From assembly GCA_950295325.1 (NCBI GenBank), contig OX485807.1, positions 2,296,501-2,360,500 of the forward strand: a stretch of 64,000 nt of DNA. The letters run 5' to 3'. The translations under genes and the position numbers were made by a program. Each line of letters opens with the position of its first letter. The first letter of the stretch is position 1. Source of the stretch: Polytrichum commune. Lineage: Eukaryota; Streptophyta; Polytrichopsida; Polytrichales; Polytrichaceae. Below, one piece after another: positions 1 to 64,000 of the stretch. The notes beneath the pieces are model-generated. The model ran no database searches. It worked only from the letters and a program-made list of their open reading frames with translations, and was not told the DNA's origin.

Positions 1-234
1 ATGATAAATGTCCCGACTTCAGTAGTCTTATTGGAAAAGTTCAAGCCCTATGAAATGTACAGATTTCTTTAATGCAGTTTGTTACCAACTTCGGTTCGAG
101 GTCATCTTATCTATAATCCCTTCAAAGATTGCTAAAATATTTTGTTCGATCCAGTCCAAGCATGTCCTCTGGTCAACTCACATAAGGATTGTAATCCGAT
201 TTTGAATCTTTGTCAGTTGTCACCTCCCATGCAG

Positions 235-618
235 TCATCTTGGAACATTCTTATGATCATCTAAAGTTTGAGCGATCGAGCTCAACTCTATACTAGAGCT
301 CGATGGTCCTGTTCGCAGCCTTGCTTGGTCACTGATCTCATTTTCTTCCATCATTTCCAAGCCTGATCCTTGAACTGCCAATGACATTTTCATGTACATC
401 GAGCTTTTTTGATGTTGAATTTCTACACCATCCACCTCCAAGTCACCTTGGAGCATTGCAAGTACCTGTTCCATGCTTGGTCTTCTTTCAGGTGCGTCCT
501 GTACACACATGTGTGCTACTTTGATCACCCGTAGCACCTCTTCTTCTTCATCGCCGCTCAACTCAAGTGTTGGATCAACAATACCCATGGGCATATTTTC
601 TTCAAGCATTTCCAAAGA
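235..618 (-). CDS. Receptor kinase exon: C-lobe end and tail
   Basis: The last exon begins [20 protein letters not shown] after a TGTGCAG acceptor. The preceding exon ends RW, so the joined reading is typical of plant receptor kinases. It carries the conserved [21 protein letters not shown] segment (subdomain XI Arg) and a ~60-residue Ser-rich tail ending near 235. Confidence 0.8.
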   Translation of the reverse strand, partial: SLEMLEENMPMGIVDPTLELSGDEEEEVLRVIKVAHMCVQDAPERRPSMEQVLAMLQGDLEVDGVEIQHQKSSMYMKMSLAVQGSGLEMMEENEISDQARLRTGPSSSSIELSSIAQTLDDHKNVPR

Positions 619-3600
619 CTGCACATGCCAAAATGCAACGTCCGTACCACAATGATCAGTGTCATTATTTTTAAGGCTTGGCTCTTGTTGACTTTTCTAT
701 CATACCTATGATTATGGAAAGATCTGCATATTACGTTCAATAGACTATAATAACCAAGAGTTCAAATAAGTCCTTACACGGAACATGCTGATGTATGCAC
801 CCTATTAACTAGGAATTTCAGTCAAATCTTGCAAAGATCAATATGTAAGTACTTTTTGGGCTTACCCATCGAGGAAGATAGATTTTCTCTGGAGACAAGT
901 TGGGATTGATGTTCTTTCTTCCACTTACAACCTCAAGAAGCACAACTCCAAAGCTATAGACATCCACTTTGTCACTAAGTCGGCCCTCAAGCACATACTC
1001 TGGTGGTAAATAACCTCTACACAGACAATCCGATTTGATTTGTTGTCAACTTATGAGCATAAAATGTCTCTGCACACAATTTTTGAACATGAATGACATC
1101 AAAGCTCACTATGAGGAGAGAACTTAGAGGAATGGTAAGATATGCATGAAGGATCCACTTACTTGGTTCCTGCAACCGAGGTTACCAAAATATGGCTTTG
1201 AAGACTGTCCTTTGGAAATAATAATGCCAAACCAAAGTCTGCAATTTTTGGTTCCAAATTTTTGTCCAAAAGAATGTTACTTGCTTTGATGTCTCGATGG
1301 ATGATTCTTGGTGTCACAAGCGCATGCAAGTAGTGTAAACCTCTAGCCACTCCCAAACATATGTTCATCCGCTTCGGCCAGTTCAAGGTTTGATTACCAC
1401 GTCGTTTTGCACAAACATGTCATAAGTAGGGCCATGATTAGAAGTTTCCTAATCATGTTATAAGTAGAAAAAAAACTGAAGTCCTATTATGAACAAAATT
1501 TTGGAGAGTGCCTAGAAATAAATACTAGCACCGGCTCACACATGTCGAAGTGTGATACAACAACATGATAATAACCTCGCAGCCTGGATGGAAAAATAAA
1601 ACATGATATCTAGAAAGTCTGAGCGGCTTCTTAAGCTTGATTGATGAAACTTCCACAACTCCTCGACAACATACAAGAGCACATTTTGAGTTATCACCTT
1701 GACACCCGCTTGGAATTTGGAAGTCTGATTTCTAGGAGGTGGACTGGAGCTACACTATTAGGCCCATATGGTGTAGAATAGACTAACCTAGAAGAAAATA
1801 CGGAAGGTCATTGTTTTCAACAAACTCGTACACTAATAATCGCTGAGTTTCCCGTAAGCAACATCCTTTTAATTTCACAAGATTTTTGTGTTTGACGGCA
1901 CTCAAGAGAAAAACTTCGTTGAGAAAGTCATCTAGAGCACTGTGTTGCACTCCCATGTTGAGTTGTTTAACAGCCACCTCAAAATGACCTTGAAGATATC
2001 CCTGTAATGATTGAAGCACAAACATGTCCAAGCTGTAATCAATCATACACAGTATTCAATAGCATGAAGCTATTTCATGTCAGTTTCTAAATACAACATA
2101 TCATTGCTCAGCTGATGTCTTGTACGTGTTCATGGGTCCAACAATAGATTTGAGAATAAAGACTCCGGATGTCGGAATCCCACTACTTTAGATTGAGTTG
2201 AAACCAAGACAACTAAACACAATTCATCAACATAGTAATGTTATGAACCCCTCCCTCAATATTGTAGAGACAACAAAATTCAAGCCCAATCATCCACTGG
2301 CAGACCTCCCCACAATAAATAGATGTGAACATGTGTGTTGAATCTGACCTACGTAATCAAGATCACCAACCTAACAAGTAACCAAGTGCAATTTTAATCC
2401 TTCTCACTGCTATTGCTAATAAGCACCTAAGATTGACACCTCATCTACTAAACGTGGCTTACACTTCCACTCATGTTCAAATTCCCAAAAGTGTAGACCT
2501 AGTGTATCATTCCTACGTCAACTTCTACAAGTATTTCAAAATTGGTGACTTGTCAACATTCTTGAGGTTTTTTGAACCTCATGAAGAGATCACAATAGTT
2601 GCAAACATAATCTTAGAGGAAGAAAAGAAGAAAAGAAGCAATTGGGTGAGATCAAACCTTGTAGACCGCACCGAATCCACCCTCCCCAAGTTTCATAGAT
2701 GTATGGAAATTTCGAGTAGCCTTCACAAGATCATTGTATACAAAAAGCGTGGGTTTCAACTCGTGCTCTGCAAATTCTGTAAAAATTGATTTGAAATATG
2801 TGCAGTCAAAACTCATACATAAGAATGATAGCTTGGTATATACTTGTCCTTATTTGATTTGTTTGAACTGTCAAAATGCTTATAGTTGAGTTTGTGTGAA
2901 ATCTGAACTTAGGGCCACTCCACAGTAGAGCTCAAGGGCCCTTGATGCATGATATACAAATTATGGGATTGGTTGGAAGCCGGAGATGGTCCAAGTTAAT
3001 TTTACACTAGACCTTGAAGACTTGATGGACCAAAGAAATTGGATTGGATGCACAATCTACATGACATCCTACATGGCATCAAGTGGCATGGATAATGTTT
3101 CATGGTCTGTTGGATGTTACATTAGGCCCACGAAAAAAGGTGGGTCTAACACAAAACTCGATATTGTGGCAATCACTTGTTTTGTCATTGGCTTCTAGAA
3201 ATTTTAATATCATCATGATGGGGACCCAAACCCGAATATATGTTGCGGTCCCTTAACATGGTCTACTTTTACTTTATACCAAGCTTGAGGGCCCATGAAT
3301 TGCAAAATTGAACTTCTACTTCCCATGGTACAACCTTTGGATGCTTTTCATGCTCACGGCTCTTATTGATGCTCTTGTTAATAATTTAGAAGATGCATAG
3401 CATTATTCATTGGTCATTGCAAGCTGGGTAGGGCCGGGGATAAGTCTAATGGTTTTTTGAAGTATACCTTGCTTATTTTCTCTTACCAGCAAATTCAACC
3501 TTGTAAACTCGAGTGAAGCACTCTCATTGATATTATGAGAATGGAATAGTTGATAGCAGCTAAATAATGTTATATGAGCAAACACCACAATGTCTAGAGT

Positions 3601-6600
3601 CTTACTTTGCTTCAGCTGAAGCATGAGGTAGTTTCTGTATCTTCTACTCCTCTGGAACAAGAACACTGCAATGACCACCACCACCACACAAAACAAGGCA
3701 CTGGTGCTTGCTGCGATTGCAATGATTCTGTGGCTTGATGCATTGCTCCCATTTGGGGCTACTGAACCACAATATTCAAAGTCATCAATTACGGTGACCA
3801 ATATAGTTGGTCGCATTTGTAAAATTAAAACAAGCATTAGAAAATCTTGGGCAGTAGAGTCATTTGTGCTTGTTTATATTGTTAAACGGGAAAGAGTTTT
3901 AACACAACCAATCAAGACTTCAACGGTTTATGAGAACAACTCTTGAGCTTAGGTGTCTGGTGAACACTAACTTCAATTACCCAAAGGAAGTGAAATTTGA
4001 TTTATTAACCCTTAAACATCAACAAAGTCCTGATGGGGGGTTTGGAGAGAAGAAGAATGAAGTTTTGTTATTGAGAACTTTATTTGTAGTCATTTCACAA
4101 GAAAATATACCTTCTTAGAATAGTTTTCTCCTTCCTCAATGAGATACTCTAATTGAAGGATTAAGGTGAAAGAGATGTAAATATAGGCCATATACTTTCA
4201 AAGAATCCAACATATAATTCTATGCGATCTCTAGTATTTTGGCCATCATTTCGACAAATTATTGTACTTTTTCTTCCTTTGAAACTATGTTGTAGAGATT
4301 GGAGCCTTGCAATACAAAACTTTCATCCAGTAATACTTGCTATGATTTCTTATTGATTGTATGCAACTGGATATCTTATGTGTATGCTTTTATGGCATGT
4401 CAAGATGTCATATTTAGCTTTCAAACAGAAGGACATCAATTATGAGTGATAAACAACATTTCTCTCCCTTAATGCAAACAACATTTGCACAAATTTAGTA
4501 GTCTTTCATCTCAAGTCATGTCAATTTTCAAGACATCCTTTGACCTTTATGGGTTAACATGCACAATAAATAGTTGATGCTTGGGGGATTGTACCTGGGT
4601 GACAATATCCTTCACATAAACATCTTTGCAAATCAGTTTGTGGTGTCCCGGTGGAGTTCTTACAACATGGATTGCCTTGGAGTCTAGAATATTTGTCACA
4701 CCCACATTTTAGTACACATATGGGCGCCAATAGTATATTCAACTTCCAAGGGACCTATGTTGCACTACCAACATATAGTCCCAAAGCACAACTCTTAATG
4801 TGAAGTTGAAAAGGGTGGCTCAAACCCAAGGTTTTTACCCAAATGATCCTATGAAATCTCTGAGATTAAGCTGCATAAGGTTAGCATAGTTGATTTTCAA
4901 TTCAGCCTACCATCTATGTTCCACCCAATCGTAGTGGCGATATCCGGGCGAACCAGATATTTTCAACCTTACATTCAACCTAGGGGACTTGTTGTTCAAG
5001 ACAATAAGTGCGGTGGCTTGTCCGTGGCCATTCACTTATAAAAAGAGACAAGAGTCTTTGAATGTCCTCTAATTCTTGTGATGCCCGTTTCAAGATTACA
5101 TATAGATTTTAACCAACTCGAAGACAATTCAACAATACCTTAATCCAAGCCAGTGGCAACATGTCATCTCTTTTGCAACTTAAAAATATACAAATCTACC
5201 AATGCAAATTTCTCCGATTGCACAGTTCGTGTGCCCTACGACTTGTACATTGGTAGGCACCACACCAGGTGAAATTTTATAAGAAGTGCTTGCAATAATG
5301 ATGAGGCAAAATTCCACAAAAAGTGTCTTACTTGACGATGGTATTAAAAGTCAATGAGCCTCCATACTTAACAGACGTTATTTGATTGTTCATCAAGCTT
5401 AATTCAAGTAGGCTGGAGTTGGAAGACAGAATGTCGTCAAGGCATAAGGTACCAGTGATATTGTTATCATCCAGATACCTGCAAACAATGTGTTCTCACA
5501 CAAAGTATATGAGTTGCTTGACATGATATAAGAATGTTTCCAACTCACGTACAACAACTTTTTTCCGCATTTTTCACATCCATTAGGTGCTCAATTACGT
5601 GAATTTTGCACGTGACCACCACCAAATTTGATATGTGGGGTCTGGTACACAAATTCTTTGGCAAATCCCCTTTTATTTCCATGTTTGTAACTCAAGCGTG
5701 GTGTGAGCCAACTTGCCATCAGCTGTCATACGCAAGGGATGGTAATGCACTCGAGCCACACACCAAACCTAGGTTCTAACAGTGCAAATCATTAGAGTTA
5801 TGACGTGTCACATTTGCATACAAGTCATTTAAATAAGCTCAATAGTCAATAGGTATGCCACTTTGCATCATAAAACCATTGCTCTCAAAATGAAGTTTAC
5901 ATATTTACAAGAGGATATGAAAGGAATTCTTACAGATAATTCAACTTTGTAAATTTTGTAATAGAGGTGGATAAATTTAGGTTGATATCCATCAAATTTA
6001 TGCCTTGTAACCCCCTGCAAAGATCAAAGTTTAGTCAATGATTGGAAATCTAAAACTAGAAGAATAAAGGCATGGGTACACTGATGTGAACAAAAGCCTT
6101 CCCATGTTAGCAACAATCTCATCATTGTTTTGTTACTAATCTTCTATATAATATTAGGTTTATTGATGGCAACACTCAAATGGTTGTAGCTAGGACACCC
6201 ACAATTTTAAGGATGATCAAAACTCCGCTAACTTCTCTTGCATTCATTGGGTGGACTATAACCAGTGTTACAAGGAATCTTGCTGACTTTAAGTGGCTGC
6301 TAAGAAGATGATTATAACCCATAGCCATATACCCTCATCATTAATGCACACACTACTAGCAATGTGGCTCTTAATAAACAAGCGCCATGTTGGAAGAGAC
6401 ATGTAGCGAAGACCATATACCTTCTATCATTTTGTTCATTTTTTTTGGGGGGGGGGGAACACAAGAAGAATATGGCCACCTGGCTAGTTATTCCGTCAAA
6501 GTAGAGGGAGTATTTCACGGTCGGGAATCGAACCACCAACCATTGCATTTGGTTTTGGGTACCTCTCCACTATCATTTGGTACTTTAGGGTCATCTCAGA

Positions 6601-9600
6601 CCGTTCGCCATTCTCTCTTGCCGTCTATACTAATACTATTGAAATATGACACCCATGATGCCACTTGCAAGGTAGAGAGAGATGAACCACTACTAAATCA
6701 TTTGAACATAGAGGGGATTTTGTACATCCCAAATTTCTCTTTCCATGTATGATTGCATCAAATCATCATACACTGACCAACTTACTTAGTCATCGAGTGC
6801 AACTTTGGACAAAGATATACCACTCACATGAATTGTAGTTGAGACCCATTCAACTTTGCAACCAATTTTGAAAATGACTTTGAATCAAAATGTCCATTGT
6901 AGCTTAGGTTACTGCACACATTCCAATAAACAACTCTTCTCAAATTCATGTTTTTGTTTTCATTGCAGTATCCATCATAATAAACACCGATGAGCAATCC
7001 ATACTATATTATTAAATGATCTATGAATAATGAAGAGAGACAAAGTATCCAAGTAGCATGGTTGCCATTCTGCAAAAACCAATTTGTGTGATCATGTCAT
7101 GTGCTATTGTACGCAAAAAATTTCATAGTACTCTCGAACATAACTTTATAATATATGCCCGATTATGGCAAAAAGGCACAAGGCTATGGTTTCTATATGT
7201 AACATGCAAGGACTGTCCACTTTCCTTCCAACACGTGAAGACATATGTCAACAATGCATGAGGGGGTAGAAGTTGTTGACACTCACATGACTTGTAGAGC
7301 TGACCATGAGCTGAAGTCAGGGAGGAGCCCAGAGAAATTGTTTGTTGAGAGATCCAGTCTTGTAAAATTAGATTCTGACGAGATATTGAAAATGGACAAG
7401 TCCACAACCCCGCTGAACTGGTTCCCACTCACATTCCTAGAGTGAAATTTGAAGTGTTCGTAGGACATGTCAGAAGGAGGCTTTGATTTCACTTGCACAA
7501 AAAAAAACTTGACAATCAGAGTAGCTCTTGCAGATCAGAAACATTTTCCAGAAAGTTTCCATGTGGAAGTTATCAGCCTGTGACAAACAAGTTCTGTGCA
7601 CTTTGAAGTCAAGCATCCAATGAAGTGAGAATTGGGGGGAAAAAAGGTCAAATAAATGAACTCACAGTCTATGAAGTTGTGGAGCTGATGTAAGATTAGG
7701 GAGCGCACCAACAAACGCATTGCCAGACAAGTCCCTAAGTAGAGGTGAAAACAAATATAATCAGCAGATGTTAACACAGTTACTTTAGTGTTCTGTAAGT
7801 GTGAGGCAAACCAGAATGAACTAAGTCAGGAAATTCAGTGACACTGAACATAAAGTGCAAAAAGTATGATCTCTAATAGCATTTGAGGATTTGATGGTGA
7901 TTATGCACTGAATAGCATCTGGCAGGTTAAAAGCTCATGAATTTGTCACACATGTGCAACTTTATATCATGATTATCCTAGCTGTAACTTCTGGGAGCAG
8001 AATCAGGGCTGTTGTTTAGATCCATTATCAGAGCATGGGATGGATCACATGCATAGAGCCGAGTACGAGTAATCACAATTCTACTGAAGTTGCTGGAGCC
8101 ACTAAGTAGCGGTTGATTTGGAGACAACTGCTGTAACCTACATAAAGACACAAATTGTGGGCCTTACACTGACACCAAATATGGCAGATGCTGGAGAAAG
8201 TTGCCAGTTACATTCCCAGTGAGATTGTTATTTGACAGCTTCAATGTTCGCAGCCACTTGAGATTTTTCATCAACTCGATTGGCATTGGGCCAGTTAAGG
8301 AGTTTCCACTCAAGTCCCTGGAGAGCAAAGGCACAGCCAGATCAGCACCATGAGTTATAAAGAAATATTCTCAATATATTCAAATATGTTAGTTTATATC
8401 GCAGACTAGATTGGGCACCCCTTTGCACTTCAGGAATTGCTGGGAGATTCGGGATCCTGCAACAATGTATGATCTTAAATTTTGGAAGAATCGAGAGTTA
8501 CATCACTTTTCAACCCACTAAACTTAGTGTAAAACATGTGGATGATTTACATGACTGATTGACACGAGCTAGTGACTTCCAAGTCACCTTCTGTCAATCA
8601 GTCACGTCAAACCATCCACCTGTTTTCAACGGGTGAACATCATAGCACCTACTGAGGGGGACGACTATCCGGGGGAGGCGGTGAAAATGCTGATTATTAT
8701 AATAGCTATTTTGAGTTAAAATTACCCCTGAGTCAAGGTCAAAGACCCTGTATTAGTCTAGTGAACTTAAGAAGGAATGAATCAACAACCAACCTATAGG
8801 CAGTCAATTTCTACTATTATTTCCTTGGTAGGTGTTAGAAACCAAACTGGTTTTTGACTAATAACCTTTCACGACAAATTCACTCAACGACGACATGTGA
8901 ATACTTGCGCTACAAAGTCAGACTGTTTTTCGAGGTAGATTACAGATTTTGAAGGTATGTCAAATTCTGCAACTCTTCCGGTATTAGTCCTGTGAATCCG
9001 TTGTCGTGCAGGTCCCTGTGTTTTAGCCATGGCCACACAAATCAAGACACTATCAGTAATGTCAATAACTTCTGATGCATGGTATGTATGTCAGATACGC
9101 ATCATTCTTGTGCCATAGAAAATATCGACACACACAAAAAGTAGAATCTACTTGGACATGAGAATGCGGTTACCAATCCGTACAGGATGTTAGCATTGGT
9201 TAGGTTTCCGAGCTCTGGAGGAAGCGGTCCATTTAGCTTTGAATTTCCTGTCAGCGATCTGGACATGGGCATACATGGACTCGTATCAGCAGCCCATCAT
9301 GAGATTCCATAGGGATGCATGCATTCAAGATTCCAAGCAGTACTGATTATCATTATACTTTAGAGTGATCGGGTTTGGAGTTGATTGAACAAGTAAACCT
9401 TGAAAACGGGCATGGAGGTGATATCGCAACGAGGGATGTAATAAATCACTGAGAGCTACATATTTCATTGAGTTCTTGTAACAGTTGGAAGCAAGACAAA
9501 ATGGATCAGTGATGCCTTGCCAACTCACAATGTGACAAGGTTGCCGAGGTCCCCGATTGCCGGTGGCAAAGTGCCAACAATGGATGCATCACTCAGTGTC

Positions 9601-10506
9601 CTGTACAAGAGCATCACTCATCCCAATTGAGGATATTGTCTCAAACTTCAAATCGTCCTCAAGACATATCCACAGTGAAACAGAATCACAGGTCCCAAAA
9701 CTCATTACATCATCCAAACTCTCCAATACCAGAACAGCAACAGGAGACCCCATCCCTCTTTGCCCTCTGTTTTCTTGGGTTCCGTCTTCTACAACTTTCT
9801 AACCTCACTACAATAAGTAGTCTTATTAAGTAGTCTGGATTACCACATGTAATTATGCATTGCTGCAACTTTTCTACAGAATCATCATTTATTACCAAGC
9901 TATAGTTTGTTCCTTGATGTGCATACAAAGTATTTATGTTGTGTGGTCAGAAAGTGATAATGTTAGTAAAACGTTACAACAATACGCAACCAACACTAAT
10001 AGGACATTCTAGTGTATCTTCTCCCTGCTCATTTTCTACTAAGTAGGTGCACCTATTTCGGTTTGTGATCCATTGTGCATACCGAAAAAGCAAGGGTAAA
10101 GTAGGTACAAAGCATATGATAAATGGTCAGATTCTCCAACTTGTGACATAAGTAGCATGTCATTGACTTATAAGAAACTCCAACAAGTTGGACCAACCCT
10201 TCAGAGTACCTCTAAGAGCCTTACAATAGGATGGAACATGCACGCTTTGGCAGAGTCTTACAGGCCGATGATATAGACGTTCCAGTGTGTATTCGAATTA
10301 GGCCATTGTTGATCCCAACACAATACACCTTGCCAAGAGTCAATGAAGCAAGGATAAGCATCCGACCCACTTTTCCAACCTGCTAAGTTGATTTCGGGGT
10401 CTGGTGTATTGCCATTCCATGCTTTCCAAATACTCTGCAGTGCGTTCACTGTCATGGCCCCAACATCCCACATTGAAACCATCAAAATGATCATGCACCA
10501 CTCCAA
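235..10506 (-). CDS. LRR receptor-like serine/threonine kinase gene, multi-exon (whole gene)
   Basis: A plasma-membrane receptor kinase gene spread over about 10 kb in many small exons. In transcript order I see a signal peptide plus LRR N-terminal cap (10506-10264), a series of about 70-150 bp LRR exons (9605 to 5332), a cysteine-rich stretch (4742-4554), a transmembrane exon (3837-3602), and kinase exons at 2001-1788, 1386-1163, 1016-866 and 618-235. Most exons have GT-AG borders that keep the frame. The kinase carries the VAVK lysine, [12 protein letters not shown] catalytic loop, DFG and PPEY. The kinase exons resemble the LRR-VIII and cysteine-rich receptor kinase groups, but I cannot fix the subfamily. 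The glycine-loop exon and a short piece between the 2001-1788 and 1386-1163 exons were not identified, so integrity is unproven. Introns hold nothing else I recognise apart from the SINE-like repeat near 6.5 kb. Confidence 0.85.
866..1386 (-). CDS. Receptor kinase exons: catalytic loop and activation segment
   Basis: Two exons. 1386-1163 encodes [19 protein letters not shown], the catalytic [12 protein letters not shown] and the metal-binding DFG. 1016-866 continues in frame (TK then [19 protein letters not shown]) with [14 protein letters not shown]. Donors GTAAGTGG and GTAAGCCC and the matching AG acceptors join the exons without a frame break. HRD, DFG and PPE are all intact, so the kinase looks catalytically competent. 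Confidence 0.8.
1788..2001 (-). CDS. Receptor kinase exon: N-lobe
   Basis: The exon opens after an AG acceptor with [12 protein letters not shown], where the Lys of VAVK is the ATP-anchoring residue. It then has the helix-C region ([19 protein letters not shown]), KLKGCC, and the hinge [13 protein letters not shown]. The donor follows LL. The preceding Gly-rich loop must lie in a separate upstream exon that I could not place. Confidence 0.75.
3602..3837 (-). CDS. Receptor kinase transmembrane exon
   Basis: This encodes a short extracellular tail with N-glycosylation-type NAS, then a single strong hydrophobic helix ([20 protein letters not shown]...FLF). A basic stop-transfer segment follows (QRSRRYRNY). 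It ends at a GTAAGA donor after LKQSK. Position and composition fit the single-pass segment that joins ectodomain to kinase. Confidence 0.75.
4554..6919 (-). CDS. Receptor kinase membrane-proximal ectodomain exons (divergent LRR and Cys-rich)
   Basis: Candidate exons follow the LRR series. About 6919-6827 reads [20 protein letters not shown], 6014-5934 reads [17 protein letters not shown], and 5478-5332 reads [17 protein letters not shown] with [12 protein letters not shown]. Each has plausible GT-AG borders. The 4742-4554 stretch encodes a cysteine-rich segment ([25 protein letters not shown]), which suggests a disulphide-bonded module between the LRRs and the membrane. Sequence between these exons looks intronic. 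The exact splice plan needs transcripts. Confidence 0.55.
6430..6620 (-). repeat. Probable tRNA-derived SINE fragment
   Basis: On the minus strand a Pol III B-box-like GGTTCGATTCC lies at 6534-6524. An A-box-like TGATAGTGG sits about 35-45 bases upstream of it. Toward lower coordinates the copy runs into a C-run and A-run (6437-6456 on the plus strand is T8G11-like), which could be a tail. I found no target duplication. It sits in an intron of the receptor kinase gene. Confidence 0.4.
7287..9605 (-). CDS. Receptor kinase LRR exon series
   Basis: Short exons, each encoding roughly one or two LRRs. 9605-9531 gives [20 protein letters not shown]. About 9260-9174 gives [18 protein letters not shown]. 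About 9014-8945 gives [18 protein letters not shown]. About 8325-8155 gives [19 protein letters not shown] and [11 protein letters not shown]. About 8142-7985 is a more divergent exon. About 7740-7680 gives [14 protein letters not shown]. 7440-7287 gives NQFSGVV and [14 protein letters not shown]. The LxxLxLxxNxLxGxIP pattern is clear. Exon borders have AG acceptors and GTGAG or GTAA donors. A fragment near 7600-7500 ([16 protein letters not shown]) looks like a damaged LRR exon, because the frame upstream of it has stops. Confidence 0.75.
10264..10506 (-). CDS. Receptor kinase exon 1: signal peptide and LRR N-terminal cap
   Basis: The exon starts with ATG at 10506 and a hydrophobic leader ([18 protein letters not shown]). 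It continues into a typical plant [16 protein letters not shown], a Pro-rich link, NLAGW, then a Cys-bearing PCF...W.GVLCW cap motif. A GTAAGA donor at 10263 ends it after WNVYIIGL. The leader predicts secretion and an extracellular LRR domain. A close second copy of this exon lies at 54324-54566. Confidence 0.8.
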
Positions 10507-10625
10507 ACCTATTTTTTGCTCACTTATTACTCAGAAGCGGCTAAACCTCCTATAAAGGAAGAAGAGTCAACTGAACATCTCAGCCATTGGCAAGAATATT
10601 TGTTGCAATGTAATGGCAGGTAAGG

Positions 10626-11123
10626 TTTTCAAACCTTGGACAACTGCCAAAATAACTATAATCAACTACATTATTTTCAAGACATTTTAAGGAACAATTA
10701 TAGTTAACTAGAAATTTCTAAGAGCATATTCAAGAACAACTTTAGTTAACAAGAAAATTTCAAGTATTATCATGTATTCAAAGAAGTTTGCCTCTCGATT
10801 TGTTTCAGTTGATGGTCTTTAATATGCTCGGGCCACTGAGGATTATCAAGAAACGTCTTTATACGATAACTCAAAGTGTTGGACTCCGGAACAACTTGCA
10901 TGTACACCATTAACACAAATAACACACTAGTGCCACTACAACACTACAACAAAATTTTGTGAATATGATGTGCTCAACTTTAGCTAACTAGATATTAAGT
11001 TAACTAGATATACCTATAGTTAACTACAATTTTTGGCAAGTCAAATCGTGAATTACTATAGTTACAAAAGACAACTAGTTAACTAATAGTTGCATTAGTT
11101 GGTTAGTTGTCTAAGGTTTGAAG
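10626..11123. mobile_element. MITE-like element with ~25-bp terminal inverted repeats
   Basis: The left end at 10626 reads TTTTCAAACCTTGGACAACT and the right end, reverse complemented, reads CTTCAAACCTTAGACAACT, about 22 of 25 positions matching. The interior is A/T-rich with repeated GTTAACTAG words. There is no ORF. No clear target-site duplication was seen, so the superfamily is unknown. It lies upstream of receptor kinase exon 1. Confidence 0.5.
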
Positions 11124-11567
11124 GTTATATATCTGGCATATTCATCAAAAGGTGAGGCCACCAGAATATTTCAAAATGAAAGGCGAGGATGTTTTCTATG
11201 CCATGATCTACACAGTAAGCAATCATGGCAGGGATATATATGTACTGGCCACTGCAATATTAACAGGCAGGCCGATCCGATTGAGCCCCTGCATTCATTA
11301 TTACTCATATACTGCAGATTCTAAACCACACATCAAATAATTGCATAGCTCACAATATAGACCCGCGAGACATACATTTCAAAGCTCGATATGATGATCT
11401 GTTTATGTGCAAGATTCATCTGGCAACCTATAACCCTGACTAAAGCACAGATACTACAAACTATCAATACCTAATGGTCTTGACAAGAATGAGGTCTCTT
11501 GCTCTTCAGGATGTAACCTAAGCAGGCGAAAATGTAGCTCTCTTGCCACCAGCACTCGCATTCCGCC
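11124..11567. other. Gene-free stretch
   Basis: I see no gene that I can support here. A short open frame at 11152-11340 (plus) has no recognisable domain. Confidence 0.4.
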
Positions 11568-11793
11568 CAATGATCGGGGAGAACCAGCAGTTAGTTACAA
11601 ATGAACTGGTTGAGTTTGAGAAATACCCGGTTGAAGTTCGAGACTGCAGGAAAATTACCAATCATTTTATTGGAATTTATAGAGTATACCCCAATTTAAT
11701 CAAGGAAAACCGGAGGATGTCAACATGTAACTGGTTGGACTTGCAAACACTCGGATCTCAACCGATTATGCCCAAAAATCTCCCCGATCACGG
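11568..11793. mobile_element. MITE, copy 1 (TGATCGGGGA terminal inverted repeats)
   Basis: It starts TGATCGGGGA at 11571 and ends TCCCCGATCA at 11790. The same ~225-bp sequence recurs at 30655-30882. The interior has repeated AACCGGTT-like words (ACTGGTTGAG, ACCCGGTTGAAG). It has no ORF. The duplication at this copy is not clear, so it is probably the older insertion. Confidence 0.75.
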
Positions 11794-12789
11794 ATATCTA
11801 TACCCGAACTTTCACCCCAAGAATTCTACCACACTCTAATTATCAAGAGCATTGGTGATCAGACCGCGTGGGACAACTCGCAGACATACTCAAGAATATA
11901 CCTCTGAACCTTAAGTTCGATCTATCAATTCGATGATTCCATGTCCACAAATTCCTCGGTCATCTGATCCGAGTACTTGGAAGCTAGCGTCGAGTCTGCT
12001 GAAAGTATGGAAACCTGGCATCTTTTCTACCGAGGAGAGTCAGCTGAACTTACGATCGTACTGACTATATATATAATAGTCGGTGGTTTGACTTGAGAGC
12101 ACAGTAGCTTGCTGGAATGATAGTTGATCGGGGAAGAGAGCATGAACGCACAACACGACCAGTACCAAATTTCTCACATCAACCTGCTGCTGCTTGCATA
12201 CCGACCGCCCCATTCTGTACCCACTGCGGCCTTACCTACCCCTCTCAGCCCCTTCACCAACTGCTACAATTTGTCATTGAGATTGTTGCACAACTTCACG
12301 TCAGTCCTTGATGGGTGTGTTTTTCGTTATTCATTTGTCGCCAGCACATGTCAACAAGATCCTCGGTTGCATGAATAGCTTGTGATCTGATTGCAAATTT
12401 TATCTCTCAAAGCCTAGCGTTTACGGTTTTGCAAAAATGGTAGAGACTTTGTGGGTTCAATCTACCACACGACAACCACAAGTTTTGGACACTTTATCAT
12501 AGAATCGAGTTTTAGCGTGGGTCATTTTCTATAGAATTTAAAAGGAATGAAGGTGGATGTAAAGGTACCACAAACAATGAGGTGTGTTAAGTGTCATCCA
12601 ATATCATCCACTCCAAGTGTGTCTAAAGGGCAAAGCTTCATTGGCTCACAACCTACTACATGTTCTAGTCAAGGGTTTCTTAACTACAACCCTACATTGA
12701 ATCTACCTCTATGATGAAACATGTCATGAATGGCCACATTGCCAATATGGAGACTGAGGTATAAGGAAGTGATGCACAAGAAACAAGAC

Positions 12790-13205
12790 AAAATGCAAGA
12801 AAAGGATGTAGGTGATCCCTAGTGCCATAATTGAATGCTATGATAATACTAGCCCCAATGGGAAGAATGATGTAGCACAACAAAGATATTTGGAGGATCT
12901 TGTTCTTTATATTGCGAAAGAATACATAATTGCATTGTTTGCAAAGGAGAATTCATGGTTTCATCATTTGGACTTGCTCTGGCCTGATTCGAAGGTTAAG
13001 TTCTTTACAAGGAAATAGTTGGCCAAGGAGATTATCCCCTCTATATTGCAAAAGACCATGGAACATTTTGTGTTGCCAACATTGGTAAGTTGTGCAACAA
13101 TCTCAACGACTTTTGATCTCTGGATGTGGCATACGGGAGTGGACACTTCCTTTTGAGTTTTCAACTTCATAGATAGCAATTGGGAACTACTTTCTAGCAT
13201 ATCAT
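12790..13205 (+). pseudogene. hAT-family transposase fragment, 5' part
   Basis: The frame encodes VIPSAIIECYDNTSPNGKND, YLEDLVLYIAKEY, a stop after FFTRK, then LAKEIIPSILQKTMEHFVLP and TFDLWMWHTGVDT, then another stop and VFNFIDSNWE. The DLWM and NFID segments match the layout of plant hAT transposases. At least two in-frame stops make it a pseudogene. The rest of the gene appears to resume at about 17.87 kb. Confidence 0.6.
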
Positions 13206-13480
13206 TTTGTCTTATGCAATATCATTACATGGTGCAGCCCCCGGGGGGTGCACTACAATATCTCATATGGAATCACGTGAGTGAACAAAAGGGGTATTAA
13301 TTGTGGGGTAGCCTTATAAAATATACATGAGCTTAGGGTATTACTTTGGTCAATTTCATAAATATACATAGCCCATTTTTAATGTGATATGAACTATAAA
13401 TTTACACATAGGGCCATCCCTTATAACATGTAGGTAAGAAGTAACTCTTAGGCCTCTTCATTGGCAAAAAAATTAAAAAA

Positions 13481-13501
13481 ATGTGTGTGTGTGTGTGTGT
13501 T
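13481..13501. repeat. (GT)n microsatellite
   Basis: Ten GT units, followed by a T-rich tract to about 13540. Confidence 0.9.
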
Positions 13502-13640
13502 TATTTTATTTTTGTGGTTTATTTTTTTTTAAATTATATTTTAAAGATAAAAACCATAATTACCGACCCACAAATTCAGTCTAAAGACAACACACAACTT
13601 CCCACTATGCGCTTGCCCATTCCCAGTCCACCCGCCTTGC

Positions 13641-14450
13641 TTGCTACCACACTGCCACATGCCTCCCACCTACCCATGTGAGATATGCATAGTTGTTGGA
13701 GAGTTAGCTAGTGTAGGTGTGAGACGAACTAAAATTGAACCTAGATGTTGGTGGATAGCTCCTTTGGTGCATGAGAGGCAAATGGAAGCTCAATTATTTA
13801 AGGTCATGGGAGAGGACACTTGTGACTTTCATCATACCACTGGTCATTTTGATTTAGCCCAAAATGATGCAACTGGTCCAAGTTCAAATTGGCCATCAAA
13901 GAATGTTGACATCCACGAAGAACCAGTTACTAATGCATCCAATTTGCAATCTAAATTAAGACATGTCTTGTATAGTATGCTTGATGAGCATGAAGAAATT
14001 CCTTTGGAACATTGTGTGGTGCCATTTGTTGTTGTTGATGATTCTAAGATCTTTAAAAGTACCTTGATTAGTTAGTTAAATGGCAACCCCACATTGTCCA
14101 AGGATAGGCTGACTAGAATCGATTCTAGTATGTTATATACCAAGCCTAAGAAGAAAGTATCAAAAGCTGATGATAATGATTTCAATCTAAAATTGGGATG
14201 TCATTGTGCTATGGTTTTTGTCACTTAAACAATGACTGAAATATTAAACAAAAAGGAAGACCAAGCAAATCAAAAGGAATGACCACTAAAACTTGGTATT
14301 TAGGAAGGGTTTATAGAATGCGTAGAAAAATTGGTAATAGATGGGTTGATACAGAGAATCAGTTGATTTGTTGGATGGACCATCTCATATGGAGATTGGA
14401 TTATGTTGGTACCAAAAAGATCAAGGATAACTACGGACTTATGACTTAAC
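13641..14450 (+). pseudogene. Unrecognised degenerate ORF pair
   Basis: A 144-codon frame (13641-14075) has no motif I know (DTCDFHHTTGHFDLAQND, LRHVLYSMLDEHEEIP). A second frame at about 14250-14450 reads KQKGRPSKSKGMTTKTWYLG and WMDHLIWRLDYVGTKK, with stops upstream. The basic GRPSKSKG run is AT-hook-like. Position inside a repeat-rich block suggests a decayed transposon gene, but I cannot assign a family. Confidence 0.3.
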
Positions 14451-14707
14451 ATATCATATCATAATAGACTTAGAAACTATTATTGCGCTAGCTACAATAA
14501 CTTTTGTAGTAGAAAAAAAACTTGTATGAGTTACATCCTGGGGATGAAAACGTGTTTAATGATTTTATCAATGATAAACAAGTACTTTTAAAGTGAAAAC
14601 GTTTAGGCCTATGTTTTAGACCATGTTTGTCATTGTATACATTATATGTTAGGCTTTAGATTTTAAATTTACTTTGAACATGCATATATACGTTAGGCTT
14701 CTTATAA

Positions 14708-14710
<3 letters not shown>

Positions 14711-14747
<37 letters not shown>

Positions 14748-14752
14748 CATTT
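14711..14752. repeat. (AT)n microsatellite
   Basis: An alternating AT run of about 40 bp. Confidence 0.9.
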
Positions 14753-14775
14753 TCTATGAAAAAATGTGTATATAG

Positions 14776-14816
14776 GTGTGAGCGTCAAAATTGCCCCCAA
14801 AGGCAATTTGGCTCAC
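14776..14816. repeat. 41-bp inverted repeat, possible LTR start
   Basis: The segment begins TGTGAGC and ends GGCTCACA, with arms containing CAAAATTGCC and GGCAATTTGG. The TGTGAGC start resembles the gypsy LTR start at 51747. A related LTR may begin here, but I found no matching 3' end. Confidence 0.4.
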
Positions 14817-15672
14817 AATTGAGGTGTTTTAGCAAAACCCTTAGATGAATAATAGGGAAATTTAGCACAAACCGTTTAGATTAAGGTAGGTTGGCTAAAG
14901 GAGCTTCACCCTTGGGTTAAATTCTTGGGCAAATAGAAATTAGAAACCAAAAGGGTTAAAAGGGAAATGCCCTTTACCCGAATTGGAAGCGTGAAGTAGT
15001 GGGCTAGTTAGTAGGTAGGTTAAGTTAGGAACAACCAAATCAAGCAAGCAAAAGTCAAGTGGCGGCAAAACAAGGGTAATTCCGAAAGCGGCCAAGAAAT
15101 AAAAGAAAGTGACAACTACGAGCGTAAGGAATTTTGCCAACTAAGGCAAGGGGGCCATGTTGCCATCCTTGCCAACCAAAAATGAATTCCAAATGGAAAT
15201 GGAAAAGCCTTTCTAAGGGCTTGAGCAAGTGGGGTGCGAGGTGGCACCCCTCACCCCCATTCACCTCCAAGGGCTTGGTTGCCACTGTTCAAGGAACGGG
15301 ACCCCTCGGTGAACGGAAGGGAGAAGGGGTCCAACCCTTCATTTTGAAGGGTGATAAAAAACCCCTCTTCCCCTTTCAATCTCTCTCTAATTTTTTCCAT
15401 TTTTTGCACGGCGAAGCCCTCTAGAATTGTAGTTAGAAGGAGAAAACCATTCCCACTCATTCACGATAGGCATAAGTTAGAATTCTAATAGTTAGAACTC
15501 TTGAGAGAAGGTAGTGTGTTTTTGAACACACCCCTAAGTTACTGTGTCACTTTCAAGCAAGTGTTGTGTACACAAAAATTAAAATTTAGCCTTCAGATTT
15601 TGAGTGAATGTAGCCCTTTATGTTAGCTTTCCAAAAAGCCTAAGATGGTTAGAATCAGAGTTAGGGAGCAAC

Positions 15673-16610
15673 CGTTATGAGTGTTTGAATGAAGGTGTCT
15701 CAGCTGCCTCTTAATTTACAAGCGCTGACTTTGCAAGCACATAACTAAAACACAAATCATTCAGTTTCTTTTGTATTTACGTATATTATAGGTCTTGTTG
15801 TTAGTTTTTTAGAATGTATAAGTATGCTAGAATCTAATTTTATTTGTGAAAGTTATGAGTGTTTTAATGAAGGTGTTCTAGCTGCCTCTCAAACTACAAG
15901 TACTGACTTTGCAAGCGCATAACCAAAAGACAAGTCATTTTGTTTCTTTTGTATTTACGTATATTATAGGTCTTGTTGTTAGTTTCTTAGAATGTATAAG
16001 CATGCTAGAATCTAATTTTATTTGTGAAAGTTATGAGTGTTTTAATGAAGGTGTTCTAGCTGCCTCTCAAACTACAAGTACTGACTTTGCATGCGCATAA
16101 CTAAAAGAGAAATAATCCAATTGCTTTGATATTTAAAGATGTTATAGTTCTTGTTGTTAGCTTTCTAGAACGTATAAGTTTGTCACAATCAGATTTAAGG
16201 AGTGAAAGTTATGGATGTTTGAATAAAGGTATCCCAGCTGCCTCCTAAAATATAAGAGCTGACTTTGTAAGCTCATACCTGCAAGAGGAATCATGCTGTT
16301 GTTTTGATATTTGGGGCAGTTGTTGATCTGATTTTAAGGTTTCTAGAAAGTCTAAGCTTGCTAGAATCTAAGTTAATAAGCAAAAGTTATGGATGTTTGA
16401 ATGAAGGTATCCCAGCTGCCTCTAGAATTTTAAGAGCTGACTTTGTAGGCTTATATCTTTAAGAAGGTACATGCAGTTGCTTTGATAATTGGATGAGTGA
16501 TAGTTCTTATTGTTAGCTTTCCAGATTACTAATAATTGTTGCAATTGAAGATTTTGGACAAAAGTTATGGCCGTTTAAGCGAAGGGGTGTCTGCTGCCTT
16601 ACAAGAAGAG
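15673..16610 (+). repeat. Tandem repeat, ~178-bp unit, about five to six copies
   Basis: The word GTTATGNNTGTTT followed by GAAGGT and AGCTGCCTC recurs at 15673, 15852, 16030, 16208, 16386 and 16564, a spacing of 178-179 bp. Units 2 and 3 are nearly identical and the outer units are more diverged. There is no coding capacity. It may be part of a retrotransposon LTR or a short satellite array. Confidence 0.85.
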
Positions 16611-16619
16611 GTTTGTCCA

Positions 16620-17820
16620 TCCAAAGGTGGCGGGTACGAGTTGGTGTTGTGGGCGGCCGAGCGATGGAGTAGGGGTTCCGCACCAACCATCGCCAAGCCA
16701 AGATGGGAGTCAATCGGTAAGCATTTTAATCCTACACCCTTCAATTTAGGAATGGAGGGAGCGCGACAAAGGTATATTTTCACCCCAACCCAACTATCCA
16801 TGTAAGGCTAGGGGGACATCACCCACCTAGCCGCCGAGGGGAAGTCCAACTCCCATGTGTGCGGAGCCTCTCGGTTAAATGTTGTGGTAGTAGCTTTCTA
16901 TTCATAGCTCGTTCGTGTGTGGTGAAGCCGGATTAATCACCGGCATGACCATTCTGTATGTTTGTAGGTGGTAAGGTGGGAGTAATGACCCACGAAACCA
17001 CCATCATGTTGTTGGCCCCAAGGGTTGGAGGTGATGGCCCCAACCCTTGAAGATTGTGCAACAGGTTAAACACACAGGTTGCCTTATTTCCCAGTCCCAT
17101 CAAAGTGAATTTTTGTGGTCAAAACGTGTTAAACTAATTAATAACCAACACAATTTGTACGACCCCCGTGGGCAAAAAACCAACCGGAAACTTAACTCAG
17201 AGGATTGAGACTACCCCTCCGACGGCAAAGATCGGAGGGTGTAAGTATCAATCAACCTTTAAGAGACCCGCACAGGGCCTTGAAGGGTTCGGGTTAGGGC
17301 GTGCACCAAACAGGTAGGTGGTGATGCCATAATTTATGAACTTAGTAATATAGGCTTTGTTCAATTAACCATAAACTAATAATGTTGAGAGGGTGAGACT
17401 TAATTAAGGTCCCCCCGTTTAGATAATTTAATATAAAAGAAGTAAAGAATTAGAGGTGGCCCAAGGTAAAAGGTAAGGTTATTTCATCCAGTAGGGTTAG
17501 GTTGCCTTGATCCCAAGGCTGGTGCGTCTGCGCGTAGACTAGGATAGAGTAGACATTAGGTTAGAAAACTTGATAATTATCCTAGACACTTAATATATAG
17601 GCACAACCTATCGGAAGGATACGACGCGATTACCAAATCCCTCCACTAACACCACACACCCATTAAATATCGTAACAACCGGATTCGGCTTGGACACCTG
17701 CTAAGGTAGGCCACCCTCACCGAAGGGATTGTGCGGTACTTTTAGGCTCCCTCGGAGGGGTGTGCCCAAAAGCACCACAATAGGGGTATTTAATTTGGAA
17801 GTGACGCATGCACATTATAT
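16620..17820. other. Gene-free repeat-like stretch
   Basis: G/C-richer non-coding DNA without an ORF I can assign. It may belong to the LTR-type insertion that separates the two hAT transposase pieces. Confidence 0.35.
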
Positions 17821-17869
17821 TTGACTTTCAGTACTAAGTGCACTCCCCGAGGGTGCAACTTTAGCAATT

Positions 17870-18061
17870 ATTGTGAAGAGGTTGCTTTTGGATTTCCACC
17901 TCATAAACAAAGTATTTTGTATGTGAGAGACGAAGGTAGTAATTTGAGAACGTTGGCATCAACTTTAACTTCAGTTGTGTCTTGTAAGCCTTTGGTTTTG
18001 TTGCAACCTTACCCTCGAGTGTGTTTTAGGCACATTATATTGAAGGTATGCCAAAACTCTA
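17870..18061 (+). pseudogene. hAT-family transposase fragment, central part
   Basis: The frame reads ILYVRDEGSNLRTLASTLTSV, VSC, CFRHIILKVCQNST. This matches the YVKDEGSNL...SVVSC...CFGH...CQ region of plant hAT transposases. The frame is broken at 18061 by a MITE with an 8-bp target duplication and resumes at 18630 with DDTKMCVGMKKVF before a stop. Confidence 0.6.
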
Positions 18062-18621
18062 CACGGGTAGATCACTTAGTGCATTTTAAAAACAACGTGC
18101 GGCATAATGTAGAAATGATTAAAATCATTTGAAATAAAAATTATAAAGGAATTCCAAATAATGAAGGGGCCATTAAATGTAGACAATCCCATTATAAGTA
18201 AGTTAGATGAACATAGAACGTGGGCCATTATATTTTTGTAAAATTAATATAGGGGCTGAAGATAAGGATCCTAGAAGGTATGTTTAGTATGTTTGCTATG
18301 GTCTCCTATGTGTTTCTTCATAACTCTGTTTGCAATGGTATTACTGTTTGCACCCTTTTTTGTTTCCATGCTTTCCCTCAACAATCGTCAATTGCGTTAG
18401 GAAGTAGATTAGTTTTTATTACTTAAAAGGAATATAAAGTACAAAAAATTACAGTGACTTGGACAATATAAGTAATGGAAGGGTGCAAACAAATGGGCCA
18501 TTTTTGAAATTTAAGTAATTTTAGGGAGGCTTTAATTCAGCCCTTGAAGGTAAATAGCCCCAAAACAAAAAACCCCAGCCGCACGTGGTGCACAAAAATG
18601 CCTTAGAGTGATCTACCCGTG
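18062..18621. mobile_element. hAT-type MITE with 8-bp target duplication
   Basis: Ends CACGGGTAGATCACT (18062) and the exact inverse at 18607-18621. The inverted repeat similarity extends about 43 bp inward to ACGTGCGGC. It is flanked by perfect 8-bp direct repeats AAACTCTA at 18054-18061 and 18622-18629. An 8-bp duplication is characteristic of the hAT superfamily. It has no coding capacity. Confidence 0.85.
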
Positions 18622-18629
18622 AAACTCTA

Positions 18630-19482
18630 CGGATGACACAAAAATGTGTGTTGGAATGAAGAAGGTATTTATTTCACCAACATTATAGACGAAGACCCCT
18701 TGCAAACCCATAATTAGTCTTTTACACTTTACCATTTTGTATTCAAGGGCTTCGTCATGGGGGGTGGACTCTACATACCACGTACAAACTACCGTGAGTG
18801 TAAGAAGGGGTATTATTGAGGCATTAGCATACATAGTATACATAAGGGATAGGTGTTGTTTTTCTGTAGTGTATACATTTAGAAAGGCTATTAAGAATTT
18901 TGAAGGTATATGTACAAAAGGAAAGCCTAAGGGTTAGAGGAAAATTAGCAATAATTGTGTTAGTTTATCTAATACATACTTTCATCGATTGTTGTCATAT
19001 GGTAATAGTCCTCAATGACTACCTTATCCATGCTTGTTAGGGTTTGCATTTGGGTTCTAGGTTTTTACCCATGAGGCTCTTGAAACGCTCATGAACTCCC
19101 TTGAGTTTTTCTTTACATATTAGAGCTAAGCTATTGTGCTCTTGTCTTCATTTGTTTGATATAATTGTTGAGTTACATGCTATGGATAAGAAAATGTTCA
19201 ATAACATTCTCATTGGAAAATGAAAGTAGACTTTATATTATATATTGATTCATGATTCAATATTTTGTATACTTAGTGGAGGCAGTTATCACATTAATTT
19301 TTTAAAACTTAATATAAATAGACGAGTCAATTTTCTAGCATGCCGTTAGTATGTATACATTTGTTTTTCTTTATAAATTTCTTGTATATAGGGGGTTTAA
19401 TTTCATTGTGACCCACGCATGTCATTTAGGTTTCCGATGGAGAGTGTACCCACAAGGGGGCTTTGTAGTACTTAATACAATA
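18630..19482. other. Mostly gene-free stretch
   Basis: The first ~50 bases continue the broken hAT frame. Beyond that only A/T-rich sequence without a supported gene is visible. Confidence 0.35.
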
Positions 19483-19877
19483 TTAGTCGCACAATAGGCA
19501 CCACGGGCCTTGGCTTGGTGGTTAGGGCTCATGGCCCCCAATGAGGAGGTTGTGGGTTCTATTCCCCATGCCGGCGTGGTGCTCACCACCTTAGTCCACC
19601 CAACTATGATGGGGGGTCCTTGGACCTTGTTGTATGGGTACCTCAAAGCCTTTTGGGGGGATACCATGTCCGGTATCTTCAAGGCACTAGTGGCTAGCTA
19701 GGAACTACTAGTATAGTGTGTCACTATAGTGTCCATCCTCGAAAGGGGAGAGTAGTATTGTCCCAATGTCCCCTTGTCCAGTGGGCATCGGGTCATTGGC
19801 ATTACGAACGGACACTTTATTCACGCCGGCCCCTTGCTAAAAAGGGACCGGAGTTTCTATCTATCTTAGTCGCACAA
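19483..19877 (+). mobile_element. tRNA-derived SINE with 12-bp target duplication
   Basis: The element at 19495-19865 starts near a Pol III A box, TGGCTTGGTGG (19511-19521). A B box, GGTTCTATTCC, lies at 19555-19565, the spacing of a tRNA promoter. The body of about 300 bp ends in a TCTATCTATC-type tail. Perfect 12-bp direct repeats TTAGTCGCACAA flank it at 19483-19494 and 19866-19877. Confidence 0.85.
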
Positions 19878-21159
19878 CCCCTTAGTAGCAATGTTGTGTC
19901 TTTGCCAATTTTTACATATAATTGCTAGTTTATCACAATCATGTGAAGATGCATCGTCAACTTAATGGGACTACACATAATTCAATGAATTAATGTGCAG
20001 TGCACATGAGGCATTAAATTACACAAGTGTGTAAGGTAAATGGTTCTTGAATGGTTAATTTTTTCCAACTCGCCCGCTTCTCCAAGCATATGAAACATGT
20101 GATTAGCACAAGACAGTTAGCAAATCCAAATTGAGGTTGTTGCCACTTTCCTTGTACTTTTTAGGATCTCTACGAATCTTATTCACTACCAAAGTGAAGA
20201 TTCTTGTGCTCATCAAATGCCTCAATCATGTTGACTATTGAGCTTAAAATGATTATCATATTTTAAATGCGTGGTCCAACCTCTTGTAAGACTTTTGTGT
20301 TTGTTCTTGGAGCCATGCCTAACCAAGTACCACTAAAAATAGATGTCCGATTAGGATCGATATAGTTGGATAGCCAATTTGGCACAAACGTAATCCTAAA
20401 ACTAGATGCAATACAATCTAGAAAATTTAAGCACATTTTTCTATAAATACTTTTCAAATTCCTTACAAATTTGTCGAAACATGGAAATATCTCACTCCAC
20501 ACAAGCTTATGCAATGTTAACAATTCATTATAGGATATTAAGTTAAGAATGGATTCATATTATATTCCAAGTTATCCTTAGTTAGTGCAAAGAGTATGAA
20601 TCAACATGGAATTTATGTAGATAGGTGTTCAGGATGGGGTTTAATTTAACAAAACAAGATTTGGAAGGATAAATAAGTGTCACTATTAAGTGAATTGATA
20701 GGTCTTGGTGAACTTTGCATATAAAATGTAGAAAATTCTTAAGTGATACACTATTTCATATGACTTTTTATAGGTTAAGGTAGAATGATCATATTAGAGG
20801 TCACTTAATGCAGTATATGCAAATGCACAGTTTCTCCCTTACAACCAGCCATTGTCAATGCTACAGTTAGAAGTTAATGCAATACCTCGCAACTCCTTCC
20901 CACTCAAGCTCATTCTCCAAGGTGGTACTTGCACCTGGCTCACCATCTCACTTCCTACATTCACCAGTGTTTCAGTCTACAACCATCAATCATGCTCATA
21001 AATTGCATTTTTTTTCCACATATGGTTTTATCTTGGAGACTATTGTCACTCCATGACAGGGTCTAATCCCCAAAGGCTCCTTCCTTTGGCGATCCTCTAT
21101 CACCACCATCGAAGCTGAGAAGGTCCCTCCAACCATATTTGCCAAATGTTCCTACATGA
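19878..21159. other. Gene-free stretch
   Basis: A/T-rich DNA with scattered short frames. None shows a family motif. Confidence 0.35.
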
Positions 21160-22305
21160 TCAAGGGGTCGCCCTTGACATAGAACATGTAGGTGATGTTA
21201 ATAGTTCAAACTGACCCATGTGGGTATATTGTTTGATGTACAACAAATGATCCGCTTGGATCCTACAAAAGCCCTCGTTAATGAAGAATGAGTCGATACG
21301 GTGGTACATTGGCAATTGCTTAAGCCTGTACAAAACTTTCTTGAGTTTTACACAAGATCTTCTTACCCCTCTTGTACAAAACCCTCCAATTGATCCATAT
21401 AAATCTCCACCTCCAATGTTCCATTCAAAAACGCCGTTTTTACATCCATTTGGTGGATCTCCTAATTTATGGCCGCTTCTAATACGAGTATGCATCTAAT
21501 GGTGATAAACTTGGCCACGGGAGCAAAGGTATCATTAAAATCCACTCCGGCTACTTGAGAATATCCCTTTGATACTAACTATGTTTTATACATAATAATT
21601 TCTCCCAATGTATCCTTCTTGGTGCGGAACATTCATTTGCATCCTACACTCTTGCGATTCTTTGAAAGCTTGGTCAATACTCACGTACCGTTGGCCATGA
21701 GCGAATCATACTCCTCTTGCATTGCGGCCTCCCACTTGCTCGTATCTTTGGATCTCAACGCTTCGCATAAATTCAAAGGATCATCCAATAATGCCACATT
21801 GTTTTATTCTTCACCATGTTGAGATAGAATATGATTCTTCCACCACTCTCCGGGCGGACGTTGCTCCCTTTTAGGATATTTGTCATCATTGCCGAATCTC
21901 TCAATGTGGCCATCATTGTCCACGGGAATTTCAATAGCCTCCTCATTTGCAATCAAGTGATCTCCCACTTGCTCTTCGCGCTCTTCAACATCCTCACAAG
22001 AAGATGATTTGGAAGGTTCGTCTACAACAACCACCGTAGGGCCTTCATTTCTCCCACTTGGACAAATCTCCAAAGCGTTTCCAACGCTCGTGCTATCTTC
22101 CATGAATACCACATCCCTACTTTTTATGATCTTTTTAGTTTGTTAACACATTAGCCTATAGGCCTTAGTGCCCTCACAATAATAAGAAAACAAATATTTT
22201 ATGCCTTATGCATTGAGTATACCCCTTTGTTCATCCCGTATCATTGCGTAGGTAACGCACCCAAACACACAGATGTGTGCAATGCAAGGCCTTAAAACAT
22301 TCAAA
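21160..22305 (-). pseudogene. Ty1/copia polyprotein fragment (integrase C-end to reverse transcriptase)
   Basis: Minus-strand pieces in order: VFGCVTYAMIRDEQRG, YYCEGTKAYRLMC, TKKIIKSRDVVFMED, a linker with KREQRPPGEWWKNHIL, the start of the RT (KWEAAMQEEYDSLMANGTWEL, near 21700), then [15 protein letters not shown] and [19 protein letters not shown] and YHRIDSFFINEGFC. These are the expected copia order. Several stops and frame changes break it. No LTR was found. Confidence 0.75.
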
Positions 22306-22319
22306 TAATATATTTCTCA

Positions 22320-23110
22320 CTCTAAATGCCTTACACTCTTAAATATCTCAAGTTAGATCTTCTACACCTCGTAAAAGTTTTTAAGGCACTCAAAACACTC
22401 AAATTGAATCTTCTTCACTTTAAATGCCTTACACTTTCAAATCATTCAAATATGATTTTCCACACCTCAAGAGAATTCCAAAAACACTCAAATCATTCAA
22501 ATAAGATTTCTTTCACCTCAAATGCCTTATATTCTTAGATTATTCAAATAAGATTTCCTATACCTCAAGAGAGTTCTGAGGACATTCAAATCCTTCAAAT
22601 GAGATATTCTCAACTCAAATACGTCTCACACTCTTAAAGAATCTTCTCGAAACTCAAGCCTTTCAAGTCATGTGATATTAGAGTCTAAACATCTTCAAAG
22701 CTCTCAAAGAAACTCATAAACTTTCAAAATATTCAAGCCAAATGTTTTAAAGTCTAAACACCTCCAAATATCTCCAATAAGTTTCTCAACACTCAAATTT
22801 ATCAAGTTATGTGCTATTAGAGTTTAAACACCTTCAATATTCTCAAAGAGACTTTTGAACGCTCAAAACATTCAAGTCAAATACTTTAAAATCTTAACAC
22901 CTCCAAACCTTTCAAATAAGTCTTTCAACATTTAAATCACCAAGTAATGTACTATTGGAGTCTAAATACCTTCAAAGCTCTCAAGGAAACCCTTGAACAC
23001 TCAAAACACTCAAGTCAAATGCTTGAAGTCTACACACCTGCAAACTTCTCAAATAAACCTTTCAACACTCAAGAAACTCAAAACACTTACACTTGCATCA
23101 AACTTACATT
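22320..23110. repeat. Degenerate A/T-rich tandem repeats rich in CTCAAA
   Basis: From 22320 to about 22640 units contain CTCAAATGCCTTA and CATTCAAATA. From about 22676 a ~137-bp unit (CTATTAGAGTCTAAA... at about 22676, 22811 and 22951) repeats three times. Open frames here are products of the repeat, not genes. Confidence 0.7.
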
Positions 23111-24850
23111 CAAACAAAAAAAAAACAAAAAATACTTACAACAATAAAATGCGCCCTCGGACACCTTCAACGCTCCGAAGTGCCAACTCCTCGAGATCCA
23201 CTTCACAGACTCAAATGCAATCAAATTTCTAGGCATTTTACTTGCATGATGAGCCCATAACCTATAGGATTCAATAGGAGATAAGATTGCACAAGCATAG
23301 ACACCTATACAAAGGCATATGAACAATGCTTGGAGTGAGATGGTCTCATGCTCTCCTAGCTTTGCCTTTTATTGATTTTTTTCTCTTCATTAGTTCACAC
23401 AAACAATATGGGATAACTCGTATCCCTTTTTTGACTAGCATGGTAGCCTTATTTTAACCTTATTCTTTCTCGTACTTCTTCCTTTATATTTCTATTGACT
23501 ACGAGCAATCTAATGCTCTACCTTCTACAAGGTCCTCTTGGTTGCATTCCCATTGAGGCCTAGCTATCTTCACGCACTTGGAACATGAATGAAACACGCC
23601 AACATTTGGTCGTTGAAATTGTCTTGGGATTGTGCCGCATGTACATCAATCAAGCCAACATGCATTTGTCATTTATAGATTGGGACCAAACAATCTATCA
23701 TTGGATCTATGTTGATATGGATATTTACACATACTTATGAATTCCTCTCAACGTCACCAACCCCAAGTATTTGGGACTCAATCCGACCAAGAAATTAGCT
23801 TGGCAATCTCTTCATGACTTTCCTATGCAACTTATTTGCAATTCGACCACATGTAGTATGATTGAAATTGTTGATGATGTTGACACCTGGGAACAAAATT
23901 GGACTTCGATCTATGTAACTGTCAAACAACAAGTTCATCACAACCCACTGAACACCACTGAAGATGATGATACACGGGTCCCTTTCAACGGGGGCATCCG
24001 TTGTCCCATCACTATGGCCTCCTACATTTGCATATCCTCTCTTGGAATCTAAAGAGCACCAGCCAGGGAGAGGATGGTATTCAAAATTGGTGTGCTTTAG
24101 TAGACTTCTTAAAGAGTGCTTGGCTCCAACTGAAAGTTATGCTTTTCCAAAATTGCATATCTCAAATAAAGATCTTTTATATCCAAGCTTGGCCCTCTTG
24201 AATTCCAAGTGGAGCTACCTATTGGAATAATGCCACATACCGCCTCCAAACTAGTGGCTTTTGGGGCAGTACGACCATTGTCCAAGGCAGTCGCCTAGCC
24301 CCATTGGTGGTTGCACATGGCATCATTGGCACTTCATGAACACAATATGTGGTTTTACAATTCTCTTCTCATTTTTGCCTAAACATCCTCAATATTATTT
24401 TTAATGACTTTGCAGTGTGTGTCCCACAAAGGGATCCATTCAGTTGACCTTCCCACCCAATCCATGGTGTCAAAACAACTTGTTTTCTTGAGCCCCCACC
24501 CGCTCAGTTTTCAAGGGTTATCTTGGGATCAGGTCAATCCTCTCTTCTTCCAAGACCGGATGTCCTAAGGGGTGACCAAGGTCGATGATGTATGGGATGC
24601 TTCATCGTTCTCATGGCAACCAATAAGTCATATTCATGTTGCGCCCTGGTCAAACCTATGGACCTTTGCTATCAACAACATGGTAATGTTTTAGACACTT
24701 TATATCCATCCCCTTCCCCGGTGATTGGCAACTAGAAGCTTTTCATTTCCTACCACTTTTCCCAGTTGTTACTTATGTCAACTTGTTAAATCTTCACTAC
24801 CAGGTACATAGATTTGATGTTTTATCCTCTCATCTTTTGGATTATCAAGA
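23111..24850. other. Gene-free stretch
   Basis: Short plus-strand frames at 23771-24230 show no family motif. I see no supported gene. The stretch ends with CAAGA, the target duplication of the next element. Confidence 0.35.
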
Positions 24851-25278
24851 TGTGGGAGTCCAAATTCGACGGAAAGACGGAAATACGGAAATACGGATTC
24901 AATTTCCGTATTTTACCTTGCTTATCTGAGGATAATAGGGTCTATTAGGACAAAATTAATGGTACTAGGAAATAGAGTAGTCTAACCCCGCCTTGTGCGG
25001 TAAAACGACTCTAAATAAGTACTATGACCGGTCCGTCAAATAGGATGGGCGGACCATGTAATCATGGTCCAAACCCTTGGTCCGGACCAAGTGATGGACG
25101 CGCCAAGATTACCCAACGGCCCGGAAGTGGCGGTTACAACGGGCCTTATGGCGGTTGGGGGAAAAGAGAGCCGTTGGTGAAAATGTTAGTAAAACCGTTG
25201 GTGGGAACCGCCGGAAAACGGTTGGTAACCGTTTTCCGTTAAACCGAACGGTAACAGGGGAAGGAAGAGGGAGGAAGG

Positions 25279-25286
25279 ATATTTAA
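25279..25286 (+). promoter_or_regulatory. TATA-like box of the 4.1-kb element
   Basis: ATATTTAA lies about 235 bp before the ORF start and is followed by a pyrimidine-rich tract. The second copy has a TTATTTAG at the matching place, with the same pyrimidine tract. Confidence 0.45.
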
Positions 25287-25517
25287 GGGTCCCTTCCTTC
25301 TCCCTCACACTCTTTTCTGGAAAAAGGCAACCTGTTGAGAGAACGAGTGGTGAGGTGTTCCTTCTTTCGAGCCGCCAGCAGTTGGATTGCTGGGACTCAG
25401 CACTTTTCAGTCACCGGCAGTGGGCTTGCCGGGACTTTGTGGCACTTAGACGGAAGAGAAGAACTCCGGAAGAGAGAGAGAGAGGTTGCAAGCCAGAAAG
25501 GGTGAGAGGAGAGGAAA

Positions 25518-27569
25518 ATGCCGGAAGCACGGGAAGAGGATCAGCGGGAACCCATCCCGATTCCGCTGAAAGCCCTCACCCCTGCAATTCCGAGGGAGGA
25601 TAGAGAGCTGCAGGAGCTCGCGGAGGATCTCAGGGTCATGGGTTGTGCGGGATTGCTCTCCAAACCCTGGAATCTCAGAGCGGAAGATACCCTCCGCGAG
25701 TTTAAATTCGAGAGGGGAAATCAGTGGCTAGGCACAAAGAGGAGGGATCCGGAACATTGGACTCCGGATACGTGGAACAGGGTCTACGGGTTTCCCAGGG
25801 GAATCACGGAGGGGTGGGCTGGCCGCCGCGACGGCCTGTTCGCCGGGAAATTCAGAGGGGACGCGGATCCAAAGGACGGGTTTCACCCAGGGAACTGCCG
25901 GAATATTAGGGAGCGGAGAGTGCTAGAGTTTCTCCTGCCCATTCTCAATCCGGACAAGCCGAAGCGGATTAGCCTCACCATGGCTAACACGCTGTTTGGT
26001 GCAATGTCCGGAGTCCGGCCGGTGAATTGGGGCCTGATCATCCAGGAGATAGTCGGACGGGCCCTCCCCCATATTGGCCGGAAACCCTCCTTCCTCTCCC
26101 CCTTCATTTTGCACCTCTACCAGCATTTCGACTGCATCACGGCAGAGGAGGAGGACCTGCTCACAATAGCGGCGGATGAGGTCACCTACAAGCTGCTCCC
26201 GGAAGCCGGAGACGTCGAGACGGAGACCTCCAGCGACCCTATTCTTCCGGAAGCACCTCCCTCGTCACCCGGAAGCCCGCCACCAACCGTCTCGAGGCCA
26301 CTCTCTCCCCCTCCCCCGCACCAACATCCGGAAGCCGGACCCAGCCGGGAGACCCCATGGCGAAATGTGGACCTATCCGCGTGGGACTTCCCGGAGAATC
26401 CATTCAAGCGGTTCCAGGAGGGGATGGAGGACCTCAAGACCCAGTACTACCGACTGGAGCACATCGTCAAGGGGGCGAACCATGCTCTGGACGACTGCGG
26501 ACCCGGAAACATTCTCCGGGAATTGGCAAAGAGGGCGGACCGGAAGGAGCTGGAGCAGGCCAAGACGGAGAACGCCCACCTCACCGCACAGGTAGCGGCT
26601 ATGACCCAGGAGCTGAGTCAAAAGAGTGAGGAGATCCGGAAGTATCATGCGGAGCAGGCAGTGCTCTTCAGCCGGATCCGGGAGCTGGTGGGTCATCCGG
26701 CGGAGATCGTGAACAAGGCACATCTCTACGACCGGATGATGGAGTCAGGAGAACCGGCTTCCGCCAGGCAGACCCTCCCCATCCTTGTGAAGTATTCACG
26801 GACGATGAAGGATCTCCTGGCGGAAATCCAGAGGGTGGTCCCGCCAAGCGGAACACCGCGGAGAGTGCTCTATCCGGGTCCGCCAGGGTCACCAACCGGA
26901 ACCCTCTACGAGGTGGTTGGTGAAGTAGCCCTGGTTCAGAATCCGCCGGCCTCTGCAGGACCCAGCCAGCAAGGAGGCGGCTCTCGGCCTGGTCATTCCG
27001 GAGGGGCTCCGGAAAGGGTCCATTCTCCCCAGGTGAGGCGGAAGAGCACCGGGTCGGTCCGATCCGGAAGGGGCCAGTCCCCTGTTCCGCGGAACTCGGA
27101 TAGGTCCCGGACTCCGGATAGGGCTCGGACGCCGATCCGGCACCAGACTTCCGATCGGGAGGCCACTCCGAGTAGGGGCAAGGCTCCTATGACCCACGCC
27201 TCGCCATCGTCTCCACGGGACTGCCAAGTGGTGAGTCCATTTCCTCCGCCACACTCGAGAGCGGCCTCCAACAGGGATCCGCGGACGGCTTCACTCTCGG
27301 GTGGACGGAATCCGGAGCAGGGCACCGGAAGCGATCCTTCTCCAGTCCGAAGCATCCGGATGGGGACAGCTTCCGGAACCCCAGGGACCGCTACCCCACG
27401 GACCGAGAGGGCAGCGGATTCGGAGGACGAGGTTGCTCCGTCTCCGAACATGAGGAGGATGCTCACGCGGCTGCAGAAGGCGTCGCCGGCCGGGGGCTCA
27501 TCCGCCGTCAGCGGGTTAGGGAGTCACTCAAAGGAGGGATCGGCTCCGAAGAAGCACCGGTCTTCTTAA
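25518..27569 (+). CDS. 683-residue element-encoded protein, unknown family
   Basis: An uninterrupted ORF starting MPEAREEDQ. Residues ~1-235 look globular, with conserved-looking blocks (AGLLSKPWNLRAEDTL, WTPDTWNRVYGFP, RRVLEFLLPILNPDKPKR, ANTLFGAMSGVRPVNWGLII, KPSFLSPFILHLYQHFD). Residues ~240-290 are Pro/Ser-rich. Residues ~300-430 are heptad-like (ELEQAKTENAHLTAQVAAMTQ), predicting a coiled coil. The C-terminal ~230 residues are basic, Ser/Arg/Pro-rich and disordered (SDRSRTPDRARTP). I see no protease, RT, integrase or zinc knuckle. It could be a gag-like or DNA-binding structural protein. The same protein is encoded, broken, in the second copy, which supports it as a real gene. Confidence 0.7.
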   Translation: MPEAREEDQREPIPIPLKALTPAIPREDRELQELAEDLRVMGCAGLLSKPWNLRAEDTLREFKFERGNQWLGTKRRDPEHWTPDTWNRVYGFPRGITEGWAGRRDGLFAGKFRGDADPKDGFHPGNCRNIRERRVLEFLLPILNPDKPKRISLTMANTLFGAMSGVRPVNWGLIIQEIVGRALPHIGRKPSFLSPFILHLYQHFDCITAEEEDLLTIAADEVTYKLLPEAGDVETETSSDPILPEAPPSSPGSPPPTVSRPLSPPPPHQHPEAGPSRETPWRNVDLSAWDFPENPFKRFQEGMEDLKTQYYRLEHIVKGANHALDDCGPGNILRELAKRADRKELEQAKTENAHLTAQVAAMTQELSQKSEEIRKYHAEQAVLFSRIRELVGHPAEIVNKAHLYDRMMESGEPASARQTLPILVKYSRTMKDLLAEIQRVVPPSGTPRRVLYPGPPGSPTGTLYEVVGEVALVQNPPASAGPSQQGGGSRPGHSGGAPERVHSPQVRRKSTGSVRSGRGQSPVPRNSDRSRTPDRARTPIRHQTSDREATPSRGKAPMTHASPSSPRDCQVVSPFPPPHSRAASNRDPRTASLSGGRNPEQGTGSDPSPVRSIRMGTASGTPGTATPRTERAADSEDEVAPSPNMRRMLTRLQKASPAGGSSAVSGLGSHSKEGSAPKKHRSS

Positions 27570-27731
27570 TTAGGGGAGTGGCTAGATTGATTAGGCAGAA
27601 GGGAGGTAGGCAGGTAGGACTTAGGAGTTTTTGAAGATGATTAATAAAATTTTCCTTTGGTAGTGTCAGCGGAAAACCCGGATCTGGATCCGAGAAATCC
27701 AGGAGACCGGGGGTAGTTAGGGTTTTCTTGA

Positions 27732-27755
27732 GCGGCGGCCGCTTGGGCCGCCGCC
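27732..27755. repeat. GC-rich hairpin in the 3' part of the 4.1-kb element
   Basis: A 9-bp stem GCGGCGGCC pairs with GGCCGCCGC around a short loop. It is conserved in the second copy (about 33380-33405). It sits about 100 bp before the AATAAA, so it would lie in the 3' untranslated part of a transcript. Confidence 0.6.
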
Positions 27756-27851
27756 CTCAGTTTAGGGATTTTTGAGCCTCTACTTAAGGCTGAATAAGGA
27801 GCTTGGGGGGGGTTCCTTCTCCATTGTTGTATTGTGGTTACTCCTACCCTG

Positions 27852-27857
27852 AATAAA
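27852..27857 (+). terminator. AATAAA polyadenylation signal of the 4.1-kb element
   Basis: An AATAAA about 280 bp after the ORF stop. It is present at the matching place in the second copy (33285-33290 on the other strand). Confidence 0.5.
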
Positions 27858-28960
27858 TGTCTTTTCTTCTCACCCCTTGACTTCTCTTGATTGATGTGTG
27901 TGTGAATGACCCGGAGATCGTTAGTGGAAGAGAAAGGGAGAGCATGAAGGATAGGAGTTCCGGATAGGACATGAGAGAGGAGACCCGGATCAGATCCGGT
28001 TACCGCCTTGTAGATCCTCTCTGAGTATAGTGGGAGGGAAACCTCACTAATCCGGTAGGTTGGGTAACGTCTAGGTGGGATAGCCGCTGGGAAGATTGGG
28101 TGAGATCCGGAAGGAATCCGGACTTACGCCAATCTGATCTTCTGAAGAGGTCCCACCGTCCTTAGACGGACCTGCCCAGATTAGTGGTACGGATCGCCTA
28201 GTTATCTCAGATTGAGTAGAATCCAAGGTAAAGGTAGCCGGACAGATCCGTCAGACGGAGAAGGAGAGGTCCGGATCAGTAAGGATTCCGATAGGAGGCC
28301 ACCTCCGGAGTGCAGTAGGAAGAGATCCTCATTGTTCCGAATGCCTGGGTAACGTCCATGTGAGATAGCCGTCGTTAGGACTGGGCAAGATCCGGAAGGT
28401 GCCGGACTTACGCCATCCGACCTTCTGAAGAGGTCTCACAGTCTTTGGACGGGGTAATCCGGAAAGTGGTACGGGTCACCTACTCATCCCGTCGAGTTAG
28501 ATCTCCGGTTGGAATCCGGACTCCTCTGGCCACTTTGGTCCCAAGAAACAATCCAGATCTCTCTGCGTGACCTGCCAGGACGGACCTGATCAATCCGGAT
28601 TGGTTGTGAGGGAGTTTCCGGATTCTAACCTTATCAAGGACGTCTTCACCGGAAGAAACCAATTATTCTAGAGGGTAGACGTAAAGGGGTGGGTAAGTAT
28701 TATAAAGAGGACCTAGAAATAACATCCGGAGAGGTACCCTCCGGAAAAAGGCTAAGAATGTCCCCAAAGACCAAATATCCGGAAATTAGGATTTCCGGAA
28801 ATTTGGCTAAGGAAGAAGAAATAAGCAGGTACGGAGAGTTTTAGACCTCCTACACTTCACAGAATCCCTGGACGATACTAAGGTCACCCGGAAATATCCG
28901 GATTTGGCACAAAAACCCGCCAATCCGGAACTTTTGGTGTTTGTGGGTTCCCACACAAGA

Positions 28961-29236
28961 TACTATTCAACTATACCAATTGGTGGAGGCTCCAGATGTT
29001 CACATTATTCAGACATAAGGCTCGAAAGGTGTTGTGGTTGCATGAAATCCTACCTATCCACCTATGTTTGGTTTGCACCTTCGGTAGTATATCCATCTCC
29101 ATCTCGTCACCTTACCTTTTGATCCCCTTGACTAAGTACGGAAGAAATATACGAATTTGCCAACCACACAATTTTGCAAGCATGGAGGTGTATGGTGGGA
29201 AATAGTTTCCAGTGGCAAGCTGTCTCTTTCCTTAAA
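28961..29236. other. Intervening sequence between the 4.1-kb element and the old solo LTR
   Basis: No gene or known repeat seen. Confidence 0.35.
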
Positions 29237-30214
29237 TGTCGCAACCCTTGCTAGCTCCCCTTAACTAACTCGATTAATTTTTTTTCAATTCTAGCAAGGG
29301 TCATAGCACTAACCCTTTGCATTCCGCCATACAAGTGGTTAGCTCCACATACTGCAAACCTTATAGTTCATAGGAGGGGAACCAACCCTCTTACTTTGTT
29401 TTTGAGACTCACCCCTTACTCAATAACCAATTCTTAGATGTGGACTTTTGTTCATGAAAATCCAATCTTATGTTGATCATCGCGTTGCCAGAGCAACACT
29501 ATAACAACCTGAATCGTACTAGGCAACTATGCCCTCACATTGGGCCAATGCCCATGAAGGCCGTGCCATTCAGCCTCGGGTGGGTTTGGCCACACCACCT
29601 CACCCATATAAACCTTTAGGACTTTTGGTAGGGCCCCTACCCCACCGTCAAGAAACCTTTTGTCTCTCTATTAAGAGTTAAGGCCAAGTAGACATTTTCT
29701 TTTAGCCATTGAGGTTGGAAGCCCCTAGCAGCTTCAAAACATCATAACTTCCTTGTATGATTTTTGATGCTAACAAACAACGACTTCATTGTCATCTACG
29801 CTTCACGTAGATACCAATGAACTCCTTATTTGCCCCATGTGGGCAAGTGTTGAGGAAGTTATGCGTGTTCAAACCTTGGCAGTCCGTGGAACCACTCCCA
29901 TGAAATTGCTGTACCAAGGCGTTGTCTTGGAACAACGCCCCACTCAAATGGCCATATCTCATAGCTCACACCTCCGATTGAGGTGTTCTTGAGCAGTCTA
30001 CAATCAACATGCCATAACCTATGCATAGCTTATGGTCTTATCCTTGTGACTCCTAGTCTCCATGGGTGGGAAGCGTTCCCAATGCTCGGGGTCCTCACCC
30101 ACACTAAGATCACTTGGGCCCTCTCACCAACAGTGCCACAAGTCCTGGTGTCACTCCAGGGTCCCCCTCGTGCCCATGGTGTTGTGGGCACTTGTCATGG
30201 AGAGGTGTGCAACA
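29237..30214 (+). mobile_element. Solo LTR, older copy (TGTCGC...GCAACA, ~978 bp)
   Basis: It is homologous along its length, in the same sense as its TGTCGC start, to the 973-bp LTR at 34272-35244. It begins TGTCGCAACCC at 29237 and ends GTGTGCAACA at 30214. Flanking 5-mers TTAAA and TTAGA differ by one base, which fits an old target duplication. There is no internal retrotransposon sequence beside it. Confidence 0.75.
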
Positions 30215-30472
30215 TTAGAGTAGACAACCAAGGTTATTTGCAATATTGTAAATCAAAATGGAAGACAACCTCTAATTCATCACTCTAAGATTGAAGTGGA
30301 TAGGCTCAAGCTTCTAAAAAAAGATTTGAATGAGTATGTGGTGAGAGATAATGTCTTATCCTTCAAGGGAAAGGCCAATTTTGGAGTGGACGAAAAGAAT
30401 GGGGTTTCTAGATGCAACTTGGATGTGGTTCTTTTGAGAAAAATATCTATTGCTGGGATTATCACTTCAAAA

Positions 30473-31440
30473 AAAATCTTTAAGGTTGTGGACACCTATT
30501 TTGTATCTCAATTGTTGAAAACTTACCTTCTCCAAAGGTTTTGTGAAGAAGTCGGATTTTTGTTCACTAGTGTGAATGTAGGTCACCTCAATGTTACTCT
30601 CTTTGACTCTTTCTTTGATGTAGTGATGTTGCAACTAGATGTGTTTAGTTCTCGCCAATGATCGGGGAAAACCGGCAGTTAGTTACAAATGAACCGGTTG
30701 AGTTTGAGAAATAACCGGTTGAAGTTAGAGACTGCAGGAAAATTACCGATCATTTTAGAGGAATTTATAGAATATACCCCAATTTAATCAAGGAAAACCG
30801 GAAGATGTCAACATGTAACCGGTTGGACTTGCAAACACTCGGATCTCAACCGATTATGCCCCAAAATCTCCCCGATCACTGGTTCTCGCATGTAGAACTA
30901 GGTTCTTGAAAACTTTGATTGAGTTTTGATTGTCGCAAAATATCTTTGTCGATCTTGCTTGTCCTTTACCTAACTCAAACATTGATGTGCGCACCCACAT
31001 GATTTGATTTGCACCATCAAAGAGGGCCCCATATACCACCTCTAATGTAGAAAGGGTAACTATGGGTTGCAACTTGCTACTCCATTGTAGCAACGCGTCC
31101 CCCACCTTGCATGGCAATCTTGATGTTGATCTTTGGTGTCCAAATTTTGTCCCCATTTGAATCTACAAACCCTTGGAATTCTATTGTGGTGTCGCTTGGT
31201 ATGAATAGCCCATATTATTTGTCCCCTTTATGTAATGGAGGACTCTTGTAGCGGCATCAGGGTGTAGTTGTGGAGCCGGTATTGAGTAAGAGATTTCAGG
31301 TTTGATACGTGCGAGATATATTAGACTCCCTACCAAGCTTTGATATTTTGTAATGTCTATAAATTATGCTTCCATGTTCATGTGAAGTGTTATGCGTTTC
31401 TCCGTTGGGGTTGTTGTTAGAGGACGATTTGTCATGTCAA
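30473..31440 (-). pseudogene. Ty1/copia polyprotein fragment (RT end and RNase H), split by a MITE
   Basis: Minus-strand reading gives ITKYQSLVGSLIYLARIKPE, LHPDAATRVLHYIKGTNN, then RNase H blocks DALLQWSSKLQPIVTLSTLE, IFCDNQNSIKVFKNLVLHAR. After the MITE at 30882-30655 it continues TKHI, HHYIKERVKESNIEVTYIHT, SDFFTKPLEKVSFQQLRYK and ends near 30473. The order matches the copia C-terminus. A few stops, including one in the TKHI-LQHH stretch, show decay. Confidence 0.8.
30655..30882. mobile_element. MITE, copy 2, inside copia RNase H, with exact 6-bp flanking repeat
   Basis: Ends CCAATGATCGGGGA (30655) and its near inverse ending CCCCGATCACTGG (30882). It is flanked by TTCTCG at 30649-30654 and 30883-30888. 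About 225 bp, homologous to 11568-11793. The interior repeats AACCGGTTGA three to four times. Without the MITE and one flank copy the copia HARTKHI reading is continuous, so the boundaries are well defined. Confidence 0.85.
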
Positions 31441-31867
31441 ATATCTCAAAGAGATTTAGTACATAACACTATATTCGTTAATCGGAGACTTTCGAAAGTC
31501 TCAAAATAAAATACGCCCATAGTTTGGGATGCCAATATTGTGGGCATACGGAATATTGGGAACATCAAGAACATGACGATTTAAAAATTTGCACGTGAAG
31601 AATATTCTCATTGCTAAAAATAGAGAATGTCAATTAAATTGAAAACTCGAGCTCCATGTGGAAAATAACAATCGACTTTGAAAAAACAAATGGTTTATGT
31701 CATTATAGAGTTTGGGGTGCGCATCCCATAAGTAGGGCTCTTATGAATTTGGATGGCACATCCCAAACGTATACCACAATGGAGTGTGACAAGTCCACTA
31801 AGTCTATTAAAAACCAAGTCTACTAAGCGTCCATGTTTTTCGCCATGAACTCCCACCTATGTTATGT
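31441..31867. other. Gene-free stretch
   Basis: A/T-rich sequence between the copia fragment and the end of the DUF7869-like gene. Nothing further is recognised. Confidence 0.35.
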
Positions 31868-32175
31868 TTACACATCTCCGTCTTCCGCTTCATATCCATT
31901 CTCGGCGTCATTTTCCGTAGCTGCAATACGTGCCAAGTTGTCTTTGGCAAAATCTATATGTTTTTGGGGGATGGTCATTGTTTCTGTTTTGAAACCTTTG
32001 CGCGGCTTCCAAGCACAAAGTATAGTATCCGTGTTTATCCAAACCGGTGTGTACGCTAAGCCAATGTCCACTTAAAATTCTTTTTGGTGTCCCAACCTAA
32101 ATAAGTGCGTAGCACGTTATGGTCTTTGGTACTTGGACGACAATATTCCACCTCAATCTGACAAAAGTTGGGGCT
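31868..32175 (-). CDS. DUF7869-like gene, 3'-terminal part downstream of the inserted element
   Basis: The minus-strand frame gives PNFCQIEVEYC, LGWDTKKNFKWTLA and, one frame shift later, LAYTPVWINTDTILCAWKPR, GFKTETMTIPQKHID and an acidic end (GYEAEDGDV). It lies directly beside the 4.1-kb element copy 2. The upstream part of the gene ends at the other side of that element (37215) with the same GGGCT flank, so this is the severed C-terminal portion. Confidence 0.6.
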
Positions 32176-33562
32176 TGTGGGAACACGCGAACACCAAAAT
32201 ATCCGGATTGGCGGTTTTAAGTGCCTAATCCGGTTTTGTCCGGATGACCCTAGTATCGTCCAGGGATTCTGTGAAGTGTAGGAGGTCTAGAACTCTCCGT
32301 ACCTGCTTATTTCCTCTTCCTGAGCCAAATTTCCGGAAACCCTAATTTCCGGATTTTTGGTCTTTGGGGGCACTCTTAGCCTTTTCCGGAGTGTGCCTTT
32401 CCGGATGGTATTTCTAGGTCCTTATTATAATACTTACCTCCCCCTTTTACATCTACCCTCTAGAATAGGTGGTTTCTTCCGGTGAGGACGTCCTTCATAA
32501 GATTGGAATCCGGAAACTCCCTCACAACCAATCCAGATTGATCAGATCCCTCTTGGCCGGTCACACAGAGAGATCCGGATTGTTTCTTGGGACCATAGTG
32601 ACCAGAGGAGTCCGGATTCCGACCGGAGATCTGACTCGACGGGATGAGTGGGTGGCCCGTACCACTTTCCGGATTGTCCCATCCACCAGTGAGACTACCT
32701 CTTTGGAAGGTCAGTAAAGTCCGGATCCCTTCCGGACCTTTGCCTAATCTCCCACGACTGTCTCACCGAGATATTACCCGGACATCCGGAACAATGAGAT
32801 TCTCTTCCTACTTCACTCCGGAGGTGGCCTCCAACCCGGAATCCTTACTGATCTGGAACTTCCTTTCTCCTCCCGACGGATCTGTCCGGCTACCTCTACC
32901 TTGGATTCTACTCAATCTGAGCTAACTGGGCGATCCGTACCACCATCCGGATAGGTCCGTCTAAGGGCGGTGGGACCTCATCAGAAGATCATATTGGCGT
33001 AAGTCCGGATCCCTTCCGGATCTCACCCAATCTTCCCAGCAGCTATCCCACCTAGACGTTACCCAACCCACCGGATTAGTGAGGTTTCCCTCCCACTACA
33101 CTCAGAGAGGATCTACAAGGCAATAACTGGATCTGATCCGGGTCTATTCTCTCATGTCCTATCCGGAACTCCTATCCCTCATGCTCTCTCTCTCTCTCTC
33201 TCTTCCGCTACCAATCTCAGGATCATTCACACAAACATCAATCAAGAGAAGTCAAGGAGTGAGAAGCAAAGGCATTTATTCGGAGTAGGAGTAATCACAA
33301 TACAACAATGGAGAAGGAACCCTTCTCAAGCTCCTTATTCAGCCTTAAGTAGAGGCTCAAAATCCCTAAACTGAGGGCGGCGGCCCAAGCGGCCGCCGCT
33401 AAGAAAAACCCTAACTACACCCGGTCTCCCGGATTTCCCGGATCAAGATCCGGGTTTTCCGCTGACACTCCCAAGGGAAAATTTTATTACTCATCTTCAA
33501 AAACTCCTAAGTCCTACCTGCCTACCTCTATTCTGCCTAACTAAACTAGCTATTCTCCTCTA

Positions 33563-36500
33563 CTAAGAAGAGCGGTGCTTCTTCGGAGCCGATCCCTCCT
33601 TTGACTGACGGCCTAACCCACTGACGGCGGATGAGCCCCCTCCCGGCGATGCCTTCTGCAGCCGCGTGAGCATCCTTCTCATGTTCGGGGACGGGGCAAC
33701 CTCGTCCTCCGAATCCGCTGCTCTCTTGGTCCGCGGTGTCCCGGTCCCTGGTGTCCCGGAGACTGTCCCTGGGGTTCCGGAAACTGCCCCCATCCGGAGG
33801 CTCCGGATCGGAGAGGGATTGCTTCCGGTGCCTTGCTCCGGATTCCGTCCGCCCGAGATCGAAGCCGTCCGCGGATCCCTGTTGGAGGCCGCCCTTGAGG
33901 GTGGCGGCGGAAAGGGACTGACCATTTGGCAGTCATGCGGAGACGATGGCGAGGCATGGGTCATAGGGGCCTTGCCCCTACTCGGGGTTGCCTCCCGATC
34001 AGAAGTCTGGTGCCGGATCGGCGTCCTAGCCCTATCCGGAGTCCGGGATCTATCCGAGTTTCGAGGAACCGGGGACTGGCCTCTCCCGGATCGGACCGAC
34101 CCGGTACTCTTCCTCCTCACCTGGGGAGAACGGGCCTGTTCCGGAACCCTCCCGGAACTAGCCGGCTGCGAGCCGCCTCCTTGCTGGCTGGGTCCTGCAG
34201 ATGTCGGTGGATTCTGCACCAGGGCCACTTCACCAACTACCTTATAGAGAGTTCCGGTTGGTGACCCAGGCTGTCGCGCACCTGTCCATGAGGAGTGGCC
34301 GAAACACCATGGGCACAAGGGGGACCCCGGAGTGACACCCGGGACTTGTGGCGCCGTTGGTGAGAGGGCCCAAGTGATCCTAGTGTGGATGAGGTCAACG
34401 GGCGTTGGGAACGCCTCCCATCCACGAAGACTAGGAGGCACAAGGGTAAGGCCATGAGTTATGCGTAGCTCATGGCGTGGTGATTCTAGAAAGCTCAAGA
34501 ACACCTCAATCGGAGGTGTGAGCTAGGAGTTATGGCCATTTGAGTGGGGCGCTGTCCCGGGACAGCGCCCTGCTACAGCAGTGCCTGGGAGTGATTCCCG
34601 GGACTGCCAAGGTTCAAACAGGCATAACTTCCTCAAGAATTCCCCGAATGGGGCAAGTGAGGAGTCCATCAGCATCTACGTGAAGCGTAGATGAAGATGA
34701 AGTGGTTGGTTGCTGGAATCAGACATCATACAAGGAAGTTATGATGGTCTGAAGCTGCTGGGGGCTTCTAGGCCCAGCGGCTAAGGGAAAATGTCCACTT
34801 GGCCCCAACTCTTGGTAGAGAGACAAGAGGTTGGTTGACGGTGGGGTAGGGGCCCCGCGTAGAGTCCTAGAGGCTTATATGGGTGAGGTGGTGTGGCCTC
34901 ACCCACCCGAGGCCGAACGGCAAGGCCTCCATGGGCTTTGGCCTATTGTGAGGCCATAGTTGCCTAGTATGGTTCGGGTTGTTGTAGTGTTGCTCCGGCA
35001 ATGCGATGATCAACATAGGATTGGACTTCCATGAATGGAAGTCCACATTGGGGAAATGGGTTACCGATTAAGGGGTGAGTCCCGAAAGCAAAGTAGGAGG
35101 GTTGGTTCCCTCCTATGAACTATTGGTCCGGGGTAAGAGGAGCTATCCATTAGCATGGCGGAATGCGAAGGGTTAGCGACTCGTAACCTTTGCTAGAATT
35201 GAAAATTGGCAAGATTATTAAGGGACCTAGCAAGGGTTGCGACACAGGCGGACCCGGATAGAGTACCCGCCGGGGTGTTCCGCTTGGTGGGACCACCCTC
35301 TGGATTTCCGCTAAGAGATCCTTCATCGTCCGTGAGTACTTCACGAGGATGGGAAGGATCTGCCGGGCGGAAGCGGGCTCTCCGGACTCCATCATCCGGT
35401 CGTAGAGGTGTGCCTTGTTGACGATCTCCGCCGGATGCCCCACCAACTCCCGGATCCGGCTGAAGAGCACTGCCTGCTCCGCGTGGTACTTCCGGATCTC
35501 TTCACTCTTCTGACTCAACTCCTAAGTCATGGCCGCTACCTGCGCGGTGAGGTGAGCGTTCTCCGTCTTGGCCTGCTCCAGCTCCTTCCGGTCCGCCCTC
35601 TTTGCCAACTCCCGAAGAATATTTCCGGGCCCGCAGTTGTCCAGAGCCTAGTTCGCCCCTCGGAGGATGTGCTCCAGCCGGAAGTACTGGGTTTGCAGGT
35701 CCTCCATCCCCTCCTGCATCCGCTTGAAGGGATTTTCCGGAAAGTCCCAAGCTGATAGGTCCACATTTCGCCATGTGGTCTCCCGGCTGGGTCCGGCTTC
35801 CGGATGATGGTGAGGAGGAGGGGGAGAGAGTGGCCTCGAGACGGTTGACGGTTGGCGGTGCTTCCGGAAGAATGGGGTCGCTGGAGGTCTCCGTCTCGAC
35901 GTCTCCAGCTTCCAGAAGAAGCTTGTAGGCGACCTCGTCCGCCGTTATCGTTAGCAGGTCCTCCTCCTCCGCCAAAATGCAGTCGAAGTGCTTGTAGAGG
36001 TGCAAAATGAAGGGGGAGAGGAAAGAGGGTTTCCGGCAGATGTGGGGGAGGGCCCGTCCGACTATCTCCTGGATGATCAGGCCCCAGTTCACCGGTCGGA
36101 CTCCGGACATTGCACCAAACAGTGTATTAGCCATGGTGAGGCTAATCCGCTTCGGCTTGTCCGGGTTGAGAATGGGCAGGAGAAACTCTAACACTCTCCG
36201 CTCCCTAATATTCCGGCAGTTCCCAGGGTGGAATCCGTCATTTGGATCCGCGTCCCCTCTGAACTTTCTGGCGAACAGGCCGTCGCGGCGGCCGGCCCAC
36301 CCTTCGGCAATCCCCCTGGGAAACCCGTAGACCCTGTTCCAGGTATCCGGAGTCCAATTTTCCGGATCCCTCCTCTTTGTGCCTAACCACTGATTGCCTC
36401 TCTCGAACTTAAACTCATGAAGGGTATCTTCCGCTCGGAGGTTCCAGGGTTTAGAGAGCAATCCCGCACAACCCATGACCCGGAGATCCTCCGCGAGCTC

Positions 36501-36596
36501 TTGCAGCTCTCTATCCTCCCTCGGAATTGCAGGGGTGAGGGCTTTCAGCGGAATCGGGATGGGTTCCCGCTGATCCTCTTCCCATGCTTCCGGCAT
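33563..36596 (-). pseudogene. Broken copy of the 683-residue element protein
   Basis: It starts MPEAWEEDQREPIP at 36596 and follows copy 1 closely to PEAPPTV. A small deletion there shifts the frame. Downstream, two TAG stops replace sense codons (His of NHALDD; Gln of MTQELSQ). A 973-bp solo LTR then splits PGPP from GSPTGTLY. The C-terminal part (to 33563) is open and close to copy 1, with a small duplication of SGTPGT. It is clearly non-functional. Confidence 0.85.
34272..35244 (-). mobile_element. Solo LTR, young copy (973 bp)
   Basis: Ends TGTCGC and GCGACA, a TG...CA LTR boundary with 6-bp inverted ends. It is flanked by perfect 5-bp repeats (CAGGC at 34267-34271 and 35245-35249). Its sequence matches 29237-30214 in inverse orientation. 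It interrupts the ORF of the 4.1-kb element copy 2, so it is the younger insertion. The retrotransposon internal region is absent, as expected after LTR-LTR recombination. Confidence 0.9.
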
Positions 36597-37214
36597 TTTC
36601 CTCTCCCTTCTAACTTTCCGGCTTGCAACTCTCTCTCCCTCTTCCGGATTCCCTCTCTTCCGTCTAACTGCTACAGAGTCCCGACAAGCCAACTGCCGGT
36701 GACTGAAAAGTGCTGAGTCCCAGCAATCCAACTGCTGGCGGCTCGAAATGACAACAACCTCACCACTCGTTCTCTCAGCAATTTCGTCGTTTGTGAATAA
36801 AAAAAAAGTGGGAAGGAGAAGGAAGGGACTCCTAAATAACCCTCCCCTGTTACCGTTTGGTTTAACGGAAAACGGTTATAACGGTTTTCCGACGGTCTTC
36901 CCCCAACCGTCATAAACCCGTTATAACCGCCACTTCCGGGCCGTTGGGTAATCTTGGCGCGTCCGTTACTTGGTCCGGACCAATGGTTCGGATCATGATT
37001 ACATGGTCTGCCCATCCTATTTGACGGACCGGTCATGGTACTTATTTTAAGTCGTTTTATCGCACAAGGCGGGGTTAGAATACTCTATTTCCTAGTACAA
37101 TTAATTTTAACCTAAAAGACCCTACTATCTTCAGATAAGCAAGGAAAAATATGGAAATGGAATCCGTATTTCCGTATTTCCGTCTTTCCGTCGAATTGGG
37201 ACTCCCACAGGGCT

Positions 37215-39988
37215 AGTTCGAACAAAATTGGGTGAAGACAATGCTTTCACCAACCAAATTGGCTTGGGATGTTCCTCACCGTCACGGGAAGAGGATCAGC
37301 AGGGCCAACGTAATGCTCGTCCATTGCGAACTCTTCACAAACGTCTCCATTGCTAAAAACCATGTTGTCGGACTCGACAACCGTCAAACGACTTTGTGAC
37401 CAAAATCCTTGTGTTAAAATTGTACGGGTGTCACCACCAAGTGTCATTAGGGCCGAGCGAATGCGATCCCAATACGCAATCAAAGGTTCATGAGTATCTC
37501 TAACACGTCTAGTGATGTCCTCCTCACACAACTCTTTCCAATATTCAATGAATCCGGATATGCCTTTGATGATTTCCGGCCCATTCCTCATGGGGTCGGG
37601 TTTGCAAGGCTTTGGATCCCCATCCGGGAGCAAACATTTCCCATCATTGTCTTGACGCCATACAAGTATACCATCATCCGGGCCCCAATTAGGAGATGTG
37701 CACAAAAGCTTGAATTGCATGGCAAGGAGACCATCATCCCTTATATAGAATCGGAATTGTTGTGCTTTGGTATGCCCCACCAAACGGTCCCCTCCCTTCA
37801 ACATGTATGACTTGATGAAGGCCTTGAAATCTGGTACTTCCTCAATCATGTGCGGAATTACTGGCATATGGTCCAAATCCATATACGATTTCATAAGAAG
37901 AGGTATGGTTGGAAAATCTTCTTTATGCAACTTCATGCTCCACTGTCCGAATGATGCATCAATGTCGTCGTGTGTATGTCCCACCATCAAAAACGACACA
38001 AACACCTCCTTGAATATTCCTTTCGCCACGAGCAATGACCAAAAAAAAATACGTATCGACATTTGTTGTCTTTCGCGCAATTATTAAGTTGAACGTGAAG
38101 AGTTGGAGGCAATGGTTTTGCACAAATAGGTTCTCCCGGTGGTTCTGGCAATGACGACATACAAACCTCCTTCCCCGCAAACACTGCTTCGTAAAGGGGT
38201 GTCGTTCCACAACCATCAAAAAGTGCACGTGATGAATGTAACGGTGGTTTCTCCAGATCGCGCAAGAGTTTTGCAAATGAACCCACTGTGTGGTTAGCAT
38301 CGCCAGGGTAAAAATCCAACCCATAATGGACATACTTTACGTCTCCATGGCCGTGGGCAATCATCCCTGCGGAAAAAAACAAACGATGCTTGAACAGCAA
38401 CAATAACAACGACAACTCCAAACGGAGGTATGAAATTGGACATTTGGCAAACACACCCAATAAAATTTGAGAGAATTTGAATACATATTTGTGATTCAAT
38501 ACAAACCTGTGACAGATACGGGCAACTTGAAGAGACCATCCGTGGCCTTTATTTTGCGTGCATAACAAGGGCATGCGGTCTTGGCATGGTCCATTTTATC
38601 ATGGATGATTGTTAGAACCTCAGTAGGCCTCATTATGGATAGAGCACGGTTCTTGTAGTAATCTTGACGGTGAGCCTCTTGGTTGTTGACATGTTCAATA
38701 TATTTTGCTTGGTGTCTAGTGTGGGATTCGGTGCCTATGGGGTGGGCGTCTCGAAGACCTTTGTATTTTTCACACGTCGTACACCTAGCGAACTTGTCCC
38801 CAGGTCTCTTCAAAATGTATTCGACAAACTGTTGGTTTTTAATCACACTCAACTTGGACAAAGAAATGGGCCCACATCCCGCTATGCGACCCACTTCGTT
38901 GATGTCCGTTAATATGTTCTTCCATTTTGTACCCGTGGGCAACACCATTTGTACAACTTTCTTCCCTGACGACAATGTCCTCGTCTTGTGAGGCATTGCA
39001 TCGGCCAATGGGACTATGATGGTGGAGAGTGTTGCGGAGGCTTGGAGTGTAGCCTCCCCAGGTTTCTTTGTGCCCGAATTGCCATGAAATCGAGAGCGGC
39101 GACCCAACAATGAATATTTTTGAAACCTATAAAAGTCAGATTTTGACACGGCGTGGATGGTATACCACGCAGTACAACACACTTCCACATTCTCAAGTGT
39201 GACCACCTTATGCCCATGGGTGTCAATGTGGACATTTCTGTGGACCTCGAGTTTCTTTGCCGATCTCATACGGAAATCTGCAAACCACATCTCTTGACGT
39301 AGGGACTTAATTTTCTCCCGCGGGAAACATTGGCAATATTTCCTCTCGCAACAGTCCTTGGCGGACACAAGACGGATAGATTCGTCTCCCAATATACGAT
39401 CCCGTCGACGTTCCTTATCTCCACGAGGCACACGGTTAGAATCATATCTGCGTAGGCCTTTGCGAGGACGTATTTTGGCCAACAAAGCTAATTGCGTTTG
39501 CTTATGGCGGCGCTCATGGTCCAACAAACTTACTCCGTCATGGAGAACCCGACAAAGAGGCCATCGACGCAAGGAAAATCTCCATGTCACCGGGACGTCA
39601 AGCGGAAGCAAAGAATTCAAGATGCACACACCCACATCATCGGGACCAAGGGGGTTGGCATCCACACAATCACGGGGATCGGAGTTTCTACATCTGCCAT
39701 CTGCCACCAGGACACCAACATCGTTGAAAAGAACAACATCAAGGCCCACCCATTGCTCCCTACCGAAACCGGCACATAACGGAATGTCATCATTGTCATC
39801 CCCGGAACGTATAGATTGTTCGTGCGCTTCAAATGATTCGTGGGAGGATGCATCCACAAACCCACCCATGGCATTTGCCATGCCATGATTACCCGCCGAT
39901 GGCGAAGATAGTTCACAGTCACTATCGGAAGAGGAAGCTTTTGTGGATAACTCCAATGAACTATATCCAACGTGCATCGCCATCCAAC
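37215..39988 (-). CDS. DUF7869-like transposon-type gene, main part (decayed)
   Basis: A minus-strand gene. An exon from an AG acceptor at about 39988 to a donor at about 38508 encodes Ser/Asp-rich leader, CCERKYCQCFPREKIKSLR, a cysteine block (CTTCEKYKGLRD) and YYKNRALSIMRPTEVLTIIH, DKMDHAKTACP, ending PVSVTG. The next exon (from about 38367) encodes GMIAHGHGDVKYVHYGLDF, LHVQLNNCAKDNKCRYVF, then VGHTHDDIDASFG and a long tail to IPSQFGW. These blocks match proteins annotated with DUF7869, which occur in mobile contexts and have an RNase H-like layout; the catalytic role is inferred. A run of nine A on the plus strand near 38040 shifts the frame. The gene continues across the inserted element to 31868. 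Confidence 0.65.
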
Positions 39989-40431
39989 CTAAACAAACCA
40001 CCAATAAATGACCAACACAACAACCACCGCAATGCATACAAAAGCGGATACGAGATATGCCTACATATATGGCTAAAAAATCACAACCAACTCTCGCCAC
40101 ACCGTTGCGGGACCTCACATATGAAGACGAACGTGCGTTCGACAACAGCCCCATGACATGCAAATCGTACACGGGACTCAAACGTCCCTGCACAACGGAA
40201 CCCCATTCCGAAGGGCTTTGGGTCGAGTCGCTAATAAAACATCGGAAGGGTTGTCCACCACCAAAGGACAATACAAGCACATATATTTACGAACGCGCGG
40301 ACGAAAACATCAACCCAATATACAATAAAATCTAAATGGGACATATTATAAGAACATCTAAAATATACTTGCCACATTATCCACATGCAGTAAGCATCAT
40401 ATTTGAGGGGCGTGTATTTGATGGGCAAGTG

Positions 40432-41250
40432 TTTACGAACGATCGTTCGTTAGCTACAGCCGAAATTGAGGGCTTATGCACACAAACGATCGTTCGTAAG
40501 TTCCAGCCGAAACTTAGGGGCGGATGCATACGACCGATCATATGTATGTTACAGCCGTGACAGTGTTTGGCAAAAATGATTGGACACGTCCGAATAGAGA
40601 TATCTATAGCCACGTTACAGGGATACATGAAATCCAATATCCAGTGGAAAATGGCAATCGACATCTATCACTAAAATAATGATTGCATAGATACGAACGA
40701 GCGTTCGTATCTATCCTAAACATGGTGTAGTCCTCTACACATGCTTGTGTCAACAGGTCTGTTGGTGGATGCGTGGACGGTGGACCGGTGGTATTTACGA
40801 ACGTACGTTCGTAAATTTGGAAAACCTAATTCTTAGTAGACACAAATGGTAGTGCGAAATATGAATGCCCGTTCGTATTTAACTTCCATATTGTTAACGT
40901 GGCCAATGCAAGGAAGTGTATAAATTAAGGGATGTTTATGGATTCTTGAAAAATTATCCCAGTTGATATTTACGAACGTACTTTCGTAAATATCCCATCA
41001 TTAGATGTTCCGTTGGAGAAAACGGTTACATGGGAACTTATGCGCGTCTGGGTCTTGAAGGCAGATATACGAACGTACGTTCGTATATCTTCGACACAAT
41101 TTTTGCGCCTAGTTCTGTCTATAAGTAACTCAATGTCGAGTACGGTTGTGATCAACTTACGAACGCACGTTCGTAAACAACTCACATCACATGTATGTAC
41201 CTTTTGTACATGTGCTACCAACTCACGTTTACGAACGTGCATTCGTAAAC
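40432..41250. repeat. Family A palindrome cluster upstream of the DUF7869-like gene
   Basis: About eight to ten sites with arm TTTACGAACG, a 2-bp centre and the inverted arm. Clear ones are at 40432, 40691, 40794, 40969, 41063-41090 (28-bp perfect palindrome), 41157 and 41227. Degenerate ones are near 40481 and 40861. The centres include AT, AG, TA, CA and TG. They lie 5' of the minus-strand DUF7869-like gene. Confidence 0.85.
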
Positions 41251-41299
41251 GTCCGGTATTTGCGGCGGTATATACGGGTATGTGCAGTCTGTAGGAGGG

Positions 41300-41400
41300 A
41301 AGCTATCTTATGAGCGATGAGCAGTGAGCGGTGAGCGGTGAGCAGTGAGCAGTAACACATGAGCAATGAGCAATAACATATGAGCAATGATTCCAAATTT
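41300..41400. repeat. Degenerate GTGAGCA/ATGAGCA tandem repeat
   Basis: Seven-base units GTGAGCR and ATGAGCA repeat about ten times. Confidence 0.75.
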
Positions 41401-41499
41401 AGTAAAGACACACGGGTTTAGGGTACACAACCAAAATTTTGACAAATTAATTGCATATTTTCAATTGTAAATTGCCAATATTTTAAATGAAGCACAAGT

Positions 41500-42300
41500 G
41501 AAAGGGCCCTATTTCCATGGATCATTTAAAACACTTTCAATTCATTGCTGATTTTTATTATAATAATCCAAACCAATACATGTCATTTATTGACATCCTT
41601 ATACATGTAGTTACAACCAACACTTGCACAACTACTCACATTCCACAACACCAGCAAGTTCAAGTAGGTGCATAACCTCATTATACGTACATGTAGGTGC
41701 CATAATTGTGAGCCACTCAAACTGCTCACGGGTTGAATTAAGGCCCAGAATCTAGAAATGAAAGGAAATTAGATATTAGAAATAGTCAATATGTAGGTAA
41801 CTACTAGGTTTTGAGACATCCGCCTGTGGATGCGAGTTGTGTAAGAGACTGGTATTAGGTCTGTATCAACCCGGGTTCGAATCCGGTTGGTTACATTGAC
41901 TCGTGCTATCCCAAATTGAGCTAGTGATAAAGCTGGAATAATCTATAGGCGGATACCAAGAAGACGTTAGTACGCGGATGTGCGTAGAATCTTCTCAATT
42001 ATTTTTTATTTTTAGAAATTTGTTATTATTTATCCATGTCAATCAATCAAACCGCTCACGGTTGGGTCGTAGTCTAAATAGAAATGAAGTTACTGAATCA
42101 TTTGAAATACTTCCAGCCCATTGCAGATTTTTATTATAAAAATCCAAACCAAAACATGTCATATTTTGACATTCAAATATATGGTACTTAATAGACCATT
42201 TGCAATACTACTCACACTCTACAATACCAGCAAGTTCAAGTAGTCGCATGACCTCGTTATAGGTATATGTAGGTGCATGAATGAACTTGTCACTCTCGTA
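41500..42300. repeat. Imperfect duplication of the MULE gene 3' end around a SINE-like insert
   Basis: About 41530-41770 and 42095-42290 share TTTTTATTATAA.AATCCAAACCAA, CAGCAAGTTCAAGTAG and TATGTAGGTGC blocks. A second word, GCTCACGG, also recurs (about 41730 and 42055). Between them lies a segment with Pol III B box GGTTCGAATCC (41874-41884), a likely tRNA-derived SINE at about 41815-42010. Confidence 0.55.
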
Positions 42301-45300
42301 ATCCACCTTGCACAAAAATCTAAACACATAATAAAGATGTTTACAATACACCCATTTTCATTTCTTTCCCAATGCATGGGAGGACATTTTCGTGAAATCC
42401 AGGCATGTGCAATGCGGGATGTCGCCAATTGTGACATGATATATGATATCATGCTTGGAGACAATGTTGATTATCACTCCAAAGCCCGGATATGGAATGG
42501 CAGTGACCCCAACCACATAGTAACCCTCCATGAGTCCGGCACTCTCCCATTTGTTTTTGTGATCCGGTAGCGGTGCTGTTGGATTACGACGCACTGTCTT
42601 CCCAAACCTGAATGTAGGGTGGGCATCCGGGTTTCGTGGCATAGAAAAATGCGAGCGAGGGATGGGGAGAATTACAATTGTTGAAAGCCTACGACGAGGG
42701 GACAATGCCTCCCTCTGCTGTAGTTGAAATCCAACATCTTCAAGTGCCAAAACATCCTCTCTCAATAGATTGGTGCCTATCTTCACCGGCCACGTGTTGG
42801 GTACTATAGGCCAGTCCAACACATATTTCTTCTTACTGCCACTCACACAACGCTTGATGTCGTCAGGGCAAAACCAAAATTCATACTCCACATTGTTGGG
42901 AGATCGAAATTCCTTCCTGAGCCCTTTGTATGTTGGGGCAGGTGTGCCATGTTTCCCAGTCCCGATTTTAGCATTGCACATAGTCCCTGTAATGGCCTGC
43001 AGTGCCCAACATCGTTTGGCTGAGTTGGGTGGTAATCTTGCAATGTGCCAATTGGAAGCAAGATAATCAGTCTCTAACACGGATGTAGTATGAGCCACAC
43101 CATGAATTGCAGAACTCAACGATTCCTCTATGCGTTGACGAGTTGCTCGGGTGTTGGGACGAGGAATGGAATAGTTTACTTTGTCGAGTCGATGAGAGTC
43201 ACAATCAGCACCTGGTGGTAGGTTGAGTTTGCGTTTGGTGGAACCAAAGAGTTCTGACCCTTCCAATCCACAATTTCTAGTGTTGACGTCTTCTGCCCCT
43301 GGGTAAGACTTCATGGCATCAGCCAACATTTTTAGATCTCCACACCTGGCAGTTGCTTTGAGTTTCAAGGAGGCCGAATCAGGACCTTTACCATCAGACC
43401 CCCCTTTCAACCATGTCCAGTAATTTGCAATTTGCATGAAGGCACGGATCATGTTCTCCACTGTAGCTTCATATAAACAAGTCATCTTGTTGCCGGACTG
43501 TTGGAGCCATTTGTTGTGTACAGTCTCTGCAAGGTTGCATGTTGGCATTTCCGAACGCTCTTCTATTGTTATATCCTATGAACAACACACAAATACAAGG
43601 ATAAGACAAATATAAGATAGATTACATATCTAGGTTTGGGTCGTTCGACCCAAACTGCATACAAGGTTTGGGTCGAACGACCCAAACTGTTTGTTGTTTG
43701 TTGTGTACAGTCTCTGCAAGGTTGCATGTTGGCATTCCCGCACGCTCTTCTATTGTCATATCCTATGAACAACACAGAAAGACAAAGATAAGAAAAACAT
43801 AAGATATATTACATTGAATAATGAAGTTTGATATGTACTTACAAGTAGCATATAGCCACCCCATTGTTTGTAAAGAAAGTGCCAAAATCCCAACCACTCT
43901 GAAAGGCCAAGGATGCCTTCTTCGGAGGCAGCTCCAAATGACAACCACCAAGAACGAATCACATGGTACTTGGTCTCAGCGTCGTCCATTGTTTTCGCGT
44001 CTTTGTAATCCTTGTATATTTGTTTGTGTTGAAATTGCAAGGATGGTTTGATATACTTTTGGGTCACCTTATCCAAGCCTGCGGACCAATGGAAAAGACA
44101 TGTACGCTCACATGCAACCATGGGTAGACTTGGATCACCATCCCCGTAAATCGCCCTTACCGCATTCCAATTAGCTTGAGCACTATCAGCCATAAACCCT
44201 TTGAAGTTTACGTTTGGTACACCATTTTCTGCCATGACAGCATTCAAATTATCCCAAAAGAGAATTTGTGCTGCACCATCTTCAAATTGCATGTCACAGC
44301 ACACAATAGTCAACACTTTACAGTATCGACTGTCGTACACATGGCAAGCCATGGTCGTCCAGTCCTTCAAACGTTTGACATGGTCAAACATAATCCATGA
44401 ATTCTCCATATCCCCACCGACTTGCATCCTCTTCACAAGCTCCACACCACTACCTAGAAGGTCTACAGACATCTTGAAAACAAACACTTTGTCCTTTGAC
44501 TGCCCTGGGAACCAACTACCATGGACGAATTTGAAAGCAGAGTGGTCTTTGAGCGCCATAATACTATCCATAGTTCCCATTTCACTACGCAAAAAATACT
44601 TTGATCCAGATACAAAGTTACGACAATTTGGAGACGCAAGAGTGCTGAATTTGTCCATGACGACCTCTAGGGATGAACCAACCAAGTGATGGCCTTCGAC
44701 ATTTGCGGGAGATTTGAGAAGGTAATCGGCCAAGAATTGTTTGCTCGCCGCCATAACTATGGCTGAATTTTTTGCTGTGGGTGTTTTCAATACTTCATTT
44801 GCAACGCATTGGTATGCCATGTCCAATGATTCACGGCATGTGCCATTGGCCACATGGTGATCATGTACACCAAGATGAATGCAAGCCCTGGACATTCCAA
44901 CGGATGTGGAGTGAATGTATATGATTCGAGCATTACACAAAGCAATGCACACAGGTGTGGAACGACATACCTTACACTCGACAGTGGACTTAGTAGGGGG
45001 AACAACACCCACAGCAAATGGGATAGGAGTTGAACCGGCCCATTCAGTGTTGTTCCGGAGGCCCCCATTGCGATTTATGTAATCACAGTAGTCATTATGA
45101 CATTGGAGATGACCAGCACAAGTAGAGCGCCGGAAGGACAGTCCAAAGTCATTTTGGATATTCGTGGTTTTGGTGGTGCACCAAGGGTGACCGTCACACA
45201 TCTTGTCCAAGCCGTCCATTGAGCGACCATACGTACTTGGAGCTTTGAGTGCCACAGGAGGCAAGAGAAACAAAACATCACCATTAAAAGAAGATGGTAA

Positions 45301-45978
45301 GTACTTGACTTCACGAACATCTATACTGTCAAAATCAATGGATGCAAGATCGGACTTTGATCTTTTTCTTGATTTTGTCAGCTTCAAGGCATCAACCATA
45401 ATCAACCCTGTAGATGAAAGTGAAGGGTGTAGTGGAGGACGTTGAGAAGGTGAGATTTGGGGAACCACCTTCTTGTACATAAGACCGCAAGGGGATTTGG
45501 CTACATGTATAGGAAGTTGGGAAGGAGTAGAATGAACACTTCTAAATGGAAATGGCGATGTGTTTGAAAGATCAACAGATGCACAAATGTCATCTTTTGA
45601 ATCTGATAGCACAAACACACTATCATCAAGGGGTTCCACCTTAACAGGTGCGATAGAGGGAAGTTGAACTGTGGATGTACCGGATTCGTTTGTCAAAATG
45701 ACAGTTCAAGCTTGCATCTGAGACTCAGAAAGTCCTATCACCCTAAATGAACCAGGTCCTAAGATCCACATAAAACCAACATCAGTTCTATTTTTTGGAA
45801 CCAAAATCGTTTCATACACCTCTCCATCTGCAGAGTACATCTCATGCTCTAAATACATGGTTCCTATCTGGAGGTTGAATATCAAACTAAATAAATCCTT
45901 TGAAACACTCACATGACCATCACCTTGGAGTGGCAAGATGAAGGGAACAAAAGATCCATGAGCTCTAATGGTAGCCAT
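42208..45978 (-). CDS. MULE-like transposase with zinc ribbon and SWIM finger (two nonsense changes)
   Basis: A minus-strand gene with one intron (about 43842-43576). Exon 1 starts MATIRAHGSFVPF and has an in-frame TGA at 45708-45706. Then follow a Cys/His block (CAGHLQCHNDYCDYI, CKVCRSTPVC, CIHLGVHDHH) resembling WRKY/GCM-type zinc folds, and a DDE-type core: IVCCDMQFED, KGFMADSAQANWNAV and the C-x2-H element CLFHW. Exon 2 carries PTCNLAETVHNKWL and a SWIM finger (HCTCLDF ... YCKHLYYV). A second TGA at 42360-42358 splits the SWIM motif. Both TGAs could be CGA to TGA changes. It should cut and join transposon ends when intact. The promoter is shared with a divergent gene at 46501. Confidence 0.7.
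43634..43687. repeat. Family B palindrome pair in the MULE intron, between duplicated splice junctions
   Basis: Two 22-bp palindromes with arm GTTTGGGTCG start at 43634 and 43666, 32 bp apart, with a 10-bp spacer TGCATACAAG. They are flanked by a ~117-bp direct duplication (43511-43627 and 43698-43815) that includes the start of exon 2 and its acceptor. Confidence 0.85.
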
Positions 45979-46500
45979 AGAAAATCAAAAGAACATATGA
46001 ACAACACATCACAAAAATATGGGGTGAATATTGCTTTTGTATAGAATTGTGTGAAGAAATGAATGGAAATGAAAACGTGTGATACAATAATGGATGGAGA
46101 TGAAAGCGTGTGATATATAACATCTAATAATACAGAAGTGGACATAACACAATAATAGTTAGAGAATATTTACGAGCAAGATATACACAAAATGACATCA
46201 AATACTAAAAGTGTTGGTAGAAATTTAAAATATATATGTGTGGACTGACGTAGATGTAGAAAGAATTAAAATTGGTTGGAAAAATAAATTATTGATCATT
46301 ATGAATAGAACAAAATAGGTGTCACAAAATTTTGGCGGATATAACAAAAATAAACACATAATGACAAACGCGTCGAAATATCTCGTTCATTGAACGCCAA
46401 TTACAACATGTGATCGTAATATACGCCGGATTTTGTGAGATAGATACATTGGAAGAATAAATCATAGTACCTGATAGAAAACATATCATAGACACCAACG

Positions 46501-46779
46501 ATGGTGGACGATGTAGAGAGAACACCCGTGAGGCCGAAGAGAAGACGTACGAAAGCTTTGTATTTCACTTCCGAGAAAAAGAGGTTCAGACGTGTGAAAA
46601 AGAATAATGCAAATAAGGAAGGGAAAAGAGACTTGTTGAATACGGTAGAAGAAACTGTGAAGACACTGGATTTTGATGCGATGGAGGATGATGAAGGTGC
46701 AAAGAGCAAAGAAGATGTAGACTATCGTATATCAAAATCCGAATTGAAGACGGGTTCAAAGAAGACGACAAACAAAAAG
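46501..46779 (+). CDS. First exon of a divergent basic nuclear-type protein
   Basis: ATG at 46501 followed by VRPKRRRTKALYFTSEKKRF, an obvious basic nuclear-localisation-type stretch, then an acidic part (MEDDEGAKSKEDVD). It ends at a canonical GTAAGT donor after TNKK at 46779. It faces away from the MULE gene with about 520 bp between the two starts. The following exon is not certain; the ParB-like exon at 48461 is on the same strand and could be its continuation, which would put the palindrome arrays in an intron. Confidence 0.45.
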
Positions 46780-46799
46780 GTAAGTCAGTTCAACGTTCA

Positions 46800-47170
46800 C
46801 ATAATTTGATAGTGCATAAGTTGTAAGTTAGGACGGAGAACCTTATACGTTCACTCACATGTCATGTAGTAGCAATTTATAGAAGTTATAAATTGGAGAG
46901 AAGAAACCCTATACGTTAATGCACAACAGCACATGGTATATAACATAAATTTAGGAAGGCTAGAAGTCAGGAGGAGAACGCACAAGGTTTATAAGAGCAA
47001 CTTAGGGAGGCCAAAAGTTGGGAGCTAAAACCCTGTGCGTTAACGCATAGGGTTTGTAAGCGCAACTTAGGAAGGCCAAAGTTGGGAGGTAAAACCTTGT
47101 GCGTTAACGCACAAGGTTTGTAAGAGCAACTTAGGAAGGCCAAAAGTTGGGAGGTAAAACGATTAGGAAA
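46800..47170. repeat. ~64-bp tandem repeats with family C palindromes
   Basis: Units contain GCAACTTAGGAAGGCC, AAAGTTGGGAGGTAAAA and a palindrome. Full 22-bp palindromes are at 47031-47052 (arm CCCTGTGCGT, one mismatch in the right arm) and 47095-47116 (arm CCTTGTGCGT with the matching change in both arms). Their starts are 64 bp apart. Earlier units near 46840, 46900 and 46975 are degenerate. Confidence 0.8.
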
Positions 47171-47577
47171 GCCTAAAAGTAAAACAAATATCTATTGTAT
47201 GAATTTAAATCGATATTCAGAGCGTAGGAGCAAAAAAACTATTCAAAACGGGGTTAGAATGCACGAAATGAGAAATATGTCTACTCAAGTATTCATGCAA
47301 TACGTTATAGGAGCTAGAAAATGACACAAAATAGCATAATTTTTTTTTTGCCCCAAAACCCAAAATCTACGAGGTGGCCGAAAACAAGGAAATAGATAGA
47401 AGAATGAAAAAAGAAAATGATTTCAAACCAAAACAAAATATGAGAAGAATTTGTAGCTACGGAGATTTTGATAATATAGCATTTTTTATTTTTTTTTGGG
47501 ACCCCATTAGCATTTTTCCAGATTTTATAAGTTTTGGCAAATCTACCAATTCCATGTTTTCAAATTCATGTCTCGGC
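47171..47577. other. Gene-free stretch
   Basis: A/T-rich DNA. No gene supported. Confidence 0.35.
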
Positions 47578-47642
47578 CCTGTGCGTTAACGCACAGTGGC
47601 CTCAAAGTTGCCAGCGCAGACCCTGTGCGTTAACGTACAGGG
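47578..47642. repeat. Two family C palindromes, one inside a longer inverted repeat
   Basis: Sites with arm CCCTGTGCGT at 47578 and 47621. The second is embedded in a ~56-bp inverted repeat whose outer arms read AAAGTTGCCAGCG and CGCTGGCAACTTT. A TATAAA at 47718-47723 lies about 76 bp downstream. Confidence 0.8.
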
Positions 47643-47717
47643 TCTACGCTGGCAACTTTCTAGCGGCTATGCGGGGCCACGAAGAGCCACGCTAAATATG
47701 GCTCCAGGAACGAGTAG

Positions 47718-47723
47718 TATAAA
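47718..47723 (+). promoter_or_regulatory. TATA box downstream of a family C palindrome
   Basis: AGTATAAATTG is followed by a C/T-rich start-site-like tract at 47745-47765. Confidence 0.4.
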
Positions 47724-47879
47724 TTGCCACACCCCCAAAGCATTCAGTCTTTTTTTCTCTCATCTGTCGGACCTGAGATCATCGCTGCAAGCTCTCTCAT
47801 CTACATGTGCAGTACAAGGTTTGTTTGCATTTTCGTGATGACAGGGTAATTGCGCATAATCAGGCGTAAATTACGGACA

Positions 47880-48225
47880 GTTTAGGTCGTTCGACCCAAA
47901 CTGTGAGCGTGGTTTGGGTCGTTCGACCCAAACTGTTTGCCTACTTTGGGTCGAACGACCCAAACTATGAACATGGTTTGGGTCGAACGACCCAAACTGT
48001 CTGCCTCGTTTGGGTCATTCGACCCAAACTGTGAGCATGGTTTGGGTCGCTCGACCCAGACTGTCTGCCTAGTTTGGATCGAACGACCCAAACCACGCTC
48101 ACAGTTTGGGTCGTTCGACCCAAACCACACGCAGAAAGTTTGGGTCGTTCGACCCAAGCTGGCTGTAGGCGGTTTGGGTCGCTCGATCGAAACCGCGTGG
48201 ACAGTTTGGGTCGTTTGACCCAAAC
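47880..48225. repeat. Family B array: eleven 22-bp palindromes at 32-bp period
   Basis: Starts at 47880, 47912, 47944, 47976, 48008, 48040, 48072, 48104, 48138, 48172 and 48204. The spacing is 32 bp except for two of 34. The arm is GTTTGGGTCG, the 2-bp centre TT, AA or CT. Spacers are 10 bp (two of 12). Spacers 1, 3 and 5 are alike (TGTGAGCGTG type), spacers 2, 4 and 6 are alike (TGTCTGCCTA type), and spacer 7 (CACGCTCACA) is the exact reverse complement of spacer 1. The array lies 5' of the ParB-like gene at 48461. Confidence 0.95.
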
Positions 48226-48263
48226 CTCTCGCCCAACTTTGGTAGTCCTGTAGTCGGACACAC

Positions 48264-48291
48264 AGACCCTGTGCGTTAACGCACAGGGTCT
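48264..48291. repeat. Family C palindrome, 28-bp perfect
   Basis: The core CCCTGTGCGT plus inverse at 48267-48288 extends three more bases on each side (AGA / TCT). It ends 40 bp before a TATTTAAA. Confidence 0.9.
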
Positions 48292-48331
48292 GCCCTTGTA
48301 GTTTGGGGTGAGCGGCCACCCTAATCGTACA

Positions 48332-48340
48332 ATATTTAAA
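48332..48340 (+). promoter_or_regulatory. TATA box of the ParB-like gene 2
   Basis: AATATTTAAAGG lies about 125 bp upstream of ATG 48461 and 40 bp downstream of a family C palindrome, an operator-like layout. Confidence 0.45.
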
Positions 48341-48460
48341 GGTGCAAATGGCAGTGTCTAGAATAATTTTTGTCATTCTTCTCTGTGTTCGTGGTATTCT
48401 GTTGTTATTGTTGTTGCTGTTGCTATTGCTATTGCTATTTCTACTGATGATGATTCTACA

Positions 48461-50010
48461 ATGCAATTAAATCAAGATCGTCCATCTCAACAAGTTCATC
48501 ATCATCAGGACATGTCGTCAAATCTTCATAATAAGAAAAAAATAAAAATAAATGAATCCCTCGATGATTTTGACTCGGATGAAGATAATGATGGTGACAA
48601 TAAAACTTATCAAGAGAAAGTGTGGGAGTTTACGAACAAACGAAAGGTCAATTCCACTTCCACAATTTCCTCCATCCGTACTGGACCTAATGCTCGCTTG
48701 CGTGTACCCTTATGTCACATGGTTCCTATGCCGATTGTGCGTCCTGCTTTGAAGGGTAACATTACTAAATTGGAGGCTGATTTTTTAAATGGTTATCGTG
48801 ATGGTGACCGTGTGTTTTATATATCGGCCACCGATTCTAAGGGAAACTTTCAATTCGTGGATGATGAGGTTCGCGCATCTTGGAGCCCAAATTGGGCTCA
48901 AGCCAATGCCCTGTTTGAATCTCAATTGGATACAGATTTGTCATTGACGTCATACAAGAACAAGATGTTTTTTATATGGGATGGAAATCATAGATTTTTT
49001 GCTTGGAGAAATTATATTAACTGCGTATATACCGAAGATTATGAACGTCATGTCTTTGTAGATTCTATCATTTTGGCGCCCGAGTCTGACGACATTCCAA
49101 GTTTGTTGACTACTATGCATGACATCAACAAGTAATGTTCTTACCTATTTTTAGTTTATATTTTGTTTTCCAAATTATATCATCATGAATCTAATCAATT
49201 TAATATTTTTTTCAGGTCAACCGAAAATTCTCACGTATCCACCAATTTGGTGCATACTTTATATCGGATGCAAAGTATTGGCACCATGCCTTTGACTTCC
49301 TTCAGAAAGCAACTGGATCCAAAGAGTTATAAACGATGTGAAGAGAAGTCCGTCGAAACTTGGTATTCTTTTACACGACCAATTTTTTTGGATTACATGT
49401 ACAGTGTAAGTTCTTCTACCATTGCTAATATGTGCCTTTTGTTTATTCATCTTCATTTTATATTACATCTATATGTACTTATAAATATTGACTTTTGTTT
49501 GATTTTTCAGTAAGAACTTGCTGAGGCTAGTGATATTGCTCTCAACCAGTACAATGAAACTCATCCTCTTGAACGTATATCAGACGGAGTTTCAAAAGCA
49601 ATATCCGCAGCTGTCAACAAAAAACGTGCAATGTTATCTTCTAGTTTTACGAAACAACTAGCGATTGCCGACATCAACCTTACCTCTGCTTTCCCTGAAC
49701 AAGTTAAGCACCATTGGGGTTCATTTTCGGTGCCTGAAATGCTCCAAGGGAAACTTCATCATGTTGCTGTCAGTAATGTGGATGCAGAAATCAAAGTTGG
49801 ATGGCTCAAGCTTTGAAATGGCAACAGATTTGACAAAGATGTATTGCATTTCCCGAAATCGCCCCTCTCTGATTCTGCACTTGATGATTGGTTATCAAAG
49901 TCTACATATTGTATTCTTTCATCTCCTCTTCAGTTGCCTGTAGATGTGCCTACTCTCTCCGAGTATATCCAAACCTGGAAGTTTGCGGCTTTCAATTCAA
50001 TATTCTATCG
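48461..50010 (+). pseudogene. ParB/sulfiredoxin-like gene 2 (DGNHR motif), decayed and truncated
   Basis: Exon 1 (48461-49131) starts MQLNQDRPSQQ, has an acidic region, then VPLCHMVPMPIVRPALKGN, ITKLEADFLNGYRDGDRVF and MFFIWDGNHRFFAWRNYI. This order (Arg/Pro strand, helix, DGxHR followed by helix) matches the ParB/Srx N-terminal fold, whose known members bind or hydrolyse nucleotides and in ParB bind DNA. Exons 2 (49216-49405) and 3 (from 49511) follow with good GT-AG borders. Exon 3 opens with TAA and has TGA at 49813-49815. The frame then stays open to about 50010, where gypsy sequence begins, so the 3' end is lost. Function is inferred from the motif only. Upstream lie family B and C palindromes. 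Confidence 0.6.
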
Positions 50011-50011
50011 T

Positions 50012-51685
50012 GAATCTAATGTGGCAATAGGGAGTGCGCTTTGTCAAGCAACGGGAGAAAAAGAGAAGGATCAACCTATAGCTTATGCGAGTAAGCAATT
50101 GACCCCCGCCGAAAGAAACTACTCTACAACGGAGAGGGAGTGCCTAGCCATGGTGTTTTCCGTTAAAAAGTTTAGGCATTACCTCATGTGCAACCCGGTT
50201 GTATTTTTTGTTGACCACATGGCTATCAAGTATCTAATTAACAAGGCGGAGTTAAGTGGTAGGTTAGCTAGGTGGGTTTTGTTATTAGAAGAATTCGACT
50301 ACACGGTGGAATATAAACCGGGTCGTATGCATTTACAAGCGGACCACTTGTCTAGGTTGTCGGAGGAGATAGGAAAAAATCCGGTAAATGATATGTTAGT
50401 AGATGATAGCCTCTTTGTGGTCACTTCTACACCGGAGTGGTATGCGGGCATAGTGGAATTTCTAACAACCCACAAGTTGCCCAAAGAGTGGACAAAAGAA
50501 GAGAGAAGGAAGGTGAGGGTAAATAGTAGGCAATTTGTTGTAGTGGGCCATAGGTTGTTTAGAAGGGGGTCCGATGGTATTTTACGACGATGCGTGTCAA
50601 AAACGGAGGTTGAAGCGATTTTAATCGCTTGCCACGATAGCGCTTGCGGCGGTCACTTCTCGGGTCAACTCACCGGGCAAAAAATACTTAGAGCGGGCTA
50701 CTTTTGGCCTACACTATTTAAGGACGCCCATGACTATGTAAGGAAATGCGACGCTTGCCAACGGTATGCCCGAGACGACCTTAGAATGGAGATGCCTTTA
50801 CATGTATCATTACCCTTAATTCCTTTCGAAAAATGGGGCATCGACTATGTGGGTGAGGTCCATCCCCAATCTTCAAAAGGAATGAAATATATTGTGGTGG
50901 CAACCGAGTACCTCACCAAGTGGGCGGAAGCCAAAGCGGTGAAGACCGACACGGCGGAACACGCGGCAACATTTATGTACGAAAACATAATTTCGCGGTT
51001 CGGGGTGCCGAAGATCCTAGTAAGCGATAGGGGTACTCACTTTTTGAATGACTTGATTCGAGAGATGACAGAGAAATTTAAAATTGATCACCGGAAGACT
51101 ACTTCCTACCACCCACAAACCAATGGACAAACGGAAAGGGTTAACGGAATTTTGGTGAGTATACTACGCAAGACGGTTATAGACTCGAAGCGGGATTGGG
51201 ATACGAAACTAACGGCGGCACTTTGGGCATACCGTACAACCTATAAGGTAACTACGCGTGCTACACCATTTTCCTTAGTCTATGGTCTTGAAGCGACACT
51301 ACCAATCGAATATGAAGTCGAGTCACTTAGGGTGGCCGTGAGTACGAGACTTACCGAAAGTCAATCCTTACGAAATCGACTAACCGATTTGGAAGCACTT
51401 GACGAAGGGAGGAGAATGGCGGCTCAACATATTGAGGCAATCCAAAGAAGGAGAAAGATTACTTTCGACAAACGACATAAGAGAAGGGCCCTAACACCGG
51501 GAATGATGGTCATGATTCAAGACGCACGAAAGCTTGAATTTCCGGCGAAATTCAATGCGGTATGGTTAGGACCTTACCTTGTCTATGAGGTCTTTCCTAA
51601 TAATTCAATTCAATTGGAAACGTTGAATGGTGAGCTCTTTCCTACCCGTACATCGGGAAGTAGATGTAAGGAGTACCGAGCTTGA
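50012..51685 (+). pseudogene. Ty3/gypsy polyprotein fragment: RNase H and integrase
   Basis: The open frame starts within RNase H (SNVAIGSALCQATGEKEKDQ, PIAYASKQLTPAERNYSTTE, RHYLM, FFVDHMAIKYLI, KPGRMHLQADHLSRL). It continues with the H2C2 zinc finger (HDSACGGHF ... CDACQ) and the integrase core with Asp in IDYVGEVHP, Asp in VSDRGTHF and Glu in NGQTERVNG, then WAYRTTYK and a C-terminal domain ending CKEYRA. The first RNase H Asp block and all upstream gag, protease and RT are missing. The fragment is fused in frame to the ParB-like gene 2 remnant. No stops occur in it, so the loss is recent. Confidence 0.9.
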
Positions 51686-51746
51686 CTAGGCAACTTACCC
51701 TTGGAGCAAGAGATGTTTGGATTCATCCCCCGATGGTCGCCAATTA

Positions 51747-53621
51747 TGTGAGCCCAAAAGGGTGCCCACATTTAGTCTTAGACCCTTGAAACGTTAGTTG
51801 ATGCACTTTGAAGTAGCATGTTACTTCACAAAAATATAAAAAGAGTGAAATGTTAGTCTTAGAAGTACCATGTTGTAAGAGGCTAGGATGTGAGTTGTTA
51901 TTGTATTTTTACCTTCGGAAGGATTTGAGTGAATGAGGATAGGTAAGGAGAACTTGGATTGAGTAGTTAGTGAGTAGGCTAGTACAAATGGATGGAGACA
52001 ACCAAAGTGACTCAAGAGGCAAGTGCATTCGAATTGGGATGAATGGAGGATCACATGGAGCGCACAAGTGGACCACCTCATCATGGCCACTTAATGGGGA
52101 AGGCCCAAGGAAGAATGCAAGGTGGAGGATAAGCAAATTCTCAAAGCACCAATCAAATCACGAGTTAAGCATCGTGGTTTGAATTAAGTGGTGAGCGACG
52201 ATTTGGGAAAGTAAGGGGAGAAAGTTATGGCGGCGGAAAGCGAAGGAGGCTAAGTTTGGGTTGAAGCATCCCAAGTTTGGTAAAGTGTGGTAGGTAGAAA
52301 GCCAAGGCTAGTTAAATGTTCGAATTAGGATCCTTGTTGATCATTTGAGGGAGGAAGGCTTAGAAGATAGGATTGGCGCCTACTAAGTAGGAGGAAATCT
52401 CAAGGGCTTATCGTGAGCCTTGAGGGTGCTCACCCCCTCAAGCTTACTATATAATCCCTCATTCTTCCCTCACTCATCCTCTCTTTCCTTTGTGCTCCAA
52501 GGCACCCCACGAGTTATAAGTGTGGGTGTGGGAAGCCATATTGGAGCACATGTGTGTGCTTAGTTTTTAGTTTGAGAGCCAAGGCTTGTTAGCCTTGAAG
52601 AGGGCTTGACCTCTTGGTAGAATTAGTGTTGACGTGAAGGATTTTAAAGTTAATTTATGATTCCAATTTGTGGTACTTTAAGTTCATGTTTTGAATACAC
52701 GTGGTTGCAAGTTCCATGTTTAAGAGTTGAGCACTTGATGTTGTGATGAGTGCAAAAATATACTTGTGTGAATTAGTTAGTCTTAGTGAAGTTAGGAAAT
52801 TCTCTCTCCCCCTCTCCTCTCTAGGATTTTAGGATTTTAGGATTAGAGAAGAATTGTGTGATTAGAAAGGGGTTGTTAGTAGAATTAGGGAAATTAGGTA
52901 GGAAGATTAGTTAAGGGCTTGAATAATTAGTGAGGTAGTTGGGGATTACAACTACAAAGTTCTGGGTTCATGAAGGAGCCGGGTTTATGAAGGAGCTGGG
53001 TTTGTTTAGTTAGAAAGTAAAGAGCTGGGTTTATGAAGGACCTGGGTTTGTTTAGTTAGAAGCTAAGGAGCTGGGTTCATGAAGGAGCTGGGTTTGTTTA
53101 GTTAGAAGCTAAGGAGCTGGGTTCATGAAGGAGCTGGGTTTATGAAGGAGCTGGGTTTGTTTAGTTAGAAGCTAAGAAGCTGGGTTCATGAAGGAGCTGG
53201 GTTTATGAAGGAGCTAGGTTTATGTAATTAGAAAGTAAAGAGATGGGTTCATGAAGGAGCTTAGTAGATAGCCTACCTAATTAGCTCATAGACAAGTAGT
53301 TAGTTACATTATGCTAGTTAGTGTTATGTGTGGCTTTCACAAGTAAATGTATTTGAGATTGACTATAGAGAATAGTGTTTTTTTAACACTTGCATCCTCT
53401 CTTTAAAAATAAACCACGTGCACAACTTAATGGAGAATGTGGAGCACTCTCGCGATGGCAAGACAAAGGAAGCAAAGACCAAAGTTAAATCCAAGACCAC
53501 TTGAAGGGTGAACCTTGCACTATGGACTCATCCAAGTCCAAATCCAATACCGCGGAGGAATGTGAGCCCAAACCCACTACTCGGACTACGGACGCTTAAG
53601 GGTGGGGGGTTTGGCCTCACA
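51747..53621 (+). mobile_element. Gypsy 3' LTR (1875 bp)
   Basis: It starts TGTGAGCCC about 60 bp after the integrase stop and ends GGCCTCACA at 53621, so the ends are 6-bp inverted repeats TGTGAG/CTCACA with TG...CA. The duplicated receptor kinase sequence begins at the very next base (53622). A tandem repeat lies inside (about 52960-53270). The 5' LTR is absent from the window. Confidence 0.75.
52960..53270. repeat. Tandem repeat inside the gypsy LTR
   Basis: Units of GAAGGAGCTGGGTT, TTTAGTTAGAAGCTAAGG and variants recur about six to eight times. Confidence 0.85.
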
Positions 53622-55000
53622 CGGTGGCAAAGTGCCAACAATGGATGCATCACTCAGTGTCCTATACAAGAGCATCACTCATCCCAAATGAGGATATTGT
53701 CTCAAACTTCAAATCGTCCTCAAGACATATCCACAGTGAAACAGAATCACAGGTCCCAAACTCATTACATCATCCAAAATCTCCAATGCCAGAACATCAA
53801 CAGGAGACCCCATCCCTCTTTGCCCTCTGTTTTCTTGGGTTCCGTCTTCTACAACTTTCTAACCTCACTACAATAAGTAGTCCTATTAAGTAGTGTGGAT
53901 TACCACATGTAATTATGCATTGTTATAATTTTTTAACAGAATCATCATTTATTACCAAGTTATAGTTTGCTCCTTTATGTGCATACAAAGTATTTATGTT
54001 GTGTGGTCAGAAAGTGATGATGTTAGTAAAACGTTACAACAATAAGCAACCAACACTAATAGGACATTCTAAGTGTATCTTCTCCCTGTTCATTCTCTAC
54101 TAAGTAGGTGCACCTATTTCGGTTTGTGATCCATTGTGCATACCGAAAAGCAAGGGTAAAAGTAGGTACAAAGCATATGATAAATGGTCAGGTTCTCCAA
54201 CTTGTGACATAAGTAGCATGTCATTGACTTATAAGAAACTCCAACAAGTTGGACCAACCCTTAAGAGTACCTCTAAGAGCCTTACATTAGGATGTAACAT
54301 GCACGCTTTGGCAGAGTCTTACATGCCGATGATATAGACGTTCCAGTGTGTACTCGAGTTAGATTGTAGTTGATCCCAGCAAAGTACACCTATCCAAGAG
54401 TCACTGAAGCAAGGATAAGTATCCCACCCACTTTCCCAGCCTGCTAAATTGATTTCGGGGTCTAGTGTACTGCCATTCCATGCTTTCCAAATATTGTGGA
54501 GTGCGTTCACTGTCATGGCCCCAACAGCCCACATTGAAACCATCAAAATGATCATGCACCACTCCATGTTAGTAATTGTCATGCTAGCCACAGTGAAGTA
54601 AGCGTGTGTATCAACATCCTGGTCCAAAGTAAACATGTGGTGCGCCCACACGATAAATCTAGTTGTTCCAACCCTTTATAGTCGCCAGAGATGACAAAGA
54701 AGTATACGACATCTTAAGCCCTATAGCTCACAAGTAATACCAGCAAGATCCAACCATACACTATCATGGTCCGAGTTGGTTTCCCCACATGTGGCTCGTC
54801 CATGGCAAAAAAAAATTCAACTTTTGCGGCTTCTTGCCGCATAAGTGCGATCGTGATAATCACCCCGCAGGAATATGCGTGCGCCCTTGACGGGCAACTA
54901 CAACCATTTACAGAGCCACATTTTCAATGACTTAATTAGCTAAGGACTCTCTTCCCTTTTTTGCTCACTTATGACTCAGAAGCAGCCAGGCCTCTAACAC
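53622..55000 (-). pseudogene. Second copy of the receptor kinase 5' end (exon 1 and part of the first LRR exon)
   Basis: 53622-54567 aligns with 9561-10505 at high identity, including the intron. Exon 1 (54566-54324) again encodes [30 protein letters not shown] and W.GVLCW. The LRR exon stops at 53622, where an LTR begins, so no kinase can follow. After exon 1 the copies diverge for about 386 bp: 54568-54953 has no counterpart in copy 1. Similarity resumes at TTTTTTGCTCACTTAT (about 10515 and 54957) for some 40 bp. Confidence 0.85.
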
Positions 55001-55387
55001 TATATTCGGTATTTGGAGACTTTTTGTTGATTATGAGACTATATAAGGATGCACCTTTCAAAATTGGACCAGTAATGACGACTAAAAATTCCATATGTAT
55101 AATGGTATGCTACTATTATTATACATAAAGGCATGGAAGTGAACAAAAATGTGAGGCATACATGAAAATAGTTGCGTATGAAATGACAACTCGTTATGAA
55201 TGGAAGGGAAGGTGCGAAGAATGAATGGAAGTTGAATGAATTAATTGGGATTGAAATACAATTATAATGGAAATACCATCAATGTCTTGAGTAACTTGGA
55301 ATAGCATAGAAAGTAAGCACTTAAATATGTTCTACACCTAAGCCCATTTAGGGAGTCCGTCCCACTAGTACGCTTCTAGACGTCACA
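55001..55387. other. Gene-free stretch
   Basis: No gene or repeat that I can support. Confidence 0.35.
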
Positions 55388-55416
55388 CTAGTCCGACCCA
55401 TTATTTTTTTTTGCGG

Positions 55417-56393
55417 CTAAGCCCTTTTTTTTGGCGGCCTCCATGGCTCTAAAAATCTCAGGCCCACGACTGTATCCTTGTGTGTTGCCTGGACAGGAAT
55501 ATGTGTCGTTCTTGCATGTTTCAGGACGCGCTCCCGAATTGTAAGAGGTGGTATTATAAGTAGAATGCGAGGGTGTTTGCGAAAGGGAACGTCTTGCGCT
55601 TCTCCGGAGGGCCAGACAACGATCGGACTCGGAAGATGCGGCCTTGAGGGCGTGCCTATCCAAGGAGGACGTGGAGGAGGGCCGGGCACCAAGCGAGCGG
55701 GTAACCACCTGCGAAACAACGTCATAGGAAGATAAGAATAGGAATGGAGTGGGGAAAATAATGAGGGCGGTTTGGGATGGGCGCTCGTAAAGAGAACGGC
55801 ACGCAAACGGAAGACAAGGAAAGCAAAAGCGAGAAAGGGGTTCAGGGTTGAGGAGGGCACCTTGGCTTTGGGGACGTCCATGCGGGGAACGGTGGGAACG
55901 AGGGGGGCGTCGACGGGAGCATCCGGAGCCGATGGAACTATTGCAATTATGTTGGATGACGGGGGGGAGTCGAGGCGTGGAGGGCCCACGATCGCGGAGG
56001 ACGTTGCGGGGGGAGGAACGGAGTCGGCGGGGGAGGTGTGGCAACGGGGGCCTTCCATGCGGAGACGCCGGCTCGGCCCGCGACGAGCGACGGCGTCGTC
56101 CCTCGAGGGCGAGAGGTGTCCCAAACGAACGAGCGTCCGTTTCTCCTTGGAGAGGGGGGAGGGCGACGGGGCGTAGGCGCGGGCGACAAGTGGTGGGGGC
56201 GGGCTGTTGACGACGCCGTCGTCGATGCCGACGTCGCGGGAGTAATCCACGGCCGAGGCCGCGTCGACCGCCGAGAACTGGTAGAGGGATGGCAATTGGA
56301 AGCCCGTGACGTCGCGGGAAGGGGAGGCAGGGGGCGAGAGGGGACGGGAAGGGCCGTCGACCATAGGGGCGTCGCATATGGGGGCAGACTATG
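55417..56393 (-). CDS. Proline/serine-rich ORF, unknown
   Basis: An AG acceptor at about 56394 precedes a ~325-codon minus-strand frame (SAPICDAPMVDGPSRPLSPP ...). It is Pro/Ser-rich and disordered, ending LEPWRPPKKRA. The GC is high and two other frames are also open over much of it, so frame choice is uncertain. It lies downstream of the FCP1-like gene on the same strand. It may be a separate gene or an unspliced 3' part. Confidence 0.35.
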
Positions 56394-56499
56394 GGCAAGA
56401 ACAACAACAACAACAATCACAACAACAAAAGACATCCAAAAACGAAGCAAGCATTAGTAAATGTGAACCACATGATACAAGCAAACACATGGAGGCATT

Positions 56500-57268
56500 T
56501 CAAATCAATTTATTGAGTTTGGCGAGCCTCATGATGCTCTTGAATACATTATCGCGGGGGCTTAGCGCCGCATTGCCGAAGGGGTTGGACCTAACAAAAA
56601 ATGGTATGCTACCGGCGTGGAGCACGAGCCTTCTAAGGTAGGGGGCTAGCCTATCGACCAAAAATGTGTCTTGCCTATCGCCGGTCCAAGTGTCCGGGAA
56701 GATGACGTTGCCCGGGGGGTTCAAGACGCTCTTGGTGGGGCTGTCGTCGATGAGGACGGTGTTCTCTGGAGTCGGCCACCACCCGTGCGGCGTCCCTTGC
56801 AGACGGGGGACGCCTCGCCAGAGTCTCGAGCGGAGGACCTTGAGGAACTGTTGTCCTCCGCCCCGACCGCCAAACTTGGGCACCGGTTGACCTTTCTCGT
56901 CGAGCAGCTCGTCGCAGTCCTCTTGGCCGAGGACGAGGCAAGGGCTCGGGAGATCGCGGAACAAGAAGTGCACGATGGGCTCGGTGTTCTCCATGACCAT
57001 GGAGCTCCACATAATGACGTGAGCGAACTCGACCACCTCGCGAAGGAAGTCACGCAAGCCGGGACGGGCGCGGACAGCCTTGCGGTTAATGAGGGTGTCG
57101 AGCTCGCCGTCGTAGTCCCTTTCGTCGGGGTGACGGAAGGGACGCGTGGGGACCCTTGGGATGTGTTGGGTGTGACACAACACCCCGTTGAGGTCAAAAA
57201 CGATGAAAGGTTTGTTCCGGGTGGGAGGTCCACTGGTAGAGGGGTTGCGACCAATCTCCGGGGGGTCC
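56500..57268 (-). CDS. FCP1-like HAD phosphatase domain protein
   Basis: From an AG acceptor at about 57269 the frame reads DPPEIGRNPSTSGPPTRNKP, then FIVFDLNGVLC, the HAD motif I. Then ARPGLRDFLREVVEFAHVIM and WSSMVMEN (motif II region), and NTVLIDDSPTKSVLNP with the motif III/IV acidic pair, ending AKLNKLI at 56500. The layout matches FCP1/SCP/TIM50-type phosphatase domains. Motif I is DLN rather than DxD, so catalysis is uncertain although Asp1 is present. An upstream exon is expected but not identified. Family A palindromes lie just upstream. Confidence 0.6.
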
Positions 57269-57400
57269 TGTGATGAACAACGCGACTAGTTTAATTCTAT
57301 GATCCAATAATGAAATTTTGCGTAGAAAATGAAGACGGTGCATTATGGGGAAAGACGAGGAAGTGAGGAGAGTGCAAGGAAAATGTGCTCAAGGGCACAC

Positions 57401-57555
57401 TTGCGAACGAGCGTTCGTGAATGAAGGCTGCGGGGGCGGTGCGCATCATTTACGAGCGCTCGTTCGTGAGCGCGGCTACACGTACATTAATGAGCGGTCA
57501 TTCGCGAATGAGGTGGACAGTGGGTCGCAGCCTTTCACGAACGAGCGTTCGCGAA
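57401..57555. repeat. Family A palindromes upstream of the FCP1-like gene
   Basis: Sites at 57401, 57449 and 57534 plus a degenerate one near 57489. Arms read TTGCGAACG, TTTACGAGCG and TTCACGAACG. Centres are AG, CT and AG. Confidence 0.8.
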
Positions 57556-57717
57556 TGAGGTGGGTATGCAAGAATGAACATAATCTCATCAACATATACA
57601 ACATACGAGAAGGGGTCGAGGGCAGAGAATTTGAAGCAACGCGATGCAGATAACATAGGCTCATATATTAATCCGTTGAATATTTACATTTCTCACGTGA
57701 TAGTCTATCACATTTTC

Positions 57718-60700
57718 CTAAGGCAAAATGATGCCGTGTCCTACAAAACTGTTCGGCCCTAAGGGGGACCGCTGAAGAGGGCTCTCGCAAGGCCACTGGA
57801 TGTCGATGAAGAGAAAAACATCGCGATGTTAGAGAGGTTACGAACGCGCGTTCGTAAAAAAATGGTATTCTCAGAGGAGAGTTACCTCGTCATCGGGGGG
57901 AGGGGTAGCGGCGCTGGACCGAGCAGCAGGTCCCTCCTCAACGATTAACGAACGCGCGTTCGTAACCTCCACAGCTGCAGCCGCCTCTGTCTCCATGGCC
58001 TCTGCCTCACGCTCCGGTTGAGAGGCCTGTGTCGCCTGGATGCGCAGCGCGTCTTCTTCCTCGGCGCCCAGGTCGAGCGCGTCCATCCTGACATCCTCCA
58101 TCTACGCCGCATGGGTTTCTTCCACGTCCATCCCATGCACCCCTGGTGCGTCATTGGGGCTCCCCTGCGTGTCCTCCACAATGACCATGTCAGTGTGTCG
58201 CGCAGAGTCATCGCCATGTCTGTCTACTACCCTGGGGACGACGGTGAAAGACGATGCATCGGTGTATGAGGGCAGTCCTACCCTTGAAGGGGGAGGGGTG
58301 AGGACTGGAGGACCTGAAGATTCACGAACGCGCGTTCGTAAATCCTCGTCCTCCTGGATGGCCGCCGCCACAGCATCGTGGGAGGTGGTCGAGGGAACCT
58401 CTGGTGGCGGAGGAGTGCCAACAGGCGTGGGGTGGGGCGCCTGCTGGCGGGAAGGCCCTCCGGTGAACATGCCCGGTGGAGGGGATTGGGAGGGGTATCC
58501 TCCAGTGAAGGGGTAGGCCGGCTGGGGGGGCGCCGAGAAGCTCTGCATACGCTGGAGCATGGCGAGGATGGCGTCCGTCTTCTCGTTCGACTGCCTCAGC
58601 TCCTCCTGAATTGCGAACATTTTCTTGGCATTCTCCTCTGCCGCCTTCGCCATGTCCTCCTTCATCTTTTGCTCGAGCTTGGCGTTAAGCTCGGCGACGG
58701 ACAACGCCTCCTCTTTGACCCTCTTGTTTTTGTCAAAGTCTACCCCCAGCTCGACCATGATCTCCATGTCGCCCTCGTCCTCATCGGAGACCTCGATGAT
58801 TGCCCCCGGAGGCAGCTCCACGTAGGGGGTCTTCTTCATCCTCCGCCTCGTGTTGCGGTAGTGGTCCAACGTCGGTTGGGACCGTTGGTCCAGAAGGTCG
58901 AGGTTCTCCATCTTGGGAACCACGATCGGCCTGGGCGACACGGATGTTGAGCATCCCCCGGGAGTGCCGAATGCCTCTGCTCCAGACGTTCTCGCGGGGA
59001 GGACATCTTGGGTTGTCCCCGCCGACGACCCCGTGTATCCACCCGGAGTCCCTTGCACGTCGGATGGATTTCCCGACGGCGCCAAAATGCGGAGAGGAGT
59101 GACGTCCAAGGATCGGAGGATCGCCTCGACGTTGTAGGAGGGCGCGGGCTCGTCGTCGTCCGTCTCCATGGCGGGCATGCCTTCGTCGACGGGCATGTTG
59201 ATGTCCGTCCTCGGGAGGGACATGTCCTCCAGGTCCATCGTGGAGGCCTTCGCCCTGTGCACGTGGAAGTCCTCCTCGTCGATGGCTTCAATGAAGCTGT
59301 TGACGACCAGCCCCAGCATCTGAGATTCAAGCAAATACGTTAGAAAATACGAACGTGCGTTCGTAAACATCAACGACGAGAAACAATGTCATCAAACCCA
59401 AGACAAGTTGAGGTGAACTTTACGAACGAGCGTTCGTAAATATTAGTTGGAGAGCTTACCATCGCAGCGTACATGAACTTGCTGCCGCCACAAACGTTGT
59501 ACACGGTCTCTCCGCTTATTGCCACGCTCTGCAAAACGGAGACGTAGAACTCCAACCTGAGTTCCATCGCCGGGAAGACAGTGTACAAGGTCTCCTGCAG
59601 CAGATCCTTGGGAGGGGGATGGGGGATGTTGTAGATCTTCTTGAACGTAGTGTTCGCCTTGACAGGGGCTCGCCCATTCCGCAGCGCGTTGTACGTCAAG
59701 AAGACGAGGCTGACCGCCCCCACCTGTTTGTTCCCCCTGGCCTCGTTGATGGCCACGATCCCTTCCGTCTTGGCGGGCACGTAAGTGCTGTGGAAGATGC
59801 TGTACTCAAATTTGATCGACTTCTCGTACAGGTCGACTACAGCAGAGAGCTTCTCCTGCTCGACTATCCACAGCCAAACGTGAGGCTCCCTCATGTCCGG
59901 AGACTTGTGCTCCTTGAACTTGGCCATGAAGGGGTCGTAGAAAGGTATGTCCTTCCCCCCCTGCCTCGACGCACCGGGGATCCCCCTGAAATCGATCAGG
60001 GCAAATGGGCACCCCCGTCGATCCTCCCTCACCTCGGCCCTGCTCATGGTCCGGTCCCACTTGGAAAATGTCACCCTCTCCACTCCTTTTGTCAACAGAC
60101 AAAATCTGGCCACTCCTTCGAATGTGGCCAACCTCTTCCGCGTCAAAAAGCTTCTGTATTGCTCCACCTCCTGGGGATCCGTCTCGGTTTTCTTTGTCCT
60201 CTTGTTCCCCTTCTGCTTCAAAATGGAGGCGTGCTCCTTGACAAGACAACGCATTGAGGGTCCGGAGATGTTGTAGTCGACCTTGAACATCTTCCAGCTG
60301 GCCCAATTAATGTCCCCGTCGGCTAGGATGAGTGCGTACTCTGGTATTAGGGCGCTCAACTCCCTCATTGCAGCAGTCTTCAGCTTGCGGTGTTCGCACC
60401 ATTCCTTGATGGAATACGTGCCGGGCTTGTGTCTTGGCCTCTTCAAAAATATCTTCGGGTATGGGATGGTTCTTCCCACAGTGTTCCCAAGAAGATGCAC
60501 CGCGCACCTCTGCAACTCGGACTCTGTTAACCCTTGAAGGGACCTGAAGAACTCCCTCAGTAGTGGAGGGGCCTCCCCGGTCTTCTCCGCGCTGTACTTC
60601 TCCTCGGTGTCGGGGTTGACCAGATCGCCCGAGCTGTGCGCATCAAAAAATTGTGTCCACAACTCCCAAGTGTCCCTGTTGCAACAGATGAGGCGGAGCT

Positions 60701-62202
60701 CACCCTTGAGCTCCAGGACAGACTTGGTTGTTGTAGACTTCATGTCGATGGAGGAGAACTTGTCCACCATCGCGTCGCAGAATGCCTGCAGCAAGAAAAA
60801 CATCAGTAACGCACAAAATACGAACGCACGTTCGTAAGTTTGAATGTCAAAGAACTTGAAAATTTGAATGTCAAAGATATTTACGAACGTTCGTTCGTAA
60901 ACTCACCTTCCATTGTGGAGACGGCGTCTTCGCGTTCTCCCTTTCTTTAGGGGGGCACCCGTGGGCGACCCAGACGTCCCTTGCAGCCACTATGTTGGCT
61001 GCCCACGACGCCTCGAAGGCCTTGATTTTGTTGCCGGAGTTGAGGAAGGTGGATATCTTCCGCAGCTTGTCCCAATCGTCCGACCACACCAAGAACGCCT
61101 TCCAGTAGCGCAAGTCCTCCTTCAGCTCATGCTGGAAGTTGTCGTCCTTGAGAATTATTTGGGACGCCTCCAAGCTGTGTTGGCCGTCTATGATCCAGAA
61201 CTCTCCATTCTGGATCCGTGGCCAGTCCTTCTCCGTCGGACGGGATGTCAGCCCCTTCGGCATGACGCAGACGGTCTGCCTGTCCCACTTGACGTTGTTC
61301 ATTAGATTATTTATCTGCCACTTCACACCACCGCTTTCGCGAGAGCGAACCACCCATTTGTTGGGGGACATCTCGCACTTGAAGCAGTCCACGTTGAATG
61401 TGAAGTGGCGTCCCATGGGCCAGCAATCCTTCGAGTAGTTGTTGAAGTCTCGAAGGATCCTCGTGGCCTTCACAGCGTCAGGGTTCTCACCCTTTTTCAA
61501 GGGGGTGGGCATTACGACAGGCGAGGTCACCTCTGCGGTCTCCGTTACTCCCGATTTCTCCATCTCCTCCCTTGTCCTCTTCGATGGCGTGGAGTGTCTA
61601 CTGGGGCCCTCCGTCGCCCTGCTAGCGGAAGGCACAGGCCTGGGTGCACTTCTAGATCCTCCTGCCCCTGATGTGGATGGTTTCCTGGGGCTCTTCTTCT
61701 TCTTGTTTGCCTCAGTGACCACACTGTTGTATTTGGAGATGTTCAATGCCAGGGCGTTCAATTTCCTTGCAGTCCAGTATGGGCTCAACGCATATTTGGA
61801 GAAGAGGCCGTCCAGGTCGAAGTGCTTGGCATCTTCCGCTACGTTATTGGTGGCGTATTGGTAGGAGAAGGTATTTTTCTGAAAATGTAACAAGAGGTTG
61901 ATATGATCCTTCTTGTTCTTCATGTCCAGAATTACATACTCCCCCTGGGCCTCTATGGACTCTATCTCCCACGTCTTCATTTGAACCCACTGTTCGGGCT
62001 GGTCCGGTCTTGTCTCCAGCTCGTAGGTGAAGCGCATGCAGAAGAGGCCGTCCCCGATCTTCTCTGGCAGTGCCGTCCACTCCCCCATGAAGTCTTCCTT
62101 GGGGACATAGTTGTCGTTGCCGTTATCGTCTAACACCGACTCTGGGAGGCCATCGACCTTCACCGCGAACATCTCAATGGCGCTTCTGCTTGATCTTGCC
62201 AT
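57718..62202 (-). CDS. ParB/sulfiredoxin-like gene 1 (DGQHS motif), four exons
   Basis: Exons 62202-60907, 60785-59460, 59319-57886 and 57795-57718, all phase 0 with GT-AG borders, predict about 1,377 residues. Exon 1 has a basic Ser-rich linker (~residues 190-260), then KWVVRSRESGGVKW, INNLMNNVKWDRQTVCVMP and NGEFWIIDGQHSLEASQIIL, the order of a ParB/Srx-like fold. Exon 2 (442 codons) has no motif I recognise. Exon 3 is acidic, with a coiled coil (LSVAELNAKLEQKMKEDMAK) and Pro-rich parts, and one in-frame TAG at 58104-58102. Each intron holds family A palindromes and two more lie in exon 3. DNA or nucleotide binding is inferred from the fold only. Start: first ATG after an AG at 62203, or further upstream if exon 1 is spliced. 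Confidence 0.6.
57838..57857. repeat. Family A palindrome in intron 3 of ParB-like gene 1
   Basis: TTACGAACG, centre CG, inverted arm. Confidence 0.85.
57948..57963. repeat. Family A palindrome inside coding exon 3
   Basis: Core ACGAACG, centre CG, inverted core. It is read in frame as VTNARSLI within an acidic region. Confidence 0.8.
58321..58342. repeat. Family A palindrome inside coding exon 3
   Basis: One mismatch in the outer arm, centre CG. Read in frame as DLRTRVRES. Confidence 0.8.
59347..59440. repeat. Two family A palindromes in intron 2 of ParB-like gene 1
   Basis: Sites at 59347-59367 (centre TG) and 59419-59440 (centre AG). They lie about 27 bp from the acceptor and 20 bp from the donor of the 140-bp intron. 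Confidence 0.9.
60817..60901. repeat. Two family A palindromes in intron 1 of ParB-like gene 1
   Basis: Sites at 60817-60838 (centre CA) and 60880-60901 (centre TT). The second begins five bases after the exon 1 donor GTGAGT, sharing its last base. Confidence 0.9.
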
Positions 62203-62230
62203 CTGCAACAGAATATAAACAATTAGTGAC

Positions 62231-62862
62231 TTTACGAACGAACGTTCGTAAGTGACATGCATATCCCACAGACTACGCAGTGTTAATGCGTCTTTGCAAT
62301 TGATGTAATTATATTTACGAACGTTCGCTCGTAAATGAGGGGTTGCAAGATCATATAAATTTTTAGTATTGAGTTTACGAACGAGCGTTCGTAAAAGATA
62401 TGAAGATCAAAGAGACTACTCGTCATGAATGTGTTTGTAATATATTTGGTTATTTTTACGAACGATCGTTCGTAAAAGATATAGGTTTTATAGGTTTGGA
62501 TTCATTTACGAACGTGCGTTCGTAAGTATGTCCATTTGGTCTATCTTTTCGGATATTTGGTTGATTTATCTTTCGTAAGTACATGTGATTTGTCTTATTG
62601 GTGTTCGCAAAATTGTATTTGTTCTTTAGATATTCATAGAGGTTCATATTTAAGTTAAGGTTCTTTCTGAGTGATATTTTGAGTATATTTACGAACGTGC
62701 GTTCGTAAATATAGATCATCTCAAAGAACGTGGAGTGCGTATTTACGAACGCACGTTCGTAAATGGAGGTTCGGTATGCAGTGTATGTCCATTTACGAAC
62801 GAGCGTTCGTAAATGGAGGTGGGTATGCAGTGTATGTCCATTTACGAACGAGCGTTCGTATA
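62231..62862. repeat. Family A palindrome cluster upstream of ParB-like gene 1
   Basis: Nine sites starting at 62231, 62314, 62374, 62455, 62505, 62688, 62742, 62792 and 62841. Arm TTTACGAACG; centres AA, TT, AG, AT, TG, TG, CA, AG, AG. The last three are about 50 bp apart in a short tandem duplication (GGAGGT...GTATGCAGTGTATG). Confidence 0.95.
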
Positions 62863-62869
62863 TGTGATG

Positions 62870-63340
62870 GTTTTGGGATCCCCTGTCCGTACATATATGT
62901 ATTCGTGTATATACGAATACGTATATGTATATAACTCACTTATTAGTTACTCTGCTTGCAGCCGTGCCTGCAAAATTTTGGTCAGAATGATGCAATTCTT
63001 CAATCATAAAGCAATTGAGATGCAGAATGAGATGCAGAATGAAACATGAAGAAAAGAGTGATAGTTCACATTGCATGTAACAAAAGAAATTGAATTCAAG
63101 AAGCAACATTTTCAGAATGTGAGAGGAGTTGGAAAGGATAACAAATTACATTGAAATGCTGCACACTGCAATCCCTACTTCTTCTCTTTCTGAAAATCCC
63201 AGAAATCCTCACAACTGCACACTCAATTGCCTTTCAAATGCACACTCAGATAACTCTCTAATGCAGACCTCAAGCCTTCACAGCTTATATACAAACCCTA
63301 GTATACTCCTATGTACACAAAACTCACAACCTTGTAGCTC
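62870..63340. other. Gene-free stretch with a minus-strand TATA-like box
   Basis: A near-palindrome GTATTCG...CGAATAC lies at about 62899-62920. TATATAAG is present on the minus strand at 63291-63284. The rest has no gene. It may be the edge of a retrotransposon LTR. Confidence 0.3.
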
Positions 63341-63344
63341 TCAA

Positions 63345-63690
63345 GCTTCTGAACTCTTAAGCAAACCCTAAACTCTCAAGCTTCCCTAAACTCTCAAGCT
63401 TCACTTCTGAAGCTTCCCTAAACTCTCAAGCTTCACTTCTGAAGCTTCCTTAAACTCTGAAGCTTCAACTCTGAAGCTTCCTTAAACTCTGAAGCTTCTA
63501 AAGATCACCCTCAAGCTCTCAATCCGAAACTCTGAAGCTTTCCTACTCAAGCTCTCAAGCTTTTGAAACTCACAAACTCTCACACTGAAAGCTTTCACAA
63601 ACTCACAAGCTTTCACAATGAAAGCTTTCACAAACTCAAAAGCTTTCACACAAGCTCTCAATCTGAAATCTCTCAAAACTTGCAACAAAA
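63345..63690. repeat. Tandem repeats rich in CTCAAGCTT and GAAGCTT
   Basis: Units such as CCTAAACTCTCAAGCTTCAC and TCTGAAGCTTCC recur many times. Variants with AAAGCTTTCACAAACTCA follow. Confidence 0.8.
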
Positions 63691-63867
63691 CTAATTTAAA
63701 ACTTCAAGACTAAAAAAAGCAAGAGCTTCGCTCTCTAAACGCTCCGCTCCTCCTCTCCTCGAAATGACAAATGAGGAGAAGAGGAAGGGGCGCGGGGAGG
63801 TAGGTGCGCCGCTAGGGTTTCCCAGCACCTGCCACGTGGCACAACTCCACTGGCTAGGGTTGGGAGA

Positions 63868-63945
63868 GAGATGGGATGGGATGGTATGGGAGGTGATGGG
63901 AAGGGATGGGATGGGATGGGATGCGATGGGAGATGGGAGATGGTT
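63868..63945. repeat. (GATGG/ATGGG)n microsatellite
   Basis: GGGAT and GGAGAT units repeat about 14 times with interruptions. Confidence 0.9.
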
Positions 63946-64000
63946 GTATATTGGAACCCTTCATGTTATTCTCATGCTTTGACATATTTATATGTAATGG

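Follow-up and report, generated by a model that had tools for sequence, protein, structure and literature searches.

In Polytrichum commune, each DGQHS protein clade sampled is associated with a 22-bp palindrome of its own, found both upstream of the encoding gene and within it, and the palindrome that forms an array of eleven in the window (the whole stretch of 64,000 nucleotides that we analyzed) belongs to the DGQHS-A clade. We interpret this array as, probably, a platform of cognate sites for a transposon-encoded ParB-type protein, a putative role. It looks like one node of a putative transposon self-recognition system built on proteins of this type.

The array and its transposon context

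The window is eukaryotic in make-up: its genes contain GT-AG introns (as judged by eye), and it includes several transposon genes as well as a Ty3/gypsy-type pol that has RNase H and integrase domains. The features that bear on the array are listed here by position within the window.

37250..40280, minus strand: DUF7869 gene (Pfam PF25273, E 1.5e-23 for 37250-38080), whose upstream end has family C sites (40124-41249)
42361..45978, minus strand: gene X, a candidate MULE-like transposase, with a SWIM-like C-terminus by eye
43634..43687: another two exact family A palindromes, which start 32 bp apart (43634 and 43666), sit in an intron-like gap in gene X and are flanked by two 118-bp direct repeats
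46501..46806, plus strand: first exon of a small basic protein, followed by the region of B and A palindromes
46907..48289: family B palindromes, CCCTGTGCGTTAACGCACAGGG, at two or fewer mismatches at 47031, 47095, 47577, 47621 and 48267, with a degenerate one at 46907
47880..48225: the array of eleven family A palindromes
48461..49813, plus strand: ParB1-type gene (motif DGNHR), exons about 48461-49132, 49216-49405 and 49514-49813
56503..57276, minus strand: gene of the C element that resembles NIF / CTD small phosphatases (Pfam PF03031 at 56503-57183, E 8.8e-13)
57400..58342: six more family C sites, which stand upstream of the NIF gene and within or close to the final coding part, itself of low complexity
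59346..59440: two family C sites near both splice sites of intron 2 (DGQHS-C gene)
60817..60901: a pair of family C sites in the first intron of DGQHS-C, one lying 5 nt past the 5' splice site and the other before the 3' splice site
60907..62202, minus strand: exon 1 of the DGQHS-C protein (motif DGQHS), a relative of the ParB-fold DGQHS-A and the second ParB-motif gene of the window
62231..62862: family C array upstream of the DGQHS-C gene, nine sites at three or fewer mismatches

The family A palindromes have the form GTTTGGGTCG-NN-CGACCCAAAC (10-2-10) and start at 47880, 47912, 47944, 47976, 48008, 48040, 48072, 48104, 48138, 48172 and 48204. Three match the pattern exactly, seven with one mismatch, and one with two. 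When the window was scanned with up to three mismatches allowed, 13 matches were found, these eleven and two outside the array, and the highest count in 100 dinucleotide shuffles of the window was zero. The scan confirmed a preliminary description of this DNA, which had reported eleven 22-bp palindromes at 32-bp steps with two 34-bp steps (seven steps of 32 bp, then 34, 34, and 32 bp). The alternation of two spacer types in a 64-bp unit, also claimed there, was borne out, as spacers 1, 3, and 5 resemble one another, as do spacers 2, 4, and 6, and TRF detects the array with units of 32 bp and 64 bp. Likewise, the reverse complement of spacer 7 (48094-48103, CACGCTCACA) is identical to spacer 1 (47902-47911, TGTGAGCGTG), and the 236 bp previously given for the distance between the array's last base (48225) and the ATG (48461) is correct. 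The pair at 43634 and 43666 was absent from that earlier count. The 118-bp repeat that flanks it (92%; 43510-43627 and 43697-43814) contains an exon start of gene X and is a local duplication, with the palindromes in between.

The array lies between the inverted gene X (42361-45978) and the ParB1 gene (48461 on). Pfam gave no family for 42361-43548 of gene X and only ResB (E 0.71) for 43759-45696, a part for which no PDB relative was found by sequence. Copies of gene X that are 92-94% identical occur at two other loci, L009 and L018. The element copy at L018 (contig C1) is 95-96% identical over 41339-47160. Its gap in gene X contains six A sites, and it has 20 B sites (four or fewer mismatches, mostly at 64-65-bp steps). 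At the place of the window's eleven it has 12 A sites, counted to the point where the fetched stretch ends. Copy number varies between element copies, and the plan is kept. Within 41000-54000, the 25 longest of 42 inverted repeats all involve palindrome regions. Separately, a repeat at 51747-53621, LTR-like by its place behind the gypsy pol, recurs at 96-98% identity in four of ten fetched A-bearing regions (L009, L010, L011, and L012), and in L011 it sits within the A array.

Three A-type elements read at length share one order, namely the DUF7869 gene, the array, the DGQHS-A gene, and the NIF phosphatase gene; a relative of the window's NIF gene, 42-43% identical, is present in the A elements L013, L015, and L016. 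Family C, with the pattern TTTACGAACG-NN-CGTTCGTAAA, has 29 sites in the window at five or fewer mismatches, 10 at 40124-41249 and 19 at 57400-62862. Palindromes are mostly non-coding and close to splice sites, with two C sites (57945 and 58321) inside an open reading frame. A fourth family, D (GGTGTCTCGG-NN-CCGAGACACC), occurs at steps of ~139 bp in L011 (93-1065). Two other palindromes, with arms GGCGCTGTCC and GGACTTCCAT, were seen at 34547-34570 and 35022-35045 and recur in some fetched loci (L010, L011, and L020), among which is one of five control regions. To the eye, the C gene's exon 2 resembles a DNA methyltransferase, but this impression had no Pfam support and was dropped.

The position of these sites bears on two other accounts of their function. 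TnpA of En/Spm binds subterminal repeats, short sites at element ends, and the palindromes could likewise be recognized by the element's transposase for synapsis. Both cases combine an element-encoded protein, arrayed binding sites, and a link to methylation, with the binding and the link putative here, and the arrays do lie within transposons, are family-specific, and in the window adjoin a gene that is MULE-like by eye. However, sites here are also found upstream of genes and in introns next to splice sites. Family A is also common to elements with different candidate transposases (gene X versus the DUF7869 elements), and palindrome type follows the DGQHS clade. We consider transposase binding improbable. 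A role at the RNA level, through hairpins or pairing across introns that act in splicing or small-RNA production, would suit the DGQHS-C gene of the window, in which introns 1 and 2 each have two sites, near both splice sites. Yet arrays also stand upstream of genes, and substitutions in mutated A sites lean only weakly toward keeping the pairing (24 versus 15 transitions, with overlapping loci counted twice and CpG decay included), and we regard this role as very unlikely.

Palindromes and DGQHS protein clades

We sampled ten A-type and ten C-type genes at steps down the match lists, disregarding palindromes, and read 951 bp upstream and 301 bp at the exon end of each. The A-type genes had 115 A sites and no C sites, the C-type genes had 108 C sites and no A sites, and neither group had B or D sites. 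A sites were upstream of all ten DGQHS-A genes and at the exon 1 end or in intron 1 of nine, the exception being L039, which had none at the exon 1 end. All ten DGQHS-C relatives had 7 to 12 C sites upstream, at spacing that was not constant. Genome searches gave at least 89 matches for DGQHS-A and 92 scored matches for DGQHS-C, in each case with part of the candidates scored. At least 22 of the DGQHS-C matches were at a rounded 100% identity, the window's own included; these copies occur on each of the seven large contigs, and the top score was shared by nine (the window's copy is at 60874-62262). Since 22 of the 92 scored copies are at rounded 100% protein identity, the C-type family appears to have moved very recently, in a transposition burst.

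The DGQHS-A protein has a predicted ParB N-terminal/sulfiredoxin fold. In the model, which covers exon 1, confidence is low over most of residues 404-452, where exon 1 stops and where a palindrome-reading helix-turn-helix was sought. Alignments show the motif DGQHS[VL]EA. The CTP-binding motif of ParB is GERRxxA, and because the DGQHS motif differs from it, CTP-driven spreading may be absent from these proteins.

Public homologs extended the comparison. These are predicted reading frames, many of which run beyond the first exon, and we read palindromes by back-translation of the extra residues. In a first protein search, family C was found in 10 of 27 proteins (one or fewer mismatches), and a version with one base changed per arm was found in five of the 27, all within a 43%-identical group. 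In the distant P0028 set, 19 of 43 proteins contained the A palindrome, with 27 sites at one or fewer mismatches; thirty random palindromes used as a control gave 3 sites in total across 123 proteins. Among the other 24 proteins of the P0028 set, at least 10 are without the exon end and four match related arms. Several A-clade proteins have short tails with no palindrome in them (P0029, P0084, P0087, P0096, P0100, and P0106).

For a tree of 53 proteins (45 labelled), we removed the tails and used the columns that were filled in 60% or more of the rows. The eight palindrome labels need 8 changes on this tree, against a minimum of 7 and 23.3 under shuffling, and none of 200 shuffles was as low. 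Labels C and C2 each occupy one side of a branch, and A, A2, and A3 are not single clades; between the main groups the tree has long branches that meet. Part of the match between clade and palindrome follows from common descent, because the sites lie in the gene's own introns and palindrome and protein gene are physically linked. Descent alone does not explain matched arms beside differing sequence. Between L013 and L015/L016, the arms are kept though the center, the spacers, and the remainder of intron 1 differ. Both A arms also stay matched, with center and spacers varying, in arrays whose spacers are unrelated, and this, together with the exclusive pairing of palindrome and protein clade, speaks against passive tandem amplification of a functionless sequence. 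Copy number does vary as such amplification would have it (3 to 17 A sites in A-bearing ParB1 stretches), but we hold it to be extremely improbable.

ParB1 genes and the spread of family A

The gene next to the array belongs to a different family. Because it has an in-frame TAA at 49511 and gypsy sequence begins at about 50 kb, its sequence suggests a degenerate copy; the exon of the small basic protein is possibly its exon 1. Evidence linking ParB1 to the ParB fold is weak: hhalign matched ParB1 to the DGQHS profile over the 22 columns that surround the DG[NQ]H motif, with E 0.083 and a probability of 0.7 on a 0-100 scale, the AF2 model was poor (pLDDT 43.9), and the window's ParB1 protein matched no Pfam family above the cut-off.

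A genome search with ParB1 gave 152 matches among those scored, some of which are two pieces of one gene. We read the upstream stretches of 40 relatives for A, B, and D, and found A in 18 and B in 29. At 84% identity or more, A was present in 14 of 15 and B in 13 of 15; at 74-83%, A was present in 4 of 13 and B in all 13, with the nine lacking A at 74-82%; and at 55-64%, A was in none of four and B in three. The eight relatives at 40-41% had neither A nor B, and five of them (L052, L053, L055, L057, and L059) had D. Exceptions were L082, without A and B at 91%, and three of the eight in the 40% clade, without any of the four palindromes. The ParB1 family therefore also has group-specific palindromes, B and D. 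Family A is restricted to one ParB1 subfamily, of which it looks like an added feature, such that the MULE-like subfamily of the window has a 32-bp A array besides older B palindromes. The preliminary description had tied the palindrome to the adjacent ParB-like gene. Its link to a ParB-type protein stands in outline, given the ten of ten DGQHS-A genes and their predicted fold, but the adjacent ParB1 is not simply the partner, as A occurs in 18 of 40 copies and kinship comes down to the 22-column motif match.

Capture of another element's putative binding sites is the simplest reading of A in this ParB1 subfamily, because A is the clade-wide site of DGQHS-A; we give even chances to the A sites of the MULE-like subfamily having been captured in this way. 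Alternatively, the ParB1 of one MULE-like subfamily could have evolved to bind A beside or instead of B, with no capture. This would be a variant of our preferred explanation and compatible with its first part. The A array adjoins ParB1 and is absent from the B-only sister group, and in one of 53 ParB1 homologs in the protein collection (P0046) an A palindrome stands directly before the coding part. However, independent arrival at the same 20 bases that are the clade-wide DGQHS-A site would be a coincidence, and we consider this switch of specificity rather unlikely.

Across the genome (407.8 Mb, seven large contigs among 64), we counted 9,231 exact A palindromes and none of the reversed pattern. 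The sites are clustered rather than evenly dispersed: among the matches listed, the first 100 were all on contig C1, in seven clusters within 1.7 Mb, and five arbitrary 10-kb regions had zero sites at three or fewer mismatches.

The earlier proposal of helical phasing at 32 bp has some points in its favor. Because 111 of 137 A steps in ParB1 copies are 32 bp, and 924 pairs of exact A sites lie 32 bp apart genome-wide, with at least three unrelated spacer types among the pairs listed, 32-bp spacing may be favored. It is not general, however. Steps of A sites in DGQHS-A genes are 32, 33, 39, 43, 45-48, 50, and 66 bp, those of C sites in DGQHS-C genes are 42 to 84 bp and longer, and further A arrays elsewhere have steps of 57, 64, and 78 bp. 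Phase statistics at 10.5 bp gave resultants of 0.38, 0.24, and 0.45 among copies that are kin. We rejected strict helical phasing, as step values are array-specific; the varied spacing of the same palindrome (33 to 78 bp) means that the system does not require it, though there may be a preference. Nothing was found for the idea of a replication iteron. With these other steps, and with A absent from 22 of 40 sampled ParB1 copies, a helically phased filament or a partition or iteron site for the adjacent ParB1 protein is highly improbable, despite the many 32-bp steps that it would account for.

Known systems and a proposed function

The closest comparison we found is VANC of Arabidopsis VANDAL transposons (PMC5735166). 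In both, a transposon-encoded protein is accompanied by dense short motifs in introns, intergenic regions, and terminal non-coding regions, the motif differs between related families, arrays are gained and lost via tandem repeats, and a motif may be common to an unrelated element. VANC motifs, in contrast, are 8-9 bp long, non-palindromic, and in one orientation, and VANC proteins contain DUF1985/DUF287 rather than the ParB fold predicted here (PMC5735166). Neither domain matched any of 23 A1 or 22 A2 protein members in Pfam at E <= 1, and by sequence the proteins do not appear to belong to VANC. The arrays are nevertheless family-specific and lie in non-coding regions of the encoding element, and the putative system would likely work like VANC.

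Like bacterial ParB-parS, which partitions chromosomes and plasmids, the system combines a predicted ParB N-terminal fold with palindromic sites near the gene; unlike it, the sites are 22 bp long and clade-specific, there are many arrays per genome, the motif is DGQHS, and the setting is a eukaryotic transposon. VirB of Shigella is a ParB-related protein that counters silencing from upstream sites, but it does so against H-NS in a bacterium and not in a transposon system (PMC10770331).

Searches elsewhere yielded little. Viral contigs contained no exact A or C palindrome and no DGQHS relative (none of 75 pattern-matching stretches was confirmed), no DGQHS relative was found in genomes of bacteria and archaea (70 stretches, none confirmed), and tblastn against phages found none for exon 2 or P0022. 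PDB searches by sequence gave nothing credible for A1, A2, or gene X. Matches of A1 to Pfam and NCBIfam were weak, the best being DUF6551 in 8 of 23 members (E 0.012), and a viral fold library gave weak matches, several of them named ParB-like, with the best (E 4.5e-4) to an uncharacterized protein. The portions of the literature covered contained no eukaryotic ParB transposon or plant ParB palindrome system, which is no proof of absence in print.

We lean toward the array being a cluster of recognition sites for a putative transposon-encoded ParB-type DNA-binding protein. A DGQHS protein would bind the palindrome as a symmetric dimer, with 10-bp half sites and a free 2-bp center, and would load onto non-coding transposon DNA, perhaps with ParB-like spreading. 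The loaded protein would keep element DNA free of silencing, so that element genes stay expressed. Anti-silencing as the outcome of the platform, by analogy with PMC10398659 and with the ParB-related anti-silencer VirB (PMC10770331), has a chance just short of even. The MULE-like subfamily may have captured A sites in order to exploit the protein of the other element, or else the specificity of its own ParB1 may have changed. Speculatively, the NIF phosphatase of the element would agree with interference with RNA polymerase II. Taken furthest, and only tentatively, the parts would compose a ParB-type address code, in which transposons of several families in one genome each encode a ParB-fold protein that reads its own 22-bp palindrome (10-2-10), a palindrome that tags non-coding DNA of the element and shields it from silencing, with the MULE-like subfamily pirating another family's address as a 32-bp array.

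The array is no isolated curiosity, as the A palindrome, like its sister palindromes, marks a transposon family encoding ParB-like proteins. If the proposal is true, ParB-type loading, known from bacterial chromosome segregation, would have been recruited by eukaryotic transposons as a sequence-addressed tool, and the several distinct protein/site pairs within one genome would supply a naturally occurring collection of specific DNA addresses, each paired with its reader. Transposon self-recognition of the VANC kind would then have a second example, in a protein family unrelated to the first, and the exploitation of one transposon's address by another would have a case that can be tested.
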